Made by a program: the position numbers and the translations under genes | The notes under the pieces: generated by a model | What the model saw: the letters and a program-made list of their open reading frames with translations, nothing else | Told to the model about the DNA's origin: nothing | Databases searched by the model: none | Source: Nesterenkonia salmonea | GTDB taxonomy: Bacteria > Actinomycetota > Actinomycetes > Actinomycetales > Micrococcaceae | Assembly: GCF_005771525.1 (NCBI RefSeq) | Contig: NZ_VAVZ01000026.1 | Location: 536-50,933 of the forward strand | DNA: 50,398 nt | Reading direction: 5' to 3' | Part shown: positions 1 through 50,398 of the stretch, piece after piece | Position numbering within the stretch: the first letter of the stretch is position 1 | How the letters are laid out: each line of letters opens with the position of its first letter

Positions 1-270
1 ACGCCAGATCAGCCGGGCAGGTGTCGCATAGACAGGAGCGTCAATCAGCTCGACCTCTCGCCGGCCAGCACTGACCGCGATGACCCCGCAATCGGGGCAA
101 CCGGTGAGGGTCTTTGCTGATTCCACCCACACGATCAGCGCAACCTCCTTGGTTGGCCGGTCCACAGCGGTGACGTGGAGGCCCTCCAGATCAGCGAAGA
201 GATCGCAGTCATGGCAGTAACTGATCTTGCCTGTTGGGCAAGCAGAGACGGGGCGCGTATTCTCGAACAT
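1..270 (-). CDS. ISL3-family transposase, N-terminal 90 residues (cut by window edge)
   Basis: Reading the minus strand from an ATG at 270 gives an open frame of 90 codons that runs off the window. It contains CPTGKISYCHDCDLF, then LEGLHVTAVDRPTKE, then a zinc-ribbon-like CPDCG near residue 62 followed by RREVELIDAPVY. This cysteine-rich start, with the phrases 'GLHVTAV' and 'LIDAP', is how actinobacterial ISL3 transposases begin. The DDE catalytic core would lie further left and is not visible, so activity cannot be judged. Its position just inside a GGCTCTTC end supports the call. Confidence 0.75.
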   Translation of the reverse strand, partial: MFENTRPVSACPTGKISYCHDCDLFADLEGLHVTAVDRPTKEVALIVWVESAKTLTGCPDCGVIAVSAGRREVELIDAPVYATPARLIWR

Positions 271-378
271 CGGGGTCGGGGTCCTTCTGACGACGTGTTG
301 CTTGGTCGCTACACATCATCGAGGCCCCGGCCCCTTCTTCATGCCCTACTCAAGATCCTCCGCGCGTCGCCAGCCCCA

Positions 379-396
379 CCCCAGATCCGAAGAGCC
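379..396 (-). repeat. Terminal inverted repeat of the ISL3-family element
   Basis: On the minus strand these 18 bases read GGCTCTTCGGATCTGGGG, the outer tip of the element. The partner repeat lies beyond the window. The recognisable hsdS protein sequence starts at the next base. Confidence 0.65.
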
Positions 397-1287
397 ACGA
401 AACCCGATGTCCTGAATTCTCGTTTTCTGTACTTCTATTTGATTGCGCCCGCGCAGCAAAAGCAGCTTCTCCAGCTGTCAGAAGGGTCAACTGTGGCGCA
501 TCTTAATGTTGCGGACATCAGAAACTTTGAAATGCCCACGCTTCCCCCTATCGAAGAGCAGCGGAGCATCGCGGCCACGCTGGGCGCCCTCGACGACAAG
601 ATCGACTCCAACCGCTGCGCAATCGGACTTATGGAACAACACGTGCTGTCGCGTTTCCAGCAACTGTTTGATGTTCAACAAGACCCTGCGGGGTTCCCGA
701 TCTCCGATCTCGTTCACCTTAATCGGCGTCACAAAGTAGCCAAAGGCTCCATAGCTACCTATGTCGGGATGTCTTCGCTTCCCACTTTTTTTCCGGTAGT
801 TGACGACTGGGAGAGCAAAGCTGTTGGTAGCGGACAGAAGTTCGTCAATGGTGATGTGCTTATGGCTCGCATAACCCCCTGCTTGGAGAACGGCAAGACT
901 GCGGTGGTCGACATGCTTGACGACGGAGAGGTCGGTTGGGGCTCTACCGAGTACGTGGTCCTCTCTCCCCGAGACGAGATCAGCACCCCATGGATTTACT
1001 GCTTACTGCGTAGTGAGGATGTCCGTGGCTGGGCCATTCGCCGCATGACTGGCTCATCCGGGCGACAAAGATTTTCACCAGACGGATTCAGCCAATATAG
1101 GGTTCCGAAACCTTGCCCAGAGGCTCTAGACGAGTTCAACGAGGAAGCGATTCCCATGTTTCTCCGGATGAGTCAGCTACGGGATGAATCGAAGAAGCTC
1201 GAGGCGCTGCGGGATTCGCTGCTTCCTGAGTTGCTGTCTGGTCGTATTCGCGTGCCTGAAGCTGCAGCGGTTCTCGTGTCTCGGTAA
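397..1287 (+). pseudogene. hsdS: hsdS remnant: type I restriction-modification specificity subunit, 5' end removed by IS insertion
   Basis: An open frame starts earlier, at 175, but its first 74 codons read through the insertion-sequence end in a non-coding sense. From TKPDVLNSRFLYFYLIAP onward it is clearly HsdS: the tail of the first target-recognition domain, the central conserved coiled coil (LPPIEEQRSIAATLGALDDKIDSN written in part), a second target-recognition domain, and the C-terminal coiled coil ending SLLPELLSGRIRVPEA. About 296 residues remain of a usual 380-450, so most of the first recognition domain is gone. HsdS gives the HsdM2S and HsdR2M2S2 complexes their DNA specificity. 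Truncated HsdS proteins with one recognition domain can sometimes dimerise and work, so loss of function is likely but not certain. The 175 start has no obvious ribosome-binding site. Confidence 0.85.
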
Positions 1288-1517
1288 CTTGATCGAGTTC
1301 GCAGTGGCTGCGAGCTAGCCGGCTGTCAAGGACGCGGAGGGCTGGCGAAATCTCGTCCGAGTCTCGGACCTCGTGCTTGACCTTCGGCGCCATGCGCGTC
1401 TAATCGGGGATTATGCCTCGGGGCTTTTCGACCTCCTGCGCTACGGGTCAGACTCATTCGAAACAAGTCCTGGGCGTTGAATTCCGTGATTGTAGTGGTC
1501 TTTGGCAGACTTGATAT

Positions 1518-2318
1518 ATGGCTGATGAACATGTGGCAGAGCTGGTGCAGGCACTCCAAGGCAGTGGGCCGAGTGCCGCGGATTGGATAGGCTCTGTCGC
1601 GTCAGCTCTCACGTTTCTTATTGCTGCCGCTGCACTTTTCATTGCGAAGAGGCAGTTGGGGGAAGCGTCAACAGCCCGCGAACAGTCCAAAGCGTTGGAA
1701 CGCGAGAAGTCTCAGCCCTATGTGGTGGCTTACCTCGAAGAGAACGGTGTCGGTTCCCATATCCACGATTTGGTAGTGAAGAACTTTGGGCAGACAGCCG
1801 GTCGCAATATACAGGTCTCATTCGAACCCGCCTTGAACCGAACGAACGGCGCAGAAGGCGTTGAACCAGTTGTACTTCCCGAGGCGATTTCTTTTTTGGC
1901 GCCGAGTCAGGAATGGCGAACGGTGTTTGACGTCGCGACGACTCGAGCAGGGCGAGCCGACATGCCAATGATTTACAGGGGCTTCGTCACATACGAAGGT
2001 CTAGAGGGCGAACGTCGAAACAGCGACGTTGTAATTGATCTCCACCCTCACAAAGCGCGCATCTACACGGAAGTCTTGGGTGTCCACCACGTGGCTAAGG
2101 CACTTCGTGATATCCGCGATACTCACAAGAAGTGGAATGAAGACATTCACGGTGGGCTCAAGGTGTTTTCGCGGGATGGACACGCCAAAGATGGAGCGAA
2201 GGCAAGAAAACTCCGGGAATATCAAGAGGAGCGTGCGGCCGAATCGAAACCTCCACAGAGGGGGCACCAAGATTCAGCAGACACGACCAGTGAAGCCCAG
2301 GCCGATCCCACGGAGTAG
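1518..2318 (+). CDS. Hypothetical membrane-anchored protein inside the restriction locus
   Basis: This 266-residue protein is not recognised. It has a short cytoplasmic start, one strong hydrophobic segment at about residues 25-45 (SALTFLIAAAALFIAKRQL), a charged helical stretch to about 70, then a mixed alpha/beta domain to about 200. The tail is very polar and rich in Lys, Glu, Gln and Arg, probably disordered. The layout suggests one membrane anchor with a globular cytoplasmic domain. Such one-helix proteins are common riders in restriction and defence islands, but no motif gives an activity. No clear Shine-Dalgarno precedes the ATG. It lies between the hsdS remnant and the toxin-antitoxin pair, with 230 and 680 bases of non-coding sequence on either side, so it is probably transcribed alone. 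Confidence 0.7.
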   Translation: MADEHVAELVQALQGSGPSAADWIGSVASALTFLIAAAALFIAKRQLGEASTAREQSKALEREKSQPYVVAYLEENGVGSHIHDLVVKNFGQTAGRNIQVSFEPALNRTNGAEGVEPVVLPEAISFLAPSQEWRTVFDVATTRAGRADMPMIYRGFVTYEGLEGERRNSDVVIDLHPHKARIYTEVLGVHHVAKALRDIRDTHKKWNEDIHGGLKVFSRDGHAKDGAKARKLREYQEERAAESKPPQRGHQDSADTTSEAQADPTE

Positions 2319-2961
2319 TTGAACGGACGTTTCAGCCACATCTGATGTGCTTGCGTGTTTGACTTGCACTAGCTTCGCGAAGGAAGCAATAGCTCAGTGA
2401 GCCTATCGCGTGCAGAGGTGCACGCCGCGTCTGGTGAGGTGCAGCCGACCAGATTGCGCCCCACCGTTGCCGCACCGCCCGGATGCTCTAGTCCGTGTAC
2501 CACCGGATAGGGTCAAGCGGACGAGACTCTCAATACGCGAGACCCCGCGCTTGACTGCGGAGAGCCGGCTCACGCGTCACGCACCACCGCTCTGATCAGT
2601 GCAGCCCGAGTAGACAATCCATACAGTTTCTGTAGTGACTGGTTCCATTCGTGAGTTGAACGGAACTCTTCATGAGAGTTCGGTTTTGAGCCACTACGTC
2701 TTCCAGGTCTCGGTCTTAGGCTGTTCCGTCGGGACGTCTATCTCCAGTGAACGCGCGATAGATTACATTGGAATTCCGTGAAGACGCTGCCGGACCGTAT
2801 GCCTACGAAACGGGTGCAGCCTCGACTGCTCAGTTCTCATAGCCACGTAAAGACTCGGACTCTCTCTCGCTGCGATAGCAGCGAAGGAGAAGGTCCCCGA
2901 ATGCTCTGGGAGGGTCTACTGCTTCTGCTATCACACAGGAGAATTCCCAAGCTTTACGGCG
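2319..2961. other. Gene-poor spacer in the restriction island
   Basis: About 640 bases without a convincing gene. The short open frames here have no ribosome-binding site and unnatural, Arg/Pro-rich composition. The only structure seen is a 7-bp hairpin at 2663-2681 (GAACTCT, 5-base loop, AGAGTTC) followed by GGTTTT, possibly a weak terminator. Spacers of this kind are usual in recently assembled accessory islands. Confidence 0.5.
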
Positions 2962-2983
2962 TATACTTGTGACTACATGTAGT
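2962..2983 (+). promoter_or_regulatory. Promoter -10 with overlapping 12-bp operator of the relBE-type operon
   Basis: A TATACT hexamer (2962-2967) is followed five bases later by the perfect 12-bp palindrome ACTACATGTAGT (2972-2983). The expected transcription start falls inside the palindrome. This fits autorepression by a ribbon-helix-helix antitoxin. The palindrome ends 15 bases before the antitoxin ATG. Confidence 0.65.
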
Positions 2984-2998
2984 TCATTAGGAGGAGTC

Positions 2999-3274
2999 AT
3001 GGCTAGCGCTGTCCCTACATCACTCCGGTTGCCCGCCGATGTGGACGCACGCCTGGAGCGCCTGGCGGCCGAGACCAACCGGTCCAAGTCCTTCTACCTG
3101 CGCGAGTTGGTGACCTCTGGGCTGGACCGCCTTGAGTGGGAATACTCCATCGCAAAGCGCGCCGAGGACATTCGCGCTGGACGCCGTGAGACCATTCCGC
3201 TGGAGGACGTTGAGCGAGAGCTGGGAATCCAGGATGAGCCGGTGGATATGAGCATCCTGGATGAGGTCGAGTGA
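2999..3274 (+). CDS. relB: RelB/DinJ-type ribbon-helix-helix antitoxin
   Basis: A 91-residue protein that should repress its own operon and neutralise the toxin encoded next. The start TSLRLPADVDARLERLAA is a classic ribbon-helix-helix DNA-binding strand and helix, followed by TNRSKSFYLRELV. The C-terminal half is acidic (DVERELGIQDEPVDMSILDEVE in part), as expected for toxin wrapping. The ATG at 2999 was chosen because TTAGGAGGAG stands just before it; an in-frame extension to 2969 would run through the operator. It overlaps the toxin by 4 bases. Whether the subfamily is RelB, ParD-like or DinJ cannot be settled by eye. Confidence 0.88.
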   Translation: MASAVPTSLRLPADVDARLERLAAETNRSKSFYLRELVTSGLDRLEWEYSIAKRAEDIRAGRRETIPLEDVERELGIQDEPVDMSILDEVE

Positions 3275-3537
3275 GCTGGAGAGTAGAACTCGACTCTGCC
3301 GCTCAACGACAGCTCAGAAAGCTCGACCCACAGGCAGCCCGCAGGCTCAGAGACGCACTGCGTGCGTTGGCCTCCCTCGAAGATCCCCGCACCCGCGGCA
3401 AGGCGCTCACTGGACCATTGAAGGGGCACTGGCGCTACCGAGTCGGAGACTACCGGATCATCTGCGATATTCAGGATGAGAAGCTCGTCATCATCGCACT
3501 GGACCTTGGCCACCGCCGGGAAATCTACGACGGCTAA
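3271..3537 (+). CDS. relE: RelE/ParE-superfamily toxin
   Basis: An 88-residue basic protein starting at a GTG that overlaps the antitoxin stop (GTGA). It begins WRVELDSAAQRQLRKLDPQAARRL and ends with YRVGDYRIICDIQDEKLVIIALDLGHRREIYDG in part. This is the RelE fold, with the conserved Y-R-V-G-(D/N)-Y-R-I strand and an H-R-x-x-I-Y end. In RelE toxins that cut mRNA on the ribosome, basic residues and a C-terminal Tyr act in catalysis; here the Arg/His residues and a terminal Tyr at position 86 are present. An intact, tightly coupled pair with its own operator suggests an addiction module that stabilises the restriction island. Confidence 0.88.
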   Translation: MSWRVELDSAAQRQLRKLDPQAARRLRDALRALASLEDPRTRGKALTGPLKGHWRYRVGDYRIICDIQDEKLVIIALDLGHRREIYDG

Positions 3538-3646
3538 GAAACATCCAGTGCAAGCAAAGACGATCACCGAACCCCAAGAATTGAGAACCGCCTCTGACCT
3601 GCTTGTAGAGTGGTCAGCAACCGCCTGAGGCCTTGAGGGAGGGTGC

Positions 3647-6600
3647 ATGGGGCTCGCCTACAACGAGGAAGCAGTAGAAAACGCTGCACTCAATCAATTG
3701 CGCCAACTGGGCTACGAAATTCTTCACGGGCCGGACATCGCACCGGACTCCCTCCACCCGGAACGCGACGAATGGCTCCAGACAATCCTTACCGGCCGCC
3801 TCGAACACGCGATCGCGCGACTCAATCCAGAGGCCACCGACGAGCACCACAAAGAAGCCGCCAAACGGTTCCTGCGCGCCGAACACCAGGACCTCATCCT
3901 GGAAAACATGCGCAAACACGAGTTCCTCCTCCACGGCGTACCAGTCGCCTACAGCGACAGTGGCCAACAGCGCACCAAACGGCTAAGGCTCATCGACTTC
4001 CACGACACTCAAGCGAATGACTGGGTCGCAGTCAACCAATTCACCGTCATCGAACACCGCGACCGACGCCCAGACATCCTCACCTTCATCAACGGAATCC
4101 CCGTAGCCCTCTTCGAGCTGAAGAGCCCCTCCACTCAAGGTGCGAGCTTGAAATCTGCCTGGAACCAAATCCAGACCTACCGCGAAGACATCCCCTCACT
4201 GTTCACCACCAATGCAGTCACCGTCATCAGCGACTGGTCATCCTCCTCCATGAGCACCTTCACCGCCGGGTTCGAACACTACGCGCCGTGGAAGACCATC
4301 GACGGGACTGAGACAGCCTCGGGCACAGCCTCACTCGATGTCCTCATGAAGGGAGTTTTCACCCCACACAGGTTCCTGGATCTGCTGGCTAACTTCATCG
4401 TCTTCTCCGAAGAGACCACCTCAACTTCGAGTGGTCAGGCAAAGAACATCATCGTCAAACGGGTGGCCAAATATCACCAGTACTGGGCGGTGAACAAGGC
4501 AGTTGAATCCGTCGTCGTCGCTTCCTCTCCTCAAGGTGATAAACGCGGTGGGGTCGTCTGGCACACTCAAGGCTCAGGCAAGAGCTTCGAGATGGTCTTC
4601 TTCGCTGGCAAGATTCTGACTGACCCGCGCATGGCCAACCCGACCTTGGTCTTCCTCACAGACCGCCAAGACCTGGACAACCAGCTCTTCGAAGAAGTCT
4701 TTGCACCCGCATCAGTGCTCCCCGAACAACCCGTCCAAGCCGAGACGCGGGAAGACCTGAGGGAGAAACTGCGCCGCGCCAGCGGGGGCATTATCTTCAC
4801 CACCCTGCAGAAATTCGGTGGAGAAGTGGACGGTGAGCGCCTCCTCACCGACCGGCGCAACGTGGTGGTCATCGCTGATGAGGCCCACCGCTCCCAATAC
4901 GGTCTGCAAACCCGATTCAACGAACAAAGCGGAAAATTCACCGGCGGCCTAGCGAAATACATGCGGGATGCGCTGCCCCATGCCACATACCTAGGCTTCA
5001 CCGGAACACCGATCGAGTCGACCGACAAGTCCACCAAAGCCGTATTCGGCGACTACATCGACGTCTACGACCTCTCTCAAGCAGTCGCCGATGAAGCCAC
5101 CGTAAGGATTTACTACGAATCCCGGCTGGCCAAGATCAACCTCGACAAAGAGGACCTAGAAGCCCTCGACCAGCTCACTGAAGAGATCACCGGTGAAGCG
5201 GAAGAATCCGCAGCTCAGAAAGCTAAGAGCAAATGGGCGCGCCTAGAAGCCGTGGTGGGTTCTGATGCTCGCCTGGATCTGGTGGCCGCCGACATCGTCA
5301 AGCACTGGGAAGCACGGCGGGACGAGATGGCTGGCAAAGCAATGATCGTCACCATGAGCCGCCGCATCGCCGTGGAGCTCTACAAGAAGATCACTACACT
5401 CCGACCAGCCTGGCATTCCGAGGACACCTCGGCGGGGAAGATCAAAGTGGTCATGACCGGCTCGGCCGCCGACCCCACCCACTTCCAACCGCACCTCTAC
5501 GACAAGAAACAGCGCAACCAGCTCAAGGCGCGGGCTAAAAACCCGGGAGATGAACTGGAACTGGTCATCGTCCGAGACATGTGGCTCACCGGCTTCGATT
5601 CGCCCTCCATGCACACCATGTACGTGGACAAAACTATGCAGGGCGCTGGTCTCATGCAGGCCATCGCCCGGGTCAACAGGCGCTACAAAGACAAAACCGG
5701 GGGGCTGATTGTCGACTACATCGGCATCTTCACCAAGCTCCAGGACGCCCTCGCCGAATACTCGCCCTCCGACCGGGAGACCACCGGGGTGCCCATCGAA
5801 CAGATGGTCGCCATCATGCAGGAAAAGCACGATGTGGTCACGGCCATGCTGCACGGAGTGGACCACCAGGTGACACCACAGATGAGTGACGCGCAACGCC
5901 TTGATGTATATCAGCGCGTGATCAACCACGTCCTGGAGCGCGGCGCTGCCGACACATCTGCGGGCAAAAACCTTACCGAGCGTTTCCTGGATGAGGTCCT
6001 TGCCCTCATCAAAGCATTCGCTCTCTGCGGCGCCAGTGACGAGGCCGCGAGAATCCGCGACGATGTGGCGCTCTTTACCGCCGTGCGCGCCGCCATCATC
6101 AAGTTTCAGGCACCCGAGTCCGGTTCTGGCGGTTCAGGTGCGGAAGACCTCGACACTGCCATCAGCCAGATCGTCAACCAGGCAATTACTGCTGACCAAG
6201 TCATCGATGTCTATGGGTTCGAGGGCAGAGAGAAACCGGAGCTCTCCCTTCTGGATGAAGACTTCCTCAACCGGCTCGCAGCGCAGAAAGACAAGGAACA
6301 CGTCCACCTGGCAATGCTCAGGAAACTACTCAACGATGAGGTCAAGACCGTACGCCGCACCAATGTGGTCAAGGGTCGGAAATTCTCCGAAATGCTCGAC
6401 GCCGCGGTCAACAAATACACCAACCAAGCTCTCAGTGCCGCTGAAGTAATTGCCGAACTGGTGAAGGTCGCCAAAGAGATGAAGGGTGAAGAGCAGCGCG
6501 CTGAACAGCTGAACCTCTCCGTGGGTGAACTCGCCTTCTTTGACGCACTCGCGCAGAACGGCTCGGCCGTCACTGAAATGGGCGATGAAAAGCTGCGCGA

Positions 6601-6805
6601 CATCACCGTAGACCTCGTCCAGTCAGTGCAGTCATCGGTGACCATCGACTGGCAGAATCGAGACTCCGTAAAAGCCGGCATGCGTTCCAGACTCAGGCGT
6701 TTGCTGGCCATCCACGGGTATCCTCCCGACCACCAAGAGCACGCCATTGACCTTGTTCTCGACCAGGCGCAGCTGACCGCCACATATTCAGGAGTGAAGC
6801 AATGA
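3647..6805 (+). CDS. hsdR: Type I restriction endonuclease subunit HsdR
   Basis: A 1052-residue motor and nuclease subunit of a type I restriction complex, of normal length. The N-terminal nuclease shows RPD at 141-143 and ELK at 157-159 (the PD-(D/E)xK site in NGIPVALFELK). A Q-tip-like YHQYWAVNKA lies near 276-285. Helicase motifs follow: Walker A TQGSGKS (307-313), DEAH (411-414), GFTGTP (450-455), and QAIARVNRR in the second RecA domain. The end (from about residue 860) matches the HsdR C-terminal helical domain that docks on HsdM. The ATG follows GAGGGAGGGTGC. It needs HsdM and HsdS to act; hsdS is broken here and hsdM is not visible. Its last four bases overlap proC, so the two may be translationally coupled. 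Confidence 0.95.
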   Translation: MGLAYNEEAVENAALNQLRQLGYEILHGPDIAPDSLHPERDEWLQTILTGRLEHAIARLNPEATDEHHKEAAKRFLRAEHQDLILENMRKHEFLLHGVPVAYSDSGQQRTKRLRLIDFHDTQANDWVAVNQFTVIEHRDRRPDILTFINGIPVALFELKSPSTQGASLKSAWNQIQTYREDIPSLFTTNAVTVISDWSSSSMSTFTAGFEHYAPWKTIDGTETASGTASLDVLMKGVFTPHRFLDLLANFIVFSEETTSTSSGQAKNIIVKRVAKYHQYWAVNKAVESVVVASSPQGDKRGGVVWHTQGSGKSFEMVFFAGKILTDPRMANPTLVFLTDRQDLDNQLFEEVFAPASVLPEQPVQAETREDLREKLRRASGGIIFTTLQKFGGEVDGERLLTDRRNVVVIADEAHRSQYGLQTRFNEQSGKFTGGLAKYMRDALPHATYLGFTGTPIESTDKSTKAVFGDYIDVYDLSQAVADEATVRIYYESRLAKINLDKEDLEALDQLTEEITGEAEESAAQKAKSKWARLEAVVGSDARLDLVAADIVKHWEARRDEMAGKAMIVTMSRRIAVELYKKITTLRPAWHSEDTSAGKIKVVMTGSAADPTHFQPHLYDKKQRNQLKARAKNPGDELELVIVRDMWLTGFDSPSMHTMYVDKTMQGAGLMQAIARVNRRYKDKTGGLIVDYIGIFTKLQDALAEYSPSDRETTGVPIEQMVAIMQEKHDVVTAMLHGVDHQVTPQMSDAQRLDVYQRVINHVLERGAADTSAGKNLTERFLDEVLALIKAFALCGASDEAARIRDDVALFTAVRAAIIKFQAPESGSGGSGAEDLDTAISQIVNQAITADQVIDVYGFEGREKPELSLLDEDFLNRLAAQKDKEHVHLAMLRKLLNDEVKTVRRTNVVKGRKFSEMLDAAVNKYTNQALSAAEVIAELVKVAKEMKGEEQRAEQLNLSVGELAFFDALAQNGSAVTEMGDEKLRDITVDLVQSVQSSVTIDWQNRDSVKAGMRSRLRRLLAIHGYPPDHQEHAIDLVLDQAQLTATYSGVKQ

Positions 6806-7638
6806 CTAAGATCGCCATGCTCGGGCTTGGGTCCATGAATGGGGCCATCCTTGCCGGGCTTCTAGGCTCCGGTGTTCCAGCCGAGAACGTCATAGGCACC
6901 GCACGGTCTGCTGAGTCGGCTCAGAAGCGTTCGGAGCAGTACGGTGTGCCCATGGTGGCTGAGGAGCACGACGGCGCCGCTAACACCACCGCAGCGGCTC
7001 AGGCGGACGTGGTCTTCCTGGGAGTGAAGCCCCACCAAATCGTGGACCTCTGCCGTGAGATCAAAGATGCGCTGAAACCCGAGACCGTCGTCGTCTCCGT
7101 AGCAGCCGCGGTGACCATCGACATGATGGAGTCGGCCTTGGCAGAAGGCCAGCCCGTCATCCGCACGATGCCCAACACCCCCATGTCCGTCGGCGAAGGC
7201 GTAGTGGGTCTGGCAGCAGGCTCCCATGTGAGCCAGGAACAGACGCAGACCGTGGCTGAGCTGCTGGGCGCCTCAGGCTCTGTGCACGTCCTGACAGAGG
7301 ATCAGATCGATGCGCTCACGGGCGTGGCCGGATCGGGCCCGGCCTACGCGTTCTACCTCGCCGAACATATGGCCGCTGCCGGGGTAGAGATGGGCCTGGA
7401 CCCCCAGATCGCTGCAGATTTAGCCGCCCAGACACTCTACGGAGCCGGCAAGATGCTGGTGGAGAACCGCGGACAGAACGATGCCGCGCAGCTGCGCCGA
7501 AATGTCACGAGCCCCAATGGCACTACCCAGAAAGCGATCGAGACGTTCGACGCCGCAGATATGGACGCCACGATCCGCGCCGGTGCCAAGGCCAGCTCTT
7601 CACGCGCTGCAGAGATCACGCACCAGCTACGCGGCTAG
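6802..7638 (+). CDS. proC: Pyrroline-5-carboxylate reductase
   Basis: A 278-residue enzyme for the last step of proline synthesis, reducing 1-pyrroline-5-carboxylate with NAD(P)H in the cytosol. The start IAMLGLGSMNGAI is the Rossmann dinucleotide loop, VKPHQ near 76 and RTMPNTP near 120 are family signatures, and the C-terminal dimerisation domain holds the ProC signature GVAGSGPAYAFYLAEHM and later RRNVTSPNGTT. Proline is also a compatible solute, which suits the ectoine genes further on. It overlaps the restriction gene hsdR by ATGA, an odd pairing of accessory and core genes. Its stop shares the palindrome CTAG with the stop of the convergent glutaredoxin-like gene. Confidence 0.96.
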   Translation: MTKIAMLGLGSMNGAILAGLLGSGVPAENVIGTARSAESAQKRSEQYGVPMVAEEHDGAANTTAAAQADVVFLGVKPHQIVDLCREIKDALKPETVVVSVAAAVTIDMMESALAEGQPVIRTMPNTPMSVGEGVVGLAAGSHVSQEQTQTVAELLGASGSVHVLTEDQIDALTGVAGSGPAYAFYLAEHMAAAGVEMGLDPQIAADLAAQTLYGAGKMLVENRGQNDAAQLRRNVTSPNGTTQKAIETFDAADMDATIRAGAKASSSRAAEITHQLRG

Positions 7639-7892
7639 GCAGCCTCAGCCAGCAGCCGGCGAAGCCTGACGGGGTCGATCTTCCAAAAGTCCCGTACCTT
7701 GCCGTTGATGCGCAGTACCGGAATTTCCTCGGCAAACTGGGCGCGCAGGGCGTCGTCGTGCTCAATATTGATCTCTTCAGGAGTAATGCCGAACTCTGCA
7801 CAGACCTCTTCAGTGACCCTCAGCGCCTCGGCGCAGAGGTGGCAGCCCGGTGTGGTGAGCAGATCAACGGCTACCTCGGGGGACTCGGACAT
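7635..7892 (-). CDS. Glutaredoxin-like thioredoxin-fold protein
   Basis: An 85-residue thioredoxin-fold protein of the DUF836/glutaredoxin-like group. LLTTPGCHLCAEA carries a CxxC pair right after the first strand, and EIPVLRINGKV holds the cis-proline loop. It probably takes part in dithiol-disulfide exchange in the cytosol; the partner is unknown, and actinobacteria usually rely on mycothiol. The start at 7892 was chosen because AGGAGGAGC lies immediately upstream; a start 11 codons earlier would overlie that site. It is convergent with proC, sharing CTAG at the stops. Confidence 0.88.
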   Translation of the reverse strand: MSESPEVAVDLLTTPGCHLCAEALRVTEEVCAEFGITPEEINIEHDDALRAQFAEEIPVLRINGKVRDFWKIDPVRLRRLLAEAA

Positions 7893-7926
7893 GGAGCTCC
7901 TCCTGGGGAAAGGGTGGACAGACACG

Positions 7927-7952
7927 CAAAAGCCCCGGCCGTAGCCGGGGCC
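7927..7952 (-). terminator. Rho-independent terminator after the bS22 gene
   Basis: On the minus strand a GC-rich stem (CCCCGGC, 4-base loop TACG, GCCGGGG) is followed by CTTTT. It lies 14 bases past the stop of the small ribosomal gene, which fits termination of that short transcript before the glutaredoxin-like gene. Confidence 0.8.
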
Positions 7953-7965
7953 GTGCGTGAAGTTG

Positions 7966-8064
7966 CTACTTCTTATTGCGCCGCTGGTGGCGGGTCTTCC
8001 GCAGACGTTTGCGGTGCTTTTTCTTCGCCATGCGCTTACGGCGCTTCTTAATCACTGAGCCCAT
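7966..8064 (-). CDS. bS22-type / AURKAIP1-COX24 domain small ribosomal protein
   Basis: A 32-residue, extremely basic peptide: MGSVIKKRRKRMAKKKHR followed by KRLRKTRHQRRNKK. This matches the actinobacterial AURKAIP1/COX24-domain peptide (called bS22 in Mycobacterium ribosomes), which binds the small subunit near the decoding region. It is below the usual gene-finding length and easily missed. A weak AAGGAC lies about 12 bases before the ATG. A strong terminator follows directly, so it is probably a highly expressed single-gene unit. Confidence 0.9.
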   Translation of the reverse strand: MGSVIKKRRKRMAKKKHRKRLRKTRHQRRNKK

Positions 8065-8095
8065 AGGGTGAACAGTCCTTACGTTGGTGGGTGGA

Positions 8096-8107
8096 GCAGG
8101 TACCTGC
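8096..8107. promoter_or_regulatory. Perfect 12-bp palindrome upstream of the bS22 gene
   Basis: GCAGGTACCTGC reads the same on both strands. It lies about 30 bases upstream of the bS22 start, in what would be its leader or promoter. It could be a protein-binding site; no regulator is implied by position. Confidence 0.4.
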
Positions 8108-8242
8108 CCCGTAGGCCAAAAAGGTCTTGGGGAAGTCTACCGACTCTACTGGTGAAGGGCTAACTAGAGCAGATGAGGTCCTTCAAGCCAAGCCGCTGAA
8201 CGCGCCGTAGCTTCCCGGCGGCACCTGGCTAAATAGTGTCTG

Positions 8243-8289
8243 GGGATGTGGGAATCTCCCGCCAGAATGGGACGAGTTCCCCACATCCC
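8243..8289 (-). terminator. Nested inverted repeat after acuC, probable terminator
   Basis: A 10-bp stem (GGGATGTGGG and CCCACATCCC) encloses a second small stem (TCCC / GGGA). It lies 22 bases past the acuC-like stop. There is no T-run, so a Rho-assisted end or a structured 3' end is possible. Confidence 0.5.
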
Positions 8290-8310
8290 GAGACGCTTCT
8301 GCGAAAGGGG

Positions 8311-9513
8311 TCAGTCGAACCAGGGGTCGAGTCCCTGCAGCGGGAAGATCTCCTTGCGTGTCTGGATGATGGCGCGATCTACTGCATCCTCGGGGTCATA
8401 CCCGAGTTCCCACGTCCTCCACCAGAGTTGAGCGTCGTCATTCATGGTTGCCGGTGTCGAAACCCCGAAGGTGCCGCCGACATAGTCACGCCAGGCCACG
8501 GGGGTGGGTGTCTTGAGAGGGATTGGGTGACCGGCGGCCACCGCCGTCAGATGAGCCCAGGCCCGCGGCACCACTCGGTAGATGCTGTAACCACCACCGC
8601 CGGTGGCGATCCATCGGTTCTCGGCGAACTCCTCGGCCAGGTGGCTGATGTCGAGGGCGAGCTGACGCTGGCCATCCACACTCATGGTCAGGTCAGTCAG
8701 GGGGTCATCGGCATGAGCGTCACAGCCGTGCTGCGAGACGATCACCTCAGGCTCGAACGCTCTGACCAAAGCTGGGACGACCGAGTGGAAGGCACGGAGA
8801 AACCCCGAATCGCCGGTAGTGGCAGGTAGTGCAATATTGACCGAGGTGCCAACCGCCTCGCCCTGACCAGTCTCATTGGGGAAACCGGTTCCTGGGTAGA
8901 TGGTCGTACCGCTCTGGTGCAGAGAGATCGTCATGACCCGAGGGTCGGCGTAGAAGATGTCCTGGGTGCCGTCACCATGATGGGCATCGACGTCGATATA
9001 GACCACGCGCCGGGTGCCGTTATCCAGGAGGTGTTGGATGGCTAGCGCGGCATCGTTGTAGATGCAGAAGCCGCTTGCCCGGTTGCGGGCCGCGTGGTGC
9101 ATGCCGCCAGCGAAGTTCACCCCATGGACTGCGCGCCCGGCAACTATCTCCTGGGCAAGATGAAGGGTTCCGCCGGCGATACGGGCTGCGCTGGTGTGCA
9201 TATCGGCGAAGACTGGGACGTCATCAGTGCCGAGTCCGTGCTCGGGAGAAGATTCTCCGGAATCGGAACAGGAGCTGACCGCGGAAATGTAGCTGCGGTC
9301 ATGGACGGTGGCCAGGGCGTCGTCGTCAGCAATGGCCGGGGCGGTGAGGGTGAGGTTAGCGGCGTCGAAGATTCCCAACTCGCGGCTGAGCCGCTCCGTC
9401 AGATCAAGCCGTACCGGGTCCATCGGGTGGGAATCCGTGAACCGATGACTCATCAGCTCAGGGTCCCAGACCACAGTGGTTGGGAGTGATGCAGAAGTTG
9501 AGCTGGAAATCAC
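8311..9513 (-). CDS. acuC: AcuC-type protein deacetylase (class I/II histone deacetylase fold)
   Basis: A 400-residue zinc-dependent deacetylase. It shows the HDAC active-site order: GGMHHAARNRASGF with the paired catalytic His at about 139-140, IDVDAHHGDGT with zinc ligands Asp176 and His178, SQHGCDAHADDPL with the third Asp, and GGGGYSIYRVVPRAW at the rim. In Bacillus, AcuC removes acetyl groups from acetyl-CoA synthetase and switches it on; a similar role is likely, but no acsA lies nearby. The GTG at 9513 has TAAGCT six bases upstream, so the message may be leaderless. A start at a later GTG cannot be excluded. Confidence 0.9.
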   Translation of the reverse strand: MISSSTSASLPTTVVWDPELMSHRFTDSHPMDPVRLDLTERLSRELGIFDAANLTLTAPAIADDDALATVHDRSYISAVSSCSDSGESSPEHGLGTDDVPVFADMHTSAARIAGGTLHLAQEIVAGRAVHGVNFAGGMHHAARNRASGFCIYNDAALAIQHLLDNGTRRVVYIDVDAHHGDGTQDIFYADPRVMTISLHQSGTTIYPGTGFPNETGQGEAVGTSVNIALPATTGDSGFLRAFHSVVPALVRAFEPEVIVSQHGCDAHADDPLTDLTMSVDGQRQLALDISHLAEEFAENRWIATGGGGYSIYRVVPRAWAHLTAVAAGHPIPLKTPTPVAWRDYVGGTFGVSTPATMNDDAQLWWRTWELGYDPEDAVDRAIIQTRKEIFPLQGLDPWFD

Positions 9514-9519
9514 CTTTAG

Positions 9520-9525
9520 AGCTTA
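9520..9525 (-). promoter_or_regulatory. Likely -10 element giving a leaderless acuC message
   Basis: TAAGCT on the minus strand ends six bases before the GTG start. The same TAnnnT-N6/7-start spacing recurs before trkH, the rhodanese gene, serS, gntR and xylR in this window. Confidence 0.45.
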
Positions 9526-9546
9526 CGTCACGCTGCTGCCACTGCG

Positions 9547-10587
9547 TCAACGAATGCGAGAAGTATCGGTCAGCTGCTCTTCGACGGCAGGCCACACTTG
9601 TTTGAGCACATCTGCCCAGGTGATCACGCCGAGGAACTGTTGCTCCTGGCGGACCACGGCCAGCTGCTCACCGTTTTCGCGCATACTCTGGAAAGCCGCG
9701 TAGACCGACGTTCCAGCTGCAACGACCAAAGCAGGCCGGGCGAGCGATTCTGCCAGATGCTCCTCAGCCGCTTCGAGGGTGTCCCTGACGTGCACCACTT
9801 GGGGCGCCTGGGTTCTCTCCGGGGCGATCAATATCCGAAGGTGGCCGCTGCGTTCGGCGGCACGTTGAATGTCCCCCACCGTGGCAGTGGCAGGTACCTG
9901 AGTGGGAACAGTGGTGCGTGTGGCCAGCACATCATCCACAGTCAGCGACTCCAGACCGATGATGCGTGAGATCTGGGATCCGGAAGCCTCATCAAGAACA
10001 CCGGCACGAGTAGAGTCCTCCACCAGGCGTTGAATGGTCTGAGAGTCGTAGCCGGCTGCGGCCGCCCTGTCGATGGGCTCGACACCAGTTGCGGCTACGA
10101 GCCTGTTGGCCATGCGGTTAATCCACGTCAGTAGTGGGCGGAAGAGACCGATGAAGGCGCGGGCAGGCAGAGCGATCAGTCGAGCGGACCGTTCAGGATG
10201 GGCGATAGCCCAGGACTTCGGGGTCATCTCACCCACAACAAGGTGGAGGAAGGTCACCAAAATCAGTGCCAGACCGAAGGCCACAGCGTCAGCAACCCAT
10301 GAGGCAAGACCCCATGCCGTGAACAGGGGCGTCATCGCGTAGTGGACCGCAGGCTTGGTCACCGCCCCAAGAGCGAAAGTGCACGCCGTGATGCCTAACT
10401 GGGCGCCAGCGAGCATGATGGTCAGTTCATTGAGGCTGCGCAAAGCGGCTCGGGAGGACGCGCTGGACTCGGCTGTCTCTTCCAAGCGATGCCTGCGGGC
10501 TGCGAGGAGAGAAAACTCGATGACGACGAAGAACGCTGACAGGACGATGAGCGCCACCGTCACAGCAGCAACGACCACGGCGTTCAC
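9547..10587 (-). CDS. CNNM/CorC-like DUF21 membrane protein (short partner)
   Basis: A 346-residue membrane protein of the hemolysin/CNNM group. The DUF21 domain spans about residues 1-190 with several hydrophobic helices (AVTVALIVLSAFFVVIEF first) and the signature MLAGAQLGITACTFALG and HLVVGEMTPKSWAI. A CBS-pair domain follows (about 205-335). It lacks the C-terminal CorC/HlyC domain found in its upstream partner. CNNM-type proteins are linked to magnesium or cobalt efflux and ion homeostasis; the substrate here is not known. It starts at a GTG overlapping the stop of the longer paralogue, the usual actinobacterial tandem arrangement. Confidence 0.9.
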   Translation of the reverse strand: MNAVVVAAVTVALIVLSAFFVVIEFSLLAARRHRLEETAESSASSRAALRSLNELTIMLAGAQLGITACTFALGAVTKPAVHYAMTPLFTAWGLASWVADAVAFGLALILVTFLHLVVGEMTPKSWAIAHPERSARLIALPARAFIGLFRPLLTWINRMANRLVAATGVEPIDRAAAAGYDSQTIQRLVEDSTRAGVLDEASGSQISRIIGLESLTVDDVLATRTTVPTQVPATATVGDIQRAAERSGHLRILIAPERTQAPQVVHVRDTLEAAEEHLAESLARPALVVAAGTSVYAAFQSMRENGEQLAVVRQEQQFLGVITWADVLKQVWPAVEEQLTDTSRIR

Positions 10588-11960
10588 TTCGTCTCCTCAC
10601 GTTCGGCGGTTTCTGCGTGGGCGATCGTGAGGGCGACTCGATGAGGAACGTGCCGGTCGACACTCAGAACGGTCACATGCAGTTCGCGGCGCACAATGAA
10701 GTCTTCGCCGTAGTCGGAGGGTGCAGGAGGCATCTCGAACTTCACGATCTCTCCGACGTCCAAGAGGTCACCTGCTTTGGTCATCAGCAGTCCGGAGAGG
10801 GTCTCATAATCGCCCTCTGGGAGCGGGCAGCCCATCTTTCGTGCGACTTCGTCCAAGTGCACATCCGCATCGGCTTCCCACTCGCCGTCGGTGACCTCAG
10901 TAATCGCGGCCGGCTCTTCGTCGTCGTGTTCGTCCGTAATCTCCCCGAAAATCTCTTCGGCAAGATCCTCCAGAGTCACGATGCCGGCGAATCCGCCGTA
11001 TTCGTCGATGACACACGCCATGGCAGACGTTGTCTCCTCGAGTTTCTTGACGGCTTCTGGCAGCGGCATCACAGTCGGGACAATAACGGGTTCGCGCATG
11101 AGCTCAGTGACTGGGGCGCTGTCCTCGAGCGTTGAACCGAGAACATCCAGGAGATGGACGACGCCGACGGGTTCGTCATGCTGGTCGACGACTGGATAGC
11201 GGGTGTGTCCTGTGGCCATCAGGAGGCGGACTTCACCTACTTCTGAGCTCGGGTGGACGCTATCGGCTCGCGAACGCGGGATCATGGCGTGTTCGACGTC
11301 ATGCTGCGGAAAGTCCAACACCCGGTCCAGCGCCAGATAAAGGTCCTCGGGGAGCTCTCCGGTGTCTCGCGAGTTGGAGACGATGTGTTCCAGATCCTCA
11401 GCAGTGGCATTGGAATCCACGTCATGGACTGGCTCAATGCGCATGAGCCGCAGCAGAGCGTTGGCTGCCACATCGAAGACACTGATCAGCCACCCGAACA
11501 GCATCAGGTAGATCCTGGTGGACCCAGCCATCGACTGTGCCAGCGGTCCTGGATTGGCGATGGCGTAGTTCTTTGGAAACAGCTCACCGAAAATCATCTG
11601 GACTACGGTGGAGAGTGCGAGAGCGACTGCAGTGCCGACGGTGATGCTCACGGCCGGTGGAACACCCACGCCACCGAAGATCACACTCAGCGACTGGCCT
11701 ATGAGCGGCTCCGCAACTGTGCCAACCAGCAGCCCCGTGACGGTGATGCCTAACTGAGCTCCGGAGAGCATGAAGGAGGTGCGTTGGGTAATCTTCAGAG
11801 CTTTCTCAGCTCCGCGATCGCCACTGGCCGCTTTGCCACGCAACTTGTTTCGGTCGACGGACATATACGCGAACTCTTGAGCGACGAAGTATCCGTTGGC
11901 CGCAATGATGATGAGAGTGAGGATGACTCCCGCGGTGAGAGTCAGGATCGCCGTCAGCAT
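10584..11960 (-). CDS. CNNM/CorC-like DUF21-CBS-CorC membrane protein (long partner)
   Basis: A 458-residue paralogue of the following gene with the full domain set: DUF21 membrane domain (about 1-200; MLSGAQLGITVTGLLVG and FGELFPKNYAIANP), two CBS repeats (about 215-340; MIPRSRADSV), then the CorC/HlyC domain (about 355-445). ACVIDEYGGFAGIVTLEDLAEEI is the CBS2 end, given here in part as DEYGGFAGIVTLEDL. The two proteins probably form a heteromer for divalent-cation homeostasis. An in-frame stop lies a few codons before the ATG, so no longer form is possible. Confidence 0.92.
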   Translation of the reverse strand: MLTAILTLTAGVILTLIIIAANGYFVAQEFAYMSVDRNKLRGKAASGDRGAEKALKITQRTSFMLSGAQLGITVTGLLVGTVAEPLIGQSLSVIFGGVGVPPAVSITVGTAVALALSTVVQMIFGELFPKNYAIANPGPLAQSMAGSTRIYLMLFGWLISVFDVAANALLRLMRIEPVHDVDSNATAEDLEHIVSNSRDTGELPEDLYLALDRVLDFPQHDVEHAMIPRSRADSVHPSSEVGEVRLLMATGHTRYPVVDQHDEPVGVVHLLDVLGSTLEDSAPVTELMREPVIVPTVMPLPEAVKKLEETTSAMACVIDEYGGFAGIVTLEDLAEEIFGEITDEHDDEEPAAITEVTDGEWEADADVHLDEVARKMGCPLPEGDYETLSGLLMTKAGDLLDVGEIVKFEMPPAPSDYGEDFIVRRELHVTVLSVDRHVPHRVALTIAHAETAEREETK

Positions 11961-12065
11961 AGGTTTTCTGCTGACCGGCGTTTATCGGTTTCCACTGAAG
12001 TGGAAGCACCTCCTGGAAGATGACTGGTAAGTGATTTAGATGATACAGCTTCTCGCTGCCGTGTC

Positions 12066-12734
12066 CTACGCGTGGTCGGCGAAGTATTCGAGCTGTGAGA
12101 CGTCGCCGCTGACCACAATGGTGTCACCGGGGGAGACCTTCGTGTCCGGCTGGGCATAGACAAAGTCCTTGCCGGGGGATTTCACGCCCACGACGTTGAC
12201 CTGGTGGCGCTTACGGGGCTGCGATTCGTTGATGGTCTTGCCCTGCAGCGCTTTTGGTGGCCTCATCTTCACGATGGCGAAGTCGTCGTCGAACTTAATG
12301 AAATCCATCATCTGGCCGCTGACTAGGTGCGCGGCCCGGACACCAGCGTCGTGTTCGGGATAGATCACGTGGTGGCAACCGATCCTAGTGAGGATTTTGC
12401 CGTGAGTGGGGTTGATGGCTTTGGCCCACACCTGGTTGACGCCGAGGTCTACCAAGTTCGCTGCGATCAGCACGCTGGACTCGATAGAGGTGCCGACGCC
12501 GACGACTGCAGAGTCAAAGTCTTCGGCTCCCAGCTGGCGCAGGGCCTCAATGTCGGTGGCATCGGCCTCAACGGTGTGCGTGAGTGCGTCCGCGTACTTC
12601 TGGACCAGGCTGCGGTGGCGGTCCACGGCCAAGACTTCCTTATCCTGATCGACCAGCTGTTGGGCTAGGGCAATGCCGAACCGGCCCATGCCGATCAGCA
12701 GCACCGGCTTGTTGGCCTGTTGATTCTTAGCCAA
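12066..12734 (-). CDS. trkA: TrkA/KtrA-type potassium channel regulatory subunit
   Basis: A 222-residue cytosolic gating ring subunit. VLLIGMGRFGIALAQQL is the RCK Rossmann loop, AVDRHRSLVQKYAD ends the second strand with an acidic residue, and the C-terminal RCK-C domain spans about 140-220. RCK rings bind NAD(H) or ATP/ADP, and the C-domain in related actinobacterial and firmicute proteins binds cyclic di-AMP. The start is taken as TTG at 12734: GGAAGGAAGG precedes it and it overlaps the trkH stop by 8 bases. A start further upstream would lie deep inside trkH in another frame. Confidence 0.93.
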   Translation of the reverse strand: MAKNQQANKPVLLIGMGRFGIALAQQLVDQDKEVLAVDRHRSLVQKYADALTHTVEADATDIEALRQLGAEDFDSAVVGVGTSIESSVLIAANLVDLGVNQVWAKAINPTHGKILTRIGCHHVIYPEHDAGVRAAHLVSGQMMDFIKFDDDFAIVKMRPPKALQGKTINESQPRKRHQVNVVGVKSPGKDFVYAQPDTKVSPGDTIVVSGDVSQLEYFADHA

Positions 12735-14121
12735 TGATCGGCCTTCCTTCCGGATAACGGTAACGAACTCGCTTTTGGCGGACAGTGAGAGCCGCCGCGA
12801 AGGTAATGATGCCCACACGCCCGGTGAACATGAGAATCGAGAGGACATAGAGGCCCGAGGGTGGGAGCTCTTCTGTGAGACCAGAGGTCAGGCCTACGGT
12901 GCCGAATGCTGAGACCGACTCATAGAGTGGGCGTTCTACATCCTGACCACTCACCATCATCAACGCGAGAGTGGAAATCAGCACTGCCGTGGCGCCCATT
13001 GCGACAACTGAGACAGCCACGCGGACAGCCTGGGCGGGGATGGTCCGCCCGTGGGCGGTGGATTCTTCATGACCGCGCGCTTCGGCGAGGAACGCTAGGA
13101 AGATCACGGCCATGGTGGTCACCTTGATGCCGCCAGCAGTGGAAGCGGACCCTCCGCCGGCGAACATGAGGGCGTCGGAGATCAGCATCGTTTCCGAGGA
13201 TTCCATGTTCGACTCCACTACGGAGAATCCGCCGGAGCGCATGTTGACTGAGGCGAAGAGGGAGCTCTGCAGCTTCTCTAGCCATCCCATATCGCCGATG
13301 GTGGCGGTGTTGTTCCACTCCAGGAAGGCGTAGACCACCGCTCCGATGAGCAGCAGGATGGTGGTGACCTCGAGGGTGAGTTTGGCGTGGAGGCTCCAGC
13401 GTTTGATGTGCCAACGGTAGCGCCACAGCACGTAGAGCACAGGGAAGCCCAGGCTGCCCAGAAATACTCCCACCATGATGGTCCACACCACGACAGGATC
13501 GTTGCCCACTCCGCCGAGCCCATCAGGATGGATCACAAAGCCGGCATTGTTGAAGGAGCTGACGGAGTAGAAGAGCCCGTACCAGGCTCCGCGAACGACC
13601 TCGCCCTCCAGAGCGATGAGCCGGGGGATCAGCACTATGGCCAAGGCCGTCTGTACCACGACTGAGCAGATGATGACTGTCTTGAGGAGCTGACCGACCT
13701 CTCCTAGCCGGCCGGTAGACATTCCTTCCTGAGCAATCAGACGTGTGCGGAGCCCCAGATGGCGAGTCACTGAGACTGCCAACAGAGCTGCCATGGTGAT
13801 GATGCCCAAGCCGCCGACTTGGATGCCGACCAGAATGACGATCTGTCCGCCCAGAGTCCAGTGGTCGGCGGTATTGACTGGCGTCAGGCCTGTCACGGTG
13901 ACTGCCGACGTGGCCACAAAGAGCGCCTCGTGAACGGCGGCTGAACTCCTGCCCGGTGTGGCCCACGGCATCATCAGCAAAGAGGTGAAGAGGCCAATGA
14001 CAACGGCAAAGATGAGCAGGGCTGTGCGCGGAGGGGAGGACTTGGAGAGCCTGCCCAGCATCCCCATGGTCCTCTTCCAGAGTGAGCGCTCGTAGCGCAG
14101 TTCAGCGTCCCCTTGTGGCAC
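12727..14121 (-). CDS. trkH: TrkH/KtrB-type potassium uptake channel subunit
   Basis: A 464-residue membrane protein with four M1-P-M2 repeats. Selectivity-filter-like turns are visible at TSAVTVTGLTPV, SVSSFNNAGF, VNMRSGGFSV and SAFGTVGLTSGL; each holds the single conserved Gly expected for SKT transporters. With TrkA it should import potassium with Na+ or H+ coupling, the first response to osmotic upshock, which fits the neighbouring ectoine genes. TACTAT lies six bases before the GTG, so it may be leaderless. A second candidate is ATG at 14067, which follows GGAAGAGGACC and would remove 18 residues. Confidence 0.93.
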   Translation of the reverse strand: MPQGDAELRYERSLWKRTMGMLGRLSKSSPPRTALLIFAVVIGLFTSLLMMPWATPGRSSAAVHEALFVATSAVTVTGLTPVNTADHWTLGGQIVILVGIQVGGLGIITMAALLAVSVTRHLGLRTRLIAQEGMSTGRLGEVGQLLKTVIICSVVVQTALAIVLIPRLIALEGEVVRGAWYGLFYSVSSFNNAGFVIHPDGLGGVGNDPVVVWTIMVGVFLGSLGFPVLYVLWRYRWHIKRWSLHAKLTLEVTTILLLIGAVVYAFLEWNNTATIGDMGWLEKLQSSLFASVNMRSGGFSVVESNMESSETMLISDALMFAGGGSASTAGGIKVTTMAVIFLAFLAEARGHEESTAHGRTIPAQAVRVAVSVVAMGATAVLISTLALMMVSGQDVERPLYESVSAFGTVGLTSGLTEELPPSGLYVLSILMFTGRVGIITFAAALTVRQKRVRYRYPEGRPIIG

Positions 14122-14127
14122 GGAGCC

Positions 14128-14133
14128 ATAGTA
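14128..14133 (-). promoter_or_regulatory. Likely -10 element of trkH-trkA
   Basis: TACTAT on the minus strand, six bases before the GTG start of trkH. Transcription would begin at or next to the start codon, giving either a leaderless message or a 54-base leader to the alternative ATG. Confidence 0.45.
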
Positions 14134-14146
14134 CGCCCCTAGACGA

Positions 14147-14180
14147 GTTGAGGCCCGGCTGTTTCCAGCCGAGCCTCAAC
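14147..14180 (-). terminator. Hairpin between ectC and trkH, probable ectABC terminator
   Basis: GTTGAGGC and GCCTCAAC form an 8-bp outer stem, then one C-A mismatch, then CGGCT/AGCCG with a 6-base loop. It starts 40 bases after the ectC stop. A second small stem (AGCGC/GCGCT) lies just before it at 14192-14209. No T-run is seen, so termination strength is uncertain. Confidence 0.55.
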
Positions 14181-14220
14181 CTTAGGTAGTCAGCGCTCGT
14201 TTGGGCGCTGCTACGAATGC

Positions 14221-14613
14221 TTAGTCTTCTTCGATAATCAGCGGGTATACGCCGTTTTCGTCGTGGACCTCGCGGCCGGTGACCGGTGGATTGAACACGC
14301 ACACCATGCGCATCTCTTCTTCCACCTGCACACGGTGCTTCTCATGGCCATCCAGTAGGTAGAGGAACCCGTCGGTGATCTTGTGCTCTTTGCCGCTCTC
14401 GAGGTCCGTCAGGGTGCCTTTGCCGCCTACACAGTAGACAGCCTCCACATGGTTGGCGTACCAGAACTCATTGTCGGTGCCGGCTCGCAGAGTGGTCTCG
14501 TGCAACGAGAAACCCACCTTCTCTTTGCCGAGCACCATGCGGCGAGAACGCCAATTCGGGGTATCAATATCGCGATCGGTGCCGTTGAGGTCATCGATGT
14601 GCAGTGTGTACAT
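14221..14613 (-). CDS. ectC: L-ectoine synthase
   Basis: A 130-residue cupin-fold enzyme that closes N-gamma-acetyl-diaminobutyrate to ectoine. Family features are [37 protein letters not shown] (the metal-binding Glu and Tyr of the cupin barrel), [14 protein letters not shown] (the metal-binding His) and [17 protein letters not shown]. The start [11 protein letters not shown] was taken because GGAG lies 6-9 bases upstream and the length matches EctC; an extension 24 codons longer looks unnatural. It is last of ectA-ectB-ectC. No ectD hydroxylase follows, so the product is probably ectoine only. Confidence 0.96.
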
Positions 14614-14653
14614 GAAGTCTCCGTTCAGTGAGGGAAGCTGGGGTGTGGCGGTC

Positions 14654-15940
14654 TCAGTGAGGGGGGCGCAGGCGGCTCGGCTCACCGCGCTGTCCGGTGG
14701 CAGCCAATACAGCGTCCTCTAGGATCTCCAAGCCTTTGTGGAGGTCCTCTGAGCTGATGTTCAATGCCGGCATGAGCTTGACGACCTCATCCTTAGGGCC
14801 TGAGGTTTCGACCAGCATGTTGCGCTTATAAGCTTCAGCGGCAACTTTGCCTGCCGTGTCAGGCTCAGGGAAACAAATGCCGGAGAGGAAACCGCGTCCG
14901 CGGATTCCTGCACCTTTGACATGCTCGGCAATTTTGGCCATACCCGTATGGAGCTCTTCGATCTTGCCAGCGAGTTCCTTCTGGAAGGTGTCATCGGCCC
15001 AGAAGAGTTCCAGCGCCCGTGCTGCTGTGACGAAAGCTAGGTTGTTCCCACGGAAGGTGCCGTTGTGCTCACCCGGCTCCCACACATCAAGCTCGGGCTT
15101 GAACAGTGTCAGTGCCATCGCGAGGCCGTAGCCGGAAATGGACTTCGACACGCAGACGATGTCTGGGTAAATACCCGCTTCTTCGAAGCTGAAGAAGCTG
15201 CCGGTGCGACCGCAGCCTGCTTGGACGTCGTCGACAATGAGCAGAATATTGTGCCTACGCAGCAAGCTCGAGAGACCTCGGAGCCATTCGGTGCGAGCGG
15301 TGTTAAGGCCGCCTTCGCCCTGAACGGTTTCTACGATGACGGCGGCGGGTTTATCCACACCAGAGCCGGAGTCTTCCAGGACCTTTTCCAGCCAAAGGAA
15401 GTCTGGGATGTCGCCGTCGAAGTAGTCGTCGTAGGGGATCTTGGAGGAGTTGGTCAAGGGAATGCCAGCGCCCTTGCGCTTCATGGAGTTACCTGTGACC
15501 GACAGTGCGCCGAGCGTCATGCCGTGGAAGGCGTTGGTGAAGGACAGGATGTGCTGCCGGCCGGTGACTTTGCGGGCCAGTTTCAGTGCAGCTTCAACAG
15601 TGTTGGTACCTGTCGGTCCGGGAAACATGACTTTGTAGTCCAGGTTCCTGGGCTCCAGGATGATGCGCTCGAAAGTCTCCAGGAACCGCCGCTTGGCAGG
15701 AGTGTTCATATCCATGGAGTGGGTCACCCCAGAACCGGCCACGTAGTCAACAACCAAGTCCCGCAGTTCTGGGAGGTTGTGCCCGTAGTTCAGCGCGCCA
15801 GCTCCGGAGAAGAAGTCCAGGTAGCGGGATCCATCCTCAGTGAACTGGTAGCAGCCTTCGGCTTTCTCAAAGACGGCCGGCCAGTTCTTGCTGTAGCTGC
15901 GCACCTGGGATTCGCGGGTCTCGAAAATGTCAGTAGCCAT
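14654..15940 (-). CDS. ectB: Diaminobutyrate-2-oxoglutarate transaminase
   Basis: A 428-residue class III PLP aminotransferase that turns aspartate semialdehyde into L-2,4-diaminobutyrate using glutamate. Visible are [35 protein letters not shown], the PLP-binding pair at [15 protein letters not shown] (Asp 237-238) and the Schiff-base Lys266 in [11 protein letters not shown]. The length is normal for EctB. It sits 44 bases after ectA and 40 before ectC in one transcription unit. Siderophore-type diaminobutyrate aminotransferases are similar, but the ectA/ectC context settles the role. Confidence 0.96.
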
Positions 15941-15984
15941 AGTGGTATCTCAGTCCTCAGTTACTTGTCGTGAACGATGTGATG

Positions 15985-16509
15985 TCAGCGATTCAGAGGT
16001 TCTACGATGTGAAGATCCTCTGCGGCGTGGGTCTCGCCAGATTCTTCTGCAGCGGGGAACAGATCCTCAGTAAACAAGGATCGTCTCTCAAGCTCTGTGC
16101 CGTGCTCTCGCGCCAGAGCGGTGAAAAGTGCGATCGACGCCTCATTGTCAGCGGTGATCGTCGTCTCCAAGCGCGAAGCTCCAGTGCGCTGAACGAGCTC
16201 GAAAAGCATCTTCTTCGCCAGCCCGCGGCCGCGGAACGCCGAGTCCACAGCCACTTGCCAGATAAAGAGCGTGTTGGGGTCCGATGGCTTGGTGTAGCCC
16301 GAAATGAATCCAGCTGGTTCAGCCTCCACCTCTGCGATCACACTGGATGAGGCGAAGTCGCGAGCCCACAGCAGGTAGGCGTATGGGGTGTTGGTGTCCA
16401 AGACACCGGTCCCCTTGGCGAGTCGCCAGAGGTCCGCACCGTCAGCCACTGTGGGTGCTCGGAGAATTATCAGTTCGTTTGGTTGGGCAGAACTATTATC
16501 GGCATTCAT
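15985..16509 (-). CDS. ectA: L-2,4-diaminobutyrate N-acetyltransferase
   Basis: A 174-residue GNAT acetyltransferase for the middle step of ectoine synthesis, moving acetyl from acetyl-CoA to diaminobutyrate. It begins ILRAPTVADGADLWRLAKGTGVLD, typical of EctA, continues TPYAYLLWARDFASSS, and shows the acetyl-CoA loop WQVAVDSAFRGRGLAKKM. The ATG at 16509 was chosen for the GGAGAG just upstream; an in-frame start 14 codons earlier lacks one. TAATGT lies 8 bases before that site and may be the -10. The C-terminal tail is acidic, as in many osmotically regulated proteins. Confidence 0.95.
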   Translation of the reverse strand: MNADNSSAQPNELIILRAPTVADGADLWRLAKGTGVLDTNTPYAYLLWARDFASSSVIAEVEAEPAGFISGYTKPSDPNTLFIWQVAVDSAFRGRGLAKKMLFELVQRTGASRLETTITADNEASIALFTALAREHGTELERRSLFTEDLFPAAEESGETHAAEDLHIVEPLNR

Positions 16510-16723
16510 CTCTCTCCACATTAGCAAGTTCCTCGCCGCCGCGAGGCGCAAGCTCCGTAGGACAGGTTGCTACTTACCGCTAGCAGCAACTGCATGTGCC
16601 TGCCTTAGCGGGAGCCTGAGAACGTCTTAAGATTCGCTGTGAGTCTGCTCTGACCTGGTGACATGCAGTGATGTGAGCTGTAGCGTCAACCTCGTAACGT
16701 CCCCAAGCGAAAGGAGATTCTCA

Positions 16724-16945
16724 ATGGGTCTCGGAGACAAGTTTGAAGCAGCCAAAGACAAAGTCAGCGGTTCCACTAAGGAGGCCGCAGGTAAGGCAAC
16801 TGACAACTCGGAGCTGGAGGGTGAGGGCAAGGCCCAAAAACTCAAGGGCAAAGGCAAAGACGCTGTCGAGTCAGTGAAAGACACTGCCAAGGACGCCAAG
16901 GGTCAAGCCAAAGGTGCCACTGGCGGCGCCGACGACACGAAGTAG
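16724..16945 (+). CDS. CsbD-family general stress protein
   Basis: A 73-residue, Lys/Ala/Asp-rich helical protein: MGLGDKFEAAKDKVSGSTKE, then KATDNSELEGEGKAQKLKGK and KDTAKDAKGQAKGATGG. This is the CsbD fold signature (G-x-x-K-E-x-x-G). CsbD-like proteins are induced by general stress but their molecular role is unknown. AAAGGAGA precedes the ATG. It is divergent from ectA across about 210 bases, so the two stress units may share control. Confidence 0.93.
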   Translation: MGLGDKFEAAKDKVSGSTKEAAGKATDNSELEGEGKAQKLKGKGKDAVESVKDTAKDAKGQAKGATGGADDTK

Positions 16946-16965
16946 TAACGAAAAACCTCACGACC

Positions 16966-17013
16966 AGCGGCACCGGAAAAGCTTCTCAACCGAGGGGCCG
17001 ACCCGGTGCCGCT
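16966..17013 (+). terminator. 11-bp inverted repeat after csbD
   Basis: AGCGGCACCGG and CCGGTGCCGCT pair perfectly around a 26-base loop, starting 20 bases after the csbD stop. No T-run follows. It may end the csbD transcript. Confidence 0.5.
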
Positions 17014-17027
17014 GTCATTGTGTAGAC

Positions 17028-17058
17028 CAAAGAATTCTCCGGGGTCCAGAATTCTTTG
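17028..17058. repeat. 11-bp AT-rich perfect inverted repeat
   Basis: CAAAGAATTCT and AGAATTCTTTG are separated by 9 bases. A further partial copy, GAATTCTT, follows at about 17071. The AT-rich stem stands out from the surrounding sequence and lies about 75 bases before a small ORF with a strong ribosome-binding site. It could be a terminator stem, an operator or a structured leader. Confidence 0.5.
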
Positions 17059-17133
17059 CATGCATTCTCCGAATTCTTGTGATAAGTTAAATCTTGACAC
17101 TGTACAGACCGAGCCTTTGAAAGGAGGGGCACC

Positions 17134-17244
17134 ATGAAAATGCTAGAGAAAATGAATCCGGGCCAGATGCTTCGGTTCTCACTCAGCACCGCGACAGCGG
17201 TCCGCATGCCCCTCGGTGGCGGTCCAGTGTCTTACATCAGCTGA
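17134..17244 (+). CDS. Possible 36-residue Met-rich peptide
   Basis: A 36-codon frame, MKMLEKMNPGQMLRFSLSTA followed by TAVRMPLGGGPVSYIS. It is supported mainly by a near-perfect ribosome-binding site, AAAGGAGGGGC, at the right distance from the ATG, with TTGACA 34 bases further up at 17094-17099. Five of the first 25 residues are Met. It has no hydrophobic stretch long enough for a membrane helix. It could be a leader peptide for the 73-residue ORF 198 bases downstream or an independent small protein. I do not recognise it. Confidence 0.4.
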   Translation: MKMLEKMNPGQMLRFSLSTATAVRMPLGGGPVSYIS

Positions 17245-17442
17245 GTCGAGCGCCCGCGCTAGACGCCACTGATCTCTCATTTCTTTTTCGTGCAACTCCT
17301 ATGCGGCACAGCTGCGTTCACCGCACCTTGCCTGCCCTCACATTCCGTGACATCAATTCACTGAGTTGCGCGTCTCATTTATGCACTTTCTGAGGCATTT
17401 TGACTGCAGTTCACTATGCCCTTTTATTATTGAGGAAACACT

Positions 17443-17664
17443 GTGTCTACTTCTTTTCCTACTTACCGCTACAGCGTCATTCAACGCGCAGCACTCGCGG
17501 TTTCAGAGGCGTTGGCATCCTGGGCCGAAGCTGCAGCGCGTAAGAGGCAGTTCCGCATCCAGTCTTCTGAGCCGGACTTCTGTGGTCAGATCCGCCGACA
17601 GGAGGCAGAACGTCGACGGGATGAGGCTCTGAACCAGCGCTTCCTGATGCCTCGCCAGTTCTAG
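17443..17664 (+). CDS. Small hypothetical protein, Arg/Ala-rich helical
   Basis: A 73-residue basic protein beginning at a GTG with GAGGAAAC just upstream. It reads MSTSFPTYRYSVIQRAALAV, then ALASWAEAAARKRQF, and ends in a charged helix RRQEAERRRDEALNQRF. Similar short, helical, Arg-rich proteins ('sequence of SxALxxWxxxxAxRR') occur widely in Arthrobacter relatives without known function. It ends in TAG within CTAG, shared with the amidase stop on the other strand. The real function is unknown. Confidence 0.6.
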   Translation: MSTSFPTYRYSVIQRAALAVSEALASWAEAAARKRQFRIQSSEPDFCGQIRRQEAERRRDEALNQRFLMPRQF

Positions 17665-19181
17665 CGCATCATTGTTGCTGCGATCGCTAACAACTGCTCC
17701 TCGGTGCCCCGCTTACCGATGATCTGAACCGACCAACTTAACCCGTCACCGCTGTTGTGCACGGGAACGTTGATTGCAGGCAGTCCCAACACATTCACAA
17801 CAGAGCTGTACGGAGTGAACCGACACTGCTCCACATAGTTATCTTCCGGCGCGAACGCTGAAAACCAGCCAAGTGGAGGGGGTGCGGAAGCCAGCATCGG
17901 TGTCATCAGGACATCCCATGGGCCGAAAATGTCCTCGGCATCATCAGCGAACTCTTGGAGAACCGCGATCGACTGCCGGGTGGCGGCCTGCGGCCGAGAG
18001 CGGGCGAGTTCTATGAAGTACTGTGTCAGCGGTTCCAGCAGTTCTGCCTGCTGATCACTGAAGGTGAGGTCTCCCAGTCGGGCGGTCCACAGTGCCTGAA
18101 AATTCTGGTGATAGTTCTGGCCCCAAAAGCGCTCAGGGCCGGTGCAGCTCTCTGTGCCTTGAATGTGGTGTCCAAGCCCTCCGAGAATGGTGATTCCGTT
18201 CTCGAGGGCTTGGACTGCGTCTTCCGCCAGGGATATGTCGAGGTCGGGGGAGAAGGGCGATTCCGTTGTCACTCCCACTCGCAGGGACGTGACTCCGTTA
18301 TCCAATGCCTGTTGGACAGCGCTTTGGGCCTTCGTGCCCTGTTTGGCCATGACGTCGAACAGGAGTGCCGCATCCTCAGCGATTGTTGCGATGGGACCCG
18401 AGGTGACGAGGTTCTGGACTGAGGGTGAGGGATCGTCGTCGGGGATTCTGCCACGACCCGGTTTGAGCCCCACCAGTCCACAGGCTGCGGCGGGAATGCG
18501 GACTGATCCGCCCCCGTCGCTTCCCGGAGCAAGTGGCAGGATCCCTGCCGCGACCGCCACAGCTCCGCCGCCGGTTGAGCCTCCCGCTGTGCGGCTGATG
18601 CTGAGGGGGTTCCGTGCGGGGTCTGCCAGTTGGTTCTCGGAATAGCAGGGCAGGCCGAACTCCGGAACCTGGGTCTTGCCGATACTGATCGCCCCGGCTT
18701 GGTGGACCGTTCTTGCCAGGGGGGCATCCGAGGAGGGAAGTGTTGCCGGAGACGTTGCTGTGCCCAGGGTCAGCGGGAGCCCAGCGACCGACACGAGGTC
18801 TTTGAATGCCGTCGGTAGTCCAAGCAAGGGAGCCGACCTGGCGAGTTCATCCAAAGACATACTCTGCTTCAGCAGGGCCAGTGTCCTGTCCTGCTGCTCC
18901 GCCCTGGCCAACGCAAACTCAGGGTCGAGGTGAATGAACGCGCCAAGGCCACTCATGGTGGCGGCAGCAGTCAGGGCGGTGGTCGTCAGTTCGACGCAGG
19001 AGACTTCCCCGGTCAGCACCGCCCTGCGCCACTGGGCCGCAGTCGCAGCCCGGAAGTCAGCCATGGACAGGTCCGTGGTGTGTTCTGCACTGGGACTGGC
19101 GGATTCGGAGATGCGCGCAGGTGTAGTGATACGTCTGCGTGGCATATCAGCGGGTTGCCGCGCCTGCTCGACCTGTTCCAT
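17661..19181 (-). CDS. Amidase-signature family hydrolase
   Basis: A 506-residue amidase with the Ser-cisSer-Lys triad in place: Lys127 in LPTAFKDLVS, the cis-Ser at about 202 in GGSTGGGAVAVAAG, and the nucleophile Ser226 in GSDGGGSVRIPAAACG. The downstream LKPGRGRIP is also typical. It would hydrolyse an amide; substrate choice cannot be read from sequence. It is not GatA, because no gatB or gatC is near and the active-site surroundings differ. The first 38 residues are polar and may be a variable N-terminal extension. GGTGAGG lies close to the ATG. Confidence 0.9.
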   Translation of the reverse strand: MEQVEQARQPADMPRRRITTPARISESASPSAEHTTDLSMADFRAATAAQWRRAVLTGEVSCVELTTTALTAAATMSGLGAFIHLDPEFALARAEQQDRTLALLKQSMSLDELARSAPLLGLPTAFKDLVSVAGLPLTLGTATSPATLPSSDAPLARTVHQAGAISIGKTQVPEFGLPCYSENQLADPARNPLSISRTAGGSTGGGAVAVAAGILPLAPGSDGGGSVRIPAAACGLVGLKPGRGRIPDDDPSPSVQNLVTSGPIATIAEDAALLFDVMAKQGTKAQSAVQQALDNGVTSLRVGVTTESPFSPDLDISLAEDAVQALENGITILGGLGHHIQGTESCTGPERFWGQNYHQNFQALWTARLGDLTFSDQQAELLEPLTQYFIELARSRPQAATRQSIAVLQEFADDAEDIFGPWDVLMTPMLASAPPPLGWFSAFAPEDNYVEQCRFTPYSSVVNVLGLPAINVPVHNSGDGLSWSVQIIGKRGTEEQLLAIAATMMR

Positions 19182-19237
19182 GACCTCACCCTATGGAATT
19201 TCCCGGATCGGCGCAGGCATTCGGCGAGTTCTCGGAC

Positions 19238-19243
19238 TAATGT
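19238..19243 (+). promoter_or_regulatory. Likely -10 element giving leaderless rhodanese-pheA message
   Basis: TAATGT ends six bases before the rhodanese ATG. There is no Shine-Dalgarno between them, which supports a leaderless transcript. Confidence 0.5.
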
Positions 19244-19249
19244 GGTGAC

Positions 19250-19579
19250 ATGTCCGACTTCGAAACGGTTCCTGCCGCTGAGGTGCCAGACGGTGCCACC
19301 GTGCTGGATGTTCGTGAAACATATGAGTTCCAGCCTGGTCATGCTCCGGGTGCTGTGCACATTCCCGTAGACCAAATCCCCGCCCAGTTTGAAGATGAGT
19401 TGGATCCTGACGAGGACTACTATGTGATCTGCCGAACTGGAGGCCGCAGTGCCCAGATCACCGGGTGGCTCACCGCCAAGGGGTACTCTGTGTTCCTCGT
19501 CGGCGGGGGCTACGATGCGTGGATCACCGCCGGTCATGAATTGGAGTCTTCTACCGGCGAGGAGCCTCGAATCCTGTGA
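19250..19579 (+). CDS. Single-domain rhodanese (sulfurtransferase)
   Basis: A 109-residue rhodanese-like domain. DVRETYEFQPGHAPGAVHIP is the N-terminal signature and CRTGGRS (Cys61) is the active-site loop that carries the persulfide. Single-domain rhodaneses move sulfur in the cytosol; the acceptor here is unknown. It overlaps pheA by 4 bases (GTGA), so the two are cotranscribed, a link with no obvious metabolic reason. Confidence 0.93.
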   Translation: MSDFETVPAAEVPDGATVLDVRETYEFQPGHAPGAVHIPVDQIPAQFEDELDPDEDYYVICRTGGRSAQITGWLTAKGYSVFLVGGGYDAWITAGHELESSTGEEPRIL

Positions 19580-20490
19580 AGTACGCCTACCTGGGTCCTG
19601 CGGGGACCTTCACTGAGGCAGCCTTGCTGCAGATGCCTGGTGCAGACACTGCTGAGCGGGTTCCTGCTGCAAGTGTGCTCTCTGCGCTGGCCATGGTTGA
19701 AGACGACGACGCCGATGTGGCTGTCGTGCCCATTGAGAACTCCGTAGAGGGCGGGGTCACGGCCACACTGGATGCTGTCTCGGTCGGTCACAACCTGCAC
19801 ATCACTGCTGAGACGCTTGTGCCGATTACGTTCGTGCTGGCCTCTGCTGCTCCGATGCCTTTGGATCGGGTGCGCTCGATCGCTACGCATTCCCATGGTT
19901 GGGCGCAGGTGCGCAAATGGGCGGAAGCCTCAGTGCCGCGAGTGGAGTTCGTGCCGGCATCCTCCACGGCGGCTGCGGCTCATGGGCTGACTCGCGATCC
20001 AGCGATAGCTGACGCTGCTGTGTGCGCCCCTTTGGTGGCTGAGCAGTTGGGTCTTCACGTCATCGCACGTGAAATCGAAGATGTTCCCGGTGCTGTCACA
20101 CGGTTCGTCATGGCGGCTAAACCGGGCCCCGTGCCGGCCATGACTGGGGCGGACAAGACCACCGTGATGATTCCCTTGCCCGAAGATCACCCCGGGGGGT
20201 TGATGGAGATCTTGGAGCACTTTGCCACCAACGGAGTGAACATCTGCAGGATTGAGTCGCGGCCCACAGGTTTCGGTATGGGTGATTATTTCTTCTCCAT
20301 GGACTTGGAAGGCCACATAGCGGAGGCGCGGATCGCCGACGCTCTGGCTGGTATCCACCGCATCTCGCCGAAGATAAGGTTCCTTGGCTCCTACCCACGC
20401 GCGGACGGAAAGCCACAGTATGTGGGGCCTGAAGTCTCCGAGACGGCTTTCAGCGCAGCCCAGCGGTGGATCGAGTCACTTCGCCGATAA
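19576..20490 (+). CDS. pheA: Prephenate dehydratase
   Basis: A 304-residue enzyme that converts prephenate to phenylpyruvate for phenylalanine synthesis. The catalytic PDT domain covers about 1-185 (YLGPAGTFTEAAL; VPIENSVEGGV; and the active-site Thr-Arg-Phe in GAVTRFVM). An ACT domain follows (about 193-275; DHPGGLMEILEHFATNGVN and ESRPTGFGMGDYFF), the usual site of phenylalanine feedback. It starts at a GTG coupled to the rhodanese gene. Its TAA abuts the stop of the convergent tetR gene with no spacer. Confidence 0.96.
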   Translation: MKYAYLGPAGTFTEAALLQMPGADTAERVPAASVLSALAMVEDDDADVAVVPIENSVEGGVTATLDAVSVGHNLHITAETLVPITFVLASAAPMPLDRVRSIATHSHGWAQVRKWAEASVPRVEFVPASSTAAAAHGLTRDPAIADAAVCAPLVAEQLGLHVIAREIEDVPGAVTRFVMAAKPGPVPAMTGADKTTVMIPLPEDHPGGLMEILEHFATNGVNICRIESRPTGFGMGDYFFSMDLEGHIAEARIADALAGIHRISPKIRFLGSYPRADGKPQYVGPEVSETAFSAAQRWIESLRR

Positions 20491-21048
20491 TCAGACGCCG
20501 CCCAGGAGCTTGGAGGCCAGCTGGCGGGCGTGCAGGAGCCGGTTCGGGTTGGCTTCCAAACCGGCTCTGCTCACGGCGCCTTCGAGAAGAAACGACAAGT
20601 GTTCAGCCCATACCTCACCATCGGACGTCACCTCTTGGAGGTGCTCACGCATGAGGGCCTCCACCCGTTCCTTATGCTTCCGAACAATGCGGCGCCCAGG
20701 TGCATCGCCGGGCAACTCGGCGGCGGCGTTGAGCAGACCGCAGCCGCGGAAGCCATGCTCGTAGGCGGTCTCGGCGTGGTCTAGGTAAGCGTCGAAGACT
20801 GCGAGGACTCTCTGCACCGGAGTCTCGGCATGGCGGACTCGGTCTTCGTAGAGTCGCATCCATTCCTGTTCTCGCTGCTCAAGATACGACTGGACCAACT
20901 CATCCTTGGAGGCAAAGTTGTTGTACAGGCTCATCTTGGCGACCCCGGCCTCTGCTGTGATGGTGTCTATGCCTGTTGCACTGATGCCCCGGGTGTAAAA
21001 CAGTCGCTCAGCGGCTTCCAGAAGTCGATCCCTAGCTGCCACTTTCAC
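20491..21048 (-). CDS. TetR-family repressor
   Basis: A 185-residue regulator. The N-terminal helix-turn-helix reads RDRLLEAAERLFYTRGISAT, then TITAEAGVAKMSLYNNFASK, typical of TetR. The C-terminal ligand domain is helical. The GTG at 21048 overlaps the stop of the HAD gene (GTGA); a GTG two codons later has AGGAG five bases upstream and is equally possible. Cotranscription with the HAD-like dehalogenase suggests autoregulation through the dyad upstream of that gene. Confidence 0.93.
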   Translation of the reverse strand: MKVAARDRLLEAAERLFYTRGISATGIDTITAEAGVAKMSLYNNFASKDELVQSYLEQREQEWMRLYEDRVRHAETPVQRVLAVFDAYLDHAETAYEHGFRGCGLLNAAAELPGDAPGRRIVRKHKERVEALMREHLQEVTSDGEVWAEHLSFLLEGAVSRAGLEANPNRLLHARQLASKLLGGV

Positions 21049-21776
21049 TCCTGCCCGTCGAATTTTCGCTCCACCGCGGAAGCGAACTCCGCCATGGAGG
21101 TGTACTCGGCATCGTAGGTCCACTCCTCTTCAGGCTGTGGGGTGGCACCCCATCCTGGACGGTCGTGACGTCGGTTGATCCATACAGAATCGAGGCCGAA
21201 TTTCTTAGCGGGCACGTGGTCGTGGAAGAGGCTCTGCGCTACGTGCAGCAGCTCATGCCGTTCGAGGCCCTGCTTGTGCAGCCAGGTAGTAAGCGCCTCA
21301 AAATGAGGCCCTGACGGCTTATAGGCGCCCACATCCTCGGCGGTGATAACGGTCGCGTACTCACCTTGGAGGTGCTTGTTGCTACCTGCGAATCCTGCAT
21401 GGTGGACATTGGAAAGGATCACGAGGTCGTAGTGCTGGCCGAGCCGCCGCAGTGCGTCGGCTGAGTCGGGAAACGCTGGCCAGTCCGGAACTGAATTGCC
21501 CATTCTTTCGGCCCAGTCCGCCGTCACCGGTCTGCCCAGATGGTCGCCTGCGCGCCGAAGTGCGGCGGCCAACAGTTCGGGGTAGAGCGTGGAGGGGTGC
21601 TCGCGCATCACAGCTGCTTCTGCATCTGCGTAGGCAAGGAGCAGGTCTTCGTCGTCACATTCTAAGTCGTGTTCGTCTGCCCATGGGCGCAATACGTTGA
21701 GTAGCCCGGTCTCCCAGTCGATGAGGGTGCCATAGCAATCAAAGCTCAAAACTTTGTAGTCGGTGAGGTTTTTCAC
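21045..21776 (-). CDS. HAD-superfamily hydrolase, type II haloacid-dehalogenase-like
   Basis: A 243-residue HAD hydrolase. The nucleophile Asp13 lies in LSFDCYGTLIDWE, motif II is VILSNVHHAG, and the basic residue of motif III lies in DVGAYKPSGPHFEA. VAQSLFHDHVPAKKFGL is typical of the (S)-2-haloacid dehalogenase branch, where the Asp forms an ester with the substrate. Natural substrates of such genes are often phosphates or unknown acids. It leads the HAD-tetR operon and starts at a GTG. Confidence 0.9.
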   Translation of the reverse strand: MKNLTDYKVLSFDCYGTLIDWETGLLNVLRPWADEHDLECDDEDLLLAYADAEAAVMREHPSTLYPELLAAALRRAGDHLGRPVTADWAERMGNSVPDWPAFPDSADALRRLGQHYDLVILSNVHHAGFAGSNKHLQGEYATVITAEDVGAYKPSGPHFEALTTWLHKQGLERHELLHVAQSLFHDHVPAKKFGLDSVWINRRHDRPGWGATPQPEEEWTYDAEYTSMAEFASAVERKFDGQE

Positions 21777-21814
21777 CAGTGTGCATCTCCTGCAAGTCGT
21801 CAGCAGTTTGCAAT

Positions 21815-21828
21815 GTAGACAGGTCTAC
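21815..21828 (-). promoter_or_regulatory. Probable TetR operator upstream of the HAD-tetR operon
   Basis: On the minus strand GTAGACCTGTCTAC has arms GTAGAC and GTCTAC around two bases. It lies about 40 bases before the operon start and overlaps a TACATT that could be the -10. Its core TAGACC resembles known LmrA/YxaF-type TetR sites. Confidence 0.55.
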
Positions 21829-21879
21829 CTAAAAATAGCATCCGTAAGGCTGAGGAAACTAGGCCCCAAGGACCGCAGC

Positions 21880-22989
21880 CTAGTGTTCGGGGTTTTCCAG
21901 GATCTCCGTGGAGGCGCCGTGCACGATCAAGGACTCGGGCTCCACGCGAGCTGAGACACTGATGACATCCCCAACTGCATCACCATCGATTTGGAAGCGC
22001 ATCGGTTCCGCCATAGTGAGCCGTCCGGAGCGGGCTTGCCGAACCTTCATGACGGGAATATCCGCCGAGTAGCGGAAGGCGGTCTTGGCGATCACCCGAG
22101 CCCAGTCCAGAGCGTGGCGGGGTGTGAACAGGGCGACGTCCATATGTCCGTCGTCGAATTTGGCCTCGGGAATAAGCCTGATTCCGGCCTGAAGCGTTCC
22201 GCAGTTCGCCAACAGCACTGACCGCAATCGATACGTCTCTGGTTCGCCATCGTCGAGTTTCACTTCAACGGTCTTACGCGCGCCCATGACATGCCGCAGG
22301 CCCGCCTCACCATAGGCTAACCAGCCGGCCCGGGCCTTGAGGATCTCCCGGGTATCTTCCATCACCTCAGCGTCCAGCCCGCCCCCGGCGATGACCAAGC
22401 TAATCTCCTGCTCGGATCGTCCGCCTGGGCGGCGCAACTCCAGCTGCAGAGTATCTACTCGGTGCGGGGTGCCGTGAATGGCCTCAGCCGTACACGCGGT
22501 GAGGTCGTGGTAGGGCAGCCCGATGTTCCGGGCAAACAGATTGCCTGTTCCCAGGGGGATGATGCCCAGGGCCACATCTGTGCCTGTCAGTTTGGAGGCC
22601 ACTGCTCGCAGGGTCCCGTCACCACCGGCGGCGATCACCACATCACAGCCCATCTCGATGGCCCGCTCGGTCATGACCACTCCAGGGTCTTCGGCGGTCG
22701 AGGCTTGGATGAACGGATCAGGCATTCCTGCGGCGGCACATGCCTCGTGAACAAGCTTGGTGGCGTGGCCTGCATCGTCTTTGCTGACGTTGACCACGAC
22801 CCCGATCAGTCGGTCCTCAGGCTTTTTGGGGTGTGCAGCAACGGCGGCGGTGACTTCAACGTGCTGTTCAAGTTCGGTGACCCGCAACTTCAGGCGCCGC
22901 AAGTGCTTGGCGAGCCGGGCGATCACGATTGCCAATATCACCACCACGGCCAAAGCCGCAGCGATCACCCATCCATAGTCCACAGTCAT
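21880..22989 (-). CDS. Diacylglycerol kinase-family lipid kinase, membrane-anchored
   Basis: A 369-residue lipid kinase. It has one N-terminal membrane helix (about 7-24, IAAALAVVVILAIVIARLA) and a short coiled segment, then the DAGK catalytic domain: GGDGTL at 122-127, IPLGTGNLFARN as the second nucleotide loop, and GGLDAEVME. The C-terminal beta domain ends at about 350. It phosphorylates diacylglycerol or a related lipid at the inner membrane face; members in actinobacteria also act in phosphatidylinositol-derived lipids, so the substrate is open. The N-terminal anchor is unusual for the soluble DgkB type. It is divergent from serS. Confidence 0.92.
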   Translation of the reverse strand: MTVDYGWVIAAALAVVVILAIVIARLAKHLRRLKLRVTELEQHVEVTAAVAAHPKKPEDRLIGVVVNVSKDDAGHATKLVHEACAAAGMPDPFIQASTAEDPGVVMTERAIEMGCDVVIAAGGDGTLRAVASKLTGTDVALGIIPLGTGNLFARNIGLPYHDLTACTAEAIHGTPHRVDTLQLELRRPGGRSEQEISLVIAGGGLDAEVMEDTREILKARAGWLAYGEAGLRHVMGARKTVEVKLDDGEPETYRLRSVLLANCGTLQAGIRLIPEAKFDDGHMDVALFTPRHALDWARVIAKTAFRYSADIPVMKVRQARSGRLTMAEPMRFQIDGDAVGDVISVSARVEPESLIVHGASTEILENPEH

Positions 22990-23061
22990 GAGGTAGAGCC
23001 TATCGGCCCGCAGTCATGGCCTGGTGAACCCAGGCTGAAGGCTGCGCCGCTCAGCGCGTAC

Positions 23062-23067
23062 TAGGCT
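23062..23067 (+). promoter_or_regulatory. Likely -10 element of leaderless serS
   Basis: TAGGCT lies seven bases before the GTG start of serS, with no ribosome-binding site between. No T-box leader is present. Confidence 0.45.
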
Positions 23068-23074
23068 TAGCTCT

Positions 23075-24358
23075 GTGATTGATATCAAGGACCTCATCGC
23101 CGAACCCGATAAGTACCGCGCAAGCCAGCGAGCTCGGGGGGCTGACGAGTCTGTGGTGGACGCTCTCATTGATGCCTCCCACGCCCGATCAAGTGCCCTC
23201 ACCCAGTTTGAGACGCTGCGTGCTGAGCAGAAAGCCCAGGGCAAGAAAGTCGCCAAGGCTCAGGGTCAGGACAAAGAAGATCTGCTTGCGCAGGTCAAGC
23301 AGCTGGCCTCCGATGTCAAGACTGCGGAGGCCGCAGCCGACGACGCCGCCGCTCGCCTCCGCACCATTCAATCCTCATTTCCCAACCTCATTCACGAGGG
23401 AGTCCCCGCAGGAGGCGAGGATGACTTTGTCACCCTGCGCACCGAGGGAACCCCCAGGGATTTCGCCGCAGAAGGTTTCGAGCCCCGCGATCACCTCGCT
23501 CTCGCTGAGCAGTTGGGCGCGGTGGATATGGAGCGCGGGGCGAAGGTCTCAGGGGCTCGGTTCTACTTTCTCAAGGGGATAGGCGCCAGACTGGAGCTGG
23601 CCATCATGCAGATGGGCCTGGACCAGGCTGTTGATGCTGACTTCACCCCGATGATCACACCTACTTTGGTCAGACCAGAGACCATGGAGGGTACTGGGTA
23701 CCTTGAGGCGCACGACGACGTCTACCACCTTGAGCGCGACGACCTCTACTTGGTGGGCACCTCCGAGGTGGCGCTCGCCGGCTACCACGCCGAAGAGATC
23801 CTGGACCTCTCGGCAGGCCCCCTCCGTTATGCCGGCTGGTCGACCTGCTATCGGCGCGAGGCTGGTTCGCACGGCAAAGACACCCGGGGGATCATTCGGG
23901 TCCACCAGTTCAACAAACTGGAGATGTTCGTCTACTGCTCAGCCGAGGACTCCAAAGCAGAGCATGAACGTCTGCTGGCCTGGGAAGAGCAGATGCTCGG
24001 CAAGCTGGAGCTGCCCTACCGCGTCATCGACACCGCTGCGGGGGACTTGGGTCTTTCTGCGGCCAGGAAGTTCGACTGCGAGGCGTGGGTTCCGTCCCAG
24101 TCCACCTACCGGGAACTGACCTCCACCTCAGACACCACAACGTTCCAGGCCCGACGCCTCAATATTCGCGAGCGAACCGTGAGGACCGACGGCGCCAAAG
24201 GCGCGACTCAACCTGTGGCCACGCTCAACGGGACGCTAGCCACCACACGGTGGATCGTTGCCATTCTGGAGAACCATCAGCAGGCCGATGGATCGGTGAG
24301 GGTTCCTGAGGCTCTGCGTCGCTACCTGGGCGGACTGGAAGTCATCGAACCTCAGTAG
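23075..24358 (+). CDS. serS: Seryl-tRNA synthetase
   Basis: A 427-residue class II synthetase that charges tRNA-Ser (and tRNA-Sec) with serine. The N-terminal long coiled-coil arm spans about 25-105 (tRNA long-arm contact). Motif 2 is [20 protein letters not shown], followed by QFNKLEMF, and motif 3 is [18 protein letters not shown]. The TXE serine loop appears as VGTSEVAL. Length is normal. It starts at GTG, probably leaderless. Confidence 0.97.
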
Positions 24359-24543
24359 GGTCCATCCAGTGCGCAGTCAGGTTTTGCTCACCTTCGCTCG
24401 ATACTAAAGAACGTGAGAGTTCAGAAGAGTGGTAGGCAAGGCCAGCCTCATCTTGCTAGCGCCGCTTCTTCTGAGTAACTAAGATTTAGCTATGGCGCCG
24501 ACAGAGAGCCGGCGCATTGTTTGCGCATCGAAGGAGTGTCGAG

Positions 24544-25038
24544 ATGAATAAGACTGCTGAATACACGGTTCCCGGACTTGGCAAGGAAAACGGCGAGGAA
24601 ATCGCTGGCCTGTTGCAGGACCGGCTGCACGCCCTCAATGACCTGCAACTTGTGCTCAAGCACGTGCACTGGAACGTTGTGGGCCCGAACTTCATTGGTG
24701 TCCACGAGATGTTGGACCCCCAGACTGCGCAGGTGCGTGAGTACGCCGACGAGATCGCCGAGCGCATCGCCACCCTCGGGACTGCTCCTTCCGGGTTGTC
24801 CGGCGAGCTTGTCACCGAGCGGCGCTGGAAGGACTACCCGCTGTTCAAAGCCAACGTGGAGACTCACCTGACAGAGCTGGACAAGGTGTACACCGGAGTG
24901 ATCGAAGACCACCGGCAGGTGCTGGGCAAGGTCGGAGACACCGATCCCATCACTGAAGATCTGCTGATTGGCCAGGTCAAGGAGCTGGAGCTTTTCCAGT
25001 GGTTCATTCGCAGCCACGTGGAGAAGGTCTCCGCATAG
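24544..25038 (+). CDS. dps: Dps-family DNA-protecting ferritin
   Basis: A 164-residue Dps protein. The dodecamer stores iron and shields DNA under oxidative or starvation stress. The ferroxidase ligands sit in LVLKHVHWNVVGPNFIGVHE (His residues) and in LDPQTAQVREYADEIAERI (Asp and Glu), with the partner His on the adjoining subunit. The start MNKTAEYTVPG was chosen because AAGGAG lies 8 bases upstream; a start nine codons earlier would include that site. TAAGAT at 24480-24485 may be the -10, and a GC-rich hairpin (GCGCCG/CGGCGC at 24495-24515) would then lie in the leader. A strong terminator follows. Confidence 0.95.
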   Translation: MNKTAEYTVPGLGKENGEEIAGLLQDRLHALNDLQLVLKHVHWNVVGPNFIGVHEMLDPQTAQVREYADEIAERIATLGTAPSGLSGELVTERRWKDYPLFKANVETHLTELDKVYTGVIEDHRQVLGKVGDTDPITEDLLIGQVKELELFQWFIRSHVEKVSA

Positions 25039-25063
25039 TCTGAGTTCTGCTCAGAACGCATAC

Positions 25064-25112
25064 AAAGGGCGACGACGCAACCACCTACTCGGTTGCGTCG
25101 TCGCCCTTTTTG
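25064..25112. terminator. Strong bidirectional Rho-independent terminator after dps
   Basis: AAAGGGCGACGACGCAACC pairs with GGTTGCGTCGTCGCCCTTTTT: a stem of at least 17 bp, an 8-base loop, and T-runs in both directions. It separates dps from the convergent sugar dehydrogenase gene and should serve both. Confidence 0.95.
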
Positions 25113-25134
25113 TTGGGCAAGTTCCCTGAGCGGC

Positions 25135-25992
25135 TTAGCGGCGAACCTTGTCGATCCGCAGCATTTTCGCAATGGTTTCGTCCAGCACAGAGTCGTCGAA
25201 GACCTTCTTCCAGTCTTCTTTGACGATCAGATTGCGACCATGGTCCATTGCGATGTGGCAGGCCTCAGAGAACGGGTTGTCTCCCCGAAGCGCGTTGGCC
25301 AGAGCGACCTGAACATGTCCGTAGAACAGCGCTTCCGCAGCGGGACGGGGAACGCCTACGGTATTGACCGTCTCTTCCAGGGCCTCTTTCAGCAGTCCAC
25401 CGATCATGCAGGTGATTGTCTCCACCAAAGTGGGTTCCAGAACCGCGAGGTGCTTGAGGGTCACCCAATGCACATCGATCACCGGTGAGTACATCGTTCG
25501 AATGACGGTTTCAGCTGCGGAGCTGACCGCGGTGTCCTCGGACTCTGCGGCAGCAACCACATGCTGGGGAGCGGCGATCCCACCGAAGGTGTCGGCGTAT
25601 TCCTCTTTTGTTGTCCGTTCAAGGAACACCGAGGGATGCGCTGGGTGCGCGCAGACATATTCGATGTCCTCACGGTGAGCCAGCAGTCCCGCATAGGCAG
25701 CAGCCGGATCCAGGGTCATCATGATCGATCCCGCGCTCATCTGCGGAACAATCTGCTCGCTCACCAAACCCAGCGCGGTGTCTGGTACCGCGAGAATGAC
25801 GACATCCGCGTCCGCCACAGCCGCTTCTGCCGGTGACGTCTCTAGGCCAGCGTCAGCCAGGCGTTGCCGACCGCCATCGGAGTTCTCCACATAGCGCACA
25901 TCAGCGGAGGTGGTCTTGAGGTTGTTGGTGATGCGTTGGCCCATCTTGCCGCCGGCGCCGATCAGGGCGATGCTGAGGGTGTCAATGTTCAT
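25135..25992 (-). CDS. apnO: ApnO-like NAD-dependent dehydrogenase (D-apionate oxidoisomerase type)
   Basis: A 285-residue two-domain dehydrogenase. IALIGAGGKMGQRITNNL is the Rossmann loop and LAVPDTALGLVSEQIVPQM the second NAD contact. DPAAAYAGLLAHREDIEYVCAHPAHP and a helical C-terminal half follow, ending DWKKVFDDSVLDETI. This matches proteins with a '6-phosphogluconate dehydrogenase C-terminal-like' domain, which include D-apionate oxidoisomerase (ApnO: D-apionate to 3-oxo-isoapionate). The stop-start overlap (ATGA) with the OiaC-like TIM barrel upstream supports a two-step oxidation and decarboxylation. The family call is fairly safe; the substrate is inferred from context and memory of the published proteobacterial pathway. 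Confidence 0.65.
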   Translation of the reverse strand: MNIDTLSIALIGAGGKMGQRITNNLKTTSADVRYVENSDGGRQRLADAGLETSPAEAAVADADVVILAVPDTALGLVSEQIVPQMSAGSIMMTLDPAAAYAGLLAHREDIEYVCAHPAHPSVFLERTTKEEYADTFGGIAAPQHVVAAAESEDTAVSSAAETVIRTMYSPVIDVHWVTLKHLAVLEPTLVETITCMIGGLLKEALEETVNTVGVPRPAAEALFYGHVQVALANALRGDNPFSEACHIAMDHGRNLIVKEDWKKVFDDSVLDETIAKMLRIDKVRR

Positions 25993-26789
25993 TGATTCTT
26001 ACTCCTGAGGTAGTCGATAGCTTGCTGGGTCCACATCCGCTCGTCCCGAAGTGTTTCTTCAGGGCTGCCGCGGCGGGGAAGCCAATGTTCGATGATCTGA
26101 TGCAGCCCACGGCCAGCGGCATCTGCGGCCTGTGACATGGCGGAATAGTCGAGGAGTCCCTCGCCGAGGGGAGCTCCAGAGAAGTAGAACCCCACCCAGC
26201 CCGGCTGACGGCTGAAGGTGAAGTCCTTGATGTGGAGGTTGTTCACCCATGCAGCGGTGCGTTCCACGACATCATGGGGAAGTTCTAGGTTGGCGACGCA
26301 GTTTCCAGGGTCTAGAACAATTCCCAGAGCTGGACTGTTCACGGTTTCGACCAGACCAACCAGTTCTGCGCTGGAGAGCTGCTCGTAGGTTTCGAGGCCG
26401 AGAGTCAGACCGCGCGCGGAGAAGTCGTCCACCGTTCCGCCGAGGAGGTCGGTCGCCTCATGGACGGGGGTGTCCGCTGGCTGCACCATGGAACGAATGA
26501 AAGTGGCTCCCAGGGCCTCTGCGATGTGCCCGTAGCGTTGCAAATGATCGCTCCGGATGCCGCGTGTTCCAAGCTCCAGGATCACATCATGTGATGCGGC
26601 GGTACTGCGCACCTGCTTCAGCTCAGCGGAACTGAGAGTCTCCACCGGGGCATAGTCACAGATCTGAAAGACCTCCGCGCCCAATTCAGCTGCGTCGATA
26701 ATCATTTCCTGCAGTGTCATAGGCTTGGGATTCACCTCCGACCATCGCCACAGGTAGGCATATGTACTGAGTCCGATCACGGCACTCAT
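25989..26789 (-). CDS. oiaC: OiaC-like TIM-barrel sugar isomerase/decarboxylase
   Basis: A 266-residue xylose-isomerase-like TIM barrel. Likely metal ligands are Glu133 (LGLETYE), Asp160 (GIVLDPGNC), His186 (VNNLHIKDF) and Glu234 (QIIEHW). It opens IGLSTYAYLWRWSEV, which I associate with 3-oxo-isoapionate decarboxylase OiaC (3-oxo-isoapionate to L-erythrulose and CO2). Other members of this fold are epimerases and isomerases, so the reaction is inferred from the ApnO-like gene it overlaps by 4 bases and from the L-erythrulose genes nearby. TTGGAGAGCGTCA precedes the ATG. It is divergent from gntR across a palindromic operator. Confidence 0.65.
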   Translation of the reverse strand: MSAVIGLSTYAYLWRWSEVNPKPMTLQEMIIDAAELGAEVFQICDYAPVETLSSAELKQVRSTAASHDVILELGTRGIRSDHLQRYGHIAEALGATFIRSMVQPADTPVHEATDLLGGTVDDFSARGLTLGLETYEQLSSAELVGLVETVNSPALGIVLDPGNCVANLELPHDVVERTAAWVNNLHIKDFTFSRQPGWVGFYFSGAPLGEGLLDYSAMSQAADAAGRGLHQIIEHWLPRRGSPEETLRDERMWTQQAIDYLRSKNQ

Positions 26790-26802
26790 TGACGCTCTCC
26801 AA

Positions 26803-26814
26803 TCAACCGGTTGA
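26803..26814. promoter_or_regulatory. GntR operator, site 1 (perfect 12-bp palindrome)
   Basis: TCAACCGGTTGA is a perfect dyad midway between the divergent oiaC-like and gntR starts. A close copy (10 of 12 positions) lies upstream of the SDR gene at 29403-29414. A site here would control both divergent genes. Confidence 0.7.
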
Positions 26815-26824
26815 CCTCATCGCT

Positions 26825-26830
26825 TATCAT
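26825..26830 (+). promoter_or_regulatory. Likely -10 element of leaderless gntR
   Basis: TATCAT ends six bases before the ATG at 26837, with the operator palindrome ending 10 bases upstream of it. This fits a leaderless, autoregulated gene. Confidence 0.5.
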
Positions 26831-26836
26831 CGCTCT

Positions 26837-27565
26837 ATGCCCCGATACCCTCAGGACCCGGCCGAAGAACTGCAGGGACGCCTCAACGCCCTGCCCGCTT
26901 CCACACCAACTGCTGCCGTGGCTTCGGAACTGCTGCGGTACTTCACCAGTGGGGGTCTCGAGCCGGGATCCCGACTTCCGGCTGAACGCAAGCTTGCGGA
27001 GATGCTCGCCACAGGAAGGTCGGCGGTCCGGGAAGCCCTTGCTGCTCTTGAAGTCCTGGGCATTGTGGAAGTGCGTCCCGGATCTGGCACCTATCTGCGC
27101 TCCAGTGCCTCGGAATTGCTTCCCCGGACTCTGAGTTGGGGGTTGATGCTGGGAGCACAAGATGCTCGGGATCTGATGCATGTGAGGGAAGCACTGGAAG
27201 TCTTGGCGGCACGCCTGGCCGCACAGAACCGCGACGACACCGCCGTCGCTCGGCTCAGAGACCACCTCCTGACCATGTCTCGGCACGCCGACTTGGGCGA
27301 TCATCACGCCTTCGTAGAAGCTGATGCGCACTTTCACCAAGAGCTTGCGGCGATCGCTGACAACGCCGCACTGGGTTCGGTGCTGCAGAGCGTGCGAGCC
27401 CTGCTGCGCGTCTGGGTTGATCGAAGCGTGGACAACGCAGCGGATGCTCGCCGCGCCATCGACGAGCACACCGCTCTCGTGGAGGCGGTGAGGGATGGTG
27501 ACGTGGCAGTTGCTGAAACTGCGATGACCGCGCATATGAAAACCGCGGGGGAGCGGATCTTGTAA
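26837..27565 (+). CDS. GntR/FadR-family (FCD domain) sugar-acid regulator
   Basis: A 242-residue regulator. The winged helix-turn-helix spans about 25-90 (GSRLPAERKLAEMLATGRSA and VREALAALEVLGIVEVRPGS). The helical FCD ligand domain follows, with metal/acid-binding residues in VEADAHFHQEL and a later DEHTAL and TAMTAHM. FCD regulators commonly sense sugar acids, matching the lactone/acid chemistry of the neighbours. The ATG at 26837 is preferred; a TTG start at 26789 would put the operator inside the gene and overlap the divergent start. Confidence 0.93.
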   Translation: MPRYPQDPAEELQGRLNALPASTPTAAVASELLRYFTSGGLEPGSRLPAERKLAEMLATGRSAVREALAALEVLGIVEVRPGSGTYLRSSASELLPRTLSWGLMLGAQDARDLMHVREALEVLAARLAAQNRDDTAVARLRDHLLTMSRHADLGDHHAFVEADAHFHQELAAIADNAALGSVLQSVRALLRVWVDRSVDNAADARRAIDEHTALVEAVRDGDVAVAETAMTAHMKTAGERIL

Positions 27566-27581
27566 GCCTGGAGTAAGAGCT

Positions 27582-28502
27582 TCATTGAGGGCCATCACTG
27601 CGTCCAGCCATCCCGGCGTCACGCACAGACGTGCGGATGTGGTAGATGCTGCTCGTCGCCGCGATGAAGAGGTCGTATTCGTCCGAGCCGCCGAAGCAGA
27701 GATTTCCCACGAGTTCAGGTACCGGGAGGAGCCCTAGAGCGGTGCCGTTCGGCGCATAGATGTAGACGCCATCTGGTCCGGAGCTCCATATGTTGCCCTG
27801 CTCGTCAACCCGGAATCCGTCGGGGATGCCGTCGGGGATCTCGAAGACAGTCCTGCCGTTGATGCATTCAACTCCTGTGGCAGTGGGGTTGAGATCATAG
27901 GCCCTCACGTGGTGGTTGCCTACCCCGGGTGGGCGGCGGACCGCGGAGGTGTCCGAGACGTAGAGCACGGACTCATCAGGAGAGAAGGCCAACCCATTAG
28001 GCTCCTCAATATCGGTGATGACGGGTGTCGCTTCCCGAGTGTTGGGGTCCCACCTGAAGACGTAGCAGGCTCCATACTCCATCCGCCCGGGGTGACCTTC
28101 CCCCTCTACCGTGATCCCGTAGTGCGGATCAGTGAACCAGACTGCGTGATCACTGGCGACGACGACGTCGTTCGGAGAATTGAAACGCCCACCGGACCAT
28201 GACTCCACCAGGGCACGGACTGATCCGGCGTCGTCGATCTCTACTCGGCGGTTGCCGTGCGAACACTGAACCACGTACCCGGATGGGTGAAGAGTGCGCC
28301 CGTTGGTGAACTGGACCTCGGTGCGGTACGTCGAGGTCTTTCCTGTGAAGGGGGAGTATTGCAGGATGCGGTTGCCGTGGATGTCGCTCCAGCGCAGAGT
28401 TTCATCAGAGGGGATCCAGCAGGGCCCTTCTGACCATGTGGCGCCGGTGGCGACGCGGGTCAGCGTCGCATCGGGAGCGAGAAGCGAATCGAGAACTGTC
28501 AT
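27582..28502 (-). CDS. SMP-30/gluconolactonase-type sugar lactonase
   Basis: A 306-residue six-bladed beta-propeller lactonase. The single metal site is recognisable as Glu25 (WSEGPCW), Asn111 (NSPNDVVV), Asn169 (EEPNGLAFSPDE) and Asp228 (GIPDGFRVDEQGN). It hydrolyses a sugar lactone to the aldonate. AAAGGAGA precedes the ATG. It lies 40 bases after the SDR gene on the same strand, so oxidation to the lactone and its opening are probably made together. In the described apiose pathway the lactonase (ApnL) is, as I recall, a different family, so this would be a replacement if the pathway call is right. Confidence 0.92.
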   Translation of the reverse strand: MTVLDSLLAPDATLTRVATGATWSEGPCWIPSDETLRWSDIHGNRILQYSPFTGKTSTYRTEVQFTNGRTLHPSGYVVQCSHGNRRVEIDDAGSVRALVESWSGGRFNSPNDVVVASDHAVWFTDPHYGITVEGEGHPGRMEYGACYVFRWDPNTREATPVITDIEEPNGLAFSPDESVLYVSDTSAVRRPPGVGNHHVRAYDLNPTATGVECINGRTVFEIPDGIPDGFRVDEQGNIWSSGPDGVYIYAPNGTALGLLPVPELVGNLCFGGSDEYDLFIAATSSIYHIRTSVRDAGMAGRSDGPQ

Positions 28503-28542
28503 GGTGGTCTCCTTTGGCCGGGTTCTTGCAACTGCAGTGGGG

Positions 28543-29331
28543 TTAGGCCGCCGTGTACCCGCCGTCGACCTGGAGGTTTGAGCCGGTGATGAATGATGCC
28601 TCGTCCGACAGCAGGAAGCAGTTGGCTCCAGCGACCTCCTCAGCGGATCCGATCCTGTTGACCGGATGGGTCTTCGCCAAGGCGATCTCCGCCGCCTGAG
28701 GATCCTCCTGGCTGGAGAGGAAAGAGTCCAGGACCGCTGAGCGCACCGACCCTGGGCCCACGGAATTGCAGCGGATTCCAGTTGCGGCGTACTCCACGGC
28801 GACCTGGCGGGTCAGCTGCACAATGGCGCCTTTGGATGCGGCATAGGCGGATTGCCCCATCTGCCCGGTCAGTGCAGAGATGGAGCCGGTGTTCACGATG
28901 GCACCTTTGATCTTGTGCTCAAGGAAGTGTTTCACCGCGTACTTGCAGCCGAGGAACACTCCGCGTGCGTTGACGTTCATGCAGCGGTCCCACTCCTCCA
29001 ATGAGGTGTCGACGAGGGATCGGGTGACGATCACCCCAGCATTGTTGACGATGCCGTGAATCCTGCCGAAGGATTGGACTGCGGCATCTACCATCCGCTG
29101 CACCTCTGCCTCCTGGGAGACATCGGTGGTGAGAGCCACTGCCGTGCCGCCGGAGCCATTAATTTCAGCGGTCACCATCTCAGCGTGCCGCGAGTCCAGG
29201 TCCACTACGGCGACTGAGGCACCCTTGGCCGCAGCCATGCGTGCGGTTGCGGCACCGATACCTGAGCCAGCCCCGGTGATAATGATGTTCTTGCCATCCA
29301 AGGGTCGGTGAGAGGTGCTTGGATCGGTCAA
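28543..29331 (-). CDS. Short-chain dehydrogenase/reductase, sugar or polyol oxidising
   Basis: A 262-residue classical SDR. TGAGSGIG (19-26) binds the cofactor and Asp at the end of the second strand (AVVDLDS) favours NAD+. NNAG lies at 96-99. The catalytic set is Ser150/152 (NTGSISALTG), Tyr163 and Lys167 (YAASKG). It ends FITGSNLQVDGGYTAA. The start is a TTG with AGGAGGG just upstream. Paired with the SMP-30 lactonase it is likely an aldose 1-dehydrogenase. A D-threitol dehydrogenase (DthD, also an SDR) is the main alternative given the tetritol genes nearby. Confidence 0.9.
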   Translation of the reverse strand: MTDPSTSHRPLDGKNIIITGAGSGIGAATARMAAAKGASVAVVDLDSRHAEMVTAEINGSGGTAVALTTDVSQEAEVQRMVDAAVQSFGRIHGIVNNAGVIVTRSLVDTSLEEWDRCMNVNARGVFLGCKYAVKHFLEHKIKGAIVNTGSISALTGQMGQSAYAASKGAIVQLTRQVAVEYAATGIRCNSVGPGSVRSAVLDSFLSSQEDPQAAEIALAKTHPVNRIGSAEEVAGANCFLLSDEASFITGSNLQVDGGYTAA

Positions 29332-29402
29332 GAGGCCCTCCTGGACTGCTTAATGTCTATGGTGTTCACGCTGTGAAGTCTGTCACGATTCTGAACAACC
29401 AG

Positions 29403-29414
29403 TCAACCGGTCAA
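29403..29414. promoter_or_regulatory. GntR operator, site 2
   Basis: TCAACCGGTCAA, on the minus strand TTGACCGGTTGA, agrees with the perfect palindrome at 26803-26814 in 10 of 12 positions. It lies 72 bases upstream of the SDR start and would bring SDR-lactonase under the same GntR regulator. Confidence 0.65.
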
Positions 29415-29440
29415 CCAATTTTCGCATGAGAGCGTTATCT

Positions 29441-29465
29441 GAACACATGTTCATGACATTTGTTC
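29441..29465. promoter_or_regulatory. SorC operator, site A (25-bp dyad)
   Basis: GAACA-n-ATGT, five bases, ACAT-n-TGTTC: a perfect 9+9 dyad. Copies occur at 33736-33760 with identical spacing and, less perfect, at 31115-31140. All three stand in front of genes of the erythrulose pathway next to a SorC regulator. Confidence 0.72.
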
Positions 29466-29481
29466 TTCAGGCCTGTAGCAT
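29453..29481 (+). promoter_or_regulatory. Promoter of rpiB/derI
   Basis: ATGACA (29453-29458), a 17-base spacer and TAGCAT (29476-29481). The -35 sits inside operator site A, so SorC binding would directly affect polymerase. Confidence 0.6.
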
Positions 29482-29516
29482 CGATGTAAAACCAACTCTC
29501 GACAAGGAGAAGTCCC

Positions 29517-29990
29517 ATGACATTCCCACTGCGCCTAGTCGTCGGCTCCGACGATGCTGGGTACGACTACAAGGAAATCCTCAAGGCGGATCTGGAAGCA
29601 GATGATCGAGTCTCTTCTGTTCACGACGTCGGCGTCGGCGACGATGAGGGGACGGCCTATCCCAATATTGCTGTGGCCGCCGCGGAACTGGTCGCCTCAG
29701 GAGAAGCTGACCGCGCACTGCTGATCTGCGGCACAGGGCTGGGTGTGGCGATCTCAGCAAATAAAGTGGCGGGGATCCGCGCTGTCACCGCCCATGACTC
29801 CTACTCGGTGGAGCGCGCCATTCTGTCCAATAATGCCCAGGTGCTCTGCGTAGGACAGCGAGTGATCGGACAGGAGCTCGCTCGCAAGCTGGCCAAAGAG
29901 TGGCTCGGGCATGAGTTTGATCCTGCCAGTGCCTCAGCTGCGAAGGTTCAAGCCATTACGTCCTACGAGCAGACCGGTAGCTGCGACTAG
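29517..29990 (+). CDS. derI: RpiB/LacAB-family sugar-phosphate isomerase, probable D-erythrulose-4-phosphate isomerase
   Basis: A 157-residue isomerase of the RpiB fold. It shows [17 protein letters not shown] at the start, the active Cys71 in [16 protein letters not shown], and [20 protein letters not shown]. RpiB itself interconverts ribose 5- and ribulose 5-phosphate. In Mycobacterium smegmatis a paralogue (DerI; EryI in Brucella) makes D-erythrose 4-phosphate from D-erythrulose 4-phosphate. The neighbouring kinase and TPI-like genes and the shared SorC operator favour the latter. AAGGAG precedes the ATG. Confidence 0.88.
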
Positions 29991-30009
29991 GACTCGCTCC
30001 GAGTGAAAT

Positions 30010-30978
30010 TTAGAGCGCGCGGGTGATCGCCCTGGCGGTCTCTTCATCGGTGACAAGGATATTGAACCAACCAGAACGCGCTGCAGTCAGGATGCTGATG
30101 GCTTTTTCCGTACCTACGGCCACAGCGATCCGTGTGGGCACTGCATGGAGGGATGAACCTGGGATGCGAACCATACGTTCGTTGCCAGGAAAGCTGATCT
30201 CATTGCCTGCATCGTCAAAGAATGCCAGGCACACGTCTCCGGCAGCTTTGACGACATTCGGATGAGTCCGGGGCACGGACCGAGCAATGGATTTGCGGGT
30301 CCGTGGCGGGGCGCCCACTCCGACCAGGGCCACCTGCGCGGTGTTCCAGTCCTCGACAATCTGGCGGTATCCAGGGTCATCCTGCAGTGCATCTAGTAGC
30401 GCCTCAGAGGGCATCGACGGGGCAAAGAGGTAGTGCGGATAACCTCCAGAAGACGCGGTGAAAGCTCGCACTACTTCATTGGTCTGGTGCCACGGATCAG
30501 GTTCGGCCTGGCCGCCAACCGTCGGGGCGATCACGACGCCGGAGTAGTCTCCCAGGCGATGCTGAGCCAGGGCATAGGTGGTTTCACCGGAGGCGATCAG
30601 CATGGCGTCCCCGGCACGGAGATTCACACTGTCAAGGGCCTGGCGCGTGGGGGGAACCAGCCCGGGACCCAGTCGGCGGGACTGATCTCCCGGTGCCAGG
30701 TACACCGCATCTAAGCCGAGTTTCTCTGTCAGTTCATCTCGCAGATGCCCCATATCCGAAGGTGCCGGCCGGCGCACCCGAATCTCGACAATGCCAAGTG
30801 CTCGTGCATCCGCGAGCATCCGGCTGATCGATGGGCGGGAGACCTTGAGCTGCTGGGCGATTTCCGCTTGAGTGGCACCCTGCTCGTAGTACAGCTGGGC
30901 CGCTTGATAGAGCCGTTCGAGCTCGGTATCACGCGGATCGAGTCCTTTGTGCGCGCTCTCAGTGGGCTGATCCGTCAC
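30010..30978 (-). CDS. SorC-family sugar-binding transcriptional regulator
   Basis: A 322-residue regulator. The N-terminal helix-turn-helix reads YYEQGATQAEIAQQLKVSRP and SISRMLADARALGIVEI. The rest is the SorC sugar-phosphate-binding domain (GDAMLIASGETTYALAQ; TVGGQAEPDPW; VALVGVGAPP; GDVCLAFFDDAGNE). Members bind phosphorylated sugars as inducers, so an erythrulose or erythrose phosphate is likely here. The GTG at 30978 is preferred because GGAGG lies 7 bases before it; an ATG at 31005 would add nine residues. It is convergent with derI and divergent from lerK, placed to control both. Confidence 0.92.
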   Translation of the reverse strand: MTDQPTESAHKGLDPRDTELERLYQAAQLYYEQGATQAEIAQQLKVSRPSISRMLADARALGIVEIRVRRPAPSDMGHLRDELTEKLGLDAVYLAPGDQSRRLGPGLVPPTRQALDSVNLRAGDAMLIASGETTYALAQHRLGDYSGVVIAPTVGGQAEPDPWHQTNEVVRAFTASSGGYPHYLFAPSMPSEALLDALQDDPGYRQIVEDWNTAQVALVGVGAPPRTRKSIARSVPRTHPNVVKAAGDVCLAFFDDAGNEISFPGNERMVRIPGSSLHAVPTRIAVAVGTEKAISILTAARSGWFNILVTDEETARAITRAL

Positions 30979-31114
30979 AACTGGGCCTCCATCAACTGTC
31001 ATCATTCAGTGGGCAACTTTACTGGTTGCACCCTCCCGGAACACACCTGTGCAGGTCTGCAACAGTTCTTCGGGACGGTGGCGAGTATCACATAGTCTGC
31101 CTTATGGTGGACTA

Positions 31115-31140
31115 GAACATTCGTCAATGCACATATGTGC
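31115..31140. promoter_or_regulatory. SorC operator, site B (imperfect)
   Basis: GAACA at 31115-31119 and ACAT-n-TGTGC at 31131-31140 match the two ends of the site A dyad, but the spacing is one base longer and the inner left half is weaker. It lies between the divergent sorC and lerK starts. Confidence 0.5.
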
Positions 31141-31193
31141 CGGCCGTTTTCTTCTCAGAAAGCAACTGGCACCCGGCACCAGAGGACCTCCAG

Positions 31194-32930
31194 ATGACCT
31201 TTCTGACTAACACAGCTGCTGATTTCCCCGCCGAGGCGCTGCGCGGTTTCGTCGCGGCGAACCCCGAGTATGTGACTGCTGTCCACGGCGGCGTCGTGCG
31301 TTCCACAGACACGCCCCAAGGTCAGCCTGCTCTGGTCATCGGAGGCGGTTCGGGCCACTATCCTGCATTCGCGGGATGGGTTGGTCCAGGGATGGGGCAT
31401 GGGGCGCCATGCGGAAACATCTTCTCCTCACCCTCAGCCTCCCAGGTGTACTCCGTGGCACGTAGCGCCGAAAATGGTGGAGGCGTGATCATGGGGTTCG
31501 GGAGATATGCCGGCGACGTCCTGCATTTTGGGGCGGCCGCCGAAAAGCTGCGTGCGGAGGGCGTCGACGTCCGCATCGTGGAGGTCACTGACGACATTGC
31601 CTCAGACTCACCGGAGAACCACCGCAACCGCCGGGGTATTGCGGGTGACCTTCCCGTGTTCAAGATTGCGGGCGCCGCCATTGAGGCAGGTGCTGACATT
31701 GACGAAGCCGAGCGCATCGCGTGGAAAGCCAATGACGCCACCCGGTCTTATGGTGTGGCATTCGACGGCTGCACCCTCCCCGGGGCGGAGCAGCCCCTTT
31801 TTCATGTGGAGAGCGGACAGATGGCGGTCGGGCTCGGTATTCACGGTGAGCCGGGTGTGAAGGACCTTCCCTTGGGGTCCGCCTCCGAAGTTGCCGATCT
31901 CCTCTTTGACGGCATCATCGCTGAGGCGCCGCAGGGCCACTCCGGACGCGTCGCTGTGCTGCTCAACGGGCTGGGCACTGTGAAGTACGAGGAACTGTTC
32001 GTGGTCTACGCGCGCTTGGTGAAGCGGCTTGAACAGCACGGCCTGACACCTGTTCAGCCGGAGGTCGGGGAGTTCGTGACCAGTTTGGACATGGCCGGGC
32101 TGTCGTTGACGCTCGTCTTCCTCGACGAGGAACTTGAAAAGCACTGGACGGCGCCTGCCGATACCCCCGCCTTCAGGCGTGGAGCGCCCAGGGACCTGCT
32201 GGCGCTGGCTGATCGTCCAGCGCGAACTGAGTTCTTCACCCCCGGAGAGGAGCCTGTTCCGCCGGCTTCTGAGGAGTCCCGTCAGTTTGCTCAGGAGCTT
32301 CAGCGAGTCCTGGAACTCTTTGAGGCCACCTGCCGGACCCAGGAAGCCGAACTCGGACGATTGGATGCAGTGGCAGGGGACGGCGACCACGGCCAGGGTA
32401 TGGTCCTCGGTTCCACGGGCGCAGTCCAGGCTGGAAAGAAGGCACTCGCCCGGGACGCCGGCGCCCGCGCACTTCTGGTGCACGCAGGTACTGCATGGGC
32501 TGAGTCTGCCGGCGGTACATCCGGGGCCCTGTGGGGAGCCGCTCTGACAGCAGCTGGCCGGGCCTTGTCGGATGACCACGCCGCCGATTCGCACTCCGCC
32601 GTGCGTGCCATGCTCAATGCGGTGGACGCCCTACAGCGTCTGGGTGGAGCACAGCCTGGAGACAAAACCATGATCGACGCCGCGGTTCCCTTCGCCCAGA
32701 CCCTGGAGCAAGAGTTCCACAACAGCGGTGATCTCTTCGCTGCTCTCAAAGCCGCTGCCCAAAGTGCTCAGACGGCGGCACAGGCTACCGCCGAGCTCAC
32801 CGCCAAGCTTGGCAGGTCCCGGGTCCTGGGGGAGAAGTCCGTGGGCACGCCGGACCCGGGTGCGACGTCGTTTGCCATCCTGATGGATGAATTGGCGCAT
32901 CACATCGGTCAGATCCAGCAGGCGAAGTAG
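31194..32930 (+). CDS. lerK: DhaK-DhaL fused ketose kinase, probable L-erythrulose kinase
   Basis: A 578-residue ATP-dependent kinase with the DhaK domain (about 1-330) and DhaL domain (about 370-575) in one chain. The substrate-binding His is His217 in GLGIHGEPG, forming a hemiaminal with the ketone. GGGSGHYPAFAGW lines the same pocket. The ATP site carries the Asp cluster in DAVAGDGDHGQGM and later GTSGALWG. The family phosphorylates dihydroxyacetone or erythrulose; the adjoining TPI-like, RpiB and polyol-dehydrogenase genes point to L-erythrulose. The ATG at 31194 has GAGGACC upstream; a GTG at 31137 would include operator site B. Confidence 0.88.
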   Translation: MTFLTNTAADFPAEALRGFVAANPEYVTAVHGGVVRSTDTPQGQPALVIGGGSGHYPAFAGWVGPGMGHGAPCGNIFSSPSASQVYSVARSAENGGGVIMGFGRYAGDVLHFGAAAEKLRAEGVDVRIVEVTDDIASDSPENHRNRRGIAGDLPVFKIAGAAIEAGADIDEAERIAWKANDATRSYGVAFDGCTLPGAEQPLFHVESGQMAVGLGIHGEPGVKDLPLGSASEVADLLFDGIIAEAPQGHSGRVAVLLNGLGTVKYEELFVVYARLVKRLEQHGLTPVQPEVGEFVTSLDMAGLSLTLVFLDEELEKHWTAPADTPAFRRGAPRDLLALADRPARTEFFTPGEEPVPPASEESRQFAQELQRVLELFEATCRTQEAELGRLDAVAGDGDHGQGMVLGSTGAVQAGKKALARDAGARALLVHAGTAWAESAGGTSGALWGAALTAAGRALSDDHAADSHSAVRAMLNAVDALQRLGGAQPGDKTMIDAAVPFAQTLEQEFHNSGDLFAALKAAAQSAQTAAQATAELTAKLGRSRVLGEKSVGTPDPGATSFAILMDELAHHIGQIQQAK

Positions 32931-32932
32931 TC

Positions 32933-33703
32933 ATGACAGCACGCTGGATCGGTACCAGTTGGAAGATGAACCTGACCCTCTCTGAGGCAGAAACGTACGC
33001 CCAGAGTCTGAGTCACTCGCTGCGCAGCCGTCCCGAACTCACCGCTGGTGTGCAGCCGTTCATCATTCCTCCGGTCACCGCCCTATCCGCAGTCCGAGGG
33101 GTTCTCGGTGACTCATCGCAGCGCCCCGGAGGCATCAAGCTGGGGGTGCAGAACGCGCACTGGGAAGACAGCGGGGCCTGGACTGGGGAGATTTCCGTAC
33201 CCCAGGCGGTGGACGCGGGGGCCGAGATTGTGGAGATTGGGCATTCGGAGCGGCGTGAGTTCTTCAATGAAACCATCCGGACAACCAGGCTGAAGGTCAG
33301 GGCGGCGCTCAAGCACGGTGCCTGGCCGCTCCTCTGCGTGGGGGAGCCCCAGGAGGTGCGTGCACGCGGGCATGCGTCCGAGTACATCCTCGGTCAGGCT
33401 AATGGTGCGCTCGAGGGCCTGAGTCCAGAACAGCTGAGCACGGTGCTGATCGCCTACGAGCCCATATGGGCTATTGGAGCCTCCGGCCGGCCAGCGACGT
33501 CCGCCGAGCTCATTGAACCTTTTCAAGCGCTGCGCGAGCAGTTCGGCGGCCACGTGGCGTCCTTGCTCTACGGCGGATCCGTGAATCCACACAACGCCCA
33601 GGATCTGCTGGCGATGAAGGATATCGACGGACTGTTTATCGGCCGCGCGGCGTGGACCGCAGAGGGCTTCACAGAGATTCTTGAGCTCGCTGCTTCCGCC
33701 TGA
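32933..33703 (+). CDS. lerI: Triosephosphate-isomerase-like enzyme, probable L-erythrulose-1-phosphate isomerase
   Basis: A 256-residue TPI-fold isomerase with the catalytic set Lys11 (TSWKMN), His104 (IGHSERRE) and Glu176 (AYEPIWAIG), plus the phosphate loop LYGGSVNPHNA. TSWKMNLT replaces the usual GNWKMN, and the gene lies 2 bases after the kinase rather than in a gap-pgk-tpi cluster. LerI/EryH-type paralogues convert L-erythrulose 1-phosphate to D-erythrulose 4-phosphate. A canonical tpiA is expected elsewhere in the genome. A dihydroxyacetone role is the main alternative, since DhaK plus TPI also makes sense for that sugar. Confidence 0.87.
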   Translation: MTARWIGTSWKMNLTLSEAETYAQSLSHSLRSRPELTAGVQPFIIPPVTALSAVRGVLGDSSQRPGGIKLGVQNAHWEDSGAWTGEISVPQAVDAGAEIVEIGHSERREFFNETIRTTRLKVRAALKHGAWPLLCVGEPQEVRARGHASEYILGQANGALEGLSPEQLSTVLIAYEPIWAIGASGRPATSAELIEPFQALREQFGGHVASLLYGGSVNPHNAQDLLAMKDIDGLFIGRAAWTAEGFTEILELAASA

Positions 33704-33735
33704 ACCCAGGGTTCTCAGCCAGAAGCAGACCGAGT

Positions 33736-33760
33736 GAACAGATGTGCTTGACAATTGTGC
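33736..33760. promoter_or_regulatory. SorC operator, site C, overlapping the eltD promoter
   Basis: GAACA-g-ATGT, five bases, ACAA-t-TGTGC keeps the site A layout and agrees with its conserved positions at 16 of 18. TTGACA (33748-33753) starts 12 bases into the site, exactly where ATGACA starts in site A. The -10 is weak (TTCACT at 33771-33776). Confidence 0.7.
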
Positions 33761-33876
33761 AGCACACTGGTTCACTGTGATTGACAGCACGTGATGAGCA
33801 TCACTGACTGTTAGCTGGATGAGGATCTGTCCCTGAGGCCGGAGTGTCCGGCCACCTGCACCTGAGGAGCGACCAC

Positions 33877-35049
33877 ATGACCACCACCTCAACTGAGGCA
33901 GAAGCAGCAACAAGTGCCCAGGTGCCAAGCACCATGCGCGCTGTTGTGGTCCACGGCCCGGAGGACTATCGGCTTGAACAGCGTCCCGTTCCCACGCCAG
34001 GACCCGGTGAACTCCTGCTGCGCACCGATGCCGTCGGTGTGTGCGCCTCAGACCTGAAGTGCTATCACGGGGCCGAGAAGTTCTGGGGCGGAGAGCATAA
34101 GCCAGCATGGGCTGAAAGAAACCGCATTCCTGGACATGAGTTCGTTGGCACCGTCGTCGCTGCTGGAGACGGAGCACTCGGCACCCGGGGAGTGGCTCTC
34201 GGCGACCGGCTGGCCTGCGAGCAGATTGTCCCCTGCAATGACTGCCTCTATTGTGACCGTGGCGGGTACTGGATGTGCGAACCCCATGACATGTTCGGGT
34301 TCAAGGGCTTTGACGGCGGGATGGCTGAGTATGTTCTCGTCCCTGAGCGGGCCCTGACGCACCTTGTTGCCGGCGGGCTTCCTGGCCAGTTCGCTGCATT
34401 CTCCGAGCCGCTGTCCTGCGCGCTGCATGCGGTGGAACGCGCCAACATCAAGTTTGAAGACACCGTCGTGGTCGCCGGAGCAGGACCCATCGGGCTCTCA
34501 GCCATCGCAGGTGCACGTCAGAAAAACCCGCTGCGCGTCATCGCACTGGACATGGTGGAGGAAAAGCTCGAGCTCGCTAAAGCCTGCGGAGCGGACCTCA
34601 CCATCAATATTTCCCAGCACGATGCCGTAGCGAAGGTCAAGGAACTCACCGGCGGCTATGGTGCCGATGTCTACATCGAGGCTACCGGTCACCCATCAGC
34701 TGTGCAGCAGGGCCTCAACCTGCTGCGGAAGTTCGGACGCTTCATCGAATACTCCGTGTTCAAAGACAAAGCTTCTGTGGACTGGTCGATCATCTCTGAT
34801 GACAAGGAACTCGACGTCCTCGGAGCCCACTTGGGGCCCCACTGCTGGCCGGCGGCCATCAAGCTCATCGAAGACGGCAAGCTGCCTATGGAGCAGATCT
34901 GCACTCACCAATTCCCCTTGGAGCGGTTCCAGGAGGCACTTGACCTGGTCGGTGATTCCTCTGGCGGTTCGGTGAAAGTGTCCATTCTGCCCAATGGTCC
35001 AGTGCCGGCAGGATCGGCGAACAATCTTGCAGGAGGCGATGCTGCGTGA
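33877..35049 (+). CDS. eltD: Zinc-dependent polyol dehydrogenase, EltD-like (erythritol/L-threitol)
   Basis: A 390-residue medium-chain dehydrogenase. Catalytic zinc ligands are Cys56 (GVCASDLK), His87 and Glu88 (PGHEFVG). Structural zinc is held by Cys120, 123, 126 and 134 (CNDCLYCDRGGYWMC). GAGPIGL near 198 binds NAD+. It fits the sorbitol/threonine dehydrogenase branch, and the gene set around it matches erythritol/L-threitol dehydrogenase EltD, giving L-erythrulose. AGGAG precedes the ATG. It leads the operon for the transporter, so its polyol is probably what is imported. Substrate choice (erythritol, L-threitol, other) is inferred. Confidence 0.82.
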   Translation: MTTTSTEAEAATSAQVPSTMRAVVVHGPEDYRLEQRPVPTPGPGELLLRTDAVGVCASDLKCYHGAEKFWGGEHKPAWAERNRIPGHEFVGTVVAAGDGALGTRGVALGDRLACEQIVPCNDCLYCDRGGYWMCEPHDMFGFKGFDGGMAEYVLVPERALTHLVAGGLPGQFAAFSEPLSCALHAVERANIKFEDTVVVAGAGPIGLSAIAGARQKNPLRVIALDMVEEKLELAKACGADLTINISQHDAVAKVKELTGGYGADVYIEATGHPSAVQQGLNLLRKFGRFIEYSVFKDKASVDWSIISDDKELDVLGAHLGPHCWPAAIKLIEDGKLPMEQICTHQFPLERFQEALDLVGDSSGGSVKVSILPNGPVPAGSANNLAGGDAA

Positions 35050-35717
35050 GCGCCCGCATCCAACGAAAAAAACTCATCCCGCGGCTCATCGGCGTCGGGG
35101 CGCTGCTGGTGCTCGTCGTTGCCATGCTGCTCAACACCAAATTCCTCACACCTGAAGAGGTCGAGGCGCTCACACCTGACCAGTTCAACCCTGAGGAGAC
35201 TGCCCAAGAGCTCTACGCCCAGGTCCAATCCGAGATGACTGAGAGCCCGGCGCCGCTCGGCGATGTCACCTCTGCGCTGGATGAAGACCCGGAGGCCGCG
35301 GCTGAGGAGTTTGACGCCGCTTCCGTCAGCGAGGGCACTGTTGCCTTTGCGGTCACAGCCGAAGGCACTGTGGCGGAGGCGACTGCCGACAACCTCATCC
35401 TCTCCGTTGAAGGAGTCCCCGAGGGCCGACAGATCGTCGTTCCGCTGAGCACCGCTCTGGACGGCAACCTTATTCGCGATATTTCAGGCTTCCGCTTCGG
35501 CGACGCCCCGGGCCAGACGGACTACCAGCGCGTGGGTACGGAGATCAGCACGCTGCTGCGCTCCGATGCCCAGGAAGCAGCCGGCCAAGATCCTGAGTCA
35601 CTGGTCGGCGAGGACATCACTGTCGATGGTGTCATGCGCTACGTGGCGACCGACGCAGAAGGCGCCGACGAACGGCCTGTCATCATCCAGCCGCTGAACC
35701 TGGAAGTGGGCTCCTGA
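35046..35717 (+). CDS. DUF2291-family membrane-tethered protein of the sugar ABC operon
   Basis: A 223-residue protein with one N-terminal hydrophobic anchor (about 14-29, LIGVGALLVLVVAMLL) and an exported acidic domain. DUF2291 proteins regularly stand just before ribose-type ABC transporter genes. The tail shows DITVDGVMRYVATDAEGADE, compatible with an OB-like fold. Its role is unknown; an accessory to the transporter at the outer membrane face is likely. It lacks a lipobox Cys. It overlaps eltD by 4 bases (GTGA) and the ATPase gene by 1, so the operon is tightly coupled. Confidence 0.8.
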   Translation: MSARIQRKKLIPRLIGVGALLVLVVAMLLNTKFLTPEEVEALTPDQFNPEETAQELYAQVQSEMTESPAPLGDVTSALDEDPEAAAEEFDAASVSEGTVAFAVTAEGTVAEATADNLILSVEGVPEGRQIVVPLSTALDGNLIRDISGFRFGDAPGQTDYQRVGTEISTLLRSDAQEAAGQDPESLVGEDITVDGVMRYVATDAEGADERPVIIQPLNLEVGS

Positions 35718-37330
35718 TGGTCACCGCGGATACGAGCACCACGAGTGAGACCCGTGACACTGAGCAGGCCGGAGAGGTCGTTCTGCGCGGGGTCAACATC
35801 TCCAAGACCTATGGCGTCACACGGGCTCTCAGAGGGGTCAATTTCGACGTCCGTCGGGGGGAGGTGACTGTTCTCTTCGGTGAGAACGGAGCAGGCAAGT
35901 CCACTCTGATGAAGATTCTCTCCGGAGTGGAGCAACCCACCGCAGGACACCTGGAACTTGATGGGGAGGTGATCGAACTTGCCTCCACCACTGACGCGGT
36001 GGAGCGTGGCATTTCCATCATCCACCAGGAGCTCAACCTCAATCCCAACCTCAAAGTTCGGGACAACATCTTCTTAGGGCGGGAGCTGTTGTCCGTCCGC
36101 GGCATCAATTATGCCGAGCAGTCGCGAATTACCCGTGAGGTCATGGAGCGGCTCGAGGAGCCCATCTCGCCGGATACCTACGTGCAGGATCTGCGCGTCG
36201 GGCAGCAGCAGATCGTTGAGATTGCCCGAGCTCTTTCCACCGATGCGCGGATCCTCATCATGGATGAGCCGACCTCAGCACTGAGCACGACTGAAGTGCA
36301 CGTTCTCTTCAAGATCATTCGCGAGCTGAAACGGCAGAATGTGGCGATCGTGTACATCTCCCATCACCTGGAGGAGGCTATCGAGATCGCAGACCGGGCG
36401 GTGGTCTTCCGGGACGGCGAGCTGGTAGCCAAGGAGGACGCCGCGAACATCGACCTCCCCTGGGTGGTGCGCACCATGGTTGGGCGCGAAGCCGACTATG
36501 ACTTCCGGGACGAGCCGCGTGAGTACGGCGATGTGGTGCTCTCGATTCAGGATGTCTCGGTCTACGATTCGGTCAGCGAGAAGTTCCCGGTCAACCATGT
36601 CTCCCTCGATGTACGCGAAGGTGAGATTGTCTGCCTCTACGGGCTGATGGGCGCTGGGCGCACCGAATTGATGGAGACGCTGGCCGGCCGGGACAAGGTC
36701 GCCGGCGGACGGATCATGCTGGACGGCAAGGATATGGCCGGACGGAGCATATCTGACCGGATCCAGCGCGGTATGGGCCTGGTGCCGGAGGACCGTCAGC
36801 GCGACGGGCTCATCAAGCTGCAGTCTGTGGGAAAGAACCTTTCATTGGCAGGACTCAGCTGGTGGGTCCGCAACGGTCTGCTACAACGTGGTGCTGAGAA
36901 TGAGCGGGTGAAACAACAGATCGCCGATATTGGCGTCAAAACGGCGGGGCCTCAGGCGCCGATCACCTCGCTCTCCGGTGGCAACGCGCAGAAGGTCGTC
37001 ATCGGAAAGATGCTCCTTACCGATCCCCGAGTGCTCCTGTTGGACGAGCCCACTCGCGGCGTGGATGTCGGAGCCAAAGGAGAGATCTTCTCCCTGATCT
37101 TCAAACAGGCACGCAAAGGCCTCGCAGTCCTCTTTGTGACCTCCGACGTGGGTGAGGCGCTGACTGCCTCACACCGGATCGTGGTGATGAGCCGAGGTCA
37201 CTTGGTCACCGAATTCGACCCTCGCGAAGCGACACGTGAGGACGTCATGGCCGCCGCGGAGGACAGCACCCCCGAACTACTGAGCGCCGAAGCACCCGGT
37301 GCGCACGCAACGAATGGAGCAGACGGATGA
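35717..37330 (+). CDS. Ribose-type ABC transporter ATPase (two nucleotide-binding domains)
   Basis: A 537-residue RbsA/XylG-type ATPase. The first domain has Walker A GENGAGKST (55-63), signature LRVGQQQIVEIARAL and Walker B ILIMDEPTSAL. The second has the degenerate GLMGAGRTE typical of this family, signature LSGGNAQKV and Walker B VLLLDEPTRGVD. It powers uptake of a sugar or polyol. The permease and binding protein follow. Context points to a tetritol or apiose rather than ribose. Confidence 0.95.
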   Translation: MVTADTSTTSETRDTEQAGEVVLRGVNISKTYGVTRALRGVNFDVRRGEVTVLFGENGAGKSTLMKILSGVEQPTAGHLELDGEVIELASTTDAVERGISIIHQELNLNPNLKVRDNIFLGRELLSVRGINYAEQSRITREVMERLEEPISPDTYVQDLRVGQQQIVEIARALSTDARILIMDEPTSALSTTEVHVLFKIIRELKRQNVAIVYISHHLEEAIEIADRAVVFRDGELVAKEDAANIDLPWVVRTMVGREADYDFRDEPREYGDVVLSIQDVSVYDSVSEKFPVNHVSLDVREGEIVCLYGLMGAGRTELMETLAGRDKVAGGRIMLDGKDMAGRSISDRIQRGMGLVPEDRQRDGLIKLQSVGKNLSLAGLSWWVRNGLLQRGAENERVKQQIADIGVKTAGPQAPITSLSGGNAQKVVIGKMLLTDPRVLLLDEPTRGVDVGAKGEIFSLIFKQARKGLAVLFVTSDVGEALTASHRIVVMSRGHLVTEFDPREATREDVMAAAEDSTPELLSAEAPGAHATNGADG

Positions 37331-38469
37331 CCACCACGGCAGAGACGGACGTCGCGGCGAGCCCTAAGCGGTTCAACATCAACTTCGGGGCTCTCATCAT
37401 GGAGGGTCGCGCCCTGGTGGCCCTGATCGTCATCATCGCGATCTTCGCCCTGATGAACGACAACTACCTGTCGTCAGGAAACCTTGCGACCATCGCGAAA
37501 GATGTCGCCTTCAACGCGATCATCGCTCTGGGCATGCTGCTGGTGATCCTGAAGGGTGGAATCGACCTCTCGGTAGGTTCCACGGTGGGTCTCACAGGTG
37601 CAGTGGCCGGCAATTTGTTCCAAGGCGTATCGCTGCCGCTGACTGACGCCGTGATGTACCCCTCCCTATGGGTCATCGTGGTCATCGCCGTAGCAGTGGG
37701 CATGCTGGTCGGCTGGATCAACGGCCTGCTGATCTCCCGGCTGAATCTCGCACCGTTCATCGTCACTCTCGGCATGCTCTACGTTGGCCGAGGTCTTACT
37801 CAGGTGCTACTGGGCGGCACCAACATCACCAATGAGCTGCGAGGTCAGGAAGGCCTCAACAACGAAGGTCTGTTTGCGATCTTCGCCAGCTATCCATTGG
37901 GAGTTCCTATCTCTGCCTGGGTCATGATCGCCCTGGCTGTGATTTTCTCCATCCTGCTGACTCGCACGCCGTTCGGACGCTGGCTCTACGCCACAGGAAG
38001 CAACGAGCGTGCCGCTGAGCTCTCCGGTGTGCCAGTCAAGCGGGTCAAGACCCGGGTGTACATCTTCACCGGAATGTGCGCCGGAATGGTCGGGATCCTG
38101 CAGATCGCCAACATCAGATCATCGACGGCAGACCTCGGCAGCCTCTACGAACTCAACGCTATTGCTGCTGTGGTCATCGGTGGCGCAGCGCTCTCCGGCG
38201 GTCGAGGCACAGTTCGCGGAACCATCATCGGTGCCTTCGTGATCGGCTTCCTCACCAACGGTTTGGTGATTGTGGGGGTGTCTCCGTTCTGGCAGACAGT
38301 GATCACCGGCGCGGTCATCATCCTCGCTGTAGCGATGGACCAGATTCAACAGATTGTGCAGAGGCGCAGGGCTGACGCCAGGGCCGTTGCGCAGGCCAGG
38401 CGAGAATCCGAGAAGCACGACGACGCGGATGTGGCTGAGGAGCCCTCCGACACTCAGAAAGTTCACTAG
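37327..38469 (+). CDS. Ribose-type ABC transporter permease
   Basis: A 380-residue permease of the RbsC/BPD_transp_2 family with about 8-10 membrane helices. Family landmarks are LKGGIDLSVGSTVGLTGAV, RLNLAPFIVTLGMLYVGRG, the coupling loop ATGSNERAAELSGVPVKRVK and VVIGGAALSGGRGTVRGT. The last 45 residues are polar and cytosolic. It overlaps the ATPase gene by 4 bases (ATGA). Confidence 0.95.
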   Translation: MTTTAETDVAASPKRFNINFGALIMEGRALVALIVIIAIFALMNDNYLSSGNLATIAKDVAFNAIIALGMLLVILKGGIDLSVGSTVGLTGAVAGNLFQGVSLPLTDAVMYPSLWVIVVIAVAVGMLVGWINGLLISRLNLAPFIVTLGMLYVGRGLTQVLLGGTNITNELRGQEGLNNEGLFAIFASYPLGVPISAWVMIALAVIFSILLTRTPFGRWLYATGSNERAAELSGVPVKRVKTRVYIFTGMCAGMVGILQIANIRSSTADLGSLYELNAIAAVVIGGAALSGGRGTVRGTIIGAFVIGFLTNGLVIVGVSPFWQTVITGAVIILAVAMDQIQQIVQRRRADARAVAQARRESEKHDDADVAEEPSDTQKVH

Positions 38470-38516
38470 GCGTGCTGGGAAATCCAGTACGCCGAATTCC
38501 AGAGAGGAATCGCACC

Positions 38517-39500
38517 ATGAAGAGAAGTATCAAATCCACTATCGCGGCCACTGCGGCCGCCGGTTTGGTCCTGACCGCTTGCGGAGGGGACGACACTGGC
38601 AATGGCGCCGGTGATGGGGAAGAAGGTTCGGGTGGCGAGATTGCCATCATCACCGTCGATCCGTCGAATCCATATTGGGCTGCTGAGGTGTCCATCGCTG
38701 AAGACCTCGCCGAGGAGATGGGTTACACCACGACGACCAGTGCCCACGGCAACGACCCGGACGAGCAGACGAGTCTGATGGAAACCGCCATCAATAATCA
38801 GGTGGACGGCATTCTCTTGGATCCAGCTGGAGCTGACGAGTCTGTCGCCATTGTCGAGCAGGCAGTCGATGCTGGCATTCCTGTGGCGCTCGTCAACGCC
38901 GAGATCTCTGAAACAGGTCTCGCGGAGGTTCAGGTTGTCTCCAACAACGCTCAGGGGGCCACCCTGGGCGCTGAGGCTTGGGCCGAGGCTATGGAATACG
39001 AGGGCACCTACGTGGAGCTCTTCGGAAACCCCAGCGATAACAACGCACAGGTTCGTTCGGACGGCTACGCCAGTGTCCTGGACCAGTACCCCGATTTGGA
39101 GAAGGTTGGTGAAGAAATCGCCAACTGGGACCGCCAGCAGGGCCAAACCGCCATGGAACAGCTGCTGTCTCGCTACCCCGACATTGACGGAGTCATTGCC
39201 GGCAACGATGAGATGGCACTGGGCGCCATCAACGCCCTGGAAGAGGCCGGCCGGATTGATGAAGTCTCCGTTCTGGGCTTTGACGGGAACAACGATGCTG
39301 CCGATGCGGTCCGCGAAGGCACCATGGTCGCCACAGTGCTGCAGCCGATCGCAGATGGCACCGAACGAGCTATGGAAGTCCTGGATGAAGTGATCCAGAC
39401 CGGTGAGAACCCCGTCGATGAGGAAAAGGTGGCCCTAGACTGCTACCTCATCACTGAGGAGAACGTGGACCAACTGGATGACTTCATCCTCAGCGACTGA
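38517..39500 (+). CDS. Sugar-binding lipoprotein of the ABC transporter
   Basis: A 327-residue Type I periplasmic-binding-protein fold (RbsB group). The signal peptide ends with lipobox LTAC (Cys22), so it is a membrane-tethered lipoprotein. After a Gly/Asp/Glu-rich linker the domain begins IAIITVDPSNPYWAAE. VDGILLDPAGADES and DGVIAGNDEMALGAI are typical binding-cleft strands. The mature part is strongly acidic, as in salt-tolerant bacteria. The ATG was chosen for the AGAGGAA upstream and the well-formed signal peptide. A strong terminator follows. Confidence 0.94.
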   Translation: MKRSIKSTIAATAAAGLVLTACGGDDTGNGAGDGEEGSGGEIAIITVDPSNPYWAAEVSIAEDLAEEMGYTTTTSAHGNDPDEQTSLMETAINNQVDGILLDPAGADESVAIVEQAVDAGIPVALVNAEISETGLAEVQVVSNNAQGATLGAEAWAEAMEYEGTYVELFGNPSDNNAQVRSDGYASVLDQYPDLEKVGEEIANWDRQQGQTAMEQLLSRYPDIDGVIAGNDEMALGAINALEEAGRIDEVSVLGFDGNNDAADAVREGTMVATVLQPIADGTERAMEVLDEVIQTGENPVDEEKVALDCYLITEENVDQLDDFILSD

Positions 39501-39543
39501 CCGAGGTTAGCAGCTCACGCCCCCGGCTTCGGAGGTGGTGGCG

Positions 39544-39590
39544 GGCCCGAGAGAGACAGCGTTTCAAAGCTGCCTCTCTCGGGCCTTCTC
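39544..39590 (+). terminator. Terminator of the eltD-ABC operon
   Basis: GGCCCGAGAGAG pairs with CTCTCTCGGGCC, then one mismatch and CAGC/GCTG inside, with an 8-base loop and TTCTC after. It lies 44 bases past the binding-protein stop and isolates the next unit. Confidence 0.85.
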
Positions 39591-39636
39591 CGTGTCATCA
39601 CCGAACTTCAGGGAATTGTTGCGGGATCATTCAGAA

Positions 39637-39666
39637 TTGACACTGTGAAGTGAGTTACACCACGAT
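39637..39666 (+). promoter_or_regulatory. Promoter of the second sugar module
   Basis: A consensus TTGACA at 39637-39642 and, 18 bases on, CACGAT at 39661-39666. It is the first promoter-like sequence after the terminator and lies 30 bases before the TIM-barrel start. Only a half match to the SorC site (GAACAGATGT) occurs, at the start codon. Confidence 0.45.
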
Positions 39667-39695
39667 AGGAAGCGCCGCACATTTGAAAGGAACAG

Positions 39696-40664
39696 ATGTT
39701 CACCGCAGAAAACTGGCCCATTGCGGGCAATATGCTGGCCTTCGGCTCCGAGACACCCGAGGGAATCCCGGTGTGGGAGGCACCCGTAGAGTACTGGGCT
39801 GACTGTCTCAGGCAGATGCGAGAACTCGGCTTCGACCATATTGACCCCACTGACGCCTGGCTGCCGCTGCAGCGACTCACCGATGACCGACTGCGCGAGT
39901 TCAAAGAAGTGCTCCACGGTGAGGGACTAGGTATCTCCTCGATCTCCATGACACGCAACTCAGTCGTTGACGCTCACAACGCGGATCGCAATCTCGCAGA
40001 TGCGCACCGGCTGATGGACATTGCGGTGGAGTTCGGCGCCACGATCGTCAACACCGGCTTCATGCAGGCGCTCACGCCTGCCCAAAGCAAGGCCACATGG
40101 TTCTGGTTGGAAAAGGGACACCACGATGACCCCTCGCTGCGCCCGCTGGCGATTGAACGCATCCGTGAGCTGGGAGACCACGCTCAGGCCAATGGCATCC
40201 AGCTCAGCTTGGAAATGTATGAAGACACCTTCATCGGTACGGCAGACGCAGCGGTGGATTTCATTACAGATGTAGACCATGCCGCTGTTGGACTCAATCC
40301 TGATCTGGGCAACTTTGTCCGACTTCACCGGCCGCTGAGCACTCTGGGTGGAGACAACCCGGACGAGCTGTATGAGAAGGTCCTGCCGCACAGCAATTTT
40401 TGGCATATCAAGAACTACACCCGCGATGAGGATCCGGCCACCGGCAGCTATTCATCCGTACCGGTGCCTCTGAAGTACGGGGTCGTGAACTACCGCAGGG
40501 TTATCCGCCGCGCCCTGGAGCTGGGCTACACCGGCCCGTTCTGCTGCGAGCACTACGGATCCGACTCCATCGGTGTGTGTGCCGAGAACAAGGATTACAT
40601 CCGGCAGGTGCTTCATTCCGCAGAGAAGAGCCCTCTGCTGGGCGCAGTCTTCCCCCGGAGCTGA
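39696..40664 (+). CDS. TIM-barrel sugar (phosphate) isomerase/epimerase, second copy
   Basis: A 322-residue xylose-isomerase-like barrel, distinct from the one at 26 kb. Probable metal ligands are Glu173 (LSLEMYEDTFI), Asp203 (GLNPDLGN), His237 (FWHIKNYTR) and Glu285 (CCEHYGSD). It is longer, with an insertion around 130-145 (WFWLEKGHHDDP) and a proline-rich loop near 255. AAAGGAAC precedes the ATG. It is cotranscribed with a 3-hydroxyacyl-CoA-dehydrogenase-like enzyme, repeating the dehydrogenase plus TIM-barrel pairing of the ApnO/OiaC genes. The substrate is unknown. Confidence 0.85.
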   Translation: MFTAENWPIAGNMLAFGSETPEGIPVWEAPVEYWADCLRQMRELGFDHIDPTDAWLPLQRLTDDRLREFKEVLHGEGLGISSISMTRNSVVDAHNADRNLADAHRLMDIAVEFGATIVNTGFMQALTPAQSKATWFWLEKGHHDDPSLRPLAIERIRELGDHAQANGIQLSLEMYEDTFIGTADAAVDFITDVDHAAVGLNPDLGNFVRLHRPLSTLGGDNPDELYEKVLPHSNFWHIKNYTRDEDPATGSYSSVPVPLKYGVVNYRRVIRRALELGYTGPFCCEHYGSDSIGVCAENKDYIRQVLHSAEKSPLLGAVFPRS

Positions 40665-40716
40665 AGCCGTTCAGATCCTCCCCACGTCCGAAGTCCACGT
40701 TACGAAAGAGGCTGTC

Positions 40717-41691
40717 ATGACCGCATCCAGAACTATCACTACCGTCACCGTTGTCGGGGCGGGCTATATGGGCGGCGGCATCGCCCAGTCCCTGGCCCTG
40801 GCAGGCTTCTCCGTGGAGATCGTCGACGTCGACGTGGAGGCATCCATCAAGGGCTTGCAGCGCCTACTTGAGGAGGCTCAGCAGTTCGAGGACCAGGGTC
40901 TCTACGCTACGGGTTCCACCGCTACGATCAAGGCCAATATGACAGCCGGCAGGACACTGGAAGAAGCAGTGGCGGAGGTCGACTTCATCGAAGAGGCTGT
41001 CATCGAGGACCCCCAGGTCAAGCGCGAGGTCCTCGGACGCATCTCAGAGCACGCCCGGGAAGACGCCATCATCGGGACGAACACCTCCACCATCCCAGTC
41101 AGCGTCCTAGCGCCGGCGGTAAGGTTCCCCGAGAGGTTTCTCACCGTCCACTTCTCCAACCCCGCGCCGTTCATCCCCGGGGTGGAGCTGGTCTCCGGAA
41201 AGGCAACGACTCCCGACGTGGTCACCGCTGTCAAGGAACTCCTGGCACGTGCTGACCGAGAGGGTGCGGAGGTGGCCGATACACCCGGTATGGTGCTCAA
41301 CCGGCTGCAGTACGCCCTGCTCAAGGAAGCCGCCAACGTGGTCGAGGAAGGAATAGCTACGCCCGAGGATGTGGACACCATTGTGCGCACCACCTTCGGT
41401 TTCCGCCTCGGGTTCTTCGGGCCCTTCGCTATCGCCGACCAGGCCGGTTTGGACGTCTACGCCAAAGGGTTCCACACGCTCAGAGAGGCATACGGTGAGC
41501 GGCTGGCTGCGCCCCAGGTGCTGCTCGACAATGTGGAAGCCGACCGGCACGGAGTGAAGAACTCCAAAGGATGGACGGGTGACTTCGACGACGATACGAA
41601 GGCGGCGCTGATTGCCTACCGCAACAAGGCTTACGCCAAGATGGGCGAGCTGATCCGCGAACTCGGGCCCGCACCTCAGGGTCGGAAGTAA
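40717..41691 (+). CDS. 3-hydroxyacyl-CoA dehydrogenase-like NAD enzyme, probably acting on a sugar acid
   Basis: A 324-residue dehydrogenase. VVGAGYMGGGIAQSLALAGF binds NAD, with acidic EIVDVDV after it. The catalytic dyad is His145 (LTVHFSNPAPFIPGVELV) with Glu nearby, and TNTST at 121-125 is conserved. The C-terminal helical domain contains GFFGPFAIADQAGLDVY. Besides fatty-acid enzymes the family includes L-gulonate 3-dehydrogenase and similar sugar-acid dehydrogenases, which fits this context (TIM barrel before, gluconate-type permease after). No CoA-ligase or thiolase genes are near. GAAAGAGG precedes the ATG. Confidence 0.87.
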   Translation: MTASRTITTVTVVGAGYMGGGIAQSLALAGFSVEIVDVDVEASIKGLQRLLEEAQQFEDQGLYATGSTATIKANMTAGRTLEEAVAEVDFIEEAVIEDPQVKREVLGRISEHAREDAIIGTNTSTIPVSVLAPAVRFPERFLTVHFSNPAPFIPGVELVSGKATTPDVVTAVKELLARADREGAEVADTPGMVLNRLQYALLKEAANVVEEGIATPEDVDTIVRTTFGFRLGFFGPFAIADQAGLDVYAKGFHTLREAYGERLAAPQVLLDNVEADRHGVKNSKGWTGDFDDDTKAALIAYRNKAYAKMGELIRELGPAPQGRK

Positions 41692-41702
41692 CCCCAGAGG
41701 CC

Positions 41703-42237
41703 ATGACAGTCACATCGCTTCACGCTCCCGTCCCTGTGCTTTCCGTCGACGTCGCCCGGTCCTTTGAACCGTCCACTGGGCCCCTAATGGCCATCGCCGC
41801 CGCCGCGATCGCCGTTCTGCTGATCCTCATCATCAGGTTCAAGATCCACGCGTTCTTCGCGCTCGTCATCATCTCGATACTGACTGCTCTGGCAGCTGGC
41901 ATCGCTGCCGAGGAAGTCGTCGGCGTCGTCGTCACCGGTTTTGGAAACACAGTGGGCAACGTGGCTCTGCTGGTCGGCTTCGGCGCGGTGCTAGGCCGCC
42001 TGGTGGAAGTCTCAGGCGGAGCACAGGTGCTGGCGGACAAGATGCTGGACACGTTCGGCGAGCATCGAGCCCCACTAGCCCTGGGCGTCGCCTCGATGCT
42101 GTACGCGTTTCCCATCTTTCTCGATGCCGGCTTCATTGTCATGTTGCCGATCATCTACACGGTCGCACGGCGTCTGCAGGGCGGATTCATGCTGTACGTG
42201 CTTCCATCCATCGGCGCGTTCCTGATGATGCACGCGC
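41703..42237 (+). pseudogene. GntP-family sugar-acid permease, 5' part only
   Basis: About 178 residues match the start of a gluconate/GntP permease: several membrane helices, RFKIHAFFALVIISILTALA, GFGNTVGNVALLVGFGAVLGR, GGAQVLADKMLDTFG and FPIFLDAGFIVMLPI. It ends at LPSIGAFLMMHA, where intact members continue with PPHPGP and about 270 more residues. After the Ala codon at 42234-42236 the frame turns into unrelated sequence and stops at 42269. The permease is therefore cut in mid-membrane domain and cannot work. The adjoining DUF6807 3' fragment shows this is a deletion junction rather than a frameshift. Confidence 0.88.
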
Positions 42238-42660
42238 GCCCTGGGCAGCCCCACGACCGCGGGTCGTGAAAGCGCCGGTTACACCGGATGGTTCTGGAGA
42301 GGGCCGCGCTCGTGGACTGGGTGCCGCGTAGTATCGTCCACCGGTCTCGAAGGTGAAGCGGACATCATGGGCACGGAGGCCGAGTGGATTGCCTTTAGCT
42401 CTGGTCATGACGACCTCGATGGTGGCGGCACGGTGTTGGTGTTCTCGGGAACGTCCCAGTCGGACGATTGTGATGTCCCGCCCATCAAGTGGTTTTCGCG
42501 CACCGGAATCTTCACGGTGGCCAGCCCTTCCCCGGCTTTCGACCAAGAGATTCATTTGCCGGCGAACGGTACCCTGAAATTGAATCACCGGTTCGTCTTC
42601 ATCGACAAGGTCCTTGAGGGCGAGGAACTGAAAGCAATTGCGGAGGAGCACAAGCTCTGA
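42238..42660 (+). pseudogene. DUF6807 (PmoA-family) gene, 3' part only
   Basis: An open frame in a different phase from gntP reads ALGSPTTAGRESAGYTGWFW, then RGPRSWTG and later a short ATG-started part GTEAEWIAFSSGHDD, ending at TGA 42658-42660. This is how the second half of DUF6807/PmoA-like proteins looks (GSPTT-GR-AGYGG-FWRGPR, then a WF-R strand near 'IKWFSRTGIFTVASPSP'). Roughly 140 residues remain of about 300. Such proteins often sit in actinobacterial sugar loci; the function is unknown. No start signal precedes it, so it survives only as the far side of the deletion. Confidence 0.75.
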
Positions 42661-43424
42661 TGACAACCCACCCTGAACGGCCCGCCGTTGATCGGGCGCT
42701 GCCGAAGTTTCCAGGCGGCACTTCGCTGAGTCACCTGTGTGTGTACGACTGGGACACCCCAGATGGCCTTCACGGGGGCTCACCCCATCTGCATACGCTC
42801 TCCACCGAGGCCTATGTGATCACTGCCGGTCAGGGAGAGGTGCACACTGTCAGCGCCGAAGGGCCTGCGCATGACCCGCTGGGTCCGGGGTCGCTGCTGT
42901 GGTTCACCCCCGGGACAGTGCACCGGCTGGTCAACCACGGCGGACTGGAAATGTCTGTCCTGATGTCCAACGCGGGGCTGCCCGAGGCGGGGGACGCGGT
43001 GCTCACCTTCCCCGATGAGATACTCGCCGATCCGGAGAAATACGCAGCCGCCGTGGCCCTGCCTCAGGGCGATGACGACGACGCCAAGGCCGCAGCTGCC
43101 CGGGCACGCAGGGATCTTGCGATCGAGGGATACGAGCAGTTGCTCGACGCCATCGAACGCGAGGGTCTCGACCAGGCGATGGGGCGGCTGTATGGGCATG
43201 CGGTGCGACTGGTGTCGCCCAAGACGGACCGCTGGGCAGAGATTTTCGAAGCCAATGTGGCTGAAGAAACCCGGCGAGTTCAACACCAGCTGGACGCACT
43301 CGCACGTGGCGACGGCGCGCATCTCGCTGAAGCGACCGTGCTCCGGGGGCGCCCCCACGCTGGCGGGGAGACGACGCCTCGCCTGTACGGAATGTGCGGC
43401 CGGCTCGCCACGTGGAGGGGCTAA
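42660..43424 (+). CDS. Cupin-domain protein
   Basis: A 254-residue protein with one cupin barrel in the first half: HLHTLSTEAYVITAGQGEVH (metal-binding His and Glu of motif 1) and PGTVHRLVNHGGLEM (His of motif 2). The second half is helical and charged (DDDDAKAAAARARRDLAIEG). The last 30 residues are rich in Gly and Arg. Its ATG shares one base with the stop of the DUF6807 remnant (TGATG), so it was once translationally coupled to that gene. With the upstream gene truncated, its expression now depends on read-through from 39.7 kb. Function unknown; a sugar-binding or epimerase-like role is possible. Confidence 0.8.
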   Translation: MTTHPERPAVDRALPKFPGGTSLSHLCVYDWDTPDGLHGGSPHLHTLSTEAYVITAGQGEVHTVSAEGPAHDPLGPGSLLWFTPGTVHRLVNHGGLEMSVLMSNAGLPEAGDAVLTFPDEILADPEKYAAAVALPQGDDDDAKAAAARARRDLAIEGYEQLLDAIEREGLDQAMGRLYGHAVRLVSPKTDRWAEIFEANVAEETRRVQHQLDALARGDGAHLAEATVLRGRPHAGGETTPRLYGMCGRLATWRG

Positions 43425-43500
43425 ACAAAGCGCCCTTTCGAGGAAATTTCATCCCTTTGGGGGAGTGCCTGACTGTGGAGCCCATGGTCAAATAGCTGGT

Positions 43501-44712
43501 GTGCGGAGAAACCACCGAGCGCATCTTCAGTCCGCGGCCTACGTGGTGCCTGGAGTGGTGGGCGTGTTCGCCGGTTGGGCTGGACCTACTGGAATGCCGT
43601 GGTGGGACGTACTTGGCGTGGAGCCGAACCATAGGTGGCACCTTGTGACATTGGCAGCCATGGGCGGTGTCATGGTGATGAAAATCCGACGGCCCACAGT
43701 TGCATTGGTCCTTGGTTGCGCCTGCGTCGCGGTTGATCTCAGCTTTGGGCTCAGCCTTGGCGTGTTGATCTGTCTCACCGATCTGATCTACAACCACGGG
43801 ATTCGTGCACCTGCCCGCCGGGTGAAAGCCACCGAACGTGTCTTGGGAGTGTTGGTGGTTTCACTCGTTGCGGCAGCATTGGTATTCAACACGCTGGGCG
43901 CTGCGCTCAATATGCTCTTGCTGGCCACAGCCATCCTCATGGTCCCACTGTGGTGGGCTGCTGAGGTTCGCCGCGGATATCCGGCATTCGTGGAGGACCA
44001 GGTACGGCACCGGCTTGAAGGGGAACGGCATAGTGTGCTCATTACTGAGCAGAAACGCCGACGTGCCTCTGCCGTGGAGGCCGAGCGCCGACGCATGGCC
44101 CGCGAGCTCCATGACATCGTCTCCTCCCAGGTCGCATCCATCGCTCTGACATCAGGAGCTGTCCTGAACTCACCACCTGAGGCTGAACGGGATCGGCATG
44201 CTCTGGGGGTGATCCGCGCATCCAGCGTCAAGGCGATGGACGAACTTCGCCACATGGTTCACATGCTGCGCAGCCAGAGCGGCGAGGACGACGACGCAAC
44301 GAGCCTGCTCACCGAGACTACCTGGGATCGGGTTCTCGCCGAGGCCCGATGGCAGGGACTCTCCGTGGAAGTGGATGGGCAGCCGCCCGAGGACCTTGAG
44401 GCAGGTGTTCGGACTGTGCTGGTGCGCGTCCTGCACGAATCCCTCATCAACGCGCTGCGCCACGGGCAGGGCACCGTCGACGTAAAGGTTCACGCTGCTC
44501 GACGCCAGCTGATGCTCACCGTCGAATCCGATCTTCGGGATGCGACTGAACCTGTCAGCGACCAGGGCACAGGTACCGGTATTATCGCGATGCGGGAACG
44601 TGTGCACAGCATCGGTGGCACGTTCTCAGCAGGTAAGTCCCGGGAACGGTGGACGGTCCAGGCAGAACTGCCGTTGGCCCGGCACGCTGTGGTGAAAGCA
44701 AGCCGATCATGA
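43501..44712 (+). CDS. NarL-type (HisKA_3) membrane sensor histidine kinase
   Basis: A 403-residue kinase. Four or five membrane helices cover about residues 12-155 (TVALVLGCACVAVDLSFGLS; VLGVLVVSLVAAALVFNTLG; MLLLATAILMVPLWWAA), with almost no extracellular domain. The dimerisation box is RRRMARELHDIVSSQVASIA with His204. The ATPase shows VLHESLINALRHGQGT (N box) and GTGTGIIAMRERV (G box). GTG at 43501 is taken as start: the frame stays open further upstream, but only as shadow of the cupin gene. A TCAAAT seven bases before may be the -10 of a leaderless message. The stimulus is unknown; DesK-like kinases often sense membrane state. It overlaps its response regulator by 4 bases. Confidence 0.88.
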   Translation: MRRNHRAHLQSAAYVVPGVVGVFAGWAGPTGMPWWDVLGVEPNHRWHLVTLAAMGGVMVMKIRRPTVALVLGCACVAVDLSFGLSLGVLICLTDLIYNHGIRAPARRVKATERVLGVLVVSLVAAALVFNTLGAALNMLLLATAILMVPLWWAAEVRRGYPAFVEDQVRHRLEGERHSVLITEQKRRRASAVEAERRRMARELHDIVSSQVASIALTSGAVLNSPPEAERDRHALGVIRASSVKAMDELRHMVHMLRSQSGEDDDATSLLTETTWDRVLAEARWQGLSVEVDGQPPEDLEAGVRTVLVRVLHESLINALRHGQGTVDVKVHAARRQLMLTVESDLRDATEPVSDQGTGTGIIAMRERVHSIGGTFSAGKSRERWTVQAELPLARHAVVKASRS

Positions 44713-45395
44713 GCGCACCCGAACCTCAAGGGCCTATCACCGTTCTGCTGGCAGATGACCATCCCAGCGTCCGCGCTGGCTTACGACTGCTGCTGGACAC
44801 CGCAGACGGTATAGAAGTGATCGGTGAAGCTGCCGACGGTTCAGCCGCCGTCCAACAGGCCCGTGCGCTGGCGCCACATGTGGTGCTGATGGACGCACGC
44901 ATGCCGGGCACTGACGGGATCGCCGCCACGGCGCAGATTACTGCGGAGACCGACACCGATGTGTTGATGTTGACGACCTTTGACCTAGACGATGTGGTCT
45001 TCGGAGCGCTCCAAGCCGGCGCGGCAGGGTTCCTGCTGAAGTCAGTGGAGCCCGCTGGTCTGATCACAGCTATCCGACAAGTAGCTGCTGGCGATGGCGT
45101 CGTCGCCCCAGAGGTCACCCGAAGGGTCCTTGCCGCTTTTGTAGGCAGAGCAACGGCTGAGTTGGCTGAGGTGACGCCGCAGCCCGAACACCCAGGTGTG
45201 GAACGTCTTACTCCTCGGGAACTCGAAACCTTGGCCGCATTGGGCCGCGGATTAGCCAACGCGCACATCGCCCGGGAGCTTGTCATCACCGAAGCCACAG
45301 TGAAATCACATGTCTCCAGTGTGCTAGCCAAAATGCACATGACATCCAGGATGCAGGCTGCTGTCTTCGCCCGTGAAGTGGGCCTGAGCCGCTAA
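44709..45395 (+). CDS. NarL/FixJ-family response regulator
   Basis: A 228-residue regulator. The receiver domain begins TVLLADDHPSVRAGLRLLLD (acidic pair Asp16-17) and the phosphorylation site is Asp62 in VVLMDARMPGTDG; Thr and Lys switch residues lie in MLTTFD and FLLKSVEP. The LuxR-type helix-turn-helix is LTPRELETLAALGRGLANAH followed by VITEATVKSHVSSVLAKM. It pairs with the upstream kinase (ATGA overlap). The target promoter is unknown; the membrane protein after it is a candidate. Confidence 0.95.
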   Translation: MSAPEPQGPITVLLADDHPSVRAGLRLLLDTADGIEVIGEAADGSAAVQQARALAPHVVLMDARMPGTDGIAATAQITAETDTDVLMLTTFDLDDVVFGALQAGAAGFLLKSVEPAGLITAIRQVAAGDGVVAPEVTRRVLAAFVGRATAELAEVTPQPEHPGVERLTPRELETLAALGRGLANAHIARELVITEATVKSHVSSVLAKMHMTSRMQAAVFAREVGLSR

Positions 45396-45421
45396 GAAAT
45401 CAGAAGGAACGTGAGTCACAG

Positions 45422-46075
45422 ATGTTCTCCCGCAGTCGATCCAAACGCGCGGTGAAAAAGGTCAAGCCTGGCGATGGGCATACCCTGAAGCCCTTCAAGG
45501 TGTGGCAGCTGCTGTCCAGGTCGCTGTTCTTCCTTCCGCTACGCAATCAGGACGGGACCAAGCAGTTCTACGCGGTCTCCGTGGACTACTTTGACTGGGA
45601 CGGCAGAGCTGATCTCTACCTCAACGGACGGCACGAGGCCACCTCAGAATTACCTGCGGCGTTCCCAGTGCCTGGTGGGCTGGTTGAGGTCGCCACCTCA
45701 ACCGTCGGTCTCAAACGCATGCACTATGTGACCGAGACCGGCCTTCAGCAACAGCTGCTACCGGACCAGGCCTCCGCAGAAGGGCTCCGTGCCCGCCTTG
45801 ACGCTAACCACCCCACGCTCAGCCGTGGGATCGGTGCAGTGAGCCTAGTGATCATGCTCATCGCCCTCCTCTTGGGCGCACCTCAGGTGTTGGAACTGGT
45901 CACATCGATCGATGTCGTCGCTGACGTGGCGGGGACTTTCACCTCCCCTGTGGAACTGCCGGCTGAAGCCAATACCGTTTTGAGCATCGCAGCGGTGGCC
46001 GCTGGCATTGAACGCGCCTTGCGACTGCGCCACCATTGGCTGCTCGATGGCGATTTTCCCGTTGTGAACGACTGA
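45422..46075 (+). CDS. Hypothetical membrane protein after the two-component pair
   Basis: A 217-residue protein not recognised. A basic start (SRSKRAVKKVKPGDGH) precedes a soluble beta-rich part (FLPLRNQDGTKQFYAVSVDY; DGRADLYLNGRHEATSELPA). Two hydrophobic segments follow at about 138-155 (VSLVIMLIALLLGAPQV) and 182-196, with an acidic loop between. AGAAGGAACG precedes the ATG, 26 bases after the response regulator, so it is probably in the same operon. It may be the output or an accessory of the signalling pair. Confidence 0.75.
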   Translation: MFSRSRSKRAVKKVKPGDGHTLKPFKVWQLLSRSLFFLPLRNQDGTKQFYAVSVDYFDWDGRADLYLNGRHEATSELPAAFPVPGGLVEVATSTVGLKRMHYVTETGLQQQLLPDQASAEGLRARLDANHPTLSRGIGAVSLVIMLIALLLGAPQVLELVTSIDVVADVAGTFTSPVELPAEANTVLSIAAVAAGIERALRLRHHWLLDGDFPVVND

Positions 46076-46096
46076 CTCAGCTCAGCACACTGTGGG

Positions 46097-47539
46097 TTAA
46101 CTGCGTTCTGTGAAAAGGTGGCGGCGCTGGGCATAGCGTTCGCGGACGAATCGGGTCGGCTCCGCAGTGAATGTGGTCACCTCCGAGGCAGTCCACTCAG
46201 GGGCGGTCGGCAAAGCCGAGAGCACCCAGGCTGCTTGGCGGGCGGCGCCGTCGGCCACGTACTCACCAGGTTCGGGCACGAGAATGTCGCGGCCAAAGAT
46301 TGCCGGAGCAATCTGCTGCACAGCAGGGTTCTTAGCCGCTCCACCGATCAGCTGAATTGAGTTCACCGGCACGCCCATATCAGTCATGGCCTCCAATCCA
46401 TCGGCCAGCAGACACAGCAACCCCTCCACTGAAGCCCGGGCGATGTCCTGTGGATTCATTGAAGCCAAGGACATTCCAATGAAAGACCCAGTAGCGTGCG
46501 GAAGATTAGGGGTCCGTTCGCCCTCCAAATAGGGCACCATCGTCATTCCGTTGGCACCCGGCTGCGCCGCAAGGGCCAATTCGGCGAGTTGGTCGTGATC
46601 AACGCCGAGCATCCGACAGGCTCCGTCAAGCACACGGGACCCGTTGAGTGTCACCGCAAGTGGGAGGAATTCACCTGTAGCAGAGGCGAATCCTGCGATC
46701 ATCCCGCTGGGGTCCTGCACCGGCTTCGGCGACGTTGCTGCGACCACGCCCGAGGTGCCGATCGAGACGGAAACGTCACCGGTGCCCATTCCGATACCCA
46801 GGGCGCCCATCGCATTGTCACCGCCGCCGGGCCCCAGCACAATGTGACCCCACCCTCGCGCTGAGTCGCCAGTACCGACCTCCTCGTTGGCGGCGGCCAC
46901 CTTGGGCAGAATGATGCTTCTCGCCTGCTCCTCTGAGATCCTCAGAGCCGAGCCCAGCAGGTCGTACCGGTACTGACCCGCGGCAGGATCGTAATACCCA
47001 GTGCCGGAGACCTCAGAGCGGTCCGTGGCCAAATCTTCCAGACGTTCCGACCCTGAGATCTTCCAAGTGAGCCAATCATGGGGCAGTGCCACTGCGGCCA
47101 CCCTCTGCGCGTTCTGCGGCTCTGCATCAGCCATCCAACGCAGTTTGGTCACCGTCAAAGAAGGTACCGGCACCGAGCCAATCATCCGAGCCCACGCGGC
47201 CTTGCCTTGGTCCCCTCCGCCGTACTCATTGACCAGCTGCTGCACGGCCTCAGCGGATCGGGTGTCGTTCCACAGCAAAGCGTCACGGATCACCTCTCCT
47301 GAGGAATCCAGTGCCACCATCCCGTGCTGCTGACCGCCGACAGCCGCCGCAGCGACGTCGTCTATTCCACCGGCGGCATCGATCGCTTCCAGAAGCGCGT
47401 CCCACCACGCCTGAGGATCCACCTCAGTCCCGTCCGGATGCTGAGCAGAGCCGGAACGGACCAGCCTGCCGGTCTCAGCATCACGGATCACCACCTTGCA
47501 GGACTGAGTTGAAGAATCGATGCCGGCGACTAGGGCCAC
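46097..47539 (-). CDS. xylB: Xylulokinase
   Basis: A 480-residue FGGY kinase that makes D-xylulose 5-phosphate. VAGIDSSTQSCKVVIRD is the N-terminal phosphate loop, AAVGGQQHGMVALD is diagnostic of xylulokinase (His contacts xylulose), LLWNDTRSAEA follows, and GPGGGDNAMGALGIG and LIGGAAKNPAVQQI form the ATP site; the catalytic Asp lies in GGGDNAMG. It starts at a GTG with GGAG upstream, 80 bases after xylA on the same strand. It converges with the membrane protein gene, 21 bases apart. Confidence 0.96.
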   Translation of the reverse strand: MALVAGIDSSTQSCKVVIRDAETGRLVRSGSAQHPDGTEVDPQAWWDALLEAIDAAGGIDDVAAAAVGGQQHGMVALDSSGEVIRDALLWNDTRSAEAVQQLVNEYGGGDQGKAAWARMIGSVPVPSLTVTKLRWMADAEPQNAQRVAAVALPHDWLTWKISGSERLEDLATDRSEVSGTGYYDPAAGQYRYDLLGSALRISEEQARSIILPKVAAANEEVGTGDSARGWGHIVLGPGGGDNAMGALGIGMGTGDVSVSIGTSGVVAATSPKPVQDPSGMIAGFASATGEFLPLAVTLNGSRVLDGACRMLGVDHDQLAELALAAQPGANGMTMVPYLEGERTPNLPHATGSFIGMSLASMNPQDIARASVEGLLCLLADGLEAMTDMGVPVNSIQLIGGAAKNPAVQQIAPAIFGRDILVPEPGEYVADGAARQAAWVLSALPTAPEWTASEVTTFTAEPTRFVRERYAQRRHLFTERS

Positions 47540-47619
47540 GGGAGCTCCTCTGATGCGTGATGAACGTGATCCAGAACAAGTCTACGGACCACGCGGGTGG
47601 GCACAAACGGTGAGAGAGC

Positions 47620-48798
47620 TCAGCCGATCAGGTGCTTCAGCGCCAGCTGATTCAGCTGCACGAAGCCAAAGTTCCGCTCAGCGGCTTTCTCCACATCGAA
47701 CTCCTCATAGGTGGATGTGTCAGCCAGGAGATCGCTGATGGACTCGCCCTCAGCCAAGGTGGACTCACCCAGCTCAAAGATTCCGGCGGCGTCGAACGCG
47801 GCCTGGACCTCAGGATCAGCACGGTATGCCTTGGCTTTATCTGCCAGCATGGTGACCATCTCGGTGTTGGCTCTCGCTGAATCCCAGATGCCCTGCACAA
47901 AGTCAGTACGGGAGGGCTTGTAGTCAAAGTGCAGCCAGCCGTCGTACTTGGGCCCACCGTTGGGGAACCCGTTGACCAAAAGATCGATGGTGAAGAACGC
48001 GGACGTCAGATCACCGTGGCCGAAGACCAGGTCCTGGTCATATTTGATGGAACGCTGACCGTTGAGGTCAATATGGAACAGTTTCCCGGCCCACAGAGCC
48101 TGGGCGATCCCGTGTGTGAAGTTCAGCCCTGCCATCTGCTCATGACCGGTCTCCGGGTTCAGTCCCACGATGTCACCATGCTCCAGCTGGGCGATGAAGC
48201 CCAGTGCGTGCCCGATAGTCGGCAGGAAAATATCGCCGCGCGGTTCATTGGGTTTCGGCTCCAAGCCGATGCGCAGGTCGTATCCCTTTTCCTTGATGTA
48301 GGACGCCACGGTGTCGATGCCCTCGGCATAGCGTTCGTGGGCGGCGTTGAGGTCCTTGGCATTGTCATATTCGGAGCCCTCTCGGCCTCCCCACATCACA
48401 AAGGTTTCCGCGCCGAACTCAGCAGCGCGATCCACATTGCGCAGCAGCTTCCGCAGACCGAACCGGCGGACCGAACGATCATTCGAGGTCAGCCCGCCGT
48501 CTTTGAAGACTGGGTGAGAGAAGGTGTTGGTGGTGACCATCTCCACCTTGAGCCCCACCTGATCTGCGACCTCTTTGAATTTGGAGAAGTACTTCTGCCT
48601 TTCGGCGTCATCGGTGCCAAAAGGGGCAACATCATCGTCGTGGAATGTGACACCGGAGGCGCCAGCTTCCTTCAGCTTGGGCAGGTACTCCCACGGTTCA
48701 AACTCCGGGCGGGATGCCGAGCCGAACTGGTCCTGAGCCGTCCAGCCGACGGTCCACAGACCGAAGGACAGCTTGTAGTCAGCAGGCGTAGAAGCCAT
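47620..48798 (-). CDS. xylA: Xylose isomerase
   Basis: A 392-residue class I (short, actinobacterial) xylose isomerase. It begins [19 protein letters not shown], shows the catalytic His in [13 protein letters not shown], the metal site [12 protein letters not shown] and the Lys-containing [15 protein letters not shown], then [16 protein letters not shown] and [15 protein letters not shown]. It converts D-xylose to D-xylulose. GGAGGAA precedes the ATG. It leads xylA-xylB and is divergent from the ROK repressor. No xylose-specific transporter is in the window. Confidence 0.97.
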
Positions 48799-48874
48799 GG
48801 GATTCCTCCATAAAGATTGTTAGGATGCTCCACCAGTACACCGACAGACGACGGTGTGATGTGGCGCTCATTTT

Positions 48875-48889
48875 GTTTCTAGATAAAAC
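48875..48889. promoter_or_regulatory. Probable XylR operator between xylA and xylR
   Basis: GTTTCTAGATAAAAC has arms GTTT and AAAC with TCTAGA in between, an AT-rich dyad like known ROK-type XylR sites. It is the only such dyad in the 121-base divergent region and lies 77 bases from the xylA start. Confidence 0.5.
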
Positions 48890-48906
48890 CTAATTGCTGG
48901 TGGGGC

Positions 48907-48912
48907 TAAGAT
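48907..48912 (+). promoter_or_regulatory. Likely -10 element of leaderless xylR
   Basis: TAAGAT ends seven bases before the GTG at 48920. No Shine-Dalgarno lies between them. Confidence 0.5.
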
Positions 48913-48919
48913 CAAGTCT

Positions 48920-50317
48920 GTGATGTGGAACGGTTCTGGCTCATTAGCGCGTCTAGGCAGACGCACGCTCACCCGTGGCCTGGTGCCCCGCGGCATGGGA
49001 AACACCAATTCAAACACCTCAGAGGACGCGGCCGCTAAGCACGACTTCCTGCGCCCTCAGAGGCGTGACCGTCCTCCGCACGACGAGGCACTGCGGCCCG
49101 GAGCCCGGCAGGAAAGTCTGCGCGAGGCCAATCTGCTGCTGATCACTGAAGAGATTTTTGCGTCCACTGAGCCACTGTCACGAGCCGATTTGTCCATACG
49201 CACCGGCATGACACGGTCCACCGTCTCCCGCCTCGTCGATGATCTGCTGGCTGCAGGTATCGTCCGCGAAGGATCACCAATAATCGGCCCATCCCGCGGC
49301 AGGCCGGCTGTCCCACTGACACCGGCCCGCAAGACCTTGGCTGGGCTGGGCGTCGAAGTCAACGTGGACTTCATGGCCGCCCGGGTTCTGGACCTCACCG
49401 GCAGCGTGCTTGCCGAAGCGATCGTGGAAGGCGACTACCGGTCCTCGGAACCGAAGAAAGTTCTCAACGAAGCCGGAGAACTAGCGGTGCGAGTCGCCGA
49501 ACAGGCCGTCGCCACCGGAGCATGGGTGGTAGGCACCGTGCTTGCCCTGCCCGGTCTGGTCGCCGCTGATCAGCGCTCGCTGCTTTTGGCGCCTAACCTC
49601 GGATGGACCGATGTCGACGTCGTCGAGCTGCTCTGCGCCCCCGTCACCGACGGACTGTTCGGTTACTCCGTGACGGTCGCCAACGAGGCCAAACTAGCCG
49701 CCCTGGCAGTTGCCCACGAACTCACCGAAGCCGATGGAGAAGAACAAACCTTCCTCTACGTCTCCGCTCAGATGGGCATCGGGTCCGCGGTGGTCATCGA
49801 CGGCGTCGTCGAAGTCGGCCCACATGGTTGGGCCGGAGAATTAGGCCACCTCTCAGTGGAGCCCTCAGGCCCCGCCTGCAGCTGCGGGTCCAATGGGTGC
49901 CTTGAGGTCTACGCAGGCAAGCACGCGCTGCTTGCCGCCGCAGGACTTGAGCCATCCGCAACAGCGGAGGACCTCATTCAGCTCGTAGAACCCACTGACG
50001 CCTACCCCTACGACTCCGGGCAGAAAGCAAACGAGGCCATCAACCGAGCCGGTTGGTCACTGGGGGTCGCGCTCGCCGGTGCCATGAACGTCCTTGATGT
50101 CCACGACGTGGTGCTCGGCGGAGAGTTCGGTCCACTGACGGATCTGCTCAGGCCACGCATCGAAGAGCAGTTGGAGCGGCGAGTCCTGGCATCACACTGG
50201 GCCGACTTCCGCGTGCGGGAATCGGGCACCGGACTCGCTCCAGCCACAAGTGGTGGAGCGATGCGAGCCCTACGAGCAGTCGTCGAAGCGCCCCAGGACT
50301 GGGTACCCGTCAGCTGA
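48920..50317 (+). CDS. xylR: ROK-family xylose repressor (XylR type)
   Basis: A 465-residue regulator. After a polar N-terminal stretch, the helix-turn-helix spans about 68-115 (LLLITEEIFASTEPLSRADL; GMTRSTVSRLVDDLLAAGIV). The ROK sugar-binding domain follows, with GWAGELGHLSVEPSGP and the zinc motif CSCGSNGCLEVYAG. It should repress xylAB and release on binding xylose. The GTG at 48920 is chosen because TAAGAT lies seven bases before it; an ATG at 48995 would remove a 25-residue basic extension and is the main alternative. Divergent placement next to xylA supports the name. Confidence 0.92.
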   Translation: MMWNGSGSLARLGRRTLTRGLVPRGMGNTNSNTSEDAAAKHDFLRPQRRDRPPHDEALRPGARQESLREANLLLITEEIFASTEPLSRADLSIRTGMTRSTVSRLVDDLLAAGIVREGSPIIGPSRGRPAVPLTPARKTLAGLGVEVNVDFMAARVLDLTGSVLAEAIVEGDYRSSEPKKVLNEAGELAVRVAEQAVATGAWVVGTVLALPGLVAADQRSLLLAPNLGWTDVDVVELLCAPVTDGLFGYSVTVANEAKLAALAVAHELTEADGEEQTFLYVSAQMGIGSAVVIDGVVEVGPHGWAGELGHLSVEPSGPACSCGSNGCLEVYAGKHALLAAAGLEPSATAEDLIQLVEPTDAYPYDSGQKANEAINRAGWSLGVALAGAMNVLDVHDVVLGGEFGPLTDLLRPRIEEQLERRVLASHWADFRVRESGTGLAPATSGGAMRALRAVVEAPQDWVPVS

Positions 50318-50349
50318 AGCCTACACTTTAGCCTTGATCCACCGATGAG

Positions 50350-50390
50350 GAGGGGCTGATGAGGGTGGGTTGATAGAGGAAATGCCCCTC
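50350..50390. terminator. Possible hairpin after xylR
   Basis: GAGGGGC and GCCCCTC can pair around a 27-base loop, starting 33 bases past the xylR stop. There is no T-run. The window ends 8 bases later. Confidence 0.3.
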
Positions 50391-50398
50391 TGACCTGG

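Follow-up and report, generated by a model that had tools for sequence, protein, structure and literature searches.

The window, the whole analysed stretch of 50,398 nucleotides from Nesterenkonia salmonea, carries the following predicted genes and sites:

25135..25992, minus strand: ApnO-like D-apionate oxidoisomerase, predicted function (PF16896, 188.8 bits, 8.1e-56)
25989..26789, minus strand: OiaC-like 3-oxo-isoapionate decarboxylase, predicted function (PF01261, 60.3 bits)
26802..26815, unstranded: operator-like palindrome between the GntR and OiaC genes (one mismatch to GTCAACCGGTTGAC)
26837..27565, plus strand: GntR/FCD regulator (PF00392 and PF07729)
27582..28502, minus strand: SMP-30/gluconolactonase-type protein, proposed D-apionolactonase (PF08450, 137.9 bits)
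28543..29331, minus strand: classical SDR, proposed D-apiose 1-dehydrogenase (PF13561, 214.8 bits)
29402..29415, unstranded: second palindrome-like site, GTCAACCGGTCAAC (two mismatches; ~70-84 bp before the SDR start)
29517..29990, plus strand: DerI/RpiB-type isomerase (PF02502)
30010..31005, minus strand: sugar-binding regulator of the SorC/DeoR type (PF04198)
31194..32930 (longer frame from 31137), plus strand: LerK, L-erythrulose kinase-like (PF02733 and PF02734, i.e., Dak1 and Dak2; NF011049, 730.5 bits, cut-off 492)
32933..33703, plus strand: LerI (PF00121)
33844..35049, plus strand: EltD-like zinc alcohol dehydrogenase (PF08240 and PF00107)
35046..39500, plus strand: DUF2291 protein and Rbs-type ABC importer RbsA, RbsC, RbsB (PF10054 in the first gene, PF13407 in the last; synteny with N. 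haasae; RbsA and RbsC named by reading, without a profile scan)
39696..40664, plus strand: SPIM, a TIM barrel (PF01261)
40717..41691, plus strand: HBDH, of the 3HCDH type (PF02737 and PF00725)

Profile searches and reading frames place the seven pathway genes where the first-pass annotation had put them; the GntR/FCD and PF04198 regulators are extra genes absent from it. The ApnO-like and OiaC-like frames overlap by 4 bp, and the SMP-30 gene starts 40 bp beyond the SDR stop, both on the minus strand. A 278-aa open reading frame antisense to the GntR gene (26786-27622, minus strand) had no Pfam match in the profile search. Nine genes recur in N. haasae in unchanged order, with 83-94% identity to the window. 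We also compared 80 related ApnO loci, the best 80 of at least 377 confirmed relatives and so a sample biased toward close relatives of the window; in 78 of them, no more than 200 bp separate ApnO from an OiaC homolog (tblastn). Given this proximity and the synteny with N. haasae, the gene set is more than a chance assembly.

The sugar apiose occurs in the rhamnogalacturonan II of plants. Its D-form is reportedly degraded by an oxidative pathway, set out by Carter et al. in 2018, in which ApsD, ApnL and ApnO act together with OiaC or OiaK/OiaX; ApsD has a Gfo/Idh/MocA fold. We consider it probable that the locus encodes oxidative D-apiose catabolism with an SDR/SMP-30 head, joint control by GntR and insertion into a Ler locus. 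The SDR would convert D-apiose to D-apionolactone, whose ring the SMP-30 protein would open to give D-apionate. ApnO would then oxidise and rearrange D-apionate to 3-oxo-isoapionate, OiaC would split this into L-erythrulose and CO2, and LerK, LerI and DerI together would lead from L-erythrulose to D-erythrose 4-phosphate. GntR, acting at the GTCAACCGGTTGAC palindrome, would co-control the OiaC-ApnO and SDR-SMP30 units, and the upper genes would have been inserted into an older Nesterenkonia Ler locus, between Dps and DerI. What is observed is the genes, their synteny, the conservation of the site and co-occurrence; every substrate is inferred, as are the link between GntR and the site and the insertion.

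The ApnO-OiaC part is highly likely to convert D-apionate to L-erythrulose. Window ApnO carries the PF16896 C-terminal domain above its cut-off of 25, matches NAD-binding families at its N-terminus and scores 201 bits against PDB 5t57. The concern, voiced beforehand, that this protein might group with an unrelated subfamily was not borne out. In a tree taking in 26 of the 80 loci, hand-picked for spread, it falls in a clade of 34 of 36 rows (support 100/100) with the ApnO of Halotalea, Erwinia and Pantoea, and the S. meliloti and Haloarcula proteins fall outside on long branches. The Halotalea genes for ApnO and OiaC, which belong to this clade, adjoin an ApsD-like Gfo/Idh gene, whose product shares 52% identity with its S. 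meliloti counterpart, and a homolog of ApnL (41% identity over partial sequence). The Erwinia and Pantoea plasmids group rpiB, MFS, LerK, LerI, OiaC and ApnO genes with a SorC-type regulator. Four metal-type residues of OiaC (E133, D160, H186 and E234) show at least 97% conservation across 85 rows; this conservation and the gene context place OiaC, since no curated OiaC model is among the NCBIfam hits of the window.

It is quite improbable that the specificity of ApnO and OiaC has changed and the upper genes serve a different sugar acid from apionate. Such a change would fit the identity of only 41.6% to S. meliloti ApnO, which itself lies near an ApnL (834.6 bits versus a curated cut-off of 750), and the NCBIfam hits of the window, among which there is neither an ApnO nor an OiaC model. 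However, the window proteins are 62% (ApnO) and 55% (OiaC) identical to those of Halotalea, with their ApsD- and ApnL-like neighbours, and ApnL-like genes occur in 29 of the best 80 loci of the ApnO clade. A reading of the locus as a curiosity of this window was ruled out, as the ApnO-OiaC core is widespread.

Downstream of this core, LerK is present in 68, DerI in 69 and LerI in 69 of the best 80 loci, and 64 hold ApnO, OiaC, LerK, DerI and LerI together. These presence counts come from tblastn and not from gene calls, which were made by a codon-position GC script that missed or misframed some genes. A predicted route from D-apionate via L-erythrulose to erythrose 4-phosphate is thus well supported.

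The palindrome GTCAACCGGTTGAC marks both the GntR/OiaC and the SDR-SMP30 units in the window, and SDR/ApnL-like units elsewhere. Among other Nesterenkonia genomes, it lies at the matching GntR/OiaC place in G009, G015, G024, G025 and G033; a site before the SDR is found in the window, G009 and G025. Across the best 80 loci, 40 exact sites occur in 37 loci, and the reversed control and a single dinucleotide shuffle have none; with up to two mismatches allowed there are 79 sites in 62 loci, versus 5 and 4 in the controls. At this looser threshold the palindrome is not enriched over the whole N. salmonea genome (15 places versus 17 in the control). A GntR homolog (42-94% identity) is present in 67 of the best 80 ApnO loci, 13 of which have no palindrome near it. 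Of the 29 loci with ApnL-like genes in that set, the SDR/ApnL-like unit carries its own site in 12 and directly follows ApnO in 11. The GntR/FCD regulator likely binds the palindrome.

The assignment of the SDR and the SMP-30 protein to the first two apiose steps, whose substrates are deduced, is one that we favour with some reserve. The SDR keeps N121, S150, Y163 and K167, which we take to be its catalytic tetrad, in all four rows compared, and the SMP-30 protein keeps E25, N169 and D228, presumably metal ligands, in nine of nine. PF08450 and these expected residues confirm the SMP-30 class, and this protein is the sole PF08450 match in the N. salmonea genome (profile search). With tblastn neither an ApsD homolog (the window enzyme being a classical SDR, not a Gfo/Idh protein) nor an ApnL homolog was found within the window. 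The ApnL model NF049900 does match in S. meliloti; it had no match in the N. salmonea genome, and the control genomes searched were also silent. A PDB search of the SDR returned relatives of many functions.

Across 30 Nesterenkonia genomes, the SDR is present in 4 of the 5 with ApnO versus 1 of the 25 without (Fisher P value = 0.0009), where ApnO presence means a match of at least 74% identity and the other genomes have weak N-terminal matches only. It should be noted that this co-occurrence may reflect one event, because the four genomes with both genes form one ApnO group (88/92). SMP-30 genes occur without ApnO in four Nesterenkonia genomes (G002, G003, G008 and G019), adjoining LerI in G008 and rhamnose-type genes in G019. 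In the best 80 loci, SMP-30 lies near ApnO in only three, one of them N. haasae; in the metagenome-assembled genome L101 an SMP-30 gene (55%) and an ApnL-like gene are joined in one unit, with an exact palindrome some 60 bp away. The proposal that the two proteins replace ApsD and ApnL thus gains from the shared operator-like site, the co-occurrence with ApnO and the want of ApsD and ApnL in the window, and loses from the SMP-30 genes found apart from ApnO.

The SDR in place of ApsD had been put forward as a novelty, and this part of the claim did not hold: a similar exchange looks common in actinobacteria and not special to the window. What stands is that the window SDR is a separate lineage. 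All 21 loci carrying another SDR type, SDR9, among the best 80 also carry an ApnL-like gene. Orthology of the window SDR with SDR9 was rejected, as a 46-row tree, which has many long branches, assigns each to a fully supported clade of its own and gives no support for the two as sisters. An order-wide SDR search at 1e-85, in which as a rule six candidates per genome were scored, returned 1 of 396 genomes, N. salmonea itself. The locus contains no clearly apiose-specific transporter.

The SDR and SMP-30 protein could instead belong to another oxidative aldose route (aldose to lactone, aldonate, 3-keto-aldonate and ketose) that feeds HBDH and SPIM, leaving ApnO and OiaC to use only imported D-apionate. 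In the window, the genes for HBDH, SPIM and GntP are found further downstream; G024 has them next to the SDR and two SMP-30 genes. In G003, a genome without ApnO or SDR, the SMP-30 gene follows SPIM-HBDH-GntP-LerK-LerI; it is whole, since the tblastn match reaches residue 300 with a TGA at its end, which slightly weakens the SDR/SMP-30 assignment. G015 and G033 carry ApnO-OiaC-GntP without SDR or SMP-30 nearby, and the whole G015 genome has neither. However, the SDR does not track HBDH in Nesterenkonia (3/17 versus 2/13, P value = 1.0), the palindrome is common to OiaC and the SDR but is not found upstream of SPIM in the window, and 8 of 29 HBDH loci elsewhere have a different SDR, 32-34% identical. 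Moreover, tblastn found no SPIM or HBDH homolog across the best 80 ApnO loci, which often carry SDR/ApnL-like pairs. We consider this aldose route unlikely. The Nesterenkonia cluster very probably degrades apiose by the known chemical route, at whose start two unrelated enzymes would stand.

The Ler/Der genes had been read as the exit of the pathway, and their presence in most ApnO-OiaC loci bears this out. However, they are older in Nesterenkonia and shared with inputs other than apiose. Window DerI scores 206 bits against TIGR02133 (cut-off 168.2) and 152.2 bits against the DerI model NF051858, under its cut-off of 240; the name of that model points to Rhizobium-type DerI. LerI, which keeps K11, H104 and E176, is one of two TIM-family proteins in the genome, the other (296.9 bits) being on contig C108. 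The tetritol module is present, with the Dak1-Dak2 kinase and the TIM-like and RpiB-like isomerases together and their activities predicted. The EltD-like dehydrogenase is likely the tetritol entry. A PF04198-type regulator also lies near LerK in other Nesterenkonia, and the SorC/DeoR-type regulator likely controls the Ler genes.

A reading of the locus as mainly an erythritol/threitol operon, with upper genes that are inactive or an unrelated insertion, is hardly credible. The EltD-like gene, the Rbs-type importer and the Ler/Der genes would suit such an operon, as would the Ler locus found without upper genes in other Nesterenkonia, but the upper genes are open frames with the expected catalytic residues and are retained with their palindromes in N. 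haasae.

SPIM and HBDH, each present in 17 of 30 Nesterenkonia genomes, would form a separate sugar-acid entry. SPIM scores 508 bits against PDB 5tnv, whose entry name gives no function, and a PDB search of HBDH returned relatives of many functions. We tentatively raise the possibility of a three-way L-erythrulose hub, with branched apiose entering through the doubly exchanged SDR/SMP-30 head and tetritols through EltD. An undescribed straight-chain five-carbon sugar acid would enter through GntP, HBDH (oxidising carbon 3) and SPIM, which would act as a decarboxylase like OiaC. The three inputs would meet at LerK, and actinobacteria would have taken an apiose-oxidising SDR into a single GntR regulon on at least two occasions.

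If our reading is true, what is new here is a variant of the known apiose pathway with unrelated starting enzymes. Current annotation would then miss actinobacterial apiose enzymes, since the families of the two starting enzymes are large and generic. The conserved palindrome offers a sequence handle for finding them, and with this locus one could test directly whether unrelated enzymes have repeatedly replaced one another within one pathway. Among the matches listed from the open-licence literature, which leaves Carter 2018 outside its scope, the portions available described neither an SDR acting as apiose dehydrogenase nor an SMP-30 protein acting as apionolactonase; as this literature is open-licence only, the negative does not prove absence.

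Ler/Der enzymes are known from mycobacteria. The activities of these enzymes are described within tetritol catabolism by EltD-LerK-LerI-DerI (PMC10733421). The window resembles that system in its LerK, LerI, DerI and EltD-like dehydrogenase, and differs in a further entry, where a branched sugar acid would be decarboxylated. The oxidative D-apiose pathway, described in part in PMC11747546, PMC6302742 and PMC13001218, runs ApsD-ApnL-ApnO with OiaC or OiaK/OiaX. The window shares ApnO, OiaC and the Ler/Der exit with it, and the proposed reaction order is identical; it differs in having an SDR in place of the Gfo/Idh protein ApsD, an SMP-30 protein in place of ApnL, and GntR with a palindromic site. 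Closest in make-up are the actinobacterial GntR-MFS-LerK-DerI-LerI-OiaC-ApnO clusters, some with SDR9 and an ApnL-like gene, which share the ApnO-OiaC clade, GntR, the palindrome and the pairing of an SDR with a lactonase. In contrast to those clusters, the window has an SDR of a separate clade, SMP-30 where they have ApnL-like genes, no MFS gene that we could see, and a LerI of a different subfamily (29-38% identity in 68 of the best 80 loci, N. haasae left out).

The first-pass annotation proposed a D-apiose route running through an SDR, an SMP-30 protein, ApnO and OiaC to L-erythrulose, and from there through LerK, LerI and DerI to D-erythrose 4-phosphate, and all seven genes were found where it had placed them. 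After serS and Dps, the window carries the following genes:

25135..25992, minus strand, ApnO-like protein
25989..26789, minus strand, OiaC-like protein
26837..27565, plus strand, GntR/FCD regulator
27582..28502, minus strand, SMP-30 protein
28543..29331, minus strand, SDR

The first two overlap by 4 bp, and 40 bp separate SMP-30 from SDR. Next come DerI/RpiB (plus), a SorC/DeoR-type regulator (minus), LerK (plus), LerI (plus; one of two TIM-family proteins in its own genome), an EltD-like dehydrogenase, DUF2291, an Rbs-type ABC importer, a TIM-barrel protein (SPIM), a 3HCDH-type dehydrogenase (HBDH) and a short GntP. The GntP permease (41703-42269) has 188 aa, and that of another Nesterenkonia genome, G024, has 479 aa; no GntP match was found within the 60 kb read around the N. 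haasae locus.

The ApnO-like protein contains PF16896 and scores 201 bits against PDB 5t57 and 161 bits against 3c24. One scan of genome contigs yielded 377 confirmed relatives, the best 80 of which define the loci compared here. ApnO has an OiaC homolog no more than 200 bp away in 78 of these best 80; the exceptions are L075, whose ApnO sits at the edge of the locus, and L078. LerK is present in 68 of the best 80, DerI and LerI in 69 each, and all five genes together in 64. On plasmids of Erwinia sp. E602 and Pantoea sp. At-9b, rpiB, MFS, LerK, LerI, OiaC, ApnO and a sugar-binding regulator are clustered. Halotalea alkalilenta combines an ABC importer, a Gfo/Idh protein (52% identity to the ApsD-like gene of S. 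meliloti), an ApnL homolog (41% over the part covered), MFS, OiaC (55%) and ApnO (62%) in one cluster, with no Ler genes within the stretch covered.

In a 36-row ApnO tree, the window, Erwinia, Pantoea and Halotalea fall into one 100/100 clade; the S. meliloti and Haloarcula proteins lie outside it on long branches. The proteobacterial sequences of this clade are nested among actinobacterial ones, a placement that suggests gene transfer. Two genes are repeatedly found near ApnO in L065, L066, L078 and L097, one of an alpha-L-rhamnosidase family (checked with Pfam in L065 alone), the other NAD-binding and epimerase-like; plant glycosides or rhamnogalacturonan II would fit as substrates. A Haloarcula plasmid carries ApnO-like, SDR, OiaX-like and OiaK-like genes, the latter two under curated cut-offs; an archaeal apiose route is possible there.

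The window contains no homolog of ApsD or ApnL, the known starting enzymes. Its own genome holds a single PF08450 protein and no match to the ApnL model, an absence that weighs less since control genomes also lack a match. The ApnL near the S. meliloti ApnO passes the curated model (834.6 bits against a cut-off of 750); the one ApnL-like gene scanned with NCBIfam from our loci reached 219 bits, far under the cut-off, and we therefore treat these genes as relatives rather than proven ApnL. Because such genes occur in 29 of the best 80 loci, the SDR type of other actinobacterial ApnO loci (SDR9, at least 45% identity to the L054 SDR) in 21, all with an ApnL-like gene, and a Gfo/Idh gene more than 50% identical to that of S. 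meliloti in Halotalea only, the usual head of this route in actinobacteria appears to be an SDR plus a lactonase. Weaker Gfo/Idh genes (24-32%) occur in five further loci of the best 80 (L068, L070, L071, L079 and L084). In the window, the SDR and SMP-30 would occupy this head position. In a tree of 46 SDRs, the window SDR and SDR9 do not group together, which suggests that the window SDR was recruited separately. An SMP-30 homolog accompanies ApnO in three of the best 80 loci: those of N. haasae, of a Jiangella that lacks OiaC, and of the L101 MAG, where an ApnL-like gene is present too.

Alternatively, the SDR and SMP-30 could belong to an aldose route of HBDH and SPIM. Across 30 Nesterenkonia genomes (ApnO in 5, SDR in 5, SMP-30 in 8, HBDH and SPIM in 17 each), SDR is associated with ApnO (p = 0.0009) and not with HBDH (p = 1.0), SMP-30 is associated with ApnO (p = 0.011), and no HBDH or SPIM homolog lies near ApnO in the best 80 loci. 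It should be noted that the four genomes with both ApnO and SDR form one group in the ApnO tree (88/92), and so are not four independent events. Four genomes carry SMP-30 without ApnO: in G002 it follows the SDR gene beside apparent GntR and GntP remains, in G008 it is split into two pieces that overlap and adjoin LerI, and in G019 it is whole and adjoins rhamnose-type genes. We read these three as leftovers of a larger cluster. In G003 a whole SMP-30 follows SPIM-HBDH-GntP-LerK-LerI, which speaks for a role of its SMP-30 type outside apiose. Genes that we read as rhamnulokinase-like and lactate-dehydrogenase-like lie near SMP-30 in G002 and G019.

Putative regulatory sites also tie the head genes to ApnO by position. 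The GntR-OiaC gap contains the operator-like palindrome GTCAACCGGTTGAC in N. haasae (G009), G015, G024, G025, G033 and, with one mismatch, the window; of these, the window, G009 and G025 carry a second such site in the SDR-DerI gap; in G024, SDR and SMP-30 lie downstream of ApnO and GntP on the same strand. Among the best 80 loci, exact matches number 40 in 37 loci (none in a reversed control or one dinucleotide shuffle), and matches within two mismatches 79 in 62 loci (versus 5 and 4). A GntR homolog is encoded in 67 of these loci; in 54 of them the palindrome is close to the start of that gene, and in the other 13 it is absent from there. Among the 29 ApnL-like loci of the best 80, the SDR/ApnL-like unit has its own site in 12, directly follows ApnO in 11 and does neither in six, including L101, where an exact palindrome lies ~60 bp before the SMP-30/ApnL-like unit. 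As sites within two mismatches show no excess in the whole own genome (15 versus 17 in the control), the argument rests on position rather than number.

The order serS-Dps-DerI-SorC-LerK-LerI-SPIM-HBDH-GntP occurs without ApnO in six Nesterenkonia genomes (G010, G011, G014, G022, G027 and G015, the last with a second Ler set elsewhere, together with ApnO genes). This arrangement is probably the older one: in the lineage of the window, we infer, the apiose genes entered at the Dps-DerI junction and the EltD/ABC genes at the LerI-SPIM junction, and the Ler genes would therefore serve more than one input. PMC10733421 describes tetritol conversion to erythrose 4-phosphate via EltD, LerK, LerI and DerI. 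SPIM (508 bits to PDB 5tnv) and HBDH (together at 39696-41691) often occur with GntP and adjoining LerK/LerI/DerI; a search of 396 genomes from the order found HBDH in 72 at 1e-95, and SPIM lies in 15 of 29 of those HBDH loci within the short stretch covered. An undescribed sugar-acid route into L-erythrulose is possible.

DUF2291 and the Rbs-type importer (35046-39500) are mirrored in S. meliloti (L024, 8891-13253) beside ApnO, the ApsD-like gene and ApnL, and the window importer may for this reason carry apiose, besides or in place of tetritols. Overall, these data support the candidate apiose pathway, most strongly from D-apionate onward. Both first enzymes have likely been swapped, SDR for ApsD and SMP-30 for ApnL, and the window locus is a variant of the known pathway.
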